From Eutreptiella sp. 'Long Island Sound 2002' (Eukaryota > Euglenozoa > Euglenophyceae > Eutreptiales > Eutreptiaceae), in contig OZ038382.1 of assembly GCA_964036045.1 (NCBI GenBank), positions 152,036,961-152,100,960 on the forward strand: a stretch of 64,000 nucleotides of DNA. Reading direction: 5' to 3'. Under the pieces are notes generated by a model, which ran no database searches, was not told the DNA's origin, and worked only from the letters and a program-made list of their open reading frames with translations. The translations under genes and the position numbers were made by a program. This document shows, piece by piece, positions 1 through 64,000 of the stretch. Numbering within the stretch: the stretch's first letter is position 1; the number at the start of each line of letters is the position of its first letter.

Positions 1-224
1 CCCACGGTGTGGAGGAGGCCACGATACCGTCGGCTCCATCCACAGTTATTGTGGCAATCAGCCTGTCCCATACCCACGTGTCCCACGAGGCCAGTCACGT
101 GTTTGACCCACGTGAGGGGGCGGTAAGCCTGCCAGCGCCCAGCCATTGCAGCCAGCAGCCACAAAAAGTATGAAAGGAGAGCGAGAGCGTGGATGCAAAG
201 CAAAGTACAAAACTCAATAAGGGG

Positions 225-420
225 GGTCCGTAAGGGGTTACTATGTCGGTAAGGGGGGGGGGGTTACTATGTCAGTAAGGGGGGGGGGGGGTTGCTATGT
301 GAGTAAGGGGGTTACTGACTCAGTAAGGGAGGTCAGTAAGGGTGGTTACTGCTCAGTAAGGGGGTTACTGACCCAAGGTCGATTAGTAACCCTTACTGCC
401 CCAAATGGGGGGGGGTTACT
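225..420. repeat. G-rich degenerate tandem repeat
   Basis: Repeated units resemble GGGGGTTACTATGTCAGTAAG with runs of up to about ten G. The unit length varies because the G runs expand and contract. A short open frame across it is a by-product of the repeat. Bases 1-224 and 421-639 hold nothing I recognise. Confidence 0.7.
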
Positions 421-639
421 AACTTTTTTCAACTTTGTCTACCGAAGGGATATGGGCAGGGAGGCACATGTACTACCCTAATTTGGATATGGGGAACGCA
501 AATTTGTACCTAGGTTGAAGCAATCTAGGTTGTTGTGGTAATAACCAAGGTATCCATGTTGGGGGGTTACTATGCTCCCCCTTACTGTGGGACACCCCAC
601 AGGAGGTATATGTCGCGGTTATACGTTGAGGCTGCCGTT

Positions 640-715
640 AGCGACTCCAATGGCAGAGGGATTTGAGGGAGAGGTGCCGCCAGCGACTCCAATGGCAGAG
701 GGATTTGAGGGAGAG
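640..715. repeat. 34-bp direct repeat, two copies
   Basis: The sequence beginning AGCGACTCCAATGGCAGAGG occurs at 640-673 and again, identically over 34 bases, at 682-715. It looks like a small tandem duplication. Nothing else in the flanking DNA is recognised. Confidence 0.8.
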
Positions 716-2397
716 GAGGAGGGGGAAACCCGGGACCCGGGGTCATCTCATCATGATTGGTCTGCGCCGCATCTGTGTCTCCTTCAACATGCTCGCTGGT
801 TGACCTCTTGGCTAACGGGGCTCCACGCTGGGCTCACTTGGATGCTGCGTCCATCTTGAGATACACGTCTTCGAGACCAAAGACATAGACATGTTCATGT
901 AGGGTTGTGGTGACAGTCGGGCTTGGCCATTCTACATCCCCGGTCCTGTCGACACGTGTGAATTTTGTTGGGCATGCCAACAAAATGACACATTTTGTCA
1001 TATTTCAAAAATGCATGCACTGGGCCATCTCCATGCATGCTTGCCGACAGCCTATGACCGGTTACTGACGAATTTGTCTTTCTTGTGCTTACGTGCCCGT
1101 GACCAGCCACTTTGGGGTCCCAAGATGGGACGCGGACCACTCACACTTGCCACAATCATACAGAGAGGCCAAAACTTGTTTTTCTTGGTTGGTGCTTATT
1201 TGGGTGTTTGTTATAATCAGGCGTTCCGTTTTATGATGAGTGCATGTGCATGCCCCTTGCCTTTGTGCAGTGTGCTTTGCTGTTTGTGATATGCCTGGAC
1301 CATCTCCAGAGTATGGCCTTGATTTTTGGGTCAAAGCTTGTGGGGGAAAATACCTCGTTACTGCCAAGATCCGGGTTCATTGGACTCTTGCCGAACTAAT
1401 ATACGACAAACATTGTTGTCCCAATGGCAATATCACCCATGAGCACTTGTACTACGGTATAGTGGTGCACTACGTCTTTTGGCTGTTTTCCGGGGGCGCG
1501 CCAGCCAACCAACCAGCACGGGGGGGGTTTCCAAAGCCTCCTAGCCACCCAGCCGCAGCTAGGCGCAGCTCTGATGGGGTAGGCTGTTGATTGGTGCTCA
1601 GTGAATGATTCTTCATGCTGTGTGATTGGCAAAGGCGGTGGCTGGAGTGGGCTTTGGCGCTTTGGCGGTCAAAGGGGTACACAAGCTTTGTGTTGCACTG
1701 CACAGATTGCATTTTGCATTGCACCATGCATCCCCTGTTCAGTACGAATCTCCCGCTTGTGGTATCAACTTGGTACGCACAAGCATTGACTGTACTGCCT
1801 GAATTTGCGAACACCGTGGCGGCTGCGAGGCGGCCCATGGCACGCCCCAGCACCCCCTTGCGTGTTGCGCGGTTACTTTCCACCAACCAAGTTGCGCTGC
1901 TAGCTCAACCACAAGTTGTGAACTTGGCTGAGAACCCTGTGTTGAAATATACCACGTTGCCGGACCCGCATGCCTAGAAGCAATTGGGTCAAGCAATGCT
2001 GGCCAACCACCGTCAGTGTTCCTGTGCCCACCTACAGCAGCAGCATGTCTTGCCGCACAATAATGTAGGGCACCTGGTATTGAGGCACCCGTGGCAGTGG
2101 GGGCTAGTACTCTCCAAGCTTCCGGCATACCTAATGGGTAGTAACGCACGATCCAAAGTGCTACACTGCCTTAGCTCCCTTGAACCCAATTTGGAACAGG
2201 GCTACTGCCTTCGCCATAGCTGGTGAGGCTGCCCAGCCCCATACCAGGAATCTATCACCTAGCAGGCTATCGCGTAGGATCTGTGCTTCGTGTAGTGTGG
2301 AACACACTCCCCACAACCGTGTTAGCTTCTTATCGAACTGCCCAGTAGCAATCTGCAGGCATGGCAGTTCCAGCTGTTTTCCTTCGGGTTTCAGAAT
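716..2397. other. No recognised gene (possible 5' remains of RT element)
   Basis: Both strands hold only short overlapping open frames with no motif I can name. A stretch ending near 1977 and another near 2226 are in the sense of the downstream reverse-transcriptase relic and could be its decayed 5' coding part, but similarity cannot be judged from one copy. Confidence 0.4.
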
Positions 2398-4296
2398 ATG
2401 TTGCGTGTCAGGGACCAAATTATGGCAGCTACGAGGTTAGTTAGCCGTGAGGGGGACATGCAATGCCTTGAGCAAGACATGGAAGATATGTATTGGGAGG
2501 TACCCAAAGATGAAATGCTACAGAGTCTTACGTGGGCACTAGCCCTGTTGTCCAAAGGAAAAACGGAGTTGTTTTTCTCCCTTGCAAAAGGCGGACTCAA
2601 TGAGTTGGACAGAGTAGGTACAGCTTCCAGCGACCACTTTGTAGTGCATTCCTGTGACTTCCATTTTAGCATATTAAAAAAGGATGGTGGTGCCACATCC
2701 CACGGGGGCGGCGTGGCGCCGTGCTCAGCTTTTCTGGATAGGACCCCCACCAGCCACTGCAGAAAAGTCGCTTCACTGCGAAGGAAGGCACGCCCCATAC
2801 GTGCCTCAAGGGCGTGTGAAACCACTCCTCGACTCCTGGCCTTGTCAACACGCTTGCAGGTGTGGGGCTTCGCGTGCACGCCGGTAAGCTTCATCTTTAA
2901 CAAGTTCACTCAACTCCTGCACGGTGTCAATTGCTTGTTCTGGTTGCACCAGTGCTGTGTTGTCTGATGTACCATCAGAGAGGCAGTTTTCTGCAAACTG
3001 TGTTGCGGTCTGTGCCGAGACCCCCCTTCTCAAATGGCGTGATGTTATCTCTTTTCTGAGACACCCCTTTCGGGGATGGGGACGTCTAGTAGGACGCGCA
3101 TTACAGCAGGTTGTGCTGGAAATAGCAGGTCGAGTATTGTCGAATTTGAGCTATTTAATAACTGTTTTTTCACCATGGGGCCTCTGATCCTTTTGCAGGG
3201 AACCACAGGGATCCCCATTGGAGGTTTCTTGAGTGCGCAACTGACAGAACTATGGTGTATCTGGCGCGAGGTCACAGCCATGTAGCGAGACAGTAGAGTG
3301 GAGACAGAGAGCAAGTTTGCTGCACACTGTACCGACCACTTCGCACTGCCTGCCACCCTGCACCTTGCTGACCCGTCAGATTTTTCTATCAGCCCTGATG
3401 ACCGAGGTATGCTAAGTGAAGCAGACATTCAGCACTCCTCGAACGTCCCAGAAGTCACACGTGATGTCCTGGTTGAGGGAGGCTTTCAAGGGTGGGACAG
3501 ACCAATGGAAAAGTTGTTTGGCTGCATTCAGCTGCCAGGTCTGACACTGTTGCTCATCAGTTCTACCCCGTGGAACGGTTTGCCTATCGGTAGACTAGGC
3601 GTCCTGCTGAAGAATCGCCCCCGCAAACAAAGGGACAGGGTGCGTGAGTTTTACTCTGATTTTTCACCCGTGGCTGCCCTATTAGGGGAGATGTTGAGTA
3701 ATGAGAGGGCACCAACAGTGCAGCCATTTGACGCGCCCCTGTGCCTCATTTCACGCTTCCGCGACAACATCTATCTGCTGCTGTGCAATGTGCCGGCAGA
3801 CTCCCTGCCGCAGGTCAAACAAGCATTGAGCGCGTTACTCAGGGTGGTGTATGGTATTCAGCTGAAGTGGGAGCTGCACGGCGAGTACGTCACCTGGGGG
3901 GAGGGAAAAGTTTCTAAGCGGCGAGGTACCTGTGTCAGACTGCTGAGAAAAGCGTGTACCCTGTCGCTGGATGACCCCCCGAGTGATGTGGAATGGGGTT
4001 CTTGGGTTGATAGGGTTAGCCCTCATGCGAAGCAAGTCTGGAAATCCCAGTTCCCGTCGCTGCTGCTGAAATGTATGTGGTATGCCCTCACCACGACAGA
4101 CTTTGTCACGAACCTCCGTTCGGTTATATGGGGTATGGGGGCCAAGTCCTACCCGAGGAAGTGGTGGCACCCCACACTCTGGCGACTGTTCCACAAACAT
4201 GCTTGGCACAGGGTGGTGGGGTTCCAGGATTTGCTGAAGTGGGTCGAGGAAGGCACCTGCCGCCGGGCCACTGACCCTGCTATAATTTTGCTCTGA
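2398..4296 (+). pseudogene. Reverse transcriptase relic, unclassified retroelement
   Basis: Three reverse-transcriptase motifs lie in order and in a single frame, interrupted by in-frame stops (TGA 2965-2967, another in the 2968-3075 stretch, TAG 3283-3285). Motif A is near 2476 (LEQDMEDMYWEVP). Motif B is at 3196-3240 (QGTTGIPIGGFLSAQ). Motif C is at 3760-3768 within RFRDNIYLLL. The last open segment, from 3298, encodes about 330 residues and continues past motif C into a conserved-looking thumb-like tail (QLKWELHGEYVTW, then YPRKWWHP). The second aspartate of the usual xDD motif is Asn. About 2680-3040 shows no RT similarity and may be an insertion or unspliced intron. The family is not one I can name. 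A related truncated copy of the C-terminal part lies at 5061-5621. It is probably a dead retroelement. Confidence 0.7.
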
Positions 4297-5060
4297 CCAT
4301 TATAGAAGATGCCACACTGTGGGTGGAGGGGCATTGGGGCGAGGGAAAGTTCCGGGCCGGCGAGTGCTGCGCACTGCGCAACGGCCCTACACTTTCCCTC
4401 TTTCACACTTATGGTGTATGAGTCACTGTTTCTTTGGAGCAGGTAGGACCACAGTTGGCGCTGTGAAGCGCACGCGACCATCGGCGCCGGAAAGAACCCG
4501 CAGATCCCAGAATCGCCTGTTCAAAAGTGAGGTCTGGGACTGAACTTCGGATTCCGTGGTTCAATTTCGGTTTTTTAAGCACCAATCTCATTTTTAATGC
4601 ATGTTTGATTTTCTGACACCTGCAGAATGGGTTTTCAGACATACAGCGGAATGACCGAATGTTGTTGAGTGCTACTGTGGTTGTCCCCGCCGCTCTCAGG
4701 AAGTGACCCGACACACCACCCATCCTATCTGTGCTGTTTAGTCGCTGTGTATGGCGTGTGAAAGCATGATACACTACAGTACTACATGTTCACGTGGTAT
4801 GTGCTCAAGTAAACTACATAGGCCAAGAGGAAAACCAAACGAAAGCGATAGGGCGCAGAGTGAGTGTTGAACACAGTAGCAGTGATGTGCTTTGCATGGA
4901 GGACGCGCCGTTCAATACTGTCTGCAGCTCATGTACATGTGAGCAGTCTTGGTGTTTGCACTCGTCCTGCCCCTCTTGGCCCTCTAACAAATTTGCACGC
5001 GCAAGGTGCACTGCCCCCCATGCAAAATACAACCTCAATGGTGCAAAACACATATAGTTT
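4297..5060. other. Spacer between two RT relics, no gene seen
   Basis: No motif or convincing open frame is seen on either strand. The stretch separates the two related reverse-transcriptase remnants and could be the 3' end of one copy and the decayed 5' part of the next. Confidence 0.4.
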
Positions 5061-5621
5061 TTGTGCAAATCACAGCTTCGCGGGCGGGTACAAGGTAGGG
5101 ATTTGGGGTTCAATGACGAGTCTGCTGAGCTTCCCTCCCTCCTCCTCTTTTTAGAACACTTCCTCAATGCGGTCTTTAACATACCCATGAAGTGGGGAAA
5201 ACATGGTATTGCAACACATTGGTGTGAAGGGCGTCTTATCACCCAGCCTGAATTTGCCCTCCTGCTGAAGGGCGTCTCCTATCAGCACCCAGCGGCTCCA
5301 TGTCCCACCCTTGACCTGTCCCTGTGGTCTAGGTGGGTGGACTGTTGTGCCCCAAACGCCCAGCTGGCACTTAAATCCAGGGTGCCTTCTGTGGCCCAGA
5401 AGGCAGTAGTACTTGCCAAGGCAGCCCTCCACCGACAAATCAATATTGCCTCCCTCATCAGGGGGTGTGCGTACAAAGGGTACCCACGAAGTTGGTGGTG
5501 GCCAGGCCTTTTTGCTGTCCTCAAGGCCACAGACCACCTAAGCCTCGTGCGGAATTTTCTGGTTTCTAAGTGGGTGAGCGAGGGTAGGGCATTTGCCACG
5601 CACAAACACCATGTGTCATGA
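5061..5621 (+). pseudogene. Truncated C-terminal copy of the same RT family
   Basis: The last roughly 150 codons align by eye with the tail of the relic at 3298-4296. Shared features are a short block ending in KWGKHG versus KWELHG, a Trp-x-x-Trp-Val-Asp block (SLWSRWVD versus EWGSWVD), YPRSWWWP versus YPRKWWHP, and a final KWVSEG versus KWVEEG. The catalytic motifs A-C are missing, so this is the 3' part of a second copy. The first about 35 codons show no similarity and are probably not part of the original frame. It lies 0.5 kb upstream of the exostosin gene, on the same strand. Confidence 0.65.
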
Positions 5622-6145
5622 GAGTGTGAATCCTGCCTGCTCTGCTGTACATGACAGCAGCCTGACGGTGTGTGTGTACCATAGATTCGAAAGAGTAGAG
5701 CGACACCCGCACTGTGCTCCAGGTTTTTGTGTGGCAACCCTTTGGTGGGCTCTGCCAATTTTGCAGCAGTAGTGCCTGTGCTTTTCTGCGCCCCTTGATT
5801 GACTTTTTACCATACCTTGAGTTGAGGGTGCATTGGATGATGCCAGGCGCAAAGCACAATGTGCGTGCCCTAATTGGACTTGTCACTTTGTCACTTGGTG
5901 GGCATTTTTGTTTAAAGGAGGTTTCGTCCACACAGCTTGTCTGCCGCCCAGAACTGTCTGTGCTGGTGGTGTTGTACCAAGGGTAGAGACCAATCAATTT
6001 CCTCTTTTGCCCTTCTAGACACCAGCCCCGCTATTCGTGTTTTCTTGCCCTTGTTGCCAACATCTCATCGCAAACATCTTGCCCAGTGGGTTGTTTGGCC
6101 TGTTGTTTTTTTCTTCTCGCACAGTGGGCGGATGTCGGTTGACAT

Positions 6146-7561
6146 ATGCTGGAGGCATCTTCTGGTGACCTCTTGGCACTGATTCTGCTGGTCTGCTGTC
6201 TATTGCATCGTTGCCTCCCTTTTGCTTTGGCGGGAAGCGTTGGCTCCGAGACGTTCAATGACCGCCTAGGCACCCGAGAATCGGCATCATGGCTCACTGC
6301 TCCCGCATTGTCGGTTGCTCAAGTTGATGGCGCTATCGAGCAACTGCGGGTCTATGTGTACACGCCGCCGGAACACCTACTTCCCAAGCTTGGGCTCTCC
6401 CAAATGAACAAGGCCATCTACTTCCGCCTAGAGACCCAACTGCTTGCGAAGCTCATGGAAATGGATGGCCGCAAGGGAAGCTGCCGCATTGTCGAGGACC
6501 CCCAAGCGGCCGACTTTTTCTGGGTGCCTCACACTTTGCAGGCGCATTATCATGACCCCGAATATATTTCCCACGCGCTCAGGCCGTTTCTGTTGCACAT
6601 TGTGCACAACCTGCCCTTTTATAATAACTCCGGGGGCCGCGACCATGTCTTTGTGTACGTCTGGGACAATGGCCCGGTCTGCGACATTGACGCCCAAAAG
6701 TGGCAGCGCGATCCCGTGTTCAGGCGCGTCGTGCACCCCATGATCGTTGTTGGCTACTACGGCAGCAAAGGCTTCAAGGCAACAGCGCCCAGCGATGTCC
6801 GCAAGCACTGCTTTTGGCTGGGCCATGACATCACCCTGCCCCAATGGAACTATTTTCACCGCAGGCACCCCCCGCCCGCATTTTCACCGTCTTTTTTGCG
6901 CCACAAGGCGACGCTCGCCTATGCCAACATGTATTTCCACGGGGACACCCGCAAAGCAGGCCTCCTCTGCTCGAAAGGCATTCGGGGTTGGCTATCAAAC
7001 TACATGATGCGCAACTGTCGACGGCCGCGCAGGGGCGGCAACACGACCCAGCAGTACGGATGCTCGTCTCTGAGGACCTGCACCGGCGAACACGTGGGCA
7101 TATTTGCACTTTGTCCCGCAGGGTTGGGCTGTTGGTCGTCCCGCTTCTACGACGCGATCGATCGGCTGGCCCTGCCGGTGATAATGGCAAACGGCATCGT
7201 CCAGCCGTTTGAGCGCTTCTTCGACTACACAGAGTTCACCGTCAAAGTCATGACCGCGCCAACGCCTTCCTTTACACATCCGCTGTTGGACCGGTTACAT
7301 GACAGCGCAATCGGGTTCCGTCGGGCATGTTTGCATTGCACGGCGGCCGCCTCCGAGTCCGAATGCCAGTCGCACCCGCTGGCCCGCAAGCTCCGGTCCT
7401 TGGCCGCCCATAGACCCTGGTTCTCGTGGGACGTCAACGCCTCCAAGAATTCCCTGAAGCTGTTCCTGCTGGAGCTGCATTGCAGGACCGCGCGAGGCAG
7501 AGGGCACCCGCTTTGTAGCGGTGACGTGGCCACTATCTCCCACATGGAATACGGTGTGTAG
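6146..7561 (+). CDS. Exostosin-family glycosyltransferase (GT47)
   Basis: A single uninterrupted 471-codon frame. The N-terminus carries a hydrophobic stretch (about residues 9-30, LLALILLVCCLLHRC...) that fits a signal anchor for a type II Golgi/ER membrane enzyme. The body has the usual exostosin pattern: RVYVYTPP near residue 68, ADFFWVPH near 125, a central HVFVYVWDNG block, GHDITLP, an FHGDTR block that often starts the C-terminal half, and the signature CPAGLGCWSSRFYDAI followed by LPVIMANGIVQPFERFFDY. The family transfers sugars from nucleotide donors to glycans; members act in heparan sulfate or cell-wall polysaccharide synthesis, and the exact donor cannot be read here. The length is normal for algal members. 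No intron is needed. The start is the first Met ahead of the anchor. Neighbours are retroelement debris, so there is no functional context. Confidence 0.9.
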   Translation: MLEASSGDLLALILLVCCLLHRCLPFALAGSVGSETFNDRLGTRESASWLTAPALSVAQVDGAIEQLRVYVYTPPEHLLPKLGLSQMNKAIYFRLETQLLAKLMEMDGRKGSCRIVEDPQAADFFWVPHTLQAHYHDPEYISHALRPFLLHIVHNLPFYNNSGGRDHVFVYVWDNGPVCDIDAQKWQRDPVFRRVVHPMIVVGYYGSKGFKATAPSDVRKHCFWLGHDITLPQWNYFHRRHPPPAFSPSFLRHKATLAYANMYFHGDTRKAGLLCSKGIRGWLSNYMMRNCRRPRRGGNTTQQYGCSSLRTCTGEHVGIFALCPAGLGCWSSRFYDAIDRLALPVIMANGIVQPFERFFDYTEFTVKVMTAPTPSFTHPLLDRLHDSAIGFRRACLHCTAAASESECQSHPLARKLRSLAAHRPWFSWDVNASKNSLKLFLLELHCRTARGRGHPLCSGDVATISHMEYGV

Positions 7562-8449
7562 GCTGCGCTCTGGCACTGGTCTCGCAGTCCCTTTGAGACC
7601 CCAGTGCTGTTGCAGCAGAGCGCTGGCGTGACGTCGCCTGACAATAGCACAGTATGGTACAGGTACCTGAGCCTACGGGGGCCCATTTGACACTGGAAGA
7701 GGGGGAGGCTCAGGAGACCTACAGTCGTGCTTACCAACGCGGTCACAACTGGAACGGGTGTGGTGTGAGCGGTGCCTCCCGAAGATGTCCCTTTGCTCCA
7801 CAAAGCTGCTCAGCAAAAGGCTTGTGGTTCCGGGACACGTGGTTGACCATTGGGTTACGCTCGCTGCGGGTCTCGGAAGGTGGGCGCCATGCTGTCGGCG
7901 CCAAGTGTAAACAGGGCCGTCGTCACAACACCATCCCACGCGGCACTCGCCCTGTTGCTGGGGGCTGCGTCACCGCGTCGCGCTGTTGCCATGGACGCCG
8001 CCGTGGCCGTGGCACGCGCGCACAAACGCGACACCGCATGGACACGGGCGCGCGTGAGAGAGTGTGTTTTCTGTGCCCACCCCTCCCCCCGAACAACGTG
8101 TTTACCATCTCTTTCAGTTCCAACCAATCAGTCAAACAAGGTCTCACCCCCCCCCCCCCCCCCGAATTAGGTGGGCGTATTTGGGTTGTCGCGGCGATGG
8201 GTTTCAGATACATGGCCAAGGGCCAAGTAAAGTATGTTTTGTGCAGGAGTAGTATACCATCCACCCCATACTCTGTGCAAATCTCACTCAAAACGTGACT
8301 TCTCCTCCCTTCGTTTGCCTTTTGTTGAGGCAGTGCGCTGCTTCAGGCCCAGGCCACAATGGGTTCAACAGTGGGTTCATGAGTTCATGACTTTTCCAAA
8401 GTTGTCCCCTGAACATGCTGAAAACGGTGTATGAGAAGCCCAAGCATCC

Positions 8450-8869
8450 GTGTTGGGCAGAAACAGTAGCGGAGGATGTCATGCAGGTATGTGCCTGAAT
8501 TGGGTTGACGGTTTGCATCCATGTGGAGCTAGGGGTTTCCTAACATCGGCCATTTTGGACTATTTTGCTAACATCAACGCATCATGTCTCTTTTGTCAAG
8601 TTGACATAAAGTCTGCCTTTTTGCATTTATTTGCCCACTTTCAGCCTGTTTTGGCCCGTTTTGGCCCACCCAAAGGCCTGAAGTGCTTTAAAAATGGGCG
8701 GGCCGCTATAAACTCTGACAAGATTCGCGCCAGCCGCCGAGTGAAGGCGTTCCTCTGGACACATGCCAGGCGCGTTACTGTTTCATTCATAGCCGTGCGA
8801 TGCGTTCCCAGTGCCCCATGCCCTGTGATAGTGCTCCCCACAGCAGTTCGAGCCAAACTTGCGAGATAA
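8450..8869 (+). other. Unrecognised ORF, 139 codons
   Basis: An open frame with a stretch reading CLFCQVDIKSAFLHL (about residues 46-60). This superficially resembles motif A of reverse transcriptases (Asp, then an aromatic four residues on), but motifs B and C are not found downstream, and the rest of the frame is compositionally ordinary. It may be retroelement debris or chance. I do not assign a function. Confidence 0.25.
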
Positions 8870-10317
8870 TTGACTCATATGTTTTCGGGGGTTTCGTTCG
8901 AACCGACTGCCTGCCCCCACGGGATGGATGCAACACTTGAAACAGGCCTGAGCCCTGTGCGACGAAATGCACCACCTCTCAGGCGGTGTCGTGCCCACGA
9001 GCGGATATCAACAGCGGCAGCAGATATGGAGCTGTGTGTTGCAGACAAAGATCAAGAATACAGCTGTGTGCTTGCGTTTGCTCTTTTGGTTGGTTCCTAC
9101 AAAAGGTATGGCCGTGTCCCCAAGGCACGGCCGCTGCATGACATGGTACCTGGGAGCCTTAGATTTGGGCGGGATGGCATGTGTAAAGATGCTGGGCTGC
9201 GAAACAGCATTGGTGTGCTACAATTCGCTGGTTAGGGTTCGGGTTTGCTGGTTCGCTTTGGCGCATGCAGGTCTGGTAAAGTACGTGGCTGTTGGCCCCC
9301 AGGGTTGTTGATTGAATAGGGATGGGATTCAGTCTTCAGTGCCTCAGGGAACTTGTTCTAGATGGTATTGTCAGTGATCCAGGAGGGTTTTGACGCAGTG
9401 CACATTCAGCAGAATTATTTGGACCAACGGGCACACTCGCAGGAGTGGACACAAGCAAGTACACAATTTGCACTGAAAACGGCCATTTTTTTTCAAACAA
9501 CCTTGGAAAGGGGTTTTCGGCGGCTTCAGTGACCCCTCTAGAGTGGTGGTGTTGGGAATGCTGTGATAGTATAATCATGAGGGGCACCCCATTGCAGCAT
9601 GCATGCAGTGCAACTATTTGGCCCTTAGGGCAGCCCGAGCACCCGTTGTTGGAGCCAGTTGTTGGACAACGTCCTCATGTGTTCGACACTTACCGCTCGA
9701 ACATGTCAAAGATGGTTGCCAAGTTGATGTAGAGTGGTTGCTTTGCCCATTCCACCGTTGCCACTTGCATGCAAATCACTTCATTATGTGGATCCTCCGA
9801 TGGGGGGCACTTCGGGCATAGCACACACTGTCTGAAACTAGTTTGTATTGATGTGACTCTCCCACATTCCTCCCCGTTTCCCCTACCTCGTCATGGAAGA
9901 TGTCCTTGAAGATGTTTTTCCAATGGGCCGAAGAATCTCCACAAGGAGTTCCTTTCGTGTTCTTGCATGTTGCGGCAAGCCATGGATATGGGATGCCAAG
10001 CTATGAGGAATATGGTTTTAAAGGCAACAGATGAACAAGAACCACATTAATTGCATTGGGTTTGGGAACGACTGGGCACGTGGACTTAGTCTAGTAATAT
10101 GGGCTTCGGTAAGGGCTGGTTTCGTGGGCATTTGGAACGGGGGCAATTTGGAGGCTTTTTTTTGGGAAAATATGTTTGACAAAATAGCGCGCAGTGCACA
10201 CACAGTGCAAGGATTCCCCCATGGCCGATGCCTCTAGCCCCGCTCAGAGCTGGCCATGGCCCAATTGAAAGATGTGAAATCACTATTTGCAGTGACAATA
10301 GGGTTCAAATTGCTGTA

Positions 10318-10450
10318 ATCAGTTTTCACCCTCAACAGCTCCAAACTCGAACAATTCAAAACGGACGTTTCCAACATTTTAACCACTCACAATGATCAAG
10401 TCTCACATGTAAAGCATGTTTTCTACCTGCTTTACGTGTTTCTCACTCCA
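10318..10450 (+). repeat. Diverged single copy of repeat family R1
   Basis: Contains, in order, GTTTTCACCCT, AACAGCTCCAAA, a GTTTCC-type block, AATGATCAAG, GTAAAGCATGTTTT and a final TGTTTCTCACTCC. These are the successive blocks of the R1 unit that is tandemly arranged at 24.7, 29.3, 30.8 and 32.3 kb. It is much more diverged than those copies and lies outside the large gene, so the family is dispersed and not confined to that intron. Confidence 0.6.
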
Positions 10451-11597
10451 CTTGGCCACGTGGTGCTCAGAGGGGGGCTGAAATAGTGGAAAGTAATGAT
10501 GGGAAGCATTCCGGGAATAACCATCTCAAACGGGGTGCACGGCATGTGTGGTGCAAGTACCCCCCGCTCAACGGGGACTGACTATATTGTGCTCTTACCA
10601 GAAGGGGGTGTCTGAATGCTTTTGTTTGATGTGCTGTGGAGATCTTTTCTTTTTGTATGGTTGCTGCATTGCACATACATGAAGTTGCTGCAATGTTGTT
10701 TGAAGTGCATTGGTGGGGCATCTAGTACCTCAAACCACCGAATGCCTGGGTCGTGAACACCAGAAGAAAGTCAGACCAACATAGAGCTTGTTGATACGGG
10801 GGCTGCACTGTGCCAGCCTGAGCGGGATCATTTATGCTGCCCCCCTCTATTCGATTCTTCATTCTTCAGTTCGAGCTCGTTTTCCTTGTACCTTGTAACC
10901 TTCACAACCTGCCACAGGGTGCTACAGCCCTCTCCGCCGTTTTCTAATGGGCGCAGATTCATTGCCCTTTGGAACCGATTGATGCTGCCTTAACCGCCTG
11001 TGCCCCATGTTCCAATCGCTTGCCCAACCACCTTGAAAGCCGCTCTTCAGCCTACCAATTCTTACATTCCCGGGTCAATGTCTCCCAATCCGCCGTGGCT
11101 CTAGGAGGGACTGGGGCATGCCATGTGAGGACAACAGCGTCATTGAGGCCAAAATTCGAGGAATTGAGCATGGCCAGACTACAACCAAAGGTTCCTGGAG
11201 CTTTTCCCCCAAGGATGTGAATGATTTGTGCTCCTCCACATCTGGTGCAGCTGCAAAGTGTAAGGCCATGATCAGTCCATTGCGTGTGTTTTGACGGGTG
11301 TCATCACACTGCGCCCAGACGGGCTCCTTGGCATTCGTATGTTGACCATTTGTCCAGTATAAGCCCGGCATCAGAGGGCATTAGCACAAACCCGACAGGG
11401 ACAGAAGGGGAAGACAAACCAAGCACAGCACAGTGTGAACGCAAACAGGCAAAAGCATGTGTGGGGCGCAACAGAAAGGAAAATGGGGGATGGGGGACAC
11501 AAAAGAAGGAGTGCAATAGGAGCCAGGGGACCGAGTAGGCGAAACCCGGAAGGTTTTTGCTGCTTATGGGAGGCAGGGTAGTCCTTAAGGGACCACA

Positions 11598-11942
11598 TTT
11601 TTTTTTTGTTAAGGACCGCCCTTACAGACCGCCCCAAGGGACCACCAACCGCTAACCGCCAACTGCCACCAACCGCCACCAACCGCCACCAACCGCCAAC
11701 CGCCAACCGCGACCAACCGCCAACCGTCAACCGCTGCCAACCGCCACCAACCACCCATCACCAACTGCCAACTGCCGCCAACCGCCGCAAACCACCAACC
11801 GCCAACCGCCAACCGGCAATCTCCACCAGCCGCCAACCGCCAATCGCCACCAACCATGGTTGAACAAATGAGCTACACGCGGTCGTTTTTGAAAAAACCA
11901 TGTTCCGGAACAGTTTTTTTTTTCCGTTACGGACCGCCCTGA
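11598..11942 (+). repeat. AACCGCC minisatellite between two T-run/GGACCGCCC flanks
   Basis: The core at about 11640-11860 is a degenerate array of CCACCAACCG / CCAACCGCCAACCG words. It lies between two similar blocks in the same orientation: a T run followed by GTTAAGGACCGCCCTTA at 11598-11624, and a T run followed by CGTTACGGACCGCCCTGA at 11914-11942. Frames across it spell repeating Pro/Thr/Asn or Trp/Gly peptides and are not genes. Confidence 0.75.
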
Positions 11943-13516
11943 TGGGAGGATGTCCAAGTCCTCCGCACTTGAGCACAGGAGCACAGAGCATCACACACAG
12001 AACAAAACAAAGATGGTCCCAACGTCAGTGCCAATGATCCTGGTGGCCACATCTTCCCAATGTCCAGCAGGTGCATCACACAGGGGAGGACGTCAATACC
12101 CAGAGATCTGTAAGGCTTGCATTGCACAGGCAATGGGTTTCTTTAGGGAGCGTGTCACTCAACAAGGTACAACAGAGCAAAGAAATAGCACTCTAGAAAA
12201 CAGGCTTGCATGGTCACAATGCCGGGCGGTGCTTGGCTATGTCGCCTCAGACACACGTAGGCGTGGAGGGGGGGCCAGTTTTTGCCTCATCTAGGCTCTG
12301 TACCATGGGTGTGAGTGAGCAGCGGATGCATAGCCATCTGCTCTCATGGGTGCATCTGCAGTCAAGCCTGTGATATCCTGCAGTAGCATGCGTGAGGCAC
12401 AGAGGCCTAGCTGGGGCGTCCTGTGACCCTTCCCTGGCCGGGTGGCCAGTATCTGCTGGGTCACTGCTCCTCCTCCTCCTCCCCCCCAACAACGAAAAGC
12501 GCCAGACACCATTACGCTTGGACCTCAGCAGAGCCTAAGCCAGAACTGAATTGCCTGTGAAATGAACTGAATGGCCTGTGCATCGGGGTAGCCAAGTAGC
12601 CGTTGGTGTGGCGGTACTTGACAGGGCGTGCACAGCGCAACTGATGAGACTGGACACAACCTGGGAGCAGTGGAAAGAGCACAGTGAAGCAGTGGGAGTT
12701 GTGGTGGGAAATATTCTGGCTGTTCCTGGGACAAGCACCTCAACAGGTGCGTGTGGTGCATCTATCCCAGCTTGCTGTCAATGCCTAGTCGACCTCTGCA
12801 TTGCTACTTGCTCTGTCACTTTGTTCCTCTGCACTTTTGCACACTGCTATCTCTTTTGGCCTCTGGTCTGTTTGTGCCTCTAGAGCATGCTGGGATGCCT
12901 ACAGGCGTGGTCGTTTCCCTATGCATTTCCTGGTATGAGATTCAGCTTACCCTCACCAGTGTTACGTCCACTACCACAGTGCTCCGTGGGACAATCGTAG
13001 AACGGGACGACTCTGATCCTTCATTCTGAGGCTCATCTCGAGTACCATCTGGGGAGGGGTAAAAGGGCCTGCGCCCATGGAGATTGTTTGAGCCTGCTGA
13101 AGGAGGGGAGGGGGGAAGTCTGGGAAAGGGGCCTGGGTGACAGGACTGTTGTGACTAGAAGATTTCGGCGTTGAAGATGCTGGAAGAAAAAAAGCCCCCA
13201 ACAGACCTACAGTCAAAATGCTGAGTGCGACGTGGGGATCATTTTGAGTCATATACGTTGAGGTCCCCCGCCCCTGCCCGGACCCTGGCAGCCCAGGGTC
13301 TGTGTGGGTGGTCATTATAATTTCCGTCACCTGAGCCCTGCTCCTCGCGTTCAAACCTTGTATCCCCCGCCCCCTGCCAGCCAGGCAGCTTATCTTGGTC
13401 TGGACCAAAACAGAAAAAAAAACTACCCATGTCGACCCTCGTGCCCGATCATTTCGCTTGCTGAATGTAGAGTTTCAATGACCAATGTTGCACATGTGTG
13501 AGGCAGGGCGATCCCA

Positions 13517-13933
13517 ATGAGCCCACCAGAAACGCCTCAGTCGGCTCTCCACAGACCAGTCTCGCCGAAATGGGCCCGTGCGCTGAAGGTGGCCACCAAT
13601 TACAGTGCCCTGGTGCCGACAGAGCCCCGGGGATCCAAATTCCCGCAACCTCCTGTGTCGGCCTCCGACATGATGCCCCCAATAAACCGTCGACGACGGA
13701 CTGCAAAGTTGCCCGAAGACGCGGCTACGCAGTCCAGGCCTCCCACGCAGCCTGGCATCATGACCCCGAACAAGTTCCCGGTAATCAAGGCAGCATTTTC
13801 TTCGGAACGTAACACGTGGTGCTTCAACGGTGAAGCAGCCGGACTTGATCGGCTGCAGGTCGCGATGGCGAACCTGACAAATCGGTTGTCGGCGGATAAC
13901 AAGGCGCTGGCCAGTGAAGACATTCTTGGGCAG
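13517..13933 (+). CDS. Exon 1 (residues 1-139)
   Basis: Starts at ATG (MSPPETPQS) and ends at GGGCAG followed by GTTTCC, a donor in phase 0. It encodes a low-complexity, basic N-terminus ending in a short helical stretch (LDRLQVAMANLTNRLSADNK). The frame runs open past the donor into repetitive Pro/Ser codons, which I read as intron. Confidence 0.65.
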
Positions 13934-16900
13934 GTTTCCGTCACACACCCGACTCTCACCCCGACCCTCGCCTCATCCCTCGCGCCATCCTTTGCCTCCC
14001 TGGCCCCATCTTTGCTCCGGCCCAGCCCATCCCTCGTCCGCCCCCCCCCCAGTCCCCCTCCAGCCAGGGATGCATTAAAAGGAAATGGACCTCAGAGGCG
14101 GTCCCAGAAGCGGTTAGATAGGTGGTTGGAGGAGGTTGCCAAAGTGGTTGGGGGCGGTTACTGGGGGAACGTTAGCGCGCCGGGCGCGCGCCGGGCATCT
14201 TTTGTGACCCGTGCCCTACCGGTGGACTGTTGCGGTTGATATGTTGGGCAACATTATATGGATTTGCCCCTTGGCCCCCGGGACATCAGCAGATGTTTTG
14301 ATTTGGGATGGGTATGGACCTTCTCGTACCCGAGGTGATTTCTTTGATTTCGAAGTTGGGGGCCATGATGGTGCTTATAAGGGCCGGATTCATGTCATTG
14401 TGCCTCTCATTGGAAGAAAGAATGGCACTTTGACAGCCCGCCAACAATGTTACAATGACGTGCACGGGTGGTATAGGGCACACATTGAGCAGCTGTTTGC
14501 TCGGTTGTGGCACGCAAGATGAGGCAGAGGATGAGGCAGAAGTGTGTGTGTTGTGTTGCCAGAACGCTCCACCGTCGCAATTTGTGATGAGTGTAAGGAG
14601 CACTATTGTACTGAATGTATTGACACCCACACTTGTGGGACCAATGTTATGATGCAGCTCTACTGTTCGCGATACCTCAATAACGCCTATCGCTTCTACT
14701 GGAGATCGATGTGGTTGTGCTATCCTAACCCCCCATTCTCCCAACTTGCTAAGGTGTTGACCAAGATTGCCCTTAAAGGAGCGAGAGTGGTACTGTGTAC
14801 CCCAGTTTGCAACTTTCTTGAGCTGGGGCAGTTTGGGTCACCTAATTCTAAGGGTGTTTCCAAGGGGTGTGCTTGGGGGCTCTTCGGGGGGAACATAGTC
14901 TAAAAGTAGCGCGCCGGGCAAACATTCCCCCACTGTTGGTTACAATGTCATTGAAGCTGGCACTTGCCGTCAGGGAGACAGTGGCTGGGCATATGCTGGA
15001 CGGCTGGACGGCCGGATATGCTGGACGGAGGGGGGGGGGGGGGGGCGTGCCCTCCCTTCCAATGCATCCCTGCAGGGGCCCCAGCGCCCCCAACCCCTCC
15101 AGCCCCTAATGCCGCTTCAGATCTGACAAGGATGTGGTTTGCTTTGCATCGTCTGACCCTCACAGTTTGCGCAGCATTTGCATGGGTTTATGGCCAGTAC
15201 GGCCAAAAAGGTTCAGCAAAAGGACTGCGACATGCACTTGAGCACCAATCATTCGCCATTACCATTTTCATATTTGCAGCAGTTTCCTCGGCACAGCCAC
15301 CACAAATGTGGCAGTGGTGAATCAACTCTTACAGCAGCATCTCGCAGCACATCAACACCCCAGCGACGAATCAGTCTTCATGCCACACGAGGCAATGTAG
15401 TTGGCAATGGCTGTGGTAGCATCGCAGACGGTCAGCGTGGTGTTGTCTGACAGACAGCCTGCTGGACAGAATACTGACAGCCCTTACCTCGACATGGCAG
15501 CAGTCATCATGTTTCGCTGTCATGTTGTACACCCGCCCCTCAACGCCTCTAAGTGAACCGGTTTCCGGAGCTCTTGGTGAACGGCTTTGTTACCTGAGGG
15601 TACACACGCCGATGTTCCGTCCACACTGCTTGTCTGTCGGCTGGACATGTCCCACCTGACTCAAAAATGTACTCATGGTTATAGCGGGTGTGTTCGCCGT
15701 CTCCCTTCCTTGTGCATTGCCCACCGCGCCTCCCCCTCCCTCACCTGGAAGGTCCATGTTGATGCTATGAGGCAACAGAGGGACCTTCCCCATGTGGCAG
15801 TCCCCCTCGAGTGCATAGTGCCTCGTACTCTCTTCATGCACTGCGCATGTGTCGAAGTCAGGCTCGGTTTGCAATGCGGCCCGCTCTGGTGGGCTGCCTC
15901 CTCGGTTTATGACGCCACCCTCCCCCAAAGTTGCCTGAGGGGGGAGGGGGGATACCTGGAGGGGGCCTCACACAAGCTTTGCCCATCCTCGGTTTTTTTT
16001 TTTGGCAGGGGACGGCCATTTCTTCGAATCCCTGGGCACAGGCCTTGCCGTGTGCCTCGCCCTTTGCGCTCCAGGTTGCAGACTGGCTGGATCAGTATCA
16101 TGTGGTGAACGCCTCCAAGTTGATCCAGTCTTGCAGTCTGCTCCACGACAGGGTGCAGGAGATGGTCGAAGGCCAGACTGCTACCGCCGCCCTCGACGTC
16201 TCCGTCTCTACAAATTGCATTCTTCTGGACCACATCCTGCGCCTGCTCGTGCGGTTGCAGCCGCAGTGCGCCGACATTGTGTGCCAGGTCCGCGACGAAC
16301 TGTACGCGAGCATCTTCATCACCCCCCCCGAGACTTTCAAAGATTTTATTATGTCCAGTGCCCATACATCAATTGATTTGGATGTTGGAGCAGCACAATT
16401 GGCTGCCACGACGCTGACAGCCCAAGGTCCTTCCCATCCTCTCTCCCTCCCGCCCTCCCTCCCTCCCCGAAGTACAGTAGGGGAGCACGCAAGGCAAGAG
16501 CAGCGGTACCAGAAACAAACCAGCCACCTGACCCGGGGGGTGCGGTCTGCATTTTTCACTTTTTTTTCTTTCTGGGCAGGTCCCTTAGTGTATGTTCAAG
16601 AGGAAACATTCTAGTGGCATTGTGCACTTCAAGTAAAGGGTGGTCTTGTAGCCAGTTAGTGTTTGCATACCTGCCCAACACCGCCACTTTTGTTCGTTAC
16701 ATTGTTCTCTTTTCCATAGACATGTCACATGCAATTTTACCTCCATTTGCCCTCCTTGTGAGCCCACATCTGATGATGGAAATAGTCCACCCCGCCGCAA
16801 AGTACGTGATAAGGGGAAAGGTTGTGCTGGCGCAAAGTATTGCGCCATGGGCCCAAGGAAACGGAAGGAACAATTTCCTAGCCATCCCCTCATTGTGCGC

Positions 16901-19900
16901 ACCAATGATCTTGGTATTGAAGTACTTTGGTGCGATGCGTGTGGATGCCCCATAAGCCACACAACGAAGAGCACAGTCCAAGGTCATTTGGACTGTAAAA
17001 AGCACCAAGCGGCCGTTGAGACTATGAAGAAGAGGAGAAGGCCCGGGTTGAGCGCCGCCTAGAGGTAGAGGCAGAGGCTCTACCTCATAAAGCCACAATG
17101 AGGCAGCCCAGCCTACAATCCGTAGTGGCCTCATGCAACGACAAGAATAAGGCCGCCGATGATACGGTCTTTGCCTTCACCGGTGCCGGTATTCCGTTGG
17201 ACAAGTTGGATCACCCCCTCATGCGTGCTTTGTTGCAGAAGTACACCACCATTGCCAGTTGCTTGCCGCAAGGCAACTGTGACTTCCCCAAAGTCAACGG
17301 CCAACGTGTGCTTGACGGGCACCAAGGAGCAGTTCGCAAGAAGACTGTTGACTGCGACACCACACTACTTTTTAATATGTCGACAGGCGGTTGACCTATC
17401 CATTGATGGGCGAACAGTCGGTTGCTTTTATTGGGGATGGGGCGGAGGCAGTATTCGGGCTCTGCTGCTTCTTGCCGAGGGTGTAACTCCCCTCCTCCTG
17501 AACCGCAGTACAAGGGTGAGACTTCCCTACCACGCTTTGCATGTTGAGCCGGGGCCGTAGTCCCGACATTGATGGAGCGATGGTGTCAACACATCACCAT
17601 GCGTCTTGATAAACATAGGGGTTTCAGGAGGCCTACACCATTTTGACAAAAACTCATTTTGTATCGCATTTTGGTTGCATTTTCCGCATTTCCCCCCGCA
17701 AATTTTTGCAGCTTTTTGCCAATCCGGGCGACCACATCCCCCCCCCCCCCCCCCGGGGGGGGGAACGGCCACCCGGGGAACGGCCACCTGGGAGGGGTGT
17801 TTGGGTAAGGCGCGGCCCCGTCGTGGCCCGGCAATGCCTTCCCCTCATTCCAGCCCCAGCTAGCCGTGGTGCTTACCCGGGCAGGCCCGGACCCCCTCCC
17901 CCCGCACTCCAAGAGGGCCACATGAGGAGCCTATTGAGTCCATCAACGGCTTGGCAGTGGGGGCCGGTGGGGCGCCTGGTGAGGGGCTAGGGATTGGGGG
18001 TCGGGGTGGTGGGAACAAGCAGGTCCAAGGGAACCCCACACAACACCCGAGGGGCCACTCAGGGCCTTGGGTGTGCATCCATATGGTATGGCTAACCACT
18101 TTGCAACATTGTATTCCCCCCGGGTGGGCTATGATCCTAAAGATCGACCTTCAAATCCAAATTCAACTCCTTACTCCCACCCAGCCACCCACCCTCCCTC
18201 CCTCCCTCCCTCACGTGTTGCAAAAGCCCTCACGTTGAATTTTTTTTTGGCCATCAACTGCTCACCAATTTCTAGCCTGCACAAAGCATGCTGCAATTAG
18301 TCATCCCTATTGAAGTTGTTTAGGGTGGGGACAAAAGCCTACCGTAGTGCATGCTATTTGGAAATCACCTCTAAGAGAGCTTGTTAGATAAAGCGTAGGC
18401 GCGGGCGTCATATACCCCCCCTTTTTTGGGGTCATTCGCGTAGCATACCCCAAGGCATGATAGCTGATGTCCAACCCCTTGTAAAATCATTATTAGGGGA
18501 TTGCACGGATGCAGCTGAAGCAACAACAGGCTGGGGGGGGGGGGGCTTCCCCATAGGGTAGTAGCGGGATGCCACGGGCGCCCACGGCCCGCCCTCCTGG
18601 TGCGCCGCAGCTGCCACCATCCCGCTGCCCCAAGTGCAGCCGCAAGTGCAGCAGCCCCAGCGGCAGCAAGCGGTGCGCGGGCACGACGGGGGAAAGGGGT
18701 GGCGAGGGGAGGCGGGCGGCCAGGCAGGAGTCAGCAAAGGAAAGGGCGGGACAGGTAAGGGGCAGCAGCCTCAAGGGACGGACAACGGGAAGGGCGGAAA
18801 AGGGAAAGGGAAACCGAAGGGACACGGACCGAAGGGGGAAGGGGGAGAACGCCACAAGCCCCAGCACCGGGGGGGACGGGGCAAGGGGGAGGGGGCGAAG
18901 GGAAAGGGCAAAGGACACCAACAGCCAGGGAAGGGGGAGGGAGAAGGTCACCGGGGATCGGTGGCCCCCCAGCCTTTGCGGTGCATCGCCCAAGGCATCC
19001 GGCGCATGTCCCCACACCATGCCGAGCCCCAGCCCCACCCCCTGTACAACGTCGACCCCGCTAGGGGCCTATTGCAATGGGGGCGGCGAGGGGGGGGGTT
19101 GCAACGTCGGTTTTTCCATTCATGCGGGTTTTTTGGCTCTTTCATTCCATTCGGTAGCCTTTGTAGCATCATCGCTTTGCTGGCATTAGTTTGTTTTCCT
19201 CCTGTACGTATACATTGGGCTGCTTATGCATTTAGTGTGCTCAATTTACTTAGCACCATGGTTCTGCTGACAAAAGTAGTCTTGTTGGGGACGGGCAAAA
19301 TTGCTTCATCAAACAACATGTGATGCGGTATACCATACAAAATTCAAAATTCATTGAAAATCATGAGTGTTGCAAGTTGGTGATTGCGTCGCTTGATTTT
19401 TCCTACTCCTCCCAAGCACGTCATGATGGGAAGCGCGAAAAAGGAAGTTGTGCACTGCAGTGGACACCGTGGGAATAATGCTGGAATGTTGTGCATGTGT
19501 GTAGGTGCAGGGAGCAGTGGCAAACCGGTAGGGCACACAGCAAGGCAACAATGATGGGAATGTGCGAGACAAAGGGATGGAAAAGGTGAAAGATAAAAAG
19601 GGTTGAACAAGAGAACATTCACCTGAAGTGCACATATAGTAGGACACGCCCATTAATGCGGGGGGAATCCCATTGGCTTTGTGCGACACACGAAATCCGT
19701 AATCCTGTCAGCCTGTTTTCTTTATCCCTCACTGCCGCTGCCGCCGCTAGCCGCCGCTACAACCCTTTCGGACTATCAACGAGACACATTTCCTAAATTC
19801 ATGAATATTCCATGTGTGTGGCAGAAGTTTGGCGGTTTTCATTTGCAAAACAATGCATTTTCAAGGCATTTTGTGAGTTTGGAGGGGCCAAAATGGCTTG

Positions 19901-22900
19901 CAATGGGCTTAAAAACGGCTCATTTCACTTGTTTAGGCACCACAAATGGTCCAGGATCAGTTTTGGAAAAACCCTTTTTCGACCCATTTTGGACCCATTT
20001 TTTGTTGCGAAACAACGCATTTTGAAGGCATTTTGTGACTTTGGAGGGGCCAAAATGGCTTGCAATGGGCTTAAAAAGGCCTCCTTTCACTTTTTTAGGC
20101 ACCACAAATGGTCCAGGATCATTTTTGGAAAAACAGATTTTTGACCCATTTTGGACCCATTTTTTGTTGCGAAACAACGCATTTTGAAGGCATTTTGTGA
20201 TTTTGGAGGGGCCAAAATGGCTTGCAATCGGCTCAAAAACGGCTCATTTCACTTGTTTGTTTACCTCAAATGGTCTAGGATCATTTTTGGAAGAGCACAT
20301 TTTTGACCCATTTTTGAACCATTTTTGGTTGCAAAACAACGCATTTTCAAGGCATTTTGTGACTTTGGAGGGGCCAAAATGGCTTGCAATGGGCTCAAGG
20401 CCCCTCCAACGTCACAAAATGCCTTCAAAATACGTTGTTTTGCAACAAAAAATGGGTCAAAAATGGGTCAAAAATGGGTTTTTCCAACAATTATGGTCGA
20501 CCACCTGGGGTGCCTAAACAAGTGAAAGGAGGCCTTTTTGAGCCCACTGCAAGCCATTTTGGCCCCTCCAAAGTCACAAAATACCTTGAAAATGCGTTGT
20601 TTTGCAACCAAAAATGGGTCCAAAATAGGACAAAAATGTGTCTTCCAAAAATGATCCTAGACTGTTTGGGGTGCCTAACCAAGTGAAATGAGCGCTTTTT
20701 GACCCCACTGCAAGCCATTTTGGCCCCTCCAAAGTAACAAAACGCCTTGAAAATGCGTTGTTTTGCAACCAAAAATGGGTCCAAAATAGGTCAAAAATGT
20801 GTCTTCCAAAAATGATCCTAGACTGTTTGGGGTGCCTAACCAAGTGAAATGAGCCCTTTTTGAGCCCATTGCAAGCCATTTTGGCCCCTCCAAAGTCACA
20901 AAATGCCTTAAAAGTGCGTTGTTTTGCAACAAAAATATGGGTCAACCATGGGTCAAAACTCTGTTTTTCCAAAAATGATCGTAGACTCTTTGGGGTCCCT
21001 AAACAAGTGAAATGAGCCCTTTTTGAGCCCACTGCAAGCCATTTTGGCCCCTCCAAAGTCACAAAATGCATTGAAAATGCGTTGTTTTGCAACCAACAAT
21101 GGGTCAAAATTGGTTGACCCATATTTTTGGGCGCAAAACAACGCATTTTCAAGGCGTTTTGTTACTTTGGAGGGGCCAAAATGGCTTGCAATGTGCACAA
21201 AAAGGGCTCATTTTACTATTTTAGGCACCCCAAACAGTCTAGGATCATTTTTGGAAGACACATTTTTGACCCATTTTGGACCCATTTTTGGTGGCAAAAC
21301 AACGCATTTTCAAGGCATTTTGTGACTTTGGAGGGGCCAAAATGGCTTGCAATGGGCTCAAAAAGGCCGTATTTTACTTGTTTAGGCACCCCAAATGGTC
21401 TAGGATCATTTTTGGAAAAGCAGATTTTTGACCCATTTTTGAACCATTTTTAGTTGCAAAACAACGCATTTTCAAGGCATTTTGTGACTTTGGAGGGGCC
21501 AAAATGGCTTGCAATGGGCTCCAAAAGGGCTCATTTCACTTGTTTGTGTACCTCAAATAGTCTAGGATCATTTTTGGGAAAACACATTTTCGACCCATTT
21601 TTGACCCATATTTTTGTCTCAAAACAACTCATTTTCAAGGCATTTTGTGACTTTGGAGGTGCCAAAATGGCTTGCAATGGGCTCAAAAAGCGCTCATTTC
21701 ACTTGTTTAGGCACCCCAAGCAGTCTAGGATCATTTTTGGAAGAGCACATTTTTGACCCATGTTGGACCCATTTTTTGTTGCAAAACAACGCATTCAAGG
21801 CATTTTGTCACTTTGCAGGGGCCAGAATGGCTTGCAATGGGCTCAAAAAGCGCTCATTTCACTTGGTTAGGCACCACAAATGGTCCAGGATCATTTTTTG
21901 GAAAAACCCATTTTTGACCTATTTTGGACCCATTTTTGGTTGCAAAACAACGCATTTTCAATGCATTTTGTGACTTTGGAGGGGCCAAAATGGCTTGCAA
22001 TGGGCTCAAACAGGCCTCATTTCATTTGTTTGTGTACCTGAAATGGTCTAGGATCATTTTTGGAAAAGCGCATTTTTGACCCATTTTTGAACCGTTTTTG
22101 GTTGCAAAACAACTCATTTTCAAGGCATTTTGTGACTTTGGAGGGGCCAAAATGGCTTGCAATGGGCTCAAAAAGGGCTCATTTCACTTGTTTAGGCACC
22201 CCAAATGGTGTAGGATCATTTTTCATGGTTCCATGGTGCAATCCCCCACCCCATACCCCCGCCCCCACCCCCCGGCAGTTCATGGGCAAACCTGCCAAAA
22301 AAAAACCTTTGTTGTCGGTATAAAGAAGTATGTATCCACACACATTCTTTTCTAATCCAAACACCAAACGAATCATTGAAGCGGTGGGAAAACGCCACTT
22401 CGGGTCACAAGGCCGAAGCCACCAACCTTCAAAACATTGAGTTGCTCTGTTTTGAGTTTTTGAGGTTGGTTGACCTGTTGAGTGACACCATCCGTTCTAC
22501 TAATTTACACCATGTCTTGGGAATTTACGCCACTTTTCTTGGGATTTTCCGCCCGTTTGGGGAAAAATTTACACCCATTTACACAACCTGGGGGCCGGGG
22601 GCCGAAACACCTGTAAACCCCCGTAAATTACCGGCTCCCCCCCCCCCCTGCCCCTGCAGCATGAAACGGACCCCTTAGGCTACCCAGCCTCCTGGGAGGC
22701 CGTGCGGGCTGGGCAGGATCAGGAGCGTCGCTGCCCGGGTCTGGTGCAGGGCGCAGTAGATCAGCCCCCCTCCTAACCGCCCCTGAATGCCTTTGGTGCA
22801 TGCTTTGGTGTCCATGCACCCATTTTAATGACGCCGTCACGCTCCCACTTGGTGCCCTGTGTGCCTCAACATCAGTGTCCCAATCAAAGGTTCAAATGCA

Positions 22901-25900
22901 CCTCAGCCCCTCCCTCCCTTCCTCACTCACTCACTCACTCACTCGTGCATACAAGCGGTTGCGCACAAACACACATGCGCCAGCATGCACACACACATGC
23001 ACACACACACACAAGCCCATGCTTGTGCACTTAGGGGACGGGCTGTGGGCCTCGAAGGCCAAGTTGCTTGCTGCAGTCCATACCACACGGGCACAATCAG
23101 ACGAAGCAGATGATATTGCGGAGTCGGAGTGGAAGGCGGCCTACACCAGCAAGATCTTCGGCTTCTGGCGGTACATGGCTGTGAGTGAGAAGAAGTTGCG
23201 TGAGAACGAAAGGGCCCAGGCGGTGTTATTGCAGCAGTTTGACAAGCTGCAGGCTGAGTACGACACGCAGACGCTGGCCCTGCGGGAGCTGGAGCGACAG
23301 ACAACACACCTGGGGTCGCTGGTGGAGGTTAATCCCTTTCCTCCCCCTTCCCTCGGTTTGTCCGGCCAAAGGCCCAGGGGTCTCCTTTGGCAGTGAGATT
23401 TTCGTTTTTTTTGTTCTTATTCTCCCTGAGGACCACCTGAGGTCGTGGATGGCAGAGTTGCAGTTAGGATTGAACACCAGAAATAGGCATTTTACCCATG
23501 CGGGGTTGATTTTGTGGGAAATCACCTCGAAGAGAATTTGTTAGATCAAGCGCAGTCGCGAGCGTTGTATATCCCCCTTTTTGGGGGTGATTCGAGTAGC
23601 ATACCCCAATGTATGGTTTCTGAAGTCTAACCCCTTATAAAATCATCTTTTTAGGACCAAAAATGATCCCCCAATGATTTTTTTGGATTTTGACCCCCGT
23701 ACCCCCCCACACCTGGGTACCCCCTTTTGAGGGGGGGGGTGGGGGGGTTCAAAACTTGTTTGTGTATTGTGGCTGCTGTGTGTGTATTTGGACCTGGGTT
23801 GTGAAGAATGTTTTTCTTGTTTATGGACCCCCTAACCCATGGCAGGGTCCCGGGTCCCAACTCCAGGTAACCCCCAGTCGCCCCCCCCCCCCCATATGGC
23901 CCCTTGTCAGTGAGGACTTAGCCGTTTTCACACTAGATAGGTTGTTTAGTGGCTTGTGAAAGTTTTTTGAAATTCGAGTTTTCATGAAACCCTTCCTTTG
24001 CCCCTAGGATGGGTTTGGGTGATCATTTCGTGACAATACGGGTGAGCACCCATGGGGACCCATGTGGTGGCCGCTAGGCCTATGTACCCGTGCCATGGGC
24101 CTTCCGAAAGCCCCAAAATTGCTGTGGTGTAGGCTACTTAGTTACACTTGAAAATCACCTTGCAGTGGTTGTTAGATCAAAGCCAGGCAGGTGTATATAG
24201 GGGAAAACGCCACATACGCCCCCAGTTTGGCCTTTTTGGGGCTATTTGCGTACCCTACCCCAAGGGGTTGAACTGTTAGTTTAACCTCTTGTAACATCAT
24301 TATTTTTTCCAATAAACACATCCCCCAATGAGTTTTTGGTCCGGACTCCCCCAGACCCCCACTTGAAACCCACTTTTTTGAGGTTTTGCGGGAGGTGGGG
24401 GGATGGGGGGGGGGGCAAAAAATGACCCCCCCTTTTTGGGGTCGAACAGCAAGATTCTTTCGGTTTTTTTCTATCTTCAACCGAAAAAGTGGTTCCGGGT
24501 CCCGACTCCATGGGGTTCGTATGGGGCGGAGTGGGACGAGCGCTGATGCAGTTTATGCTCTTTTCAGCCATTTTGGGTATGTTGGCGGTGTTGGTGACCT
24601 CGGTGACCCCGTGGTACCCACTCTGAGGGGTGTGAGTGGGGATGTTGTGACGGTACATGCCTACTAGGATACGAAAGGACGTTTTTTGCAATCTCTAGCC
24701 TTGCCTAGGGCCGGTCCAAACCCGTGCCAAAAATGCGAAATACACAACCTACTGGTGTAGTTTTTCACCCTGGGCAGCTGAAAAATCGAAGTTATTATTT
24801 TTTTCATATCGTGATCACCTAAAATGACTATCCAAGCTATGTAAAGCATGTTTTAGGCAGTATTTCGGTGTTTTTCACTTTATTTGGGTATTGGGCGCGC
24901 GGAGGGGCGGGGGTCTCCCAAGGGATTGGTACACAACTACTTGCGCAGTTTTTCACCCTGGGTAGCTCAAGAATCGAAGTTTTCGAACCATTTTTTTTAA
25001 TACCGTGATCAAAGCCAATTCAGAAGTCAGGCCATCCGGCCCCCGCAAGTCGGGAATGACGGCAAGGCGGGGCCTCGGGTACATGGAAAGACCACCACTC
25101 AAACCCTCTATCCTTCGTTCTGCAAGTACGTTTTGCTTTGAGTAATTTACCATCATCTTACAATCCTAATTGGAATGGGACCATTGGATGCTCGTAATAA
25201 AACAAGGCATTTAATGTGGCAATTAGGCAATCAATTTTCATAACAGGAGATTATCCCCATCAACGGCTCATCACTTAAGTGTGCATTGGTCAAAGTAGAT
25301 TCTCTGCGAGGTGGACTTGCGGAAGGCAATAGAATTTTTTTCACATTTCGACTTTTTCCGAAACCCTTGTGTTGCCCCTAGGATGGGTTTGGGTGATCAT
25401 TTGGTGACAATACTTGTACTTGAGCACTCATGGGGACCCACATAGTGGCCGCTACGCCTATGTAGCCCGTGCCATGGGCCCCCCAAAAGCCCCAAAATCA
25501 CCTTGCAGAGGTCGTCAGATCAAAGCTAGTTAGGTGTATATGGGGGCAAACGCCACATACCCCATTTTGGCCTTTTGGGGGCTATTCACGTACCCTACCC
25601 CAAGGGGTTGAATTGTTAGTTTAACCCCTTGTAAAATCATTATTTTGTCCAATAAACGCATCCCCCAATGAGTTTTCGGTCCGGACTCCCCCAACCCCCC
25701 CCCCCCCACTTGAAACCCACTTTTTGGAGACAGATGGTCGCGGCAGCTGAGGCAAATGGCTTGTTGTTGGTCTGCGTCTCGATTAGTTCGTTAGCCGCGA
25801 TACACCGTTAGCCCGCCCAGGCCGCTCAGGCAATCTTGTACTCAGTGTGGACGTGTGGACCATATCGTACTTGCTCTTCCCCCCCCCCCCCCCAGGAGCA

Positions 25901-28900
25901 TAGTCGTCACCCGTACATAGTATGTGGGGGCGGGGGCAATGGAACCGCCACTTTCCGTTTTGTTCTTTACTCCGGCAGTTGGTATTGAGCTTCTCCTGCG
26001 GGTTGCTGGCTTGACAAGGTGGTTCATCAAGATGTTGAACAAGCATGCGTCCCCACAGGCGGTTCCTGCCTCATTTTGTGGTTCACGTGCCCTCGCGTCT
26101 CTTGAGTACCGGATAGGGTGTGTGAAGGATGTACCACTGCTTGCAGGAATGTGTGGCGGATCCTGCCACTGCATGCGTGCCTGTGTGGTACATTGTGCAA
26201 CTACACGAGTGCCTATGTGGCAGATCACACAGTTGCATGCATGCTCTGCATGACAGATTATGCAATCGTATGCATGTAGATTTGGCACATAATGCAACCG
26301 TATGCATGCATGTGTGGCAAACTAAGCACTGCATGCATGCCGGTGTAGTAGATAAAACTTGTGTAGCAAAGTATGCAACTGCGTGCATACATGTGTGATA
26401 GATTATTGGAATGTATTCATGCTTGTGTGGCAGATACAGCCTGTGTAGCAGCGTATGCGACTGCACGCATACTTGTGTGGCAAATTATGCACATGCATTC
26501 ATGCCGATGTGGCAAATACAACGTGTGTAGCAGAATATGCAACTACATGCCCTGCATGCATGCCTGTGTGACAGATTATGCAACCGCATGTGTGGCAAAT
26601 TATGCAACTGCATGCATTGTTGTGTGGCAGATAGTGCAGTGTGTGCATGCCTGCATGGCAGATTGTGCTACTGCATGCATGCCTGTGTGGCGAATTATGC
26701 AATTGCATGCTTGCCTGTGTGGCACATACCACTAGTAAAGCAGAATGTGGCAGATTGTGCAACCGCGTGTGTGGCAGATTATGCTGCTGCATGCTGTGGC
26801 AGATAATGCATTGTGTGCATGCCTGTGTGGTAGATTGTGCGCCTGCATGCATGCCTGTGGAGCAGAGACAGCTTGTGTAGCAGAATATGCAACAGCATGC
26901 ATACCTGTGTGACATATTATGCAAATGTATTCATGCCTGTGTGGCACATACAACGTGTGTGCACTACATGCTTATGCGGGTGGCAGATTTTGCAAATGTA
27001 TTCATGCTTGTGTGGCAGATACAACATGTGTAGTAGAATGTGCCACTGCATATAGCTGCATGCTTGCCTGTATGGCAGAGAATGCCGTGCATGCATGCAT
27101 GTGTGGCGGATTTTGCAACCATGTGCATGCCTGTGTGGCAGATACAGCATGTGTAGCAGCATCTTTGACCGCATGCAACCGCGTGCAAGCCTGGGTGGCG
27201 GATTATGTGACTGCAGGCATGTGTGTGTGGCAGACCATGCGGTGCCTGTGTGGTAGATTATGCCACTGCATGCCTGCCTATGGGGTAGATCCGACTTGCG
27301 TGGCAGATTATGCGACTACATGTGTGGCAGATACAGCTTGTATAGCAGACTGTGCGACTGCATGCATACCAATGTGACAAATTATGCACATGTATCCATG
27401 CATGTGTGGCACGTACAGCCTGCGTAGCAGAATATGCGATTACATGCATACTTGTGCGACACGATATGCAAATGTATTCAGGCGTGTGTGGCAGGTATAG
27501 CCTGCATAGCAGAATATGTGACTACATGCATGCCTGTGTGGCAGAGACAGCATGTGTAGCAGAATATGCGACTCCCTCCCTCCCTCCCTCCCTCCCTCGC
27601 ACATGCAAGTGTGCCTGCATGGCTTATTATGCACAAGGTGCGGCCCTATGTAAACGGCGCTTGAGCCCCTCTCGGGATCTCCCTCAACACTCCGTGCTAT
27701 GGGCTATGCTATGCTATGTGGTGTTGTGCTTGCTGTCATTGGCTCGCGGGAGGGGGGGGCAGTGTGTTGTCACCCATGGCATCAATGTTCGGTGGTTCGA
27801 TCAAGTTCCTTGCGCCCAGCTAATTGTTTACCTTGGAGAGCTATGCTGTATTAACCAATGGTCGAGTAATGGCCCTACCCAACCTTTTTGCCGCCATGGT
27901 AACGTCGAACCTTGCAGCCCAAGGTCCACATACTCTTTATCCATTGCTGCGGCGAATTTTCTACTACTATACGCAAAGCATTTCATCCCTTGTGGTTGTT
28001 TTTCTTTTTGGTCTGGACCAAGATGAGCTGGCGTAGCCTGCTCACCGTATGGTACTCGCCCGTCCCACAGTCCCGCCCGTGTGAGAAGCACACCCCACGT
28101 GATTCCTGCAGAGTTGTTGGGGAGTGTTGCCTCAAGCACCAAAGACCCTCAGATGTTTGTTTTGGGTCAAAAATGGGTGGATGCTTTTTGCAGTGGACCT
28201 TGGCACATGATATTTCTCCTTGACCCTTTGTTGTGCTATTACCAAAATACCAATTTTCTTTTTTCAAGTGCAGGTTCTGGGTCACCTCTGGACGTTGTGG
28301 GTTTTGTCTTGGTTCTTGGGCACCTGTCTGAGCCCGTTCTAATGGGGGGTCCGGTCGCTGGGTTCACCAACCCCCCTCCCTTAATTTTGCAACATGCCCC
28401 TGGTTTTGACCAAGCCAATGGTCCTAGTTCAATTTTGGACACCTCCGTCTTATGGTATTTTTGAAATGCCCCGAGATTGTACCCATGCCCACTCCCGACT
28501 GCCCACTCCCGACTGCTGATACAAGGTGCAGGGTGCTTGAGGCCAGGTGCTGACGGCCGACATTGGTGCACCGGGGGGGCCCAGTGTACTGTCACTGCCC
28601 ACCATCTCGAGGGGTGCTGTGCTCTGTCACGGTCCTCCAAGGCACCGTAGGGGGGCTTGGGGTGCTGTCACTGCCCATCGGACGCCAGTTGCGGCTTGGC
28701 CTAGGACGCTGAAGCGATCAAAGTCATGGGCCCTCAGTTTGGGCTTCATGGGCCGTGTCCTCGGGATGCGGCCCCCGGAATGCTTCCTCTCCATCCATCC
28801 ATCCATCCACTTTTTTGAGGTTTTGAGGGAGGTTAAGGGGGGGGGGGGGTTGGGGGGGTTCAAAAATCGATGCCCACCCCCCCCCTCTATTTTGGGTCGA

Positions 28901-31900
28901 AAAGCAAGAATCTTTCGGGTTTTTTCGATTTTGAGCCGAAAAAGTGTTTCCAGGTCCCGACTCCATGGGGTTCGTATGGGGCGGAGTGGGACGAGCACTG
29001 ATGCAGTTCATGCTCTTTTCAGCCATTTTGGGTATGTTGGCGGTGTTGGTGACCTCGGTGACCCCGTGGTACCCACTCTGAGGGGTGTGAGTGGGGATGT
29101 TGTGACGGTACATGCCTACTAGGATACGAAAGGGCGTTTTTTGCAATCTCTAGCCTTGCCTAGGGCCGGTCCAAACTCGTGCAAAAAATGCAAAATGAAT
29201 GTTTGCACCAATACTTGCTCACATGAGTGAATGTGCCGGTACACAACCTGGGCACCCTGGGCAGCTGAAAAGTCGAAGTTTTTGATTTTTTTTTATACGG
29301 CGATCACCTAAAATGACTATCCAAGCTATGTAAAGCATGTTTTAGGCAGCATTTCGGTGTTTTTCACCTTATTTGGGTATTGGGCGTGGGGTTGGGGGGG
29401 GGGGGGTTCTCACAAGGCATTGGTACACAACGTGCTGATGCAGTTTTTCACCCTGGGCAGCTCAAAAGTCGAAGTTTTTGAAACCTATTTTTCCGATACC
29501 GTGATCACCTAAAATGACCATCCAAGCTATGTAAAGCATGTTTTAGGCAGTATTTTGGTGTTTTTCACCGAATTTGGGTATTGGGTGGTGGGGGGGGGGG
29601 TCTCACAAGGGATTGGTACCACAACCTGCTGATGCAGTTGTTCACCTTGGGCCGCTCTAAAATCAAAGTTTTCGAAACTTATTTCATTGATACCGTCATC
29701 AAAGCCAAATCAGAAGTCCGGCTATCCGGCCCCCGCAAGTTGGGAACGACGGCAAGGCGGGGCCTCAGGTACGTCGGAAAGGATCCGCCCCATTCAAACC
29801 CCAAGGAGTCGGGACCCGGAAACACTTTTTCGGCTCAAAATCGAAAAAAACCAAAAGATTGTTGATGTGCGACCCCAAAAAGCGGGCAGCCGACTTTTGA
29901 CACCCATCAACCCCCCCCCCCCCCACACCGCCCACCCACCCACCTCCCTCAAAACCTCTAAAACGCGGGTTTCAAGTGGGGGGGGGGGGGTCGGGGGGCT
30001 CCGGACCGAAAACTCATTGGGGGATGCGTTTATTGGACAAAATAATGATTTTACAAGGGGTTAAACTAACAATTCAACCCCTTGGGGTAGGGTACGTGAA
30101 TAGCCCCCAAAAGGCCAAAATGGGGTATGTGGCGTTTGCCCCCATATACGCCTGACTAGCTTTGATCTTACGACCTCTGCAAGGTGATTTTGGGGCTTTT
30201 GGAGGGCCCATGGCACGGGCTACATAGGTGTAGCGGCCACTACGTGGGTCCCCATGAGTGCTCAAGTACAAGTATTGTCACCAAATGATCACCCAAACCC
30301 ATCCTAGGGGCAACGCAAGGGTTTCGGAAAAAGTCAAAATGTCGTTGAACTTGTAGGCCCGTTTTGGGAGGGCCCAGGAGATCATTTACCATGTCAACGT
30401 GAGAGACCACACGAACTTCTTTGAAGTGTGCACGCGCTTGGGAAAGCCAAACAACTTTGGTTGGACCGGTGACGTGTTTGTAGAGGCCTCTAACGCGTTC
30501 CTTTTAAGCGTGGACGCCTTTGGGAAGGCCAAACAAGAGGGGTGGAAGGGTTGACGTAATTGTCGAGGCCTAGCACTTTTGGGCCATTTTTGCTATGTTG
30601 GCGGTTCTGGCGACCTCGGTGACCCCGTGGTACCCACACTGAGGGGTGTGAGTGGCGATGTTGTGACAGTATATGCCTACAAGGATACCAAAGGACGTTT
30701 TTTGCACTTTGTAGCCTTGCTTAGGGCCGGTCACAACCCGTGCCAAAGACGCCAAATGACTGTTTAGACCAATAATTGCTCACATGAGTGAATGGGCCCA
30801 CCCACAACCTACTTGTGCAGTTTTTCACCCTGGGCAGCTCAAAAATCGAAGTTTCCGAAACTTTTTTTTTTGATATCATGACCACACAACATGACCATCC
30901 AAGGTATGTAAAGCATGTTTCGGGCCGTATTTACATGTTTTTCACCTTATTTGGGTGTTGGGCGCGCAGTGGTTGGGTCCTCCAAGGATTATTGGTACAC
31001 AACGTGCTTTTGCATTTTTTCACCTTGGATAGCTCAAAAATAGAAGTTTTCGAAACTCATTTTTTTGACATTTTGATCACCTAAAATGACCATCCAAGGT
31101 ATGTACAGCATGTTTTAGGCCATATTTATGTGTTCCGGTATTGGGTGCGGGGAGGGGGGGGGGGGGGCACCCAAGGTATTGGCACACAACCTGCTTATGC
31201 ACGTTTTCACCTTGGGCATCTCAAAAAGCGAAGTTTTCGAAACTCATTTCTTTGACATTGTGATCACCTAAAATGATTATCCGAGCTATGGAAAGCGTGC
31301 TTTAGGCCGCATTTATGTGGTTTTCACCCTATTTGGGTATTGCGTGCCGGCGGCGGGGCGGGGGGAGGGGGGGCTCCCCAGCGGATTGGTACACAACCTG
31401 CTTATGCAGTTTTTCACCCTAGGCAGCTCAAAAATCAAAGTTTCCGCGGCTTTTTTTTTTTGATACCGCAATCACCTGAAATGACCATCCAAGCGATCTA
31501 AAGCCTATTTTANNNNNNNNNNNNNNNNNNNNNNNNNNNNNNNNNNNNNNNNNNNNNNNNNNNNNNNNNNNNNNNNNNNNNNNNNNNNNNNNNNNNNNNN
31601 NNNNNNNNNNNNNNNNNNNNNNNNNNNNNNNNNNNNNNNNNNNNNNNNNNNNNNNNNNNNNNNNNNNNNNNNNNNNNNNNNNNNNNNNNNNNNNNNNNNN
31701 NNNNNNNNNNNNCCCCATGAGTGCTCAAGTACAAGTATTGTCACCAAATGATCACCCAAACCCATCCTAGGGGCAACGCAAGGGTTTCGGAAAAAGTCAA
31801 AATGTCGTTGAACTTGTAGGCCCGTTTTGGGAGGGCCCAGGAGATCATTTACCATGTCAACGTGAGAGACCACACGAACTTCTTTGAAGTGTGCACGCGC

Positions 31901-34900
31901 TTGGGAAAGCCAAACAACTTTGGTTGGACCGGTGACGTGTTTGTAGAGGCCTCTAACGCGTTCCTTTTAAGCGTGGACGCCTTTGGGAAGGCCAAACAAG
32001 AGGGGTGGAAGGGTTGACGTAATTGTCGAGGCCTAGCACTTTTGGGCCATTTTTGCTATGTTGGCGGTTCTGGCGACCTCGGTGACCCCGTGGTACCCAC
32101 ACTGAGGGGTGTGAGTGGCGATGTTGTGACAGTATATGCCTACAAGGATACCAAAGGACGTTTTTTGCACTTTGTAGCCTTGCTTAGGGCCGGTCACAAC
32201 CCGTGCCAAAGACGCCAAATGACTGTTTAGACCAATAATTGCTCACATGAGTGAATGGGCCCACCCACAACCTACTTGTGCAGTTTTTCACCCTAGGCAG
32301 CTCAAAAATCAAAGTTTCCGCGGCTTTTTTTTTTTGATACCGCAATCACCTGAAATGACCATCCAAGCGATCTAAAGCCTATTTTAGGCCGGATTTATGT
32401 GTTTTTCACCCTATTTGCGTATTGGGTGAGGGGGGGGGGGGTTCTCCCAAGGCATTGGTACACAACTCGCTTACGTAGTTTTTCATATATAGCTATATAG
32501 CTATATATACCTATCTAGCTCAAAAATCGAAGTTTCCGCAACTCATTTTTTTGATTTTGTGATCACCTAAAATGACCATCGAAGATATGTAAAGCATATT
32601 TTAGGCCGTATTTATGTACTTTTTACTCCATTTTCGGTGTGTGTTGCTTGGGGTAGGTTCTCTGCGGTGGACTTGCCAAAGTCAATAGAATTGCTGTTGC
32701 ATAGGCTGTTTAGTGACACCCACCTCCCCCAAAACCTGAAAAAAATGGGTTTCAAGGGGGAAATTTTTTGGGGGGTCCGGACCAAAAACTCATTGGGGGA
32801 TGTGTTTATTGGACAAAATAATGATTTTAAAAGGGGTTAAACTAACAATTCAACCCCTTGGGGTAGGGTACATGAATAGCCCCAAAAAGGCCCATAATGG
32901 GGGGTTATGTGGCGTTTTCCCCTATCTACGCCTGCCTGCCTTTGATCTAACAACTTGTGCGAGGTTATCTTCAAGCTTTTGGGGCCCATGGCTGGGGCCA
33001 GATGGGCCTAGTGGCCACTACATGGGTCCCCATCGGCACTCAAGTCCCCGTGTTGTCACCAAATGATCACCCAAACCATCCTAGAGGCAACAGAACGGTT
33101 TCAGAAAAAGTCGAAATGTGAAAAAATTTTAACTGTCGGGGGGTGGGGGGGGCGTGGGGGGCACGGGGGGGGGGGGGTCAAAAAATGACCCCTCTTTTTT
33201 TTTGGGTCGCAAATCATGAATATTTTGGTTTTTTTCGATTTTGAGCCGAAAAAGTGTTTCTCGGTCCCGACTCCATGGGGTTTTTATGGGGCGGAGTGGG
33301 ATGAGCGCTTATGCAGACACCCATTCGGCTAAATTGGTAACGCACAAATGCAAGAAGCATGTGGCTAATTCAGACACAAGGGTTAAAGTGAAAGCACGTG
33401 CCGCTGGACGGAGCCAATGCCGCAAAATGAAGGGTTGGCCAGCGGCTGCGATAGGGCGCCATACAATCAGTTGCTTCGTAAGTGATTTTGCTTTAGCCAA
33501 TATATAGAGTAGAGGTATCGAGGCATTTTTGTTGAGAGACCCAACCCCCCCCCCCCCCCCCCGCCCACACACACACACACCCAATAAGGTGAAAAACACA
33601 TAAATACGGCCTAAAACATGCTTTACGTACCGTGGTTGGTCGTTTTAGGTGATCACGGTATCAAAAAAATAAGTTTCAAAAACTTCGAATTTTGAGCTGC
33701 CCAGGGTGAAAAACTGCATAAGCAGGTTGTGTACGAATGCCTTGGGAGGACCCCCCCCCCCCCCCGCGCAATACCAAAATTAGGGTGAAAAACACTAAAT
33801 ACGGCCTAAAACATGCTTTACATAGCTTGGATAGTCATTTTAGGTGATCACAATATCAAAAAAAAAGGTTCGAAAACTTCTATTTTTGAGTTTCCCAAGG
33901 TGAAAAACTACACAAGCAGGTTGTGGAGGGGCCCCATTCACTAGGCCCTTATTGGTGGAAACAGGCATTTCGCATCTTTGGCACGGATTTTGACCGGCCC
34001 TAGGCAAGGCTAGAGACTGCGAAAAACGTCCTTTCGTATCCTAGTAGGCATATACCGTCACAACATTCCCACTCACACCCCCCAGAGTGGGTACCACGGG
34101 GTCACCGAGATCGCCAAACATAGCAACATAGCAAAAATGGCTGAAAAATGCATAAACTGCATAAGCACTCATCCCAATCCGCCCCTTAAAAACCCCATGG
34201 AGTCGGGACCGAGAAACACTTTTTCGGCTCAAAATCGAAAAAAACCAAAAGATTCATGATTTGCGACCCCAAAAAAATAGGGGTCATTTTTTGACTCCCC
34301 CCCTGCCCCCCACGCCCCCCCCCCCCCACCTCCCCCAAAACCTGAAAAAAAATGGGTTTCAAGGGGGAGGGTTTTTGGGGGGGTCCGGACCAAAAACTCA
34401 TTGGTTTCCTGCTTTCGACTCCTTGCCCAACTTCTACTACATGCACGATCAAAGCTAAAACTCAAGGGGCCGCCGTAGATAGCTTCACCTTAATTTTTTT
34501 TCATTCTTTCTTGGTGAAGCCGCACTGTCTACAAGGTGGGGTGCCAAGGTCACCAAGGGGTTCCTTCGCTGGCAAGGGTCGGGGGGAGAGTGGACATCTT
34601 TGGCATGCAGGAGTCCAACAGAGCATGGAAGAGGTTAATGGCCATAAGCCTGAAAATTGTGTGCCTCCCCTCACCTCCCTCCTCGGCAGTCCCCTTCCAT
34701 GCTTCGACTTTTCTCTCATTGGGTGAGGGACAATGGAATGCGTAAAATCAGAGCCATTGGGAACAACGGTTGGTGGGAAGTGTTTTTGTGCATGTTTTGT
34801 TTGTACACCAATTACCAGTGATTTCTGATAGCAAAATGTGCTGTTTGTTATAGCAAGGGGATCAGAGTTGACAGTAGTCAGTCACAGACCTTGGAGGACC

Positions 34901-37900
34901 TGAGCAAGCCCTATTTGCACGACACGCTCACCTTTCAACGGAGAACAAGTTGTATACACTGTGTGTGTGTGTGTTACCTGCAACCGTCCCCTTTCTTTAC
35001 CACAACAACACCAAGAACAATATTGAACGTCAAACACTGCTGTTACTCCTGCCAAGAGAACCAAGACATCAATGGTGATGTCAACAGGTGTATTCCCACC
35101 CAGGCACTGCAGCCAGAGAAAATATTTGTGGGCAACAAGTTGTCATCTGTCACACTTCTGCTGCATTATTTGCATGTGAGCTCGCATATTGTCCAAGACA
35201 TAGTGCTCCCCACCTGTAGGCTGCTGAATTCAGTGTGTTTTTCTCAATCTGTGTTCCCCTATTTTTCTGCCCCCATTCAGTGAAAATTTTCCCCCGATTT
35301 GAAGGGGATGCCCCATTGGCAGCCAAACGTCTGACTCTGAGGCCCCCCTCATTTCTCCTACAAACTGACTGTTGAGAGATTTTGCTCAGCAATCAGCAGG
35401 ATAAATGTTCCAAAGAAGTTACAATTCATCAATTGATCACCAGCCCAGCTGTAGACGACATGGAACCTCACTCCCATGTCCCACTCACAAACTGCCCCCC
35501 CCCCCCCAAGAATTGTGGCTTCGTGTTGATTCTGCCCCTGTGTCGTTCCGCTTACCCCCCATCGCCCCTCCCCCCTGTTCTTCGGCTGCCCTGATGCCCC
35601 CCCCCCCCGCCGCCCACCCGGTTTTGGACCCAGGCGTTCTCCCCATGTTTGGCAGGACTTGGAGCTGGCACGGACCATGACACAGAAGGACCATGAGATC
35701 CAGCAGAAGCGCATGCGCGCCGAGTTTGCGCAGCTGCAGGCGCAACTGGACATGGCACGGGCGCTACCGGCGATACCGGCCGACACCCCACAGACATCTG
35801 CATCCAGCCGCAGAAGTGTGAGTGTGCACGTCGTACAGCAGCGTGACAGGGCCTATACTGAGCTTGAGAGAGTCGTGGCCTACCTGGAGCGCTGGCTACA
35901 GGGCCCCTCAGAGAACAACTTGATAGGGCTCACGGCAGAAAGCAGCCAAATCATCAACACCTCCGCACCGACTGGGCAGTCTATTGTGGATTGGCTCAAC
36001 GCCGTATTGCGTCGAGCCCCCGGGCTATGGCCTGCGCAGCGCAAGCTCAAGTCTTTGAACGACCCGCACTTGCTTAAGGGGGTGTTGGTGGTACTGGAGG
36101 TCATCCAGCCCTCAACAGCCCTAACCCTCAGCAAGCAGCCTTGTGGAACTGACCATCCCACACCATCCCTCACCATCCCTCACATTTCGTCACCATCGCA
36201 CATCATCCCTCATCATCCCTTGTCATCCCTCACCATCCCTCATTATCCCTCAACAGCTCTCATCACAGGACATCACACAACATCACCCCACACCATCCCT
36301 CATCATCCCCCATCATCCCAGACCATCCCTCACCATCCGTGATTACACCGCATCGTCCCACACTATCCCTCAGCACCGTACAGCACTCCTCATCATCCCT
36401 CATCACCCCACACCAGCCCTCATCATTCCTGATCATCCCTCACATTCCCTCACCATCCCTCACGATGCCTCACCATCCGTCGTCACCCCACGCCGTCTGT
36501 CATCATCCCCCATCATCCCACACTGTCCATCACCATCCATCACCATCCCTCATCCCTCATCATCCCTCACAATCCCTCACCATCCCTCACCATCCCTTAC
36601 CCTCGCTCGTCACCGGTCATCATGCCTCATCATCCCCCACCAACACTCACCATCTGTTATCATCCCTCACCATCCCTCATTTTGCCTCACCACCCCTCAT
36701 CATCCCTCATCATCCCTCATCATCCTTCATCATCCCTCACCGTCCCTCATCATCCCTCACCATACCTAAGTATCCCTCATCATCCATCATCCTCCCTCAT
36801 CACCCCTCCTCCTTTGCCATCCCACATCATCCCTCATCATCCCTCACCATCGCTCACCATCCCTCATCATCCATCACCATCCCTCAGTATCCGTCATCCT
36901 CACTCATCATGCCTAATCATCTTTCACCACCCCTCGTCATCCCTCATTATCCCTCACCATCCCTCATAATCCTTCACCATCCTTCATCATCCCTCACCAT
37001 CCCTGATTTTGCCTCACCAGCCCTCATCATCCCTCATCATCCCTCATCATCCCCCACCATCGCTCACCATTCCTCATCATCCATCACCATCCCTCAATAT
37101 CCTTCAGCATCGCTCACCATCGTTGATCATCCCTCATCATCCCTCATGATCCCTCATCATCCCTCATCATCCCTCATCATCCTCTGATCCCTACCATCGC
37201 TGACCATCCCTCACCGTCCCTCATCGTCCGTCACCATCCCTTATCATCCGTGATCATTGCTCATCACCCCTCATCATCCCTCATCACTTTTGATCATTAT
37301 TCACTACCTCTCATCATCCCTCATTATTCCTCATCATTCCTCATCATCCTTCACCTTCCCTCATTCCTCATCCTCCCTCATGATCCCTCATTATCCCTCA
37401 CCACCCCTCATCCTCCCTCACCTTCTCCTAGTATCCCTCACCATCCCTCGGTATCCCTCACCAGCCCTTAGCAGCCCTTATCATTCCTCGCCATCCCTCA
37501 TCATCCCTCATCATCCCTCATCATCCCTCATCATCCCTCATCGCTCCTCACCATCCCTTAGTATCCCTCATTATCCCTCATCATCCCTCACCTTCTCCTA
37601 GTATCCCTCACCATCCCTGAGTATCCCTCACCATCCCTTACCAGCCCTTATCATTCCTCGCCATCCCTCATCATCCCTCATCATCCCTCATCATCCCTCA
37701 CCATCACTCAATATCCTTCATAATCCCTGATAATCCCTCATTATCCCTCACCATCCCTCACCATCGCTCATCAACCTTCACCATCCCTCAACATCACTCA
37801 TCATCCGTCACCATCCCCCACCATCCCGCATCATTCCTCACCAACCCTCAATATCCCTCACCATCGCTCACCACCGCTCACGATCGCTCATCACCCCTCA

Positions 37901-40900
37901 TCATCCTTCACCATCCCTCTTCATACCTCATCATCTCTCAGTAACCTTCATCATCTCTCATCATCCCTCGACATTCCTCATCATCCCTCATTATCCCTCA
38001 TCATCCCTCACCATCCCTCACCATCCCTGATCATCCCTTATCATCCCTCACCATCACTCACCATCCTTCATTGCCCCTCATCATCCCTCACCCTCCCTCG
38101 CCATTCCTCACCATTCCTCAGGTTCCCTCAACATCGCACACCATCCCTCATCATCCCTCATCATCTCTCAATCCCGACCATCGCTCACCATCGCTCACCA
38201 TCCCTCATCATCCCTCACCATCCCTCTTCATCCCTAACCATAATTCAGTGTCCCTCATCATCTCTCATCATCTCTGATCATCATTCACTACCCCTCATCG
38301 TCCCTCATTATCCCGCATCATCCCTCATCCCTCATCATCCTTCACCATCCCTCATCATCCCTCACCATCCCTCATCATCCCTCTGTATTCCTCATCATTC
38401 CTCATCACTCATCATCCCTCATCATCGCTCACCATACCTCAATATCCCTCATCATCTCTCAACATCCTTCATCATCCTTCACCACCCCTCATCATCCCTC
38501 ACCATTCCTCAGCATCCCTAATCATCCCTCACGGTCCCTCATCATCCCTCACCATCCCTCATCATCTGTCATCATCCCCGACCACCCCTCATCATCTGCA
38601 TCGCTCATCATCGCTCACCATACCTCAATATCCCTCATCATCCCTCACCACCCCTCATCATCCTTCGTCATCCTTTGCCATCCTTCATCATCCCTCATCG
38701 TCCCTCATCATCCCTCATCACCCCTCATCATCCGTCACCATCCGCCAGTATCCCTCAGTATCCCTCACCATATTGTAGTATCCCTCACCATCCCTTACCA
38801 TCCCTGATCATTCCTCGCCATCCCTCATCATCTCTCATCATCCCTAATCATCCCTCATAATCCCTCAGTATGCCTCACCATCCCTCAGCATTGCTCATCA
38901 TCCCTCACCATCCCTCATCATCCCTCATCATCCCTCACCATTCCTCAGTATCCCTCACCATCGCTCACCGCCGCTGACCATCGCTCATCAGCGCTCATCA
39001 TCCTTCACCATCCCTCATCATCCCTCATCATCCCTCACCACCCCTCATCATCCCTCATCATCACTCATCATCCCTCATCATCGCTCACCATACCTCAAAA
39101 TCCTTCATCTTCACTCACCATCCCTCATCATTCCTCACCACCCCTCATTATCCCTCGCCACCCCCTCATCATCCCTCACCATTCCTTAGCACCCCTAATC
39201 ATCCCTCACAGTCCCTCATCATCCCTCGTCATCACTCATCATCCTTCACCACTCCCCATCATCCTTCACCATCCCTCATCATCTCTCATCATCCCTCACC
39301 ACCCCCATCACCCCCCATCATCCCTCATCATCGCTCTTCATCGCTCACCATACCTCAATATCCCTCATCATCCTTCATCATCCCTCATCATCCCTCATCA
39401 TCCCTCTTCATCCCTCATCATCCCTCTTCATCCCTCATCATCCATCACCATCCGCCGGTATCCCTCACCATCGCGGTTCATCCCTCATCCAACTATCCCC
39501 ACTAGCTGCCGAGGCGGTGATTATCTGTGAGTGGCCGATGTGCCCCTCGTTCCAATGGGTGCCGGTTTTGTGGACTATGTGCTCAGCATTGTTAATGATG
39601 ATCGTATTGTGCGCAAAAATTCCCATTTTTGCGGCACCGAGTGGTGGTGCGAGAGCAACATTGAATCTCGCAGTTAACTTTCTGTCATCTCAGAATACAA
39701 TGTTGTATCATATTCTATTCTTTGTGCATGTGAAATACCATGTCTGTGACACCTTTTTGCTTGCTTGTCACCTACCAGTCCTGCCACTCTTTCCCGTCCC
39801 TACCAAGAGGATGCACAAAGGCCACGACCCGAAGGACTTCCACAGGAGGATGCTCAAAGACCAAAAAATGCAGGACTTCAACCGTGATTGCAATCCACAC
39901 ATGTGTTGTTGCTCTGCATGTTTCGCATTTTGTTCCAATATTCCTCAAATTTTACCCGTCATTTCACCAATTTTCCCCAATCTTCTCCAAATTTCAGAAT
40001 TTTTATATATACTTTTATCCGAATGTGTTCATGAATCCCCCATTTTGGCCCATTTTCCTCCATTTTCCTCCACTTTTCCTCCATTTTCCTCCATTTCCCC
40101 CCCCATTTTTCTCCATTTCCCCCCATTTTTCTCATTTTTCTCATTTTTCGGAACTCTGAAAACCCCATTCGGTGCATCGGTGAGTTCGGTGTCGGCTAGT
40201 GCGGATGCCTGCTCATCATCCTTCTCCTTCCCTCATTCATCCCTCATCATCCCTCACCATCCCTCACCATCCCTCACCATCCCTGATCATCCCTCATCAT
40301 CCCTCACCACCGCTCACCGTCCTTCGTTATCCCTCGTCATCCCTCACCTTCCCTCACCATCGCTCACAATCCCTCACCATCCCTCACCATCCCTCACCAT
40401 CCCTCATCATCCTTCACCAGCCCTCATCACCCCTCATCATCCCTCATCATCCCTCATCATCCTTCACCACCCCTCATCATCCCTCACCATTCCTCAGTAT
40501 TCCTCACCATCGCTCATCATCCCTCACCATCCCTCATCATCCCTCACCACCCCTCATCATCCCTCACCATTCCTCAGTATTCCTCACCATCGCTCATCAT
40601 CCCTCACCATCCCTCATCATCCCTCACCATCCCTCATCATCCCTCACCATCCCTTATCATCCCACAGTATCCATCATCATCCCTGACCCACCCTCATCAT
40701 CCCTCATCATCTTTCGCCATCCCACATCATCATCCCATCCCTCATCATCCCTCACCACCCCTCATCATCCCTGATCATCCCTCGCCATCCTTCATTATCC
40801 CTCAGCATACCTCAGTATCACTCATTGTCCCTCATCGTCCCTCATCATCCCTCATCGTCCTTCGCCACCCCTTATCATCCCTCATTATCCCTCATCATCC

Positions 40901-43547
40901 CCCATCATCCCTCATCATGCCTCATCATCCCTCACCATCCCTCACCATCGCTCTCTATTACTCGCCATCGCTAACTATCCCTCATCATCCCTCACCATCC
41001 TTCACCACCCCTCATTATTCCTCGCCATCCCTCATCATGCCTCACCATCCCTCATCATCCCTCGCCATCCCTCACCATCCCTCACCATCCCTCATCATCG
41101 CTGATCATCCCTCATCATTCCCCATGATTCCTCATCCTTCTCATCAGGTGCTCGTGCCCGAGACTGTTCACTTCGATCCTGAATCGAACCGAAGGCATGT
41201 GTCGCGCAAGTCGATGCTGGACTTGCAGCACCTCGAGGCCCTGGACTGCGGGACTGTAGCGCGCCTCATCTGCGGGTCGCTCGCGGAGGTGGGCGTACCT
41301 TTGGGGGCTCTGTCGGAGCAGGATCTGAAGACGGGAATCATAGACCCCAAGATGCTGCTGTTTCCGCTGACATTTCTGTTCGTGCACTTCTGTGAGGGCC
41401 ACGGCAAACAGGCTCCGGTCCCAAACATCATTTTGGAGGACGTGCCTATGGCCGAGGAGACGCGCACCGCTGCGCAGTGGTGGGAAACACTGTACCACAC
41501 GCTCTACCGTGTCCGCGAGCGGGAGGCGGCGTGCCGGAAGCTGGTGTTGTCCCCTTGTGTCGAGTGCTGTGCTTGTCGGAGGGCTGCTGCGGTGTGATCC
41601 GGTGTCTTGGTGACGTTGCGATGGAGTTCCTGTCATCTGTGCTGCTCTAAGCCCCAAAACCCAGTGTTACGTCCAAGAAAAAGGTGAAAGGTCATTCAGC
41701 GTTGTACTAACACCTTTTGGTTCCAGTGCTCTTTGAAACTGGTCGTCGCGCCACTATATTTGTACCAAAAGCTCGGCAGCTGTAAGCGCTGGTGAGATCA
41801 CGCAGCAGTGCAGGTCGGTGACACGCAGCACCGGAACAAGCAACTGTCCCGCAGTCTGACGTTGCACTCGACTTGCCGTGCCTTTGTCCGCCTTCGCAGG
41901 TGCAAAACGCCTCGCAGCTTATTATCAAAGAACTGGCTGACAACTCCGACCTCGACCATTTCAGGGGGGTGAAGCACAAGTTTTTGCCGCAGTATGTCGG
42001 CTTCTCTCAAGACACCCTGTCGGGGGTGCTGTCGTCCAACCCCCGGAAGGACGTGCGGCACATCAGTGAGGTGGTGAGCAAGAATTTCAAGCTGCTGCAC
42101 CGCATCTACAGGTCTTCTTGCCCTCGCTGTCACGCCCATTCTCGCGCTCCCTTCTGCGATTTGCCTTGCAGACCACCCCTTTGACGGCCTCATGGGAAGT
42201 GGGGTTCTCAACGCAGGCGCGTGCACGGGGGGTTAATAGAGCCCCCGAATACTGTGGGGGAGGGTCGGAAAACGGGCTCAGTTGCTGGGACCATTTTCAA
42301 GCTCCGAGTACAACTCTGAATTTGACTGCGCCTCTTTGTAGATCATGTGGGGATCATGGAACATTGCGGGACGCTACACATCCGCTGGGTGCCAAGTGCT
42401 CTTAAACACTGGTACCACTGCCATGGGGACCACGTAAGTCCCCGGCTTGGTTTGGGGGGCCCCGTTTATTGAGCCCCTTTTTTGCCACGGAGCTTCATCG
42501 ACCCCCTCCTCCGACATTGAGCCACCCCCCCCCCCACACCCGATTGAGAGCTCTGGATTCTGGTGCACACCAGATTGTGACTACACATGAAGTCCCCGTC
42601 AGCCCCCAAGATCATCACATCAACTGTCAGCTTCAGCGATGGCCTTACTCTACTCCAAAATCCCCATCCTTTGCTCATGTGATTGGCTCAACTCTCGCTC
42701 TGGTCCTTGCCCTTGCCCGTTTCATGTCTTCTGCTGTCGCTCTCGCTCCCCCCCCCCCCCGGCGCTTTCTGTCTTCAGGTTCTATGTGAACAGCGAAGAA
42801 TTGGAGCAGGGCATGGATTTCCGTCAATTCATGAGGTTTTGTGCACACGCCAAGATCTTAGAGCCCGGGGTCGTCGACCGCCCACGCCTGTACAGAATCT
42901 TTTTCGCGGCTGTGGGCCAAAGGCTGCCAGAGGCCAGCGAGGGCCGCAAAGCGCACTTGCGCATGGGCCCCGATGAATGGGTGGTCGCATTGGTCCGAGT
43001 GGCACACCGGAAGTACAACCAGACCAACGCCTCAGTGTCCCAGAGGCTCGAGCTGCTGACCGAGCGGCACCTGGCGCATTGCCAGTACCCCGAACGTGGG
43101 TCCCCGCTGTTCCAGATCACACGGTCCGCCCGGATCCAGGAAGTGATTGACCGGTACCGCGGGCTGCTCAACGACGCCTTCAACGGGTACTGTGAAGGGG
43201 CGACGGTACCCCCGCAGCTGCACGAGGGCGAATGGCGGGAGATGCTGATGGAGTGCCATTTGGTCGACGCGACGTTCACGCACTCCGCGGTGCAGCAGGT
43301 GTTCCAGCGGGCGCAGGACATGGACGACGTCGAGGACTGCAGCCAGACGATGATCCTGCCCGAGTTCCTGGACGGGCTGGTGCTGGTCGCCATGTTCAAG
43401 CATCCGGCGCCGTACATCCCGTTGGACGAGCGCCTGGACCAGTTCCTTGTGGTCAATTTCCTGGTGCCTCTCCGCGCAAAGTTTCAGTGGGTATCCCCCG
43501 AGTTGGATGAGGCTGCCGCACGCTACAACATCACAACTCTCCGTTAG
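13517..43547 (+). CDS. Seven-exon gene for a 960-residue coiled-coil protein, function unknown
   Basis: Inferred join: 13517-13933, 16075-16426, 23035-23327, 35656-36099, 41148-41543, 41900-42111, 42779-43547. Every intron is GT...AG, phases match at all six junctions (0, 1, 0, 0, 0, 2), and the exons sum to 2883 bases, exactly 961 codons including TAG. Residues 1-139 are Pro/Ser/Arg-rich and basic. Residues 140-256 are helical (VADWLDQYHVVNASK...). Residues about 300-385 are a coiled coil (KKLRENERAQAVLLQQF...). Residues 503-705 are well-behaved globular sequence. The C-terminus (706-960) has two similar modules marked by DFRQFMRFC/DEWVVALVRVAHRKY and EWREML/ILPEFLDGLVLVAMFK, reminiscent of EF-hand-like modules in flagellar or cytoskeletal proteins; this resemblance is from memory only. 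I do not recognise the family. An exon hidden in the N-gap intron cannot be excluded. Confidence 0.75.
14211..14522 (+). pseudogene. PIF/Harbinger-type transposase fragment (DDE_Tnp_4-like)
   Basis: About 100 codons of the catalytic domain: an early Asp in WTVAVDMLGNIIW, the second Asp in GHDGAYKG, and Glu in RAHIEQLFARLW. The spacing and wording match HARBI1-like transposases, which cut and paste DNA with 3-bp target duplications. The N-terminal half of the protein and a DNA-binding domain are absent, and the frame ends at TGA 14520-14522. The word TAGCGCGCCGGGC occurs on both sides (14173-14185 and 14907-14919, same orientation) and may mark the ends of the insertion. Confidence 0.7.
14544..14903 (+). 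pseudogene. Zinc finger plus NPPF methyltransferase-like fragment
   Basis: 119 codons with a Cys/His cluster (CDECKEHYCTECIDTHTC) resembling a B-box-type zinc finger. This is followed by YCSRYLNNAYRFYW and CYPNPPFSQLAKVLTK. NPPF is motif IV of N6-adenine DNA methyltransferases, and the surrounding pattern resembles the phage-type adenine methyltransferase domain found in DIRS retrotransposons and other elements. The SAM-binding motif is not visible, so the domain is truncated. The frame is the same as the transposase fragment just upstream, separated only by stops at 14520 and 14532. Confidence 0.5.
16075..16426 (+). CDS. Exon 2 (residues 140-257)
   Basis: Acceptor TTTGCGCTCCAG, donor CCCAAG followed by GTCCTT with a C/T-rich intron start. 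Phase 0 in, phase 1 out. The encoded sequence is helix-rich and of ordinary composition (VADWLDQYHVV..., ILLDHILRLLVRLQ, VCQVRDELYASIF). Confidence 0.75.
16847..17440 (+). pseudogene. hAT-type transposase N-terminal fragment, frameshifted
   Basis: The first open frame (16847-17062) encodes a BED/CGGBP1-like zinc finger, WCDACGCPISHTTKSTVQGH followed by LDCKKHQ, which is the usual N-terminus of a hAT transposase. A second frame (17098-17394) carries FTGAGIPLDKLDHPLMRALL, the block that follows in this group. The reading then shifts to another frame around 17290 (EQFARRLLTATPHYFLICRQAVDLSIDGRT). The catalytic core and hAT dimerisation domain are missing, so it is inactive. Confidence 0.65.
18361..18500 (+). 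repeat. Partial R2 repeat
   Basis: Shares ordered words with the copies at 23515 and 24145: AAATCACCT, a TTGTTAGAT block, a TATA-like stretch, a run of C/T/G, GTAGCATACCCCAA and AACCCCTTGTAAAATCAT. It diverges on both sides. Confidence 0.6.
18560..19060 (+). other. GC-rich low-complexity stretch with Lys/Gly-rich open frame
   Basis: A frame from 18634 spells Gly/Lys/Gln-rich peptide (GKGGKGKGKPKG and similar), and the complementary strand spells Pro/Leu/Ser-rich peptide. Such frames arise readily in purine-rich DNA. It might be a basic Gag-like fragment, but no structured motif supports that. I treat it as low-complexity intron sequence. Confidence 0.35.
19830..22230. repeat. About 165-bp satellite array with an inverted central block
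   Basis: Some fifteen units share GAGGGGCCAAAATGGCTTGC, ACAACGCATTTTCAAGGCAT and TCTAGGATCATTTTTGGAA. Core positions fall about every 150-180 bases: 19885, 20052, 20213, 20370 forward; 20553, 20718, 20869, 21045 reverse; 21172, 21336, 21499, 21660, 21820, 21979, 22148 forward. Orientation switches near 20400 and near 21115. Frames across it encode apparent protein repeats on both strands because the unit is often close to a multiple of three. These are not genes. Confidence 0.85.
23035..23327 (+). CDS. Exon 3 (residues 257-354)
   Basis: Acceptor GTGCACTTAG, donor GTGGAG followed by GTTAAT. Enters in phase 1, joining G to GG to make Gly257, and leaves in phase 0. It encodes GDGLWASKAKLL..., FWRYMAVSEKKL and the first half of a heptad-rich coiled coil (QQFDKLQAEYDTQTLALREL). 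Confidence 0.75.
23515..23690 (+). repeat. R2 repeat copy
   Basis: AAATCACCTC, TTGTTAGATCAAGC, GTATATCCCCC, GTAGCATACCCCAA and AACCCCTTATAAAATCAT occur in the same order as in the copies at 18361 and 24145. The copy ends in C-rich sequence before a G run near 23731. Confidence 0.65.
24000..24340 (+). repeat. R2 repeat copy
   Basis: Contains GATGGGTTTGGGTGATCATT, a CATGGGGACCCA block, GCCATGGGCC, then AATCACCTTGCAG, GTGTATATAGGGG, a CCCTACCCCAAGGGGTTGAA block and CCCCCAATGAGTTTT. A second copy follows at 25370, and inverted copies lie at 30010 and 32770. Confidence 0.7.
24430..24720 (+). repeat. R3 repeat copy
   Basis: Contains CGAAAAAGTGGTTC, GGTCCCGACTCCATGGGGTT, GGGGCGGAGTGGGACGAGCG, GACCTCGGTGACCCCGTGGT and GGGGATGTTGTGACGGTACA in order. 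Other copies at 28890, 30590, 32050, 33200 and inverted at 33950. An open frame of about 90 codons recurs in the copies because they are recent duplicates. Confidence 0.75.
24745..25020 (+). repeat. R1 tandem repeat, first cluster
   Basis: One full and one partial unit of about 170-200 bp. The unit runs through CAGTTTTTCACCCTGGGCAG, CTCAAAAATCGAAG, a T run, TACCGTGATCACC, AATGACTATCCAAGC, GTAAAGCATGTTTTAGGC, a TTTTTCACCTTATTTGGG block, then a G run and GGTACACAAC. Confidence 0.7.
25370..25730 (+). repeat. R2 repeat copy
   Basis: Near-identical in order to the copy at 24000, including GATGGGTTTGGGTGATCATT and the CCCTACCCCAAGGGGTTGAA block. Ends in the same CCCCCAATGAGTTTT word followed by a C run. 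Confidence 0.7.
26140..27575 (+). repeat. TGCATGCCTGTGTGGCAGAT minisatellite
   Basis: About 1.4 kb of degenerate units near 30-60 bp built from GCATGCATGCCTGTGTGGCA and GATTATGCAACT words. GCATGC is self-complementary, so the array is rich in small inverted repeats. Frames on both strands spell Cys/His/Ala-rich peptides (CVADYATACMPVWQIM and variants), which are artefacts of the repeat. It ends in (CCCT)n at about 27573-27598. Confidence 0.85.
28890..29190 (+). repeat. R3 repeat copy
   Basis: Matches the copy at 24430 through GGTCCCGACTCCATGGGGTT, GACCTCGGTGACCCCGTGGT and GGGGATGTTGTGACGGTACA, with few changes, so the duplication is recent. Confidence 0.75.
29230..29710 (+). repeat. R1 tandem repeat, second cluster
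   Basis: Two full units and a partial one, with TATGTAAAGCATGTTTTAGG at about 29326 and 29529. Units are separated by G runs of variable length and by GGTACACAAC. Confidence 0.7.
29790..30330 (-). repeat. Inverted R3/R2 copies
   Basis: Reverse complements of R3 words (GGAGTCGGGACCCGGAAACA at about 29805) and of the whole R2 order (ACTCATTGGGGGATGCG, AACCCCTTGGGGTAGGG, GGCACGGGCTACATAGG, AATGATCACCCAAACCCATC). Together with the forward copies at 24-25.7 kb this makes a very large imperfect inverted repeat. Confidence 0.65.
30250..30831 (+). repeat. 582-bp block duplicated across the assembly gap (first copy)
   Basis: Reads the same as 31713-32294 with a constant offset of 1463. It includes an R3 core at 30590-30760. 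The match ends at 30831/32294, where CCCTGGG becomes CCCTAGG. Confidence 0.85.
30800..31512 (+). repeat. R1 tandem repeat, third cluster
   Basis: About four units in tandem (TTTTTCACC start words near 30828, 31016, 31204, 31409), each with the GATCACC, TGACCATCCAAGG and AAAGCATGTTTTAGGCC blocks. The last unit is cut by the N gap. Confidence 0.75.
31513..31712. other. Assembly gap, 200 N
   Basis: Unresolved bases. The flanks are repeats, and the sequence on each side occurs again elsewhere within 1.5 kb. Confidence 0.99.
31713..32294 (+). repeat. 582-bp block duplicated across the assembly gap (second copy)
   Basis: Reads the same as 30250-30831. Directly after it, about 32281-32386 repeats the about 106 bases that end at the left edge of the gap (about 31407-31512). 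This pattern suggests overlapping contig ends, not a true duplication. Confidence 0.8.
32270..32640 (+). repeat. R1 tandem repeat, fourth cluster
   Basis: Two units. In the second, an AT-rich palindromic word, TATATAGCTATATAGCTATA, interrupts the usual CACCCTGGGCAGCTC at about 32485-32510. Confidence 0.7.
32770..33110 (-). repeat. Inverted R2 copy
   Basis: Reverse complement order of R2: ACTCATTGGGGGATGTG, AACCCCTTGGGGTAGGG, GGCCCATGGC, CACTACATGGGTCCCCAT, AATGATCACCCAAACCATC. Confidence 0.65.
33200..33320 (+). repeat. Partial R3 copy
   Basis: Carries CGAAAAAGTGTTTC, GGTCCCGACTCCATGGGGTT and GGGGCGGAGTGGGATGAGCG, then leaves the family at 33315. Confidence 0.65.
33580..34300 (-). repeat. 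Inverted R1 units followed by inverted R3
   Basis: Two R1 units on the minus strand (CCTAAAACATGCTTTAC at about 33610 and 33805), then an R3 copy on the minus strand (GTACCACGGGGTCACCGAGA, CCCATGGAGTCGGGACCGAG). They mirror the forward R3-R1 order at 24.4-25 kb. Confidence 0.7.
35656..36099 (+). CDS. Exon 4 (residues 355-502)
   Basis: Acceptor CATGTTTGGCAG, donor CTGGAG followed by GTCATC, phase 0 at both ends. It encodes the second half of the coiled coil (MTQKDHEIQQKRMRAEFAQL), a Ser-rich linker and a compact segment ending LKGVLVVLE. The open frame beyond the donor runs into the minisatellite and is not counted. Confidence 0.75.
36152..39489 (+). repeat. CCATCCCTCA decamer minisatellite, first block
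   Basis: More than 300 units of a 10-bp word, with CATCATCCCT and CACCATCCCT as the commonest variants. Single-base changes are scattered throughout, so it is old or error-prone. Because three units make ten codons, long frames survive and spell IPHHPSPSLT-type peptides, up to 282 codons at 36339-37187. These are not genes. Confidence 0.95.
39490..40211 (+). other. Non-repeat island inside the minisatellite
   Basis: About 720 bp of unique sequence. Two stretches look like coding sequence: about 39536-39672 (VPLVPMGAGFVDYVLSIVND, then HFCGTEWWCESNIE) and about 39780-39900 after a CACCTACCAG acceptor-like word (LFPVPTKRMHKGHDPKDFHR). I do not recognise them. They may be a transposon fragment or a pseudo-exon pair. 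The 3' part (40050-40150) is a TTTTCCTCCA repeat. Confidence 0.4.
40212..41140 (+). repeat. CCATCCCTCA decamer minisatellite, second block
   Basis: Same unit as the first block, continuing almost to the exon 5 acceptor. Local duplications of several units are visible (compare 40480-40560 and 40560-40640). Confidence 0.95.
41148..41543 (+). CDS. Exon 5 (residues 503-634)
   Basis: Acceptor CTTCTCATCAG, donor AAGCTG followed by GTGTTG, phase 0 both ends. It encodes VLVPETVHFDPESNRR... and a compact helical region (MLLFPLTFLFVHFCEGHGKQ, WWETLYHTLYRVRERE). The donor is weaker than the others; it was chosen because it is in phase and leaves a smooth junction, CRKL-VQNASQLI. Confidence 0.7.
41900..42111 (+). 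CDS. Exon 6 (residues 635-705)
   Basis: Acceptor CGCCTTCGCAG, donor CTACAG followed by GTCTTC. Enters phase 0 and leaves phase 2; AG plus G makes Arg705. It encodes VQNASQLIIKELADNSDLDH and a basic helical end (SKNFKLLHRIYR). Introns 5 (356 bp) and 6 (667 bp) contain no feature of note. Confidence 0.75.
42779..43547 (+). CDS. Exon 7 (residues 705-960) and stop
   Basis: Acceptor TTCTGTCTTCAG after a C run; ends at TAG 43545-43547. It encodes two related modules. The first has DFRQFMRFCAHAKIL and DEWVVALVRVAHRKY. The second has GEWREMLMECHLVD and ILPEFLDGLVLVAMFK. Each pairs an aromatic/acidic helix with an [EF]..AL..VA helix. The upstream part of the frame (42639-42778) is intron. Transcript end signals are not obvious. 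Confidence 0.75.
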
Positions 43548-46500
43548 GAGCAAGAGCACCATCAGCGAGAACCTTTGGGAATGGGCTGTCCTTTGGGAAG
43601 GAGAAGTGTTCTTTATACCTTTTCTGTTCCTTGAAGGACGGCCTGAGATTTTAGGGTGGCAGGGTTGCAGCCAACCGACAGCAGAGGAGAGCGTTCCAAG
43701 TGGCTGGGGAGCGTCAGTGGCTGGCCAAAGAGGACAGCTGTGGGCGGGAGGGTTACGGTAGGCTGAAGTGCAGTGGCTGGAGTGCTTTCGAGCTTTCGCT
43801 ATTGTCTGGCGCGACAGCATCGCTTTCCAATCCGGAGCCTGTCCCTGCCCTGTCGCACTTCACCTGCACGTGTACCCGGGCTGCGTCACCTTCGGTGTCA
43901 GGACCCCCTCGGCCGTGCACTCATCCAGTGCTCGGGGAGCGCCAGGCAGCCATGCACCGATGTAGGCCGCAGTGACCGGACACAAGTGAGGGCGTTTGTT
44001 CCATGAAGGCCGGTTGAGTCCCGTGTTGTACAGCTGGTGCCCAGTGCCATATCTTTTATATGACCTGCTTTCTTCATCGAGATCCGTTGTGTGTTTGGGG
44101 GGGTGGGGGGTAGGCAAAGAGTGTACTTTTGTATGCCCACGGCGTCCACTCCCCGGCGCGTGAACCTCACCCACAAATTACCGCATTTTCCTGCAATTTT
44201 TTACAATTGACTGGTAATTCTGCGCAGAAATGGCACGTGACCCCTGGAGGCTATAGGATCCCATTCGCCCCCAGCTGCTGGATCAGGGAAGCCGCATTGA
44301 TCTAGCGCATGACCCCTGAGCGCTTTTCCAATGGTCCATTGTTTGGCGCATGATTACTCAAGTCCAGGGACACACCGAACCCCCCTTGTGATCATACCCA
44401 CAGGCAATGCTTTCAATACCCGCGCGGCACATCAGACCTGTATGTAGGCCCATATGCCGCACAGGCGCCGGTAATTGGTGCTCCACGGCTCCAAATTTGC
44501 GGTTGCGCACAGACGGAGCATCAGTTCCCGATAAACGTAGTCCCCGATAAACGTAGTCTCGTGCACCCCCCCCGCACCTGTGCATATGGGATGAGGACTG
44601 GCGTGCCCATTGGTGGGGCAAGTGAAGGAGCCGCTGAGAGTGCCCCTGCCGGATATTGCAAGGGCTCGTCTGCCCCCTGCCCTGACCACGACCTGTCCAG
44701 CCAAATGCCCGTGGTCGTCCCCAATCCTGTCCCCATTGACAAACCCTCATTGATCTGCACACCTGACGTTCTGCCCACCCCCCATGGGGTTGTCTCTGCA
44801 CTGCAGTTACTGGGCTTACTGCTCGTAGCCTTCGCGTGTCATGGCCGCGGGGGTATTCTTATGTTCATTGCCCTTGTTTTCCTGGAACCTTTTGGGGCAC
44901 CCATGTGAATGCAGTGACCCGCGCATGCGCAGAACGTCGCATCCACGACCTCTGCATATCATGCACAGCCACTTGGGATGAGTTAATGGTCAGTGGTGCT
45001 TTTTGACCGCCCGTTGCTGTCGTTGATTGGCCCGGCGCTGTCGGTTGGCTGAAAATCTGTCCCGAATTTTTGAGTGAGGCGACGGGACGCTTTTTCTCCC
45101 CCCCCCCCCTGACAGATGGTTCTGAATGTGACATGTTCTGGTGCCCGAGACGCTGACATCACGATCCACATGAACCTTTCCTCATTTTGCAATTTGAGGC
45201 GTGGGCGTGAGCCCCCCCCCCCCACGTGCCCAGCCCAAGCCCAGCCCAGAGGAAGGATGGTATAGGGCATCCCCCAGGTGTCACACCGTAAGGATGGGGA
45301 TCAAAGGAAACTGCAGCCAGAAGCCCCGGCACATAAACCCAGTGCAGATCTCAGAAGCGAAGCGTGATGAGCCGTGCTCCACTTTCCCTGCGGGACACGC
45401 GGAATTGCTGCATGTATGCGTACATTTTCCGAGACGAAACAGAGAGGACAAGCTGGGGCATTGTTGAATTCCATCCTGTTCCACTGTGTGACTTTGCAAA
45501 GCAGTGAATTGCTCGCCCTCCCTCTCTCCTTCTCTCTCTCTCTCTCTGGGTATTTTGCCTGTGTGCTCATTTGTTGGTGTGCAGCTGGGTGCGAACATGA
45601 CCACTGCTGTGCCATAGTCCATGTTTGCTGCAGCTGACAACGATGTCCGTGACGACTTCCAATCGCCGGCGTGATACTGCCCAGCGGATATCACATGCGA
45701 ATGCCTTGTTCGTCATGCTTTTGTCAACGGTAGGGGAAGGGTATTTGGGCCGCCATGACAAGGGCCCAACGAGGGGCCAGTGCGTTGTTGGTGCTGCGTA
45801 CCCCAGACCGGGGCATGCATCATCGTTTTGCTTGTTCCGTTCCCAACGCGGCTCAGGGCCCTCCCAAATACGGTAGTGCCCCAACGTCCCTGTTTGCTTC
45901 GCCTGCGTGGGCCTTGAGGCCTACCACCTGCAGGAGTGCAACTCCATCAACGTTTCTGTGACGTGGCATCCGAGATCTGTTGCACTTTGTCTACCTTTTT
46001 GCATGTCCATGGGGCATGCTCTGTGGGCCGAGTTCTGGGGTGTGGAACTATCTTCATACCTCTGCCCCGCACAGCGCGAGCGCTGCAGGAAATCCCGCAG
46101 AAATCGAAAGTGACAGGAAATCATCCTGACCCACCCGCCCAAGGGAGGGGAGGGGGGTGAGGGAGGCCATTGCCCCCTCCAAGCGGCTCTCATTTGCGTA
46201 CCAGGAGCGCAATTTGGTAGTGCCCGCCCGTTGATCCAGCGGAAATGCTTCTGCGACCCTATTCATCTCCGCCAAGCGCAATTGAAGGAAAGCTTCAGTG
46301 ATGTAATGATGATGTTCCTTCATTCCACAATGTCTGCACGATAAACAGCAGTGTGTTAACCCCCGCCCGCCGCTTTGAAAGGGGGCGGCCACTTATGTCG
46401 GCCGAGCCTGGGACCCAGGCGCCACGCTCTCCCTGTCACGAATTGTCCCCCCCAACGGCAGTTGTAACCGACAGTAACCGCCCCGAATCGTTTTACCAAC

Positions 46501-47042
46501 CCCCACCAACCGTCCTTCCGAACTCCTGACCTCCCTGTCCCCTGTACCCTTCCAGTGCATCCCTGCCCCCCTCCCGCCTGCCCCCCCCGCACACCATCTT
46601 TAGCCCTGCATGCCCCCGCAATTCCTTTCCCCTTCATTTGGAATGCCTGATGCATGTGTACCCTGGACTGCGTACTACTGGTCCCTGATCTCCGCCAGTG
46701 ACCTTTCTCTGGTCGTCTGGAGGACCTCCTGCAATGTGATTGGGGACCCTTTGCAGAGCAGCTTTGATGATGTTTACTGGCATTTGCACACCATGTGGCG
46801 GTGCCGAGCAGTCGCTCAGGTTATTCTTCTGGAGCCCGCCCTTGGTGACGCATTAACGGAACTACTTGTTCTAACCCTTTGTCTTGAATTGCCACAAGCA
46901 TCGGCTGCACAGGCCGAGCTTCTTTCTCTCTCTTTCACTCTCTCTCTCCCTCCCTCTCTCTCTCTCTCTCTCTCTGTATGTGTGTGCCTGGTGCCGGGAG
47001 CTCTAATATCCCCCACCCCCGTGTCCAACGAACACTGTGACC

Positions 47043-47495
47043 AACAAACACTTCTGTTCGGACCGTATTTTTTGCGAACCTAATCCATTAGGTACTTATT
47101 TTGGTACTGGGCTCCAGAACCGCAGTTTCAGGCTAAAGGTTTGGGGAAATGACGGGCTGTTGTGATTTATCTTGCAATAATGGTGGGCAAATTTGTAAAG
47201 CAGGTTGTGAGGGAATGGTGTCCCTCGACTACAGGACCTCTATTGCCCACCATGACTGATTGTCTGCTTGCACCTGGCTGGGAGGTGCTGTACAAGCGGT
47301 ACCACCACTTCTGCCCATGCCAAGAACAAGAAGGGCCCCAAGCCTGGGGAGCATGTTCAACTTTTTCGCATGAACCGGGACCACAACAAGGGCTTCTGCT
47401 CTGAAACGTGCTAATTGGAGGCCTCCATCGCATTTTGCTTTGAATGGGCTGGGTAGCTTGTGCCAACGAACACTCCTGTTCGGACCGTATTTTTT
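47043..47495 (+). repeat. Two copies of a about 32-bp word, 421 bp apart
   Basis: Around CTGTTCGGACCGTATTTTTT, at about 47043-47074 and 47464-47495, in the same orientation and with about two differences. They might be the ends of a short non-autonomous element. No inverted counterpart was seen. Confidence 0.55.
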
Positions 47496-49424
47496 AAGGA
47501 TGAAATTGTTTGTTGGACACACATGGGGGGTACAAAATGACGCTTTGTCATGTTTCTCAGCTTGGAAAGACTGAGGAGTCTCATCCTCCGTTTGCTTTCC
47601 TGTCCACACATGGCAGGATCAACAGTCAAGTTGGGGCTACCTACCTGGTGGTCCCCGGACGCCCATGCAGGTGGCAGGAGGACCACATTCTTCTGCTTTC
47701 CATGTACATTTTCAACGGCAGAAATCTGGCGTGCCATCAAAGGCAGTGTACCCTGTCCTGAACCCTAACCCTCCGGGAGGAGAGGGGGGTCAGCCTGAGT
47801 CCTCAGTGCTCACTTGCACATTACCGCCATGAGAGGGCCCCCTGTTTGCTACATCCCCCCTTATCGATAGCACAACATCCACCTTTTTTATCAGCAGCTC
47901 AGGATGTGCATTATGTATGCAGTGGCCATGCTTATGCTGCAAAAGCAATTCCCCTGTAACCCTGTAGCCCCTCCGCAGTAACTCTGCACAGTCAAAGGAC
48001 GGCACGGAGAGATCCATGACCACTCTATCCTGCTGACCCCATTCCTGCACCATGTCACATTACTGCTCTGTTGTCTCCGGCCTCTTCCTGTTTGTGCCCT
48101 GTTTGCATTCTGCCTCTGTCTGCCCCCGTTTGACGCAATTCAGATGCACTGAGAGGGTGCCTCGATCTGGGTCCACAGATCAGCCCTTCAGATATCAGGT
48201 ATGTGGAGGAGGCTCACCCGCACTCACAGAACATGGACTGCACAGTTTTCTTGGGTTTGGACCACAAGTGCCGGTTAAGTTTGTCATTGTGACACGCATT
48301 GGGCGCCAGGACAAAACAAACCACGATATATCTATTTCTTGGCATTCTCAACTTCAACACATCATCCCCCACCCCCCTCCCTTGAAGCAACCATTGATCC
48401 CATTAGCCACCAAGTCAGCGATTAAGTGATTTTTTCACGGCCTGAAAGCAATGTATCACTATGTTTTGGAGCCGCCACCAGAATCGGAGCACCCACCCCG
48501 GGGGAGAGGGGGGGGGGGGGGGCAGAGGCGCAGGAGGGCAGCCAGTCGGCAGCCCCGCAAGGGTTGGGGGGGGGGTAGGGGGACTCCAGCCAGCCCTCGG
48601 CACACCGCCGTCCCAGGGCCGCGGGCAAGCGACCGGTGCAAGCCGGGTCGCCAGGGCTCTCCACCCCAAGCAAGCTCAAGCAGGGTCGGGGGGCTGCGGG
48701 AGCCGGCACAGCAAGCAGGGCACCAGCACCAGGACGCCATCGCCAAGCTGCGGCACGCGGCCTTTTCGCGCTGGGCTTCACCAGATCGGCTGCCGTGATG
48801 CCAGGGGATGAGGGGAAGGGGAGAGTGTCTGTGCCCGTGAGAGGATCGGAGACCCCGGGCAAGGGGCACGGGAGGGCCCACAGCGAAGACACCTGAGCCC
48901 TTGGCACGGGTCCTTTTTTCGCGCCGTGTACACTAAGGGTGAGGCTTGGGGGGCGGCACGGTGGCTCTGCCACCCGCTGCTTCTGCGCCGACCCCTGTAC
49001 CAACCCCCCCCCCGTTCCGGTCACCGGAATTGCCGGAACGTGCCGGAACGTTTTGCCGGAACGTTGTGATTCTGTGAGGCTCAATGTTTTTCAGTGAAAA
49101 CGCTTGCTGCTACTGTCACTACTGTCACTCCTGATCGACGATTTATGGCCGAGGACACTCAAATGGGTTATTTGTATGCAATGGTCAATGGTGATATCAA
49201 TAAGCGCTTTCCTGAATGGGCACTTGTCTGAGATGTGAAGTGCAGTTTGATGCTATTCTCCACTTGTGTGCATTTGTCGGCCTGTTGCCACTTTTCTTTC
49301 AGACTTGTTTCTGCATGGAAAAAAAAAAGGACAGCTTTGAATGCCGATCAGAGCCAAGTCACAAAAAGTGCAAAAAACTTCGGTGGGTGGCAGAGCCAAG
49401 TGACAAAAAGTGCAAAAAAACTTC

Positions 49425-49499
49425 GGTGGCCCGGTAGAGGGGATTGAACCTACGCTTGCAGATCTGTAGACCAGTGCATATCCACTGGGCCAGTGGCAC
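49425..49499 (-). tRNA. tRNA-derived sequence (SINE head or tRNA pseudogene)
   Basis: On the minus strand the sequence has a good pol III A box (TGGCCCAGTGG) and B box (GGTTCAATCCC) at tRNA spacing, and the ends TGGCCC...GGGCCA can pair as an acceptor stem. The anticodon arm pairs poorly; both ACA and GCA (Cys) can be placed in a loop, and the T stem is imperfect. Downstream on the minus strand is a T run, and then a 40-bp word (GCACTTTTTGT, ACTTGGCTCTG) that occurs twice. A tRNA-derived SINE or dead tRNA fits better than a working tRNA gene. Confidence 0.45.
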
Positions 49500-50107
49500 A
49501 TTCTGGCATATTGCTGACCAAGAACCATATACAGACCGAGAGATGAAATTTTTTTTTGCAAATTGAGCGATGCTTTGGGTCTCCACATTACTCCAACTAC
49601 CGAACAACCAAAAGGAAGGTGTGTTTGCGCCCTGGGACTGAGATCCTGGGCACCGGGAACCTCTTTTGCTGAAAAAACGGCTCGCCGGAACGTTGCACCG
49701 GAACGTTGGGTTTTTCTCGCCGGAACGGGGGGGGGGGGTTGCTGTACGCACAGCGTGCAGGACCTAAACAGGCTGACCTGAATCACTATGTTTCGGAACA
49801 AGGTTTTTCAATGTGCATTTCTACACGTTGTCTTACATATGGTGCACACACAATCCTTTGAGGGTGTTTGGTGCATCTCTTTTCCATGGGCTGTGAGAGC
49901 CGTTGCTCATTTTCTGTCGCAAGCAAAGGGCATCCTTGGCAAGGGGTGTGGGCTGTTGCAACCATCAACACCCTAGGGATGAGGTCTTTTTGAGTGGAGG
50001 AGACCGTTGTTGCAGGCCACTGCATCCCTGCCTACCTTCAAAAGGGTGTACATTGCACTGAAATGTTGCGCCCTCTGACGTGTGCGGTGTGATTTCAGCA
50101 CCCTCTT

Positions 50108-50130
50108 ACTTAGGCGGCCCAACTGGGGGT
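50108..50130 (+). repeat. Left terminal inverted repeat, 23 bp
   Basis: Begins ACTTAGGCGGCCCAACTGGG. It is the exact reverse complement of 59607-59629. CTT precedes it. Confidence 0.85.
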
Positions 50131-50195
50131 GCTAAAAAACACCCTTTTTGCCCCCTTTTGTCGGTTGTGCAGACCCCCGTCGGTGGCACCGTGTT

Positions 50196-50219
50196 GGCAC
50201 CCTGGGTTTTTGGGTGCGG
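50196..50219. other. Small stem-loop near the left end
   Basis: GGCACCC and GGGTGC flank a T-rich loop (GCACCCTGGGTTTTTGGGTG). It lies between the left TIR and the first palindrome. Confidence 0.4.
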
Positions 50220-51470
50220 TGGGAACATGGATTCCCGGAGGGGTGGTTGTCCGACACTGTCAGAATTCTGACAGTCACGTTGCCCTTGGTGGGGTGGTTG
50301 TGTAGGGACGGGCAAACGTGAACACAGCTACACAGGACTCCAACGAAACACCGCACATTTGAGTGATCTATGGAGTACTGGGGGCCGTTTGCTTTGTGTC
50401 ACGCAGTGCAGGGTCGCATACCAAGGGAACCCGGTTGTGGTCCCACATTAGAGCTCTTGTGCATGCACAGAGAGATACCCTCAGGCAGGCATACCCCTTG
50501 TCGGATTGTGTAACGATCACAATGTGTAAGGACCCGTTCCCTTGGATGGCCACGGGTGCTGCCACATGTGCCAATGTGGCTATGGTGTGTAGGCGGGGCT
50601 CAGAGTACCGGCTGTTCCGCGACATGCTGTCAGAATTCTGACAGTGAGACGTGAAGTCTGTTGTATTGGCCCGCATGTCATGTGGTTGTAGTATATGTTA
50701 CCACCCTACAGGCCTGGGGCTCGAGAACAATTTATGCAAATTGATTAGGACCGCTATGTACCATACTCAGTCTGTGCACCACCGTTCCTCAGCTGTGTCC
50801 TTCCCTGTTGCACTGCGACGCACACACACCTCTGCCTGTTGCTCCACATTGTGGTGCTACATGCATGGATGGAGGTACCCAACTACGGTGAGATGCACTG
50901 CACACAACTGTCAGACTTCTGACAGTAATGCGATGTACATTGAGCCGTGCACATGCAGAAGCACACGGTTGAAGCACTCCCCATCGGCGTGCGAAATTAG
51001 ACAGCATTGAACCGCTGTACGATCTGAGGAACCAGCAGGTAGACCCGGTAGGCATAATTGTTGCGACCGAGTCTCATGGCACCTCACACGCGACATTCTA
51101 CCGCCGTCCAGTAGCGGTATCTCCAGTGTAGCTCTGCGGCCCCTTCCCCTGTGTCGACTCATCCTGTCGTATTGCACCCCGCGCGCGAAGTAGTACCCCG
51201 TGTCACAGGACCGCAGCAGTACACCGACTGTACAGCAAACCCCCTGTAGCCCCCGGAACCCACACCAGGCTGTCAGAATTCTGACAGCACACCGCAATGG
51301 ATTAGACAGTGCAATGACGCAACAACGTCCGTGCAAACTACATGCATGAACCAGTCATTTAATGCACGCAAGATGCAGAGGTACCCCACGTTGTATCTGT
51401 AGGAGACCACATGAAGCGCACACTGTCAGAATTCTGACAGCACCGTACTCTATTCACAGAGCTGTGCTTC

Positions 51471-52739
51471 TTGTTACAGAACATGCCACGCCATGCAGTG
51501 GGCAGAGACAGAGACACAGACACAATGCACTATTTGCGCACGTTTCTCCCATTGCAATGGGACAGCGTTGAACAGCTACTTGCAGATGCCGTGGCCGGAG
51601 GATCCAGCAAGCGTTTTGTACAATTTTTCCTAGAGCTGCACGTGCGCCACAGATACCGTCACAAGTGGGCATATCTCGAAGCCGCGGTGAAGGGCCATGG
51701 ACGACCGCAACCATGGGTGGCAATCTTCAAGCAGCAGCTGCTCAATTGGTGGCGTGTCATGTGTGTACGTGCCATGCCGTACTCGCACCATACAGTTGAT
51801 GAGGTGGGTAAGTCACGGGCACAGAGGCGCAAGCTGCGGCATGCGGGGCTCCACTGCGGGCGTGACATTTCTTTGGAACAGCGTGCTGCACGTGCAGCGA
51901 AGAAAATGTGGGACCAATGTCCGAATTCTGACAGAGTGGTATGGATGGACAACTGGTTCAAGGGCCGCTTCACCACAACTCCCGGAGACAGCAACCATAG
52001 CCTGGATACCACCGTAGTAGCAGTCCTGGACAATCCCGCACCCACCCCGTACGGTGGGCACATGACAGCACAAGTTGCTCAGGGCATGTTTCTCACAGCC
52101 ACACGTGTGTGCAATTTCCTCCCTCATCTGCAAGGTGCAATTGGAGTCATAGTTGATGGGTCGCTGCGTCGGGAATGGATTCGTGTACCGGTGGACTTTG
52201 TACGCGGCACCGTGTACCCGCATAAGTGGCAACCACTCTTATTGTCAGAGATGCGGACAGGCACGCACATAGAGCTACTCCATCTCATGCAGATGATGCA
52301 CAACCTCCAGGTGCACACACGCAAGGACCTGGTTCTCTTGGTGGACATGAAAATACACGCCGCTCTTCTCAGATTTCTGTACGGCCGGGCGTATGCGAGC
52401 AGGAATCTGGCCGTGCAGTGGGCATCGGTGGGTTTTGCGTACGGAATATGGCATCCCTACAAGTACGCCTGCAAGGCTGTTTTTCGGCGCTTCTTTCGGG
52501 TGCTGGCATTGTTGATTGGCCCCGCCTTGCGGCCCACGCAGGAGGTGCCCAGTGACAGACCCTTGGAGTACTTGGAAAAACTCTACGCTGCATTACTATT
52601 GGTTGCACAATCGTGGAGGGTGCCTTTGAAGGAGATGCTGGAGCGGATTGAAGCTTTGCGCCAGCCATGGGAGCCAGAGACGGAAGTGCCTGTGAACAAG
52701 CTGACCACGCTGACCACGCATGACCACGCGTGGCTTTGA
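51471..52739 (+). CDS. Transposase-like protein of unknown family, 422 codons
   Basis: An intact frame with ordinary globular composition. Likely functional landmarks, by analogy to DDE transposases, are the acidic block VVWMDNWFKGRF (about residues 154-165), LVLLVDMKIHAALLRFLYGR (about 286-305) and WHPYKYACKAVFRRFF (about 327-342). I have seen the pattern 'DN...VD.KIH..LLR..Y...WHPYKY' in protist proteins of unknown function but cannot name a family, and no catalytic Glu can be assigned. The start may be the first Met or Met19 (ATG 51525, MHYLRTFLPL). A possible acceptor, CTTCTTGTTACAG, lies across the first codons, so an upstream exon is possible. A perfect palindrome ends 30 bases before the ORF, and another, degenerate, is translated within it as CPNSDR. 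Confidence 0.6.
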   Translation: MLQNMPRHAVGRDRDTDTMHYLRTFLPLQWDSVEQLLADAVAGGSSKRFVQFFLELHVRHRYRHKWAYLEAAVKGHGRPQPWVAIFKQQLLNWWRVMCVRAMPYSHHTVDEVGKSRAQRRKLRHAGLHCGRDISLEQRAARAAKKMWDQCPNSDRVVWMDNWFKGRFTTTPGDSNHSLDTTVVAVLDNPAPTPYGGHMTAQVAQGMFLTATRVCNFLPHLQGAIGVIVDGSLRREWIRVPVDFVRGTVYPHKWQPLLLSEMRTGTHIELLHLMQMMHNLQVHTRKDLVLLVDMKIHAALLRFLYGRAYASRNLAVQWASVGFAYGIWHPYKYACKAVFRRFFRVLALLIGPALRPTQEVPSDRPLEYLEKLYAALLLVAQSWRVPLKEMLERIEALRQPWEPETEVPVNKLTTLTTHDHAWL

Positions 52740-54121
52740 TAGGGGCTGTAGTCTCAAATCTTCGCTAACTGCTGTGCCTGTGGGTTGCGTACTTGCAGTT
52801 TGCGTTCTCGGCAATGTGTGCTCTATATATATTACTTTCGTGTGGTCTTTGGCCTGCGCACCTTGCGTGCTTCCTGCACCCCGCACAAACCTTTTCTAAG
52901 TGTGCTTTCATTGCACGCTTCAGTTGGTACAACGCGGGTCACCCTCGGTTCTTCTCGCACTGTTAGAATTTTGACAGTGGCAGATTGTGTTGGGATAGAT
53001 GGGAGGGTGACAAAGCATGCTTGTTTGATAGAGTGGGTTGTGCTGAACGGCCTCGGTGGTAGACCTCCCTCCCGTTGTTTCACCGCAATGTCTTCTAGGT
53101 TTTTGTGCAGCATACGTGCCACCGCTCACACATACATGGGTCTCCCTTACCTTTACAAACACAAATGTGCCGTTTGTTGGTGCTGTCTTGCTGCCTCCGG
53201 TGGATTACCCCCCACCTTTGCCGCATCCCGCTGCGGCTTTTGCTTTCCTGCGTGATGCCTCCAGGGGGCTGCCCCCGTGTATCGCATGCTCATTGGTGGA
53301 CTGTCGGAATTCTGACAGTCGCACACGGACTTGTCCACATGGCGCACCTCAGGCTTTGCAGGTAGACTTCATCGTAGGCCTTTGTGCCGGTTGAGTGCCG
53401 TCCATTCCATCGAGTCCAACCACATGAGGTGTGTCTCCTTTGCCCTGCACTTACCCAGTCTTTTCAGCCACACACCTCCCACCTCGCACGCCTCAATATC
53501 AGGCAACGTAGAAATGTGGGTCCGTGTCCTTTCGGGACCACAGTCGAGGTGCGACCCTGACCCTGCATCGCACATATGCGCATGGACGTAGATCGGTTTA
53601 GACATTGCCATTTAACGCGTCTGCCACGACGGGTCTGCGGTTGTTTTCCAGGGGTGGGGCACGTGTCGTCCACTCGTATCTGGGTGCTGTAGTACAAAGT
53701 GTTCCTGTGTCACTCCTGCTATTATAGAATGCTACTATGGAATTTCACGTGCCACTCCAAATGGTGTTGTCTTCGGTCCTTGTGCCTTTTCTGGGGGACA
53801 CGCATACCGTCTGCCGTCGTTGTGCATGTCCGTACGCTGGTGTTTATGGCACCGTGCATTCCTCGTGCCTGCCACAAGTGTGCGCGTCCTGACGTCTGTC
53901 AGATCTCTGACAGCGGCACCTTGTGTTGCTTTCCCGTTGACTGTGTGCAGTGCACCGCACTGCGAAACGCACCTTGGAGACCGTCGCGCAATCATTCCTG
54001 TTGCAATTGCCTTGTGCCGCACACTTTCGCGCTTGTTAGAAGACCTGCCATTTGCACCGTTGGTTTACCTCCCCCTCTTCCCCTCTCAAGTAGTGTGTTT
54101 TTACTTTCTGTTTTTTGTACC
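52740..54121 (+). other. Spacer with three palindromes, upstream of Gag
   Basis: No recognised domain. Carries palindrome copies at 52960, 53301 and 53896. An open frame on the plus strand continues upstream from the Gag start to 53699 but is Cys-rich and shows no motif, so I treat it as leader. A TATATATA stretch at 52823-52831 could act as a promoter element. Confidence 0.4.
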
Positions 54122-54796
54122 ATGAACCTTTTCACCCCCAACAAGTCGGCTAGCCCCCCGAAGGATTCGGACAATCGCGGCGTGGAGCCGTTGGTTGGAC
54201 CGTCCCCTTCTTCGCAGACGAATCCCGACCTGGAGGCCTTGGTCCGGCAACAGGCAGCAGAATTGGAGGGCCTTCGCAGGAGGCTCGAGAAGGCGGAGCT
54301 GGCCTCACCCAAGACGCCACGGCTCACGACGGAGGCCTTGGCGGAGTTCCGTGGCCGTGAGCGCCTGGCCGGGTGGATGAAGCAAACCGCGGAGTCCCTG
54401 GAGCAGTACGTGCAGCAGGTGCCTAGAGCGGACATGGAGGGCATCGAGGACCTGACTCCCGGGGAGGTTCTGGCGAACCGTGTCTGGGACACCCTATGGG
54501 ACAGCCACAAGGCGTATGAAGGACGACAACGAGCCCGCGAAGATGCCGAATCAGCCGAGGGCAAGCAGCTGGATGCCCTCCAGTGGTCTCAGGCCTCCGC
54601 CCACCCGACGGATTCGTTTCGGTGGCGAGGGGTTCGGTTCGTGCGTGAGGGAGGCGTCCTCAAATGGGTTAATGCCTCGGGACGGAAAGTCCCTGTGTCC
54701 GCCCCTGCGCCGGGGGAATGCCGCCGCTGCAAGGCCCACAGCCCCGAGACCATTGCCCCCAAGCACTGGCACTTTCAGTGCCCACACTGGGCCTGA
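54122..54796 (+). CDS. gag: Gag-like protein with C-terminal zinc knuckle
   Basis: 224 codons from ATG 54122 (MNLFTPNKSASPPKDS) to TGA 54794. Residues 1-35 are Pro/Ser-rich, and about 35-65 is a coiled coil (PDLEALVRQQAAELEGLRRR). The C-terminus has a Cys/His cluster, C-x2-C-x11-H-x-H-x2-C (CRRCKAHSPETIAPKHWHFQ then C), suited to zinc and nucleic acid binding. Position just upstream of recombinase and RT fits a structural protein packaging the element's RNA. The recombinase frame continues in the same phase after the stop. The upstream extension of the frame is not counted because Met 54122 starts the first recognisable protein sequence. Confidence 0.65.
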   Translation: MNLFTPNKSASPPKDSDNRGVEPLVGPSPSSQTNPDLEALVRQQAAELEGLRRRLEKAELASPKTPRLTTEALAEFRGRERLAGWMKQTAESLEQYVQQVPRADMEGIEDLTPGEVLANRVWDTLWDSHKAYEGRQRAREDAESAEGKQLDALQWSQASAHPTDSFRWRGVRFVREGGVLKWVNASGRKVPVSAPAPGECRRCKAHSPETIAPKHWHFQCPHWA

Positions 54797-54988
54797 CTGG
54801 ACGACCCTGCTGGGGGTGGGTGGGGCGGTCGGCGGGCGGCCTTCTGCTCGCGGGCAGTGCCCGCGGCGGTTGCCCCGGAGGTTGCGTCCGGGTTTGTTGC
54901 CAGCTTTGCAGGCTTGGCATCCGCTTGGGAGCGACTGGCGAAATCGGACGAGCGGGCCTACCCTCGAGTGGCGGCCATGCATTCCTAG

Positions 54989-56524
54989 AAGCAACGCACA
55001 AGGCAGCGGTATGGGTCGGCTATCCACCAGCTGGCGGAGTTCGGAGCATGCATCCCGGCCAGGCCCCTGCCAAAAATCCTCTCCCTCTGCATGGCGGAGC
55101 GTGCAGCCGATGGCCACTCTGCATCCGGGTTGCGCAGACTGGCGTCTGCCGTCCGCGCGGCGGAGGATTTGGCATTGGTCCCCCGGGTTGTGGCGGCCCT
55201 CCACTGGCGCATTGCAAAGTCGGGAAGAGGCCCCGGCCCGCAGGCGTACGTGTCGCCTCGAGCCCTTGTGCACATCTGGAATGCGGCCACCGCGCCGGAC
55301 GATCGGGCGGTCGCGGCGCTGGCGGCCCTATCGTGGATGATGTGGCTCCGGGTTGGAGAGGCCGCCTCCATCTGGTGCTGTGACCTTGACCGCAGGGAGG
55401 GCCTCTGGTTCTACAGCACCAAGGTGGGAGAGCCCGGATGGGTCTGTCGACCGGCCGCAGCTTACGCAAGATCCTGGATGGAATTCCTCCGAGTCTACTG
55501 CCAAGCTAAGGGGAAGCAGCCTGAAGAGCCCGTTTTCGAGGGAGGGCCCCCCTTCCTCGAGGACGCCATCGGCCACCTGCTCCGCGACACCAAGTGGGCT
55601 GATGCTCGCTGGCATGCCCTCAGAAGGGGAGGTTCCGCGGCATGCTGGGTACGCAAGCCCGCCGCCCAGTACTTCCTCTTCTGGCGGCGGTGGGCTAGCT
55701 TGCGTACCGCCATGGGTTACGCCCTGGGGTTTCGAGATCCGGAGGTGGTCGGCGATCTGGTGCTGCCGCATGTTAACGAGGCTGTGGGTCTGGGCCCACG
55801 CGGTACGGTGCTACCTGCGGCTCTGTGGGGTATGGCTATGTACGACCTCTCAAGGTTTGCGGAGCCTCCAATGGACCCGCCGCACCCGAGCCCACCGCCT
55901 CTTCTTGGGCCTACTGGAAGTACTGTGGTGGAGGACGTTCGGGAAGAGCATAGCGTCGGTGCCGCTGCCGTCGACGGCCCCCAACCGTGCCCATCCCCAG
56001 CCGTCCCAGGACCTCCATCGGAGCCACGACCAACTTCCCCTTCCCCGGCCTGCGCCCAGTCCGCTTCTCCTCGGCTGCCCCCTGAAGTCATCGTCCTGTC
56101 CGACTCTGACTCGGATGCGGATGTTGGAGATGGATCGGGAGTTCGTAGAGTTAAGGAGTGTGTGCCGAACATGGGGAGTGTCGCTGCTCCGGCGGATGCC
56201 TTCAGGGTTGGCGCGCCCGGTGCTGGGGGGGTGGGGTCACGCAAACGACCGCGGGATCCGGGATCAGGGCGACGGCAGTACGCGCCCCCCCCTCCCCCTG
56301 TCCGGCAGTACCGTGTGCCTTCCCCGTCCCGGGTGGGTGGCTCCGATGCGGTTACCCCGACCGTTAGGCCGCAGCACCTTGTACCCAGGAGGCGGGGTCG
56401 CGAGGTTACGGAGTGTCCGCCCCGTAAGCGGCCCGCGGTTGGTCAGGGTCTTGCCCCCAGTCGTGGGATTTCCGCCACCTCCGGTGGGAGCGGGGGGTGG
56501 GGCGTTGGCGCCCGATCTTCATGA
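54989..56524 (+). CDS. Tyrosine recombinase of a DIRS/Ngaro/PAT-like retroelement
   Basis: The open frame runs from just after TAG 54986-54988; its first ATG is 55091. Numbered from that ATG, the catalytic set of tyrosine recombinases is present: Arg87 in WLRVGEAAS, a candidate Lys111 in STKVGEPG, His175-x-x-Arg178 in WHALRRGG, Trp201 in the His/Trp position and Tyr210 in AMGYALGF, nine residues later. Residues encoded before the ATG (KQRTRQRYGSAIHQLAEFG) look like the SAM-like core-binding domain, so translation probably begins further upstream by reading through TAG, by frameshift or by splicing. The last about 245 residues are Pro/Ser/Arg-rich and overlap the RT frame. The protein would integrate the circular DNA copy. 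Confidence 0.75.
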   Translation, partial: KQRTRQRYGSAIHQLAEFGACIPARPLPKILSLCMAERAADGHSASGLRRLASAVRAAEDLALVPRVVAALHWRIAKSGRGPGPQAYVSPRALVHIWNAATAPDDRAVAALAALSWMMWLRVGEAASIWCCDLDRREGLWFYSTKVGEPGWVCRPAAAYARSWMEFLRVYCQAKGKQPEEPVFEGGPPFLEDAIGHLLRDTKWADARWHALRRGGSAACWVRKPAAQYFLFWRRWASLRTAMGYALGFRDPEVVGDLVLPHVNEAVGLGPRGTVLPAALWGMAMYDLSRFAEPPMDPPHPSPPPLLGPTGSTVVEDVREEHSVGAAAVDGPQPCPSPAVPGPPSEPRPTSPSPACAQSASPRLPPEVIVLSDSDSDADVGDGSGVRRVKECVPNMGSVAAPADAFRVGAPGAGGVGSRKRPRDPGSGRRQYAPPPPPVRQYRVPSPSRVGGSDAVTPTVRPQHLVPRRRGREVTECPPRKRPAVGQGLAPSRGISATSGGSGGWGVGARSS

Positions 56525-58856
56525 TGTGCCCGTGCCACCCGCGAGGTCCGTGGAGGGGGCGGGGTCGTCTGCGCGTGGGCGGTTGGGCGCCGTGGCTGTC
56601 GGCTGCGACGCGTCTAACGCCGCGCCCTCCGCCCCCGCCCGCTCCGCCCCCGCCCGGGCCGCGGGTGATGGCAGGGCGAGATTATGGGCGGTGCGCAAGT
56701 TGGTCGACGGTGGCGGACGGTGGTCATGGCGGTGGCGGTTGGCGGTGGCAAGGGATCAGCCGTCGGAGCAGGCGGTGGATGTGGGGCACCCCCCGCGGGG
56801 GTTGGGTAACTTATATGCCTGGCGGCCGCCTGGGGAGACGTCCGCGACAGTGGAGGAGTTGCGGACGCATGGGACGGTGGTTTTGGCAGGAGTTGAGGGC
56901 CTGGGTGTGGGGGGGGGGGATGGGTTGGTGGGCGGCTCCCCCCCCGGCCTACCGGGCCCGGAGTTCCCTAGGGACGGCGGCGATCCGCCGGTTGTCCCGC
57001 GGTTCCTGATGGCACTGCCCCTGTATGCCCGGGTGCTCGCCCTGTTGTCGGGGTCGGCGTGCTGGCTGCAGCGCAAGTTGTCAGCGCCAGGGCCTTTACT
57101 TTTGCAGCGGATTGAGTTGTTTGTGGATAGGGTTTTCCGGGTGGCTGAGGACTTCGCCCTGGGTTCTGCACAGGATGTGATTTGTCTGGCACTGTGCGAG
57201 TTTGCCGAACCGGCATGGGAGGCGTTGCTTCACTTGAGTACGTCGCCCAAGCCGTCGCTCGCGGCGGTGGTCCCGGAGGTGGTCCAGCGCGGGCTGGGGG
57301 CCGTGGGATCGTACCGGATCCCGGATGGTTTGTGGAGGGAGGTCGTGCCGGCCGACTTTTTGGAGTCCGCGGCGGGTTACGACGTGGAGCGAGATCCGCA
57401 GGGCGGGGCGGGTCGGGTGTCGGGGTTGGTCGGTCAGTTTTTTGCCGCTGTTGAGCATCTGGGCATTTTTAGGGAGCTCCCTGACGGTACTACACCGTCG
57501 GTTTTTCCTTTCATTATCCCTAAGTCGTCTCGCAAGGTCAGCCTTATACTGTCTTGCGTGGGGTTAAATGAGGAGTTCCCGGATCCCCCCCATTTTGCCT
57601 TACCCTCCTGGGAGGGTATTTGCCGACTTTTAAACCAGACGCCGCAACGGCTATATGCCACACATATAGACCTGACCAACGCCTTTTGGAGTTTTGTCCT
57701 GCCGGAGGGAGTAGACACGGCTTTCCGAGCTAGGATACGGCCGGGAGGACCGGTGGTGGGGGCGACGCGATTGCCTTTTGGCTGGAAGTTTTCGCCATAC
57801 CTCTGCCGGCGCATCCTGGGGGACTTGTTGCGACTACACATCCCACGGAGTGTGGAGTTACTGCATTACTTGGACAACTTCGTCTTAGTTTCGGCCGATC
57901 GTCCCTTGCTACACGGCACCAGCCGGGAGTGTGTGCGTTTGCTGGTTGAGAATAGGTTTATCGTCTCTGATAAGTCCACTTTGGAACCGGTGCAACATCT
58001 GTTTGTGCTGGGAAAGTTTTTGGACTTACAGCGCCGTATGGTTTATAGCCACAGACGCGCGTGGTTGCAGATTTTGGCTGCGTGGTTAAGGTTGGCGGTA
58101 TCCCCCATGCTAGGGCCCAAGCTGATGGAGAAATTGCTGGGCTTCCTCCAGTGGCACATCCGGCCGCGGTTGACCTCCGCGCCCTTGCTGGCGGGCGCGT
58201 ATTGTTGGGTCCGGTGGGGGGACCATGACAAGAACGTGCCTGTAAAGATCCTGCATGCGTTGGCCTCTACTTTGTGCTTGTGTGCTGAACCTTATAGGGC
58301 TTTGCCTTGGGAGAGGGCACGGCAGTTTGTTTCGCTTTCCCGCTCCCCTGTACCTGAACTTTTTCAACGCCTGAGGCCATGGTGCTGGTGCGTGGACGCG
58401 GCGTGGGACCTGTTTTCGTACAGGGTGGGGGGGTTTTCGCCGCAGGTGGGAGCCCGATCTTGGGTGGTACCCGTAGCGCGTCATACGCAACAGACGGCGG
58501 AGTTGGCGGGGTTATGCTGGGCGGTGCGGCTCGCCTTACGTTTGCGGTGGGATTGTTTGCTGTTAGTGACAGACAGTGAGGTGGCGTCTACCCAGCTTGT
58601 TCAGCTGAAGGCATCCACATGGTTAAAAATCCAGCATGCAATGTTGCGTTCGGTGTCGCGCCGGTTATGTGTTTCCAGACTGCAGGTTTATGTCGTGTGG
58701 TGCCCATCCCATTTGCACCCCGGTGATCCTTTGAGTAGGATGCAGTCAGATTTCCACGGTCGTCTTGCTCGGGCGGAGGTAGCGTCCCAGTGTCGGTGGG
58801 GAGAGCTGCTGCGTTCGTTGCACAAGTGCCGGTTTGTGGGCGGCGTGGTGCTGTAG
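55353..58856 (+). CDS. Reverse transcriptase / RNase H of the tyrosine-recombinase retroelement
   Basis: Open for 1167 codons, but roughly the first 390 lie under the recombinase frame and are probably not the real start. RT motifs: Asp773 in ATHIDLTNAFW (A), RLPFGWKFSPYL (B), YLDN at 839-842 (C). RNase H has a full acidic set: Asp1015 (CVDAAWD), Glu1050 (QTAELAG), Asp1074 (VTDSEV), and Asp1125 in WCPSHLHPGDPLSR. The order and wording match DIRS/Ngaro-type polymerases. No methyltransferase domain follows. The second catalytic Asp of the usual YxDD is Asn842, which may reduce activity or be normal for this lineage. Translation would need a +1 shift from the recombinase frame or internal initiation. 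Confidence 0.8.
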   Translation: MERPPPSGAVTLTAGRASGSTAPRWESPDGSVDRPQLTQDPGWNSSESTAKLRGSSLKSPFSREGPPSSRTPSATCSATPSGLMLAGMPSEGEVPRHAGYASPPPSTSSSGGGGLACVPPWVTPWGFEIRRWSAIWCCRMLTRLWVWAHAVRCYLRLCGVWLCTTSQGLRSLQWTRRTRAHRLFLGLLEVLWWRTFGKSIASVPLPSTAPNRAHPQPSQDLHRSHDQLPLPRPAPSPLLLGCPLKSSSCPTLTRMRMLEMDREFVELRSVCRTWGVSLLRRMPSGLARPVLGGWGHANDRGIRDQGDGSTRPPLPLSGSTVCLPRPGWVAPMRLPRPLGRSTLYPGGGVARLRSVRPVSGPRLVRVLPPVVGFPPPPVGAGGGALAPDLHDVPVPPARSVEGAGSSARGRLGAVAVGCDASNAAPSAPARSAPARAAGDGRARLWAVRKLVDGGGRWSWRWRLAVARDQPSEQAVDVGHPPRGLGNLYAWRPPGETSATVEELRTHGTVVLAGVEGLGVGGGDGLVGGSPPGLPGPEFPRDGGDPPVVPRFLMALPLYARVLALLSGSACWLQRKLSAPGPLLLQRIELFVDRVFRVAEDFALGSAQDVICLALCEFAEPAWEALLHLSTSPKPSLAAVVPEVVQRGLGAVGSYRIPDGLWREVVPADFLESAAGYDVERDPQGGAGRVSGLVGQFFAAVEHLGIFRELPDGTTPSVFPFIIPKSSRKVSLILSCVGLNEEFPDPPHFALPSWEGICRLLNQTPQRLYATHIDLTNAFWSFVLPEGVDTAFRARIRPGGPVVGATRLPFGWKFSPYLCRRILGDLLRLHIPRSVELLHYLDNFVLVSADRPLLHGTSRECVRLLVENRFIVSDKSTLEPVQHLFVLGKFLDLQRRMVYSHRRAWLQILAAWLRLAVSPMLGPKLMEKLLGFLQWHIRPRLTSAPLLAGAYCWVRWGDHDKNVPVKILHALASTLCLCAEPYRALPWERARQFVSLSRSPVPELFQRLRPWCWCVDAAWDLFSYRVGGFSPQVGARSWVVPVARHTQQTAELAGLCWAVRLALRLRWDCLLLVTDSEVASTQLVQLKASTWLKIQHAMLRSVSRRLCVSRLQVYVVWCPSHLHPGDPLSRMQSDFHGRLARAEVASQCRWGELLRSLHKCRFVGGVVL

Positions 58857-58915
58857 TGTGGTTTACGGCGGGTGAGCTTTGCTCCTGTGCGTAATGCAGT
58901 GTTTTTGTACGAGGT

Positions 58916-59164
58916 ATGCCTTGGCGTAACCGACACCACCGGCGCCCGCGCCAGCACCGGGGAGGCGTGCGACATCGCCGCTCAGTTGAGGCGGTGGGGC
59001 GGCGGCGGCTGCGGGCACAGCGGCAGGCGCAGTACGTGTTGGCCCGCCATCTGGCGCGTCGGTCGGTTCGCATGGTGTGGCTGGGGACCCAGGCACGCAT
59101 CATCACGAGATCACCACGAGATGTCTGTCTGCCAGATTTGCTTTTTGCTTCTTGCCTGTGGTAA
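58916..59164 (+). CDS. Small highly basic ORF, 82 codons
   Basis: An Arg/His-rich peptide (MPWRNRHHRRPRQHRGGVRH...) immediately after the RT gene, in a region where an overlapping longer frame (58872-59369) is Cys-rich and featureless. It could bind nucleic acid, but arginine richness follows easily from GC-rich DNA. No homolog is recalled. Confidence 0.25.
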   Translation: MPWRNRHHRRPRQHRGGVRHRRSVEAVGRRRLRAQRQAQYVLARHLARRSVRMVWLGTQARIITRSPRDVCLPDLLFASCLW

Positions 59165-59495
59165 ACTGCCATTTGCACTGCGGCCACTTTTACCCGTGGC
59201 GGCTAGATTACAAATCAGGGTTTTCCAACAAAATGACTGTCAGAATTTAAATTTCTCACAGCTGTTTGGAAGGAGCTGTGTGGGGGAGCTGAAAATGGTG
59301 CACAGGGCCATGGTTGCGTCACCATCCGATTTTCCATTGCGTGCAAACCAGGTGCCACAGACCGGGTGACTGGACGGCCAACGGTGACCCCCCTGGAAAT
59401 GGCTGTTTTCCCCCTTTTGATCATCAAAACTGACCAAAGACCCCCTCTACACCAGGTTTTTTCGTACCGGTTTTGGGGCCGATAAGTAGCAATAT

Positions 59496-59563
59496 GTGGT
59501 GCACACGGGGTGTTCCGTCACCGTGCGGGAGTGCACTGCCCGCACACGTGGGTGTGCACCACT
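59496..59563. other. Strong nested stem-loop near the right end
   Basis: Outer arms GTGGTGCACAC (59496-59506) and GTGTGCACCAC (59553-59563) are perfect complements. Inside them GTGCGGG pairs with CCCGCAC (59523-59544). It lies just before the last palindrome and the right TIR, and so is part of a structured terminus. Confidence 0.65.
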
Positions 59564-59606
59564 CCAGTTTCACTGTCAGAATTCTGACAGTGCCCCTTCT
59601 GAACGT

Positions 59607-59629
59607 ACCCCCAGTTGGGCCGCCTAAGT
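59607..59629 (-). repeat. Right terminal inverted repeat, 23 bp
   Basis: Reads ACCCCCAGTTGGGCCGCCTA then AGT on the plus strand, the exact complement of the left TIR. CTT follows it. Confidence 0.85.
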
Positions 59630-60504
59630 CTTACGCAAACAATGACAAAGGTGCTAAAAGTTGCAGAAACAGTCGACTGTATGGTTTAGATAACCATGTT
59701 GTCTATGCACAATGTCTCCCTCGGATTGGGCCAAATGGCTTCAGCCCCCTCCACCCCTGCACAAACAACGCCTTGTCCAAACAGACTCACAGCATGAGCA
59801 ACACGGTTGCTATGGCGCCCCATGGCTGTCCATAAGGTGCCAATAAAAAGGCCTCTGGTGTGGATGACGTTTTTTTCGCCCGAACCTGCCCAGACAGGAA
59901 CACCCACCAGACCAGGCAAAATGCAGTGAACACACCAAATGAGCCAACAGCAAATAGACCACATGTGTTCATGCGTATTGTGGATTGTTCACTGCATTGG
60001 GCATGGTGCTGGTGTGTGTTCAACATGATAAGCAACAGATTAAGCAACAGCGAAGTGAAAAGGTACTGGGGCCCACTGCAACACTGTGGGGGAAGGGGAG
60101 GAATTATTTGGGATCTCCATCTAATTTGGCGCCATATTTAGTTTGTGAGCAGAGCCGCGCATTTTTGCATTTTTTAATAGACCTGGGCCTTGGCCCAAGG
60201 ACAATGCCCTCGTCTTAGGCCTTCCGATAGAAGGTCCCAGAACAGGTGCCATTACCTTCGCATGGCACTGGACTTTGAGGATGTGGACCTTGCAAAAGCG
60301 TACTTCAGGTGTGCATACTTGTTGTGCCTGCCGATTCGGACTGCTCCCGCACCTTTGGAGCATGTCAGTTAAGTGTGGCAAAAACACTTGCTTCCGCATG
60401 TTCGGTGCTCAGTCTCCCTTCCTCTCTTGCCTCTGAGTGCAATGGCCAAAGAGCTGAACACTAACGAAAACATCCGTGCCCCCATTACTCGGGAACTCCA
60501 TCCC

Positions 60505-60533
60505 CTTGGACTTGGACTTGGACTTGGACTTGG
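60505..60533 (+). repeat. CTTGGA hexanucleotide repeat
   Basis: Nearly five tandem copies of CTTGGA. Confidence 0.9.
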
Positions 60534-60610
60534 GGAGTTGCACCCGCTTCGACGGGGAGACAAGGGTTTGTAGCGGACTCCGAGCGCCACCGTGCCCAAC
60601 CTACAGTGGG

Positions 60611-60634
60611 ACAGGTCGGGGAACCCCGACCTGT
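60611..60634. other. Short perfect inverted repeat
   Basis: Arms ACAGGTCGGGG and CCCCGACCTGT separated by AA. It would form a stable hairpin; no T run follows and no nearby gene is known. Confidence 0.6.
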
Positions 60635-61813
60635 AACCCACACTGTCCACGGCCTATAAACTGCTTTGTGCATGCCCCGCGGTCACTTGGTGGTGCACTG
60701 GATCCGAATAAAAAAAAAGGTTTTGGTGTTGTGGATGTCAAACAGGGGCTGTGTGTGCGGCTGGTTGTGTGAGTGTAGGTCCAACACACAGTGTGTGACC
60801 CCAGCCACATCAACCATGTCACAGGGAGATTCTGACCACAATAGTGGTGTGTAGGGTTGCAGGTAGGTCAGGCAGCAACCAGCCCCAGGTGGTATGCCGA
60901 AGACAAGCCTGACCCTCCACAGAGCCTATTCCCCTCACACTAATTTGCCTCCTCGATACAATCTCCATTGCAATACCTGGCCCTGGATACCTAGCAGATG
61001 CACTGTCGGGCCCGAATTCATCGGAGGAACATGGGCAATGGGCAATGGTGCACACTCCGATACATGATGCAAGAGGCCAGAGCCAACCCACCAGATCACA
61101 GGACCACATGGTGCTGATCTACAACAGAGGGTTTAAGTCAGGGAGAGGGTGGTAGAAGGGATTGTCAGTCTGATTTTCTGTGCGGGGATTCATCTGGAAA
61201 CACAGCTGGGATTTTGAACTGCCAGCGGTAGCACCACCTTGGTCTTGCATAAAGGAGACGGTGTACACTGATGGGCAGCATGTGTGCGTGCACAGCCTAT
61301 CCGGTCAGTAGGTTGCCAGGTGGGATGCGGATGCCGTCTGGCGTGGAGGATTGGGGGGGGGGGGGGGCGAGACGGGGAACAGATAAGCAAAACTGAGCTG
61401 TGGCGGATTACATGGCTATTTACTGGCTAGTTTGGCTCCCATCCGCAAAGAACCTTCTTTGACATAATCCCCCACTCCTTCTTGTGGGCAGCGCCGAAAG
61501 CCCTGAAAGCTCAATGGAAGCTCCGATGCGAGGTAAAGTATCAGAGCGGTTGGAGCTGTATGCTTGAGCGGTGGCGGGCGGAGATAAACATGTCCTGTAC
61601 AGTGTAGACCTGAACAGGGTCGACCTGCATCATTTGGGGGCACAGCTGCAGGGTTGGTTTTCCAATAAACATAGTAATGCAGCCCCAAAAGCCACCGACT
61701 ACATTGTCCAAACCGGGGCCTAAGGTCGACCTGCTACAGAACAGAGACCACAAGTAGGGGCGTTATCCGCGTCGACTGCTGCAAGGGCTGCAGTGGCTGG
61801 AGTCAACAGGGAG

Positions 61814-62300
61814 GGTGGTGGCGTACACGGATATGTCAGCCAAGAGGGTACGAGGGTGGATGCAGGGGGGGGGCTTGGGGTATGGTATGGGGAGGGGGAC
61901 CCAAGTGTTAGTGGTGGTGAGTTGAGAGGACTGCAGGTGCTGCTACAGCGAGACGGCGCACTGTTGATTGTGATACTGGAGTCAGAGTATGTTCACAAGC
62001 GAATGGCGGAATGGCCCTAGAGACCAGGTTTTCTTGTCACGCAGGCCCTGCAGTGTGAGGCCAAATGTGTTTAGAAAGGGAGCAGCTGTGGACGTGTAAC
62101 TGCTGTCGGTCACGCCAATCGGCGTCGCTTGACCATCAACTACTGTCAGTTGACCGCCAGACAGTGTTGGTTAACTGCTGTCGGTTGGCTGCAATCCTGC
62201 CACCAGCAGGAGACCGGGTGCAAATCAAGTGGATCCCGTCCCATCTGCAGGTGCATGGAGTCCCATCTGCAGGTGCAGGGAAGCGATGGGGGCTGATGAC
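61814..62300 (+). pseudogene. RNase H relic, frameshifted
   Basis: The first motif, VVAYTDMSAKRVRGWMQGGG, is in one frame (from about 61816). After a run of nine G (61865-61873) the protein continues in another (GVWYGEG, GELRGLQVLLQRD, ILESEYVHKRM), and the final block WIPSHLQVHG (about 62228) is in a third. This gives the order Asp, Glu, (Asp replaced by Glu), His of RNase HI folds as found in retroelement polyproteins. The shifts make it dead. No reverse transcriptase is seen beside it. Confidence 0.55.
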
Positions 62301-64000
62301 TTGGCTCGGGTGGGACGGAAAAGCCTGCCCAATAGTTTGGTACCGTTGTCCAAACGAACCAGGGTGATGGGATGGGTTGTACTAGCCCTGGAGCCCAACC
62401 CCTCAGTGATGCATTCCACGTGCTTGTCGGCCGCTTCAGCGCGTCAGTCCGAACGCGAGGGCACACAAAGAGACCGACGGGGGGCATAATCATGACGTGG
62501 CACAAGCCGGGGGGGGGGGGGGGGCACCTGATGGCGCCTTGCTGGACACTTTGGGCAATCTGCGGGGGTGCCTTGCTAATAGTTTGCTAACGATTTGAGC
62601 AGCAGCTTCGCCGCGGGAAGCTGCCCCCTAGCGCTGTGATGCATGCCAGAGTGATTCTGGAGGATGACTACCATCCTCCATTGATGCCATGAGGCGGCTT
62701 GTGGGACGTTTTTCTCACATGATTGAACAAATTTGGTGCATTGGGGGGGGGTTGTAGAGGTGGGCCAAGGTGCGCAATGTGTGTGCATCTTTGCTGAGTG
62801 ACAGCGGTTCTGTTGTGATTTGGCTGATTGTCCATCACCCCTTTGACTCCCATTCCCTTTGCTATGGGTTCATGGCGAGGGCACACAAGTGGCATTGGAG
62901 CTGGTTGCGTCCGGGTGCCTTGGTACAATTTTCACTACCAGGCGTAAGATACGCCTGGTCTAAGACACAGGGAGCATGTGTCCCATTTCAGTGGGACCTG
63001 GCCATATTCTAGACAGGGGGCCGGGGAGGGGGGGGGGGGCGCCCCGAGCCCGAGTCAAAAGGGGCGTCCAGGCATCGGCAGCGTCGCAAGCCTCCAAAGC
63101 TGTTCACAGGGGCACGAAAAGCGCTGACAGGGGCGTGGCACAGAGGCTCGGCACGCGGCTGTGGCACGGGAGCATGGTGCATAGGCGTGGCAGGGGGATA
63201 TGGCTATGTGGCGGCTGTCGGGCAGTGGTGCAGGGAGGCGGGGCAACAAGGTGTAATGCATTGAGGTCTCTCTGCCTCAGATGTGCCGAGCTCACATATG
63301 ACTTCTGCGGCACGGAGCGTCTTGACGACCCCGGCTGGACAGAGCTTGGATTGGACTTGCTGCATCGATTTGAAGATGACAGTGAAGAAGTGTCCTGGAT
63401 GGTGTGCATTGTGCACTTGGGATCAGGAGCGGTGGCAGAAGCGGAGAAGCGTGGCTTGTTTGCCCTTCTGTTTGATTGTCAGGCTGCGAGGGTCATTGTT
63501 TTTGCCTTAGATTTGCAGCGCCTGGCCTTTCGCCCTCACAACAGCCCTTCACCTGCCGGGAGCAGGCGAAGTGGTGCCTTTTCGCAAACCCCCACGCGCA
63601 AGTTGTGAAAGAAGATGGTGCCCCAACCGCAAACAACATTGGCCAGACCTGCGCTTGCCCGGTGCTTTTGACAGACGTTTTCAGCCCCGACACACACGCC
63701 TCCCGAACGATAAGCGCGACCTTCAGATCACTTTTTTGAATTGTATGTGTTGCCCCCCCCCCCCCCCGTTCCATAAGAAACGTCCATTGGGCTTCGTGTG
63801 TAGACCGGGTCCGACGACGCCCTCCTCCCCCAGCGGAGCGCTGTAGTTGTAGCACAGCCCCTCACCCTCAGCACAGCCCCCTTCCCCTCGATTGAGTTCC
63901 TCACCATCCCCCCATTGTCAGGGGAAAGGGACAGGGGACCGTAGAGTACCACCCCAGGGTCTGGACACGTCACTTGCTGGGCGTCACCATGGACAGCAGC
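62301..64000. other. Right end of window, no gene recognised
   Basis: Contains G or C runs near 62510, 62745, 63028 and 63756. The only sizeable open frame is 62976-63608 (listed separately). Confidence 0.45.
62976..63608 (+). other. Unrecognised ORF, 210 codons
   Basis: The first half is Arg/Gly-rich and looks translated from repetitive DNA. The second half (LRCAELTYDFCGTERLDDPG..., LGLDLLHRFEDDSEE, EKRGLFALLFDC) has ordinary composition and could be an exon of a gene running off the window. A CTGCCTCAG acceptor-like word at about 63280 would suit an exon start. No family is recognised. Confidence 0.25.

Follow-up and report, generated by a model that had tools for sequence, protein, structure and literature searches.

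Target-site duplications (TSDs) measure 8-11 bp in Mutator-like elements and 8 bp in hAT elements, and the REP palindromes of bacteria are extragenic repeats that are not known to have a transposon body bounded by terminal inverted repeats (TIRs). In the Mutator-like VANDAL transposons of Arabidopsis, VANC proteins recognise short family-specific motifs in non-coding DNA, and related families differ in these motifs, according to PMC5735166. In Hermes, a hAT element, a quasi-palindromic repeat pair is bound by two domains, as one part of PMC10368747 reports. The locus described here, in a window of 64 kb (the whole stretch of Eutreptiella DNA that was analysed), carries an array of 18-bp palindromes in a TIR DNA transposon with 5-bp TSDs, a length that is not that of Mutator-like elements. 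Judged from sequence comparison, the palindromes are probably recognition sites of a DNA-binding dimer that the transposon family itself encodes, most likely the protein of the p422 family.

The palindrome CTGTCAGAATTCTGACAG has 10 matches in the window at up to three mismatches, all of them with two changes or fewer (five perfect, two with one change, three with two). The chance expectation is 0.02, and 10 matches were reached in 0 of 100 shuffles. Counting a stretched copy as well, the recount returned the tally of the first-pass annotation (about eleven copies: 5 perfect, 5 with one or two changes, 1 stretched), and its statement that the palindrome is not seen elsewhere in the 64 kb also holds: outside the transposon there is no match at up to three mismatches, the nearest having four (at 15463).

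The element as first delimited is two nested elements, a DNA transposon split by a retroelement. The transposon extends over 50109-59628, with the TIR CTTAGGCGGCCCAACTGGGGGT and the 5-bp TSD TCTTA; the inverted ends noticed earlier are real, but had included one base of the target duplication. The features are listed below, with the strand where one is assigned; L026 and L035 are other copies of the element and L054 represents a sister family.

50104..50108: left 5-bp TSD, TCTTA
50109..50130, plus: left TIR, CTTAGGCGGCCCAACTGGGGGT
50257..50274: palindrome copy 1, perfect, 148 bp inward of the left end
50627..50644: palindrome copy 2, perfect; aligned L054 site ATGGTAGACTTCTGCCAG
50908..50925: palindrome copy 3, one change
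51270..51287: palindrome copy 4, perfect; aligned L054 site GTGGCAGGATTCTGCCAT
51423..51440: palindrome copy 5, perfect, 42 bp upstream of ATG 51483; aligned L054 site TTGGCAGAATTCTGCCAA
51483..52739, plus: p422 protein, candidate transposase/DNA-binding protein
51917..51934: palindrome copy 6, two changes, within the p422 ORF
52960..52977: palindrome copy 7, two changes; without change in L026 and L035
53301..53318: palindrome copy 8, one change; a different single change is common to L026 and L035
53896..53913: palindrome copy 9, two changes; perfect in L026 and L035
54045..54057: left 13-bp TSD of the nested retroelement, CTGCCATTTGCAC
54058..59165, plus: nested retroelement, 5108 bp, no palindrome; missing in L026 and L035
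54122-54796: gag-like frame of the nested retroelement
54989-56524: tyrosine-recombinase-like frame of the nested retroelement
55353-58856: RT/RNase H frame of the nested retroelement
59166..59178: right 13-bp TSD of the nested retroelement
59237..59261: stretched palindrome, 25 bp; both arms perfect in the L026 counterpart
59573..59590: palindrome copy 10, perfect, 38 bp inward of the right end
59607..59628, minus: right TIR
59629..59633: right 5-bp TSD, TCTTA

The empty insertion site of the retroelement is seen in both L026 and L035. All palindromes of the window belong to the transposon and none lies in the 5.1-kb insert. YR retrotransposons, a candidate class for the insert, combine an RT with a tyrosine recombinase. 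The insert has an RVT_1 match (E 9.3e-11); its recombinase motifs were recognised by eye only, with no Pfam match for a recombinase. The tyrosine recombinase, which had been put forward as a possible binder, is not supported in that role because it is encoded in a separate retroelement free of sites. A single DIRS-like retroelement spanning the whole was considered and rejected, because the RT block came in as an insertion flanked by a TSD of its own, and neither an internal complementary region nor split direct repeats were found in the whole. DIRS1-like retrotransposons have inverted terminal repeats of 66-316 bp and internal complementary regions among those surveyed in the portion of PMC3266345 that treats them. 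Here the TIRs are 22-23 bp long and none of their 10-base words recurs elsewhere in the element.

The p422 protein has 422 residues if started at TTG 51471 and 418 if started at ATG 51483, and is without a C-terminal part that is present in its relatives. It belongs to a large family in which nine aligned proteins share invariant acidic residues (W.DN, D.K) and which has no Pfam or PDB match. The protein is a candidate for the DDE/D-type transposase expected of a TIR DNA transposon. For a 713-aa relative no Pfam match was found at E up to 1, THAP, BED and hAT domains included, although a missing match is no proof of absence. With predicted structures of low reliability (mean pLDDT 38 and 40), no DNA-binding domain and no catalytic domain is evident in the family. 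Scans of contigs, which reach close relatives only, returned no confirmed relatives of p422, the RT or the recombinase-like protein. Other ORFs lie near p422 relatives at two loci (403 aa in L040; 519 and 474 aa in L041), and one of these, rather than p422, could be the binder.

Throughout the 2.28-Gb genome there are 762 sites of CTGTCAGAATTCTGACAG against 21 of a reversed control, and motif B, the palindrome of a second p422 family, has 251 against 0; of 50 listed motif B sites, 48 have a scored p422 relative no more than 12 kb away (0.06 expected). Of 20 fetched site loci, 18 carry the TIR at up to six mismatches, five of them with both ends. All five two-ended family A loci have a 5-bp TSD, exact in L019, L021, L024 and L037 and matching at 4/5 bases in L018, and in family B both ends were found in the two copies examined (TSDs AATTG and CAATG). 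The sites thus mark further copies of the element, as the first-pass annotation had expected. The stretches read hold 4 to 13 palindromes at up to two mismatches. The palindrome was also considered as a widespread bacterial or viral motif and this was rejected: the exact sequence occurs in five genome_contigs stretches (257 Gb), where simple 4^18 arithmetic gives an expectation of about 4, and in two viral_contigs stretches, the form with a free centre occurs in eight viral_contigs stretches (one site each throughout), and an 18-base piece of the TIR is absent from viral_contigs.

Gene-less copies of 1.8-2.0 kb retain palindromes, and in the two-ended 2-kb ones a site stands about 39 bp from the right end (4/4) and about 150 bp from the left end (3/4). 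In a comparison of element copies, the check proposed earlier, sites hold their position while the surrounding DNA changes. Among non-autonomous subfamilies the site columns are 97% identical versus 83-86% elsewhere in four of six comparisons, with sites no better conserved than the rest in L018/L022 and L018/L023; gene-bearing copies about 90% alike likewise show no higher conservation at sites (5/5 comparisons). The position of palindrome copy 6 is perfect in L038 and differently changed in L039. Changes in single copies of the palindrome are best read as drift following insertion. The arms are not better kept than the centre, contrary to the earlier impression: in 79 palindromes from 16 loci of the same genome plus the window, the two centre positions show the consensus in 75 and 74 of 79 and the arm positions in 73 to 79 of 79.

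Five p422 families (A-E) share at most 40% protein identity with one another, and each has its own palindrome only, the motif-by-family table being wholly diagonal (13/13 loci). Only 2 of 103 sites fall within the gene where 53 would be expected across the five families, and site clusters are found directly upstream and downstream of it. Families A, B, C and D have the terminal CTTAG[AG]CG in common despite their different palindromes; family E is one locus with no ends identified. In the sister family L054, whose protein is 67% identical, the palindrome is CTGGCAGAATTCTGCCAG in place of CTGTCAGAATTCTGACAG, a matching change in both half-sites. The symmetric change is also present at three sites aligned to window sites in surrounding DNA that is 53% identical, and the L054 site aligned with the coding copy of the window is CTGTCGGAAATTTGCCAC, with one half only switched. 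These results support the earlier suggestion of binding sites for an element-encoded dimeric protein: the sites mark other copies, hold position and are changed symmetrically in the sister family.

Protein dimers would bind pairs of half-sites, and the element would thereby be addressed by the protein of its own family only. The array may draw that protein over the whole element, where it would, with about equal likelihood, build a transposition complex or keep the element unmethylated and expressed. The palindromes would co-evolve with the protein and act in the manner of VANC motifs or of the subterminal repeats bound by transposases. The pattern suggests that every element labels itself for its own protein. 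Segregation control had also been proposed, for which a chromosomal transposon with TSDs would have no evident need.

The two best-surviving alternatives are sub-forms of recognition by an element-encoded dimer and concern its main role. One, which has a fair claim although it falls short of an even chance, is that the sites are subterminal repeats bound by the transposase solely for end assembly in excision and insertion, as in hAT elements or Galileo. Gene-less copies do retain sites near both ends, and Galileo and Hermes bear several transposase sites inside their ends, in the sections of PMC3688188 and PMC10368747 concerned; however, the sites are dispersed over non-coding DNA, in families B, C and D none was found (at up to two mismatches) over roughly the first 400 bp from the identified left end, and in family B the closest site to the right end is about 530 bp away. 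The other, more tentative, takes up the silencing control suggested earlier, in the form of anti-silencing, and would make them targets of anti-silencing or transcription control by a VANC-like protein that keeps the element unmethylated and expressed. The site clusters flanking the gene fit this, as does the layout, which is that given for VANC targets in part of PMC5735166 (short motifs in the non-coding parts of the whole element, differing among related families), whereas VANC motifs are tandem, the present sites are dispersed and palindromic, and gene-less copies retain them too.

Explanations outside an element-encoded dimer fare far worse. That the sites are operators of a host transcription factor adopted by the elements is unlikely: the half-site TGACAG presumably resembles known homeodomain sites, but the palindrome differs in each family, following its own protein, and motif A and the protein changed together in L054. 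Very improbable is a functionless palindrome that moves by itself or spreads by conversion within the element; many near-exact copies in one element speak for it, but the gene is nearly free of sites, positions are constant across subfamilies, and the fetched loci tie sites to element families. Least probable of all are RNA hairpins for packaging or processing, another of the earlier proposals, rejected because the strand bias is not significant and there is just one compensatory change (65 distinct sites gave 15 sense G·U, 9 antisense G·U, 12 other and 1 compensatory; sense versus antisense, two-sided P 0.31), with a DNA transposon as carrier and no site in the nested retroelement, even though perfect copies with 10 bases on each side can fold (-11.6 to -17.5 kcal/mol) and the three arm changes of the window outside the gene all retain sense-strand G·U pairs.

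With recognition by the family's own protein as the preferred reading, there is an even chance that these elements form a superfamily of eukaryotic DNA transposons not described before (ends CTTAGRCG, 5-bp TSD, an orphan protein of about 700 aa, perhaps thousands of relatives in one genome) whose transposase-like protein reads a private code of dispersed palindromes, the two co-evolving as matched pairs so that families coexist without cross-mobilising or cross-activating. One genome here offers a matched series of protein families and palindromes, among them two sisters that differ by one symmetric half-site switch. Such pairs open two questions to direct testing: what keeps the machinery of each transposon family private, and in what way the specificity of a DNA-binding protein and of its many scattered sites can shift jointly.

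Among the known systems, bacterial REP palindromes and RAYT transposases are alike in that palindromes are tied to a transposase family (PMC2817692). Hermes shares interspersed repeats bound by the transposase via extra domains, but its repeats are 4 bp long and clustered toward the ends, in the passages of PMC10368747 on binding. Galileo, of the P superfamily, likewise has several family-specific protein sites inside the transposon and outermost ends conserved between families; in the relevant text of PMC3688188, however, three identified sites lie in a long TIR and are THAP-domain sites, whereas here the TIRs, 22 bp long in the window copy, are short, sites run throughout the non-coding part, and Pfam gives no THAP match. 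VANDAL elements, as portrayed in part of PMC5735166, have family-specific motifs in the non-coding DNA of a DNA transposon, as found here; their VANC motifs are tandem, while those described here are dispersed palindromes of 14-18 bp whose candidate binder is a transposase-like protein in which no Pfam domain was found. The palindrome arrays may be the palindromic counterpart of VANC-type motif arrays.

In the first-pass annotation the palindrome was placed correctly: ten copies, none with more than two changes and five of them perfect, lie at 50257-59590 (0.02 sites expected by chance; ten reached in 0 of 100 shuffles), and within three mismatches there is no further site anywhere in the 64-kb window. 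What was described there as a single element is actually two, a DNA transposon with a retroelement inserted in it.

Features of the nested elements in the window
50109-50130 and 59607-59628, terminal inverted repeats (TIRs) CTTAGGCGGCCCAACTGGGGGT
54058-59165, inserted block with gag-like, recombinase-like and RT/RNase H frames
59237-59261, stretched palindrome copy

Both TIRs are bordered by the 5-bp duplication TCTTA. L026 and L035, stretches fetched from the same genome, match window positions 52719-54060 (L035 from 52773) and then run straight into 59166-59275, without the 5.1 kb present in the window between 54060 and 59166. CTGCCATTTGCAC borders the block on either side and occurs once in L026 and, with one change, once in L035. 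These empty sites and the duplication of CTGCCATTTGCAC show that the block is a retroelement inserted in a transposon copy of about 4.4 kb. Since L026 and L035 are 92% alike and have one further insertion in common, they are a single line of descent and do not count as two independent witnesses. The RT scored as Pfam RVT_1 (E 9.3e-11); the recombinase-like frame is putative, its motifs being recognised by eye only. Every palindrome, whether one of the ten copies or the stretched one, falls in the transposon portion, and a scan of the insert found zero sites. The RT motif is YLDN, not YxDD, and the target-site duplication is 13 bp; no terminal or split repeats were found in the insert. Such duplications would be unusual on a YR-type element, if the insert is one. 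Elsewhere in the window, 36000-41000 is a strongly skewed pyrimidine-rich repeat of about 5 kb (CATCATCCCTCA-like units, GC skew to -0.83), and the open frame at 6143-7558 encodes a GT47 domain of the exostosin type (E 7.6e-27). Together with the transposons and the genome size, this domain suggests a eukaryotic host.

Across the assembly (2.28 Gb, 2205 contigs) palindrome sites with at most two mismatches number 762, against 21 for the reversed pattern. Twenty stretches were fetched around exact sites among the matches listed, on contigs C1 and C2, and 18 of them contain the TIR of the window's family (at most six mismatches); as had been predicted, the sites mark other copies of the element. 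Both ends are present in five stretches (L018, L019, L021, L024, L037), spanning 3.9 kb in L019 and 1.8-2.0 kb in the others; their 5-bp duplications match at 4/5 bases in L018 and perfectly in the other four, and tblastn found no sequence like p422, the 422-aa protein encoded in the window transposon, in any of the five. The four 2-kb gene-less copies retain four to five palindromes each at fixed positions: all four have a site some 39 bp short of the right end, and a site some 150 bp inside the left end is intact in three and damaged in L018. By eye, their alignment suggests that the right part of these copies is a mirror image of the middle, forming large inverted repeats inside them.

The proposed stronger conservation of the arms over the centre fails on 79 copies (at most four mismatches) from 16 fetched loci of family A, the window's family, plus the window: the consensus base is kept in 73 to 79 copies at every position, the two centre positions scoring 75 and 74. 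Six loci (L028-L033) were excluded from this sample as duplicates of L027. Across L027-L033 (C1:186.0-187.1 Mb) one 368-bp right end occurs in seven copies that have the same breakpoint and a similar flank outside it, which suggests a segmental duplication close to an end of contig C1. From L026 (about 7090) to L027 (about 4490; C1:186012100-186017980) a further copy of family A is interrupted by 5.9 kb of inserted DNA, whose 12-bp duplication, GCTGTTTGGAAG, adjoins the stretched palindrome; the insertion contains tandem repeats of about 193 bp and is also present in L035.

As also predicted, the sites stay in place while the DNA around them changes. In four of six pairwise comparisons of fetched copies, those between subfamilies, identity is 97% in site columns versus 83-86% in others.

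Identical columns, site columns against other columns
L018/L036: 104/107 against 1498/1803
L018/L019: 87/90 against 1213/1464
L036/L019: 87/90 against 1274/1482
L036/L023: 35/36 against 455/545

The two closer pairs lack this contrast (L018/L022, 52/54 vs 1153/1200; L018/L023, 33/35 vs 529/550), and the sites are conserved no better than the rest in five comparisons between copies of about 90% identity that bear the gene or are of autonomous type (102/108 vs 92.9%; 97/108 vs 89.8%; 97/108 vs 91.2%; 48/54 vs 91.0%; 48/54 vs 88.9%). At the six left-hand sites of the window, L038 and L039, each change is confined to one copy, a pattern that fits drift after insertion from perfect sites, the copy in the p422 gene included.

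Unbiased counting of short gapped palindromes in the DNA around p422 relatives, where shuffles gave at most 2, first revealed that each family carries a palindrome of its own; L039 reached only 2-3 because its sites are decayed.

Palindromes and left ends of the p422 families
Family A (window, L038, L039): palindrome CTGTCAGAATTCTGACAG; left end CTTAGGCGGCCC
Family B (L040, L044, L046): palindrome TATCGAAATTTCGATA; left end YTTAGACGAACC (three loci)
Family C (L042, L043, L048): palindrome TTCCGAAATTTCGGAA; left end CTTAGACGGCTG (one locus)
Family D (L045, L047, L049): palindrome CATTCGAAATTTCGAATG; left end CTTAGACGGCCC (three loci)
Family E (L041): palindrome TGCTGGCACCAGCA; no end found in the one locus

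Over the 13 loci, with at most one mismatch, the own motif occurs 4 to 9 times per locus and motifs of foreign families zero times. Loci are 84-98% alike within a family (protein or DNA), so the independent sample is five families, between which protein identity is 30-40%. The element ends are common to families A to D and the palindromes are not. Two family B copies have both ends, with 5-bp duplications AATTG and CAATG. Exact copies of motif B number 251 in the genome (reversed form, 0), and 48 of the 50 sites listed have a scored p422 relative no more than 12 kb away, where 0.06 were expected. The sites avoid the gene: in 11 of 13 loci (L047 and L049 excluded; gene limits for L038, L039, L042, L044 and L046 approximate, set by homology), 2 of 103 own-motif sites (at most two mismatches) lie inside it, where the fraction of the span that it occupies predicts 53.

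A sister element, L054, has an A-type end, CTTAGGCGGCCCATTGGGGGG, and a protein 67% identical to p422 over residues 11-242. Its palindrome, CTGGCAGAATTCTGCCAG, carries the same change from family A in both half-sites. Of the sites within three mismatches of CTGGCAGAATTCTGCCAG, 9/9 read G at position 4 and C at 15, a count biased on its own, the sites being selected by closeness to CTGGCAGAATTCTGCCAG; nothing in L054 lies within two mismatches of the A form apart from perfect CTGGCAGAATTCTGCCAG itself. In family A, T occupies position 4 in all 79 sites and A occupies position 15 in 75 of them. Three of the switched sites have aligned counterparts in the window (50627, 51270 and 51423), in DNA otherwise 53% identical, and at the site aligned with the coding copy (51917) position 4 is still T and position 15 is C, one half switched. 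A dimeric binder with altered specificity predicts this kind of change, in which dispersed sites switch together and symmetrically.

The palindromes are quite probably bound by dimers of an element-encoded protein. Dimers of the element's own protein would bind them, and the bound palindromes would single the element out for its family. Instead of p422, the binder may be a different protein of the element, such as one encoded by the additional ORFs of 403, 519 and 474 aa that adjoin p422 relatives. Among the best 100 of 6017 first-look candidates from the genome, some relatives are 83-92% identical to p422, one 67% and large groups 31-37%, the last with open frames that reach 778 aa; relatives extend further, into a C-terminal part missing from p422. 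At 52712-52719 the window switches from L038/L039-like DNA, encoding the longer protein, to L026/L035-like DNA, which would reflect either an internal deletion truncating p422 or a chimera. W.DN, GH, D.K, RF.YG and YG.WHPYK are common to nine aligned family proteins. Pfam gave no meaningful family score for six of the proteins, PDB sequences no match and structure prediction no confident model. The reading of p422 as a DDE-type transposase is a guess, based on its repeated occurrence, the TIRs and invariant acidic residues.

As to what bound palindromes would do, two comparisons with known systems are about evenly balanced. They might act in end recognition, as the subterminal repeats bound by transposase do in Hermes and Galileo; the gene-less copies have sites near both ends, although family B ends are site-free for 400-530 bp. 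Equally, they might work like the VANC motifs of Arabidopsis, whose layout is the same: family-specific motifs in non-coding parts across the whole transposon.
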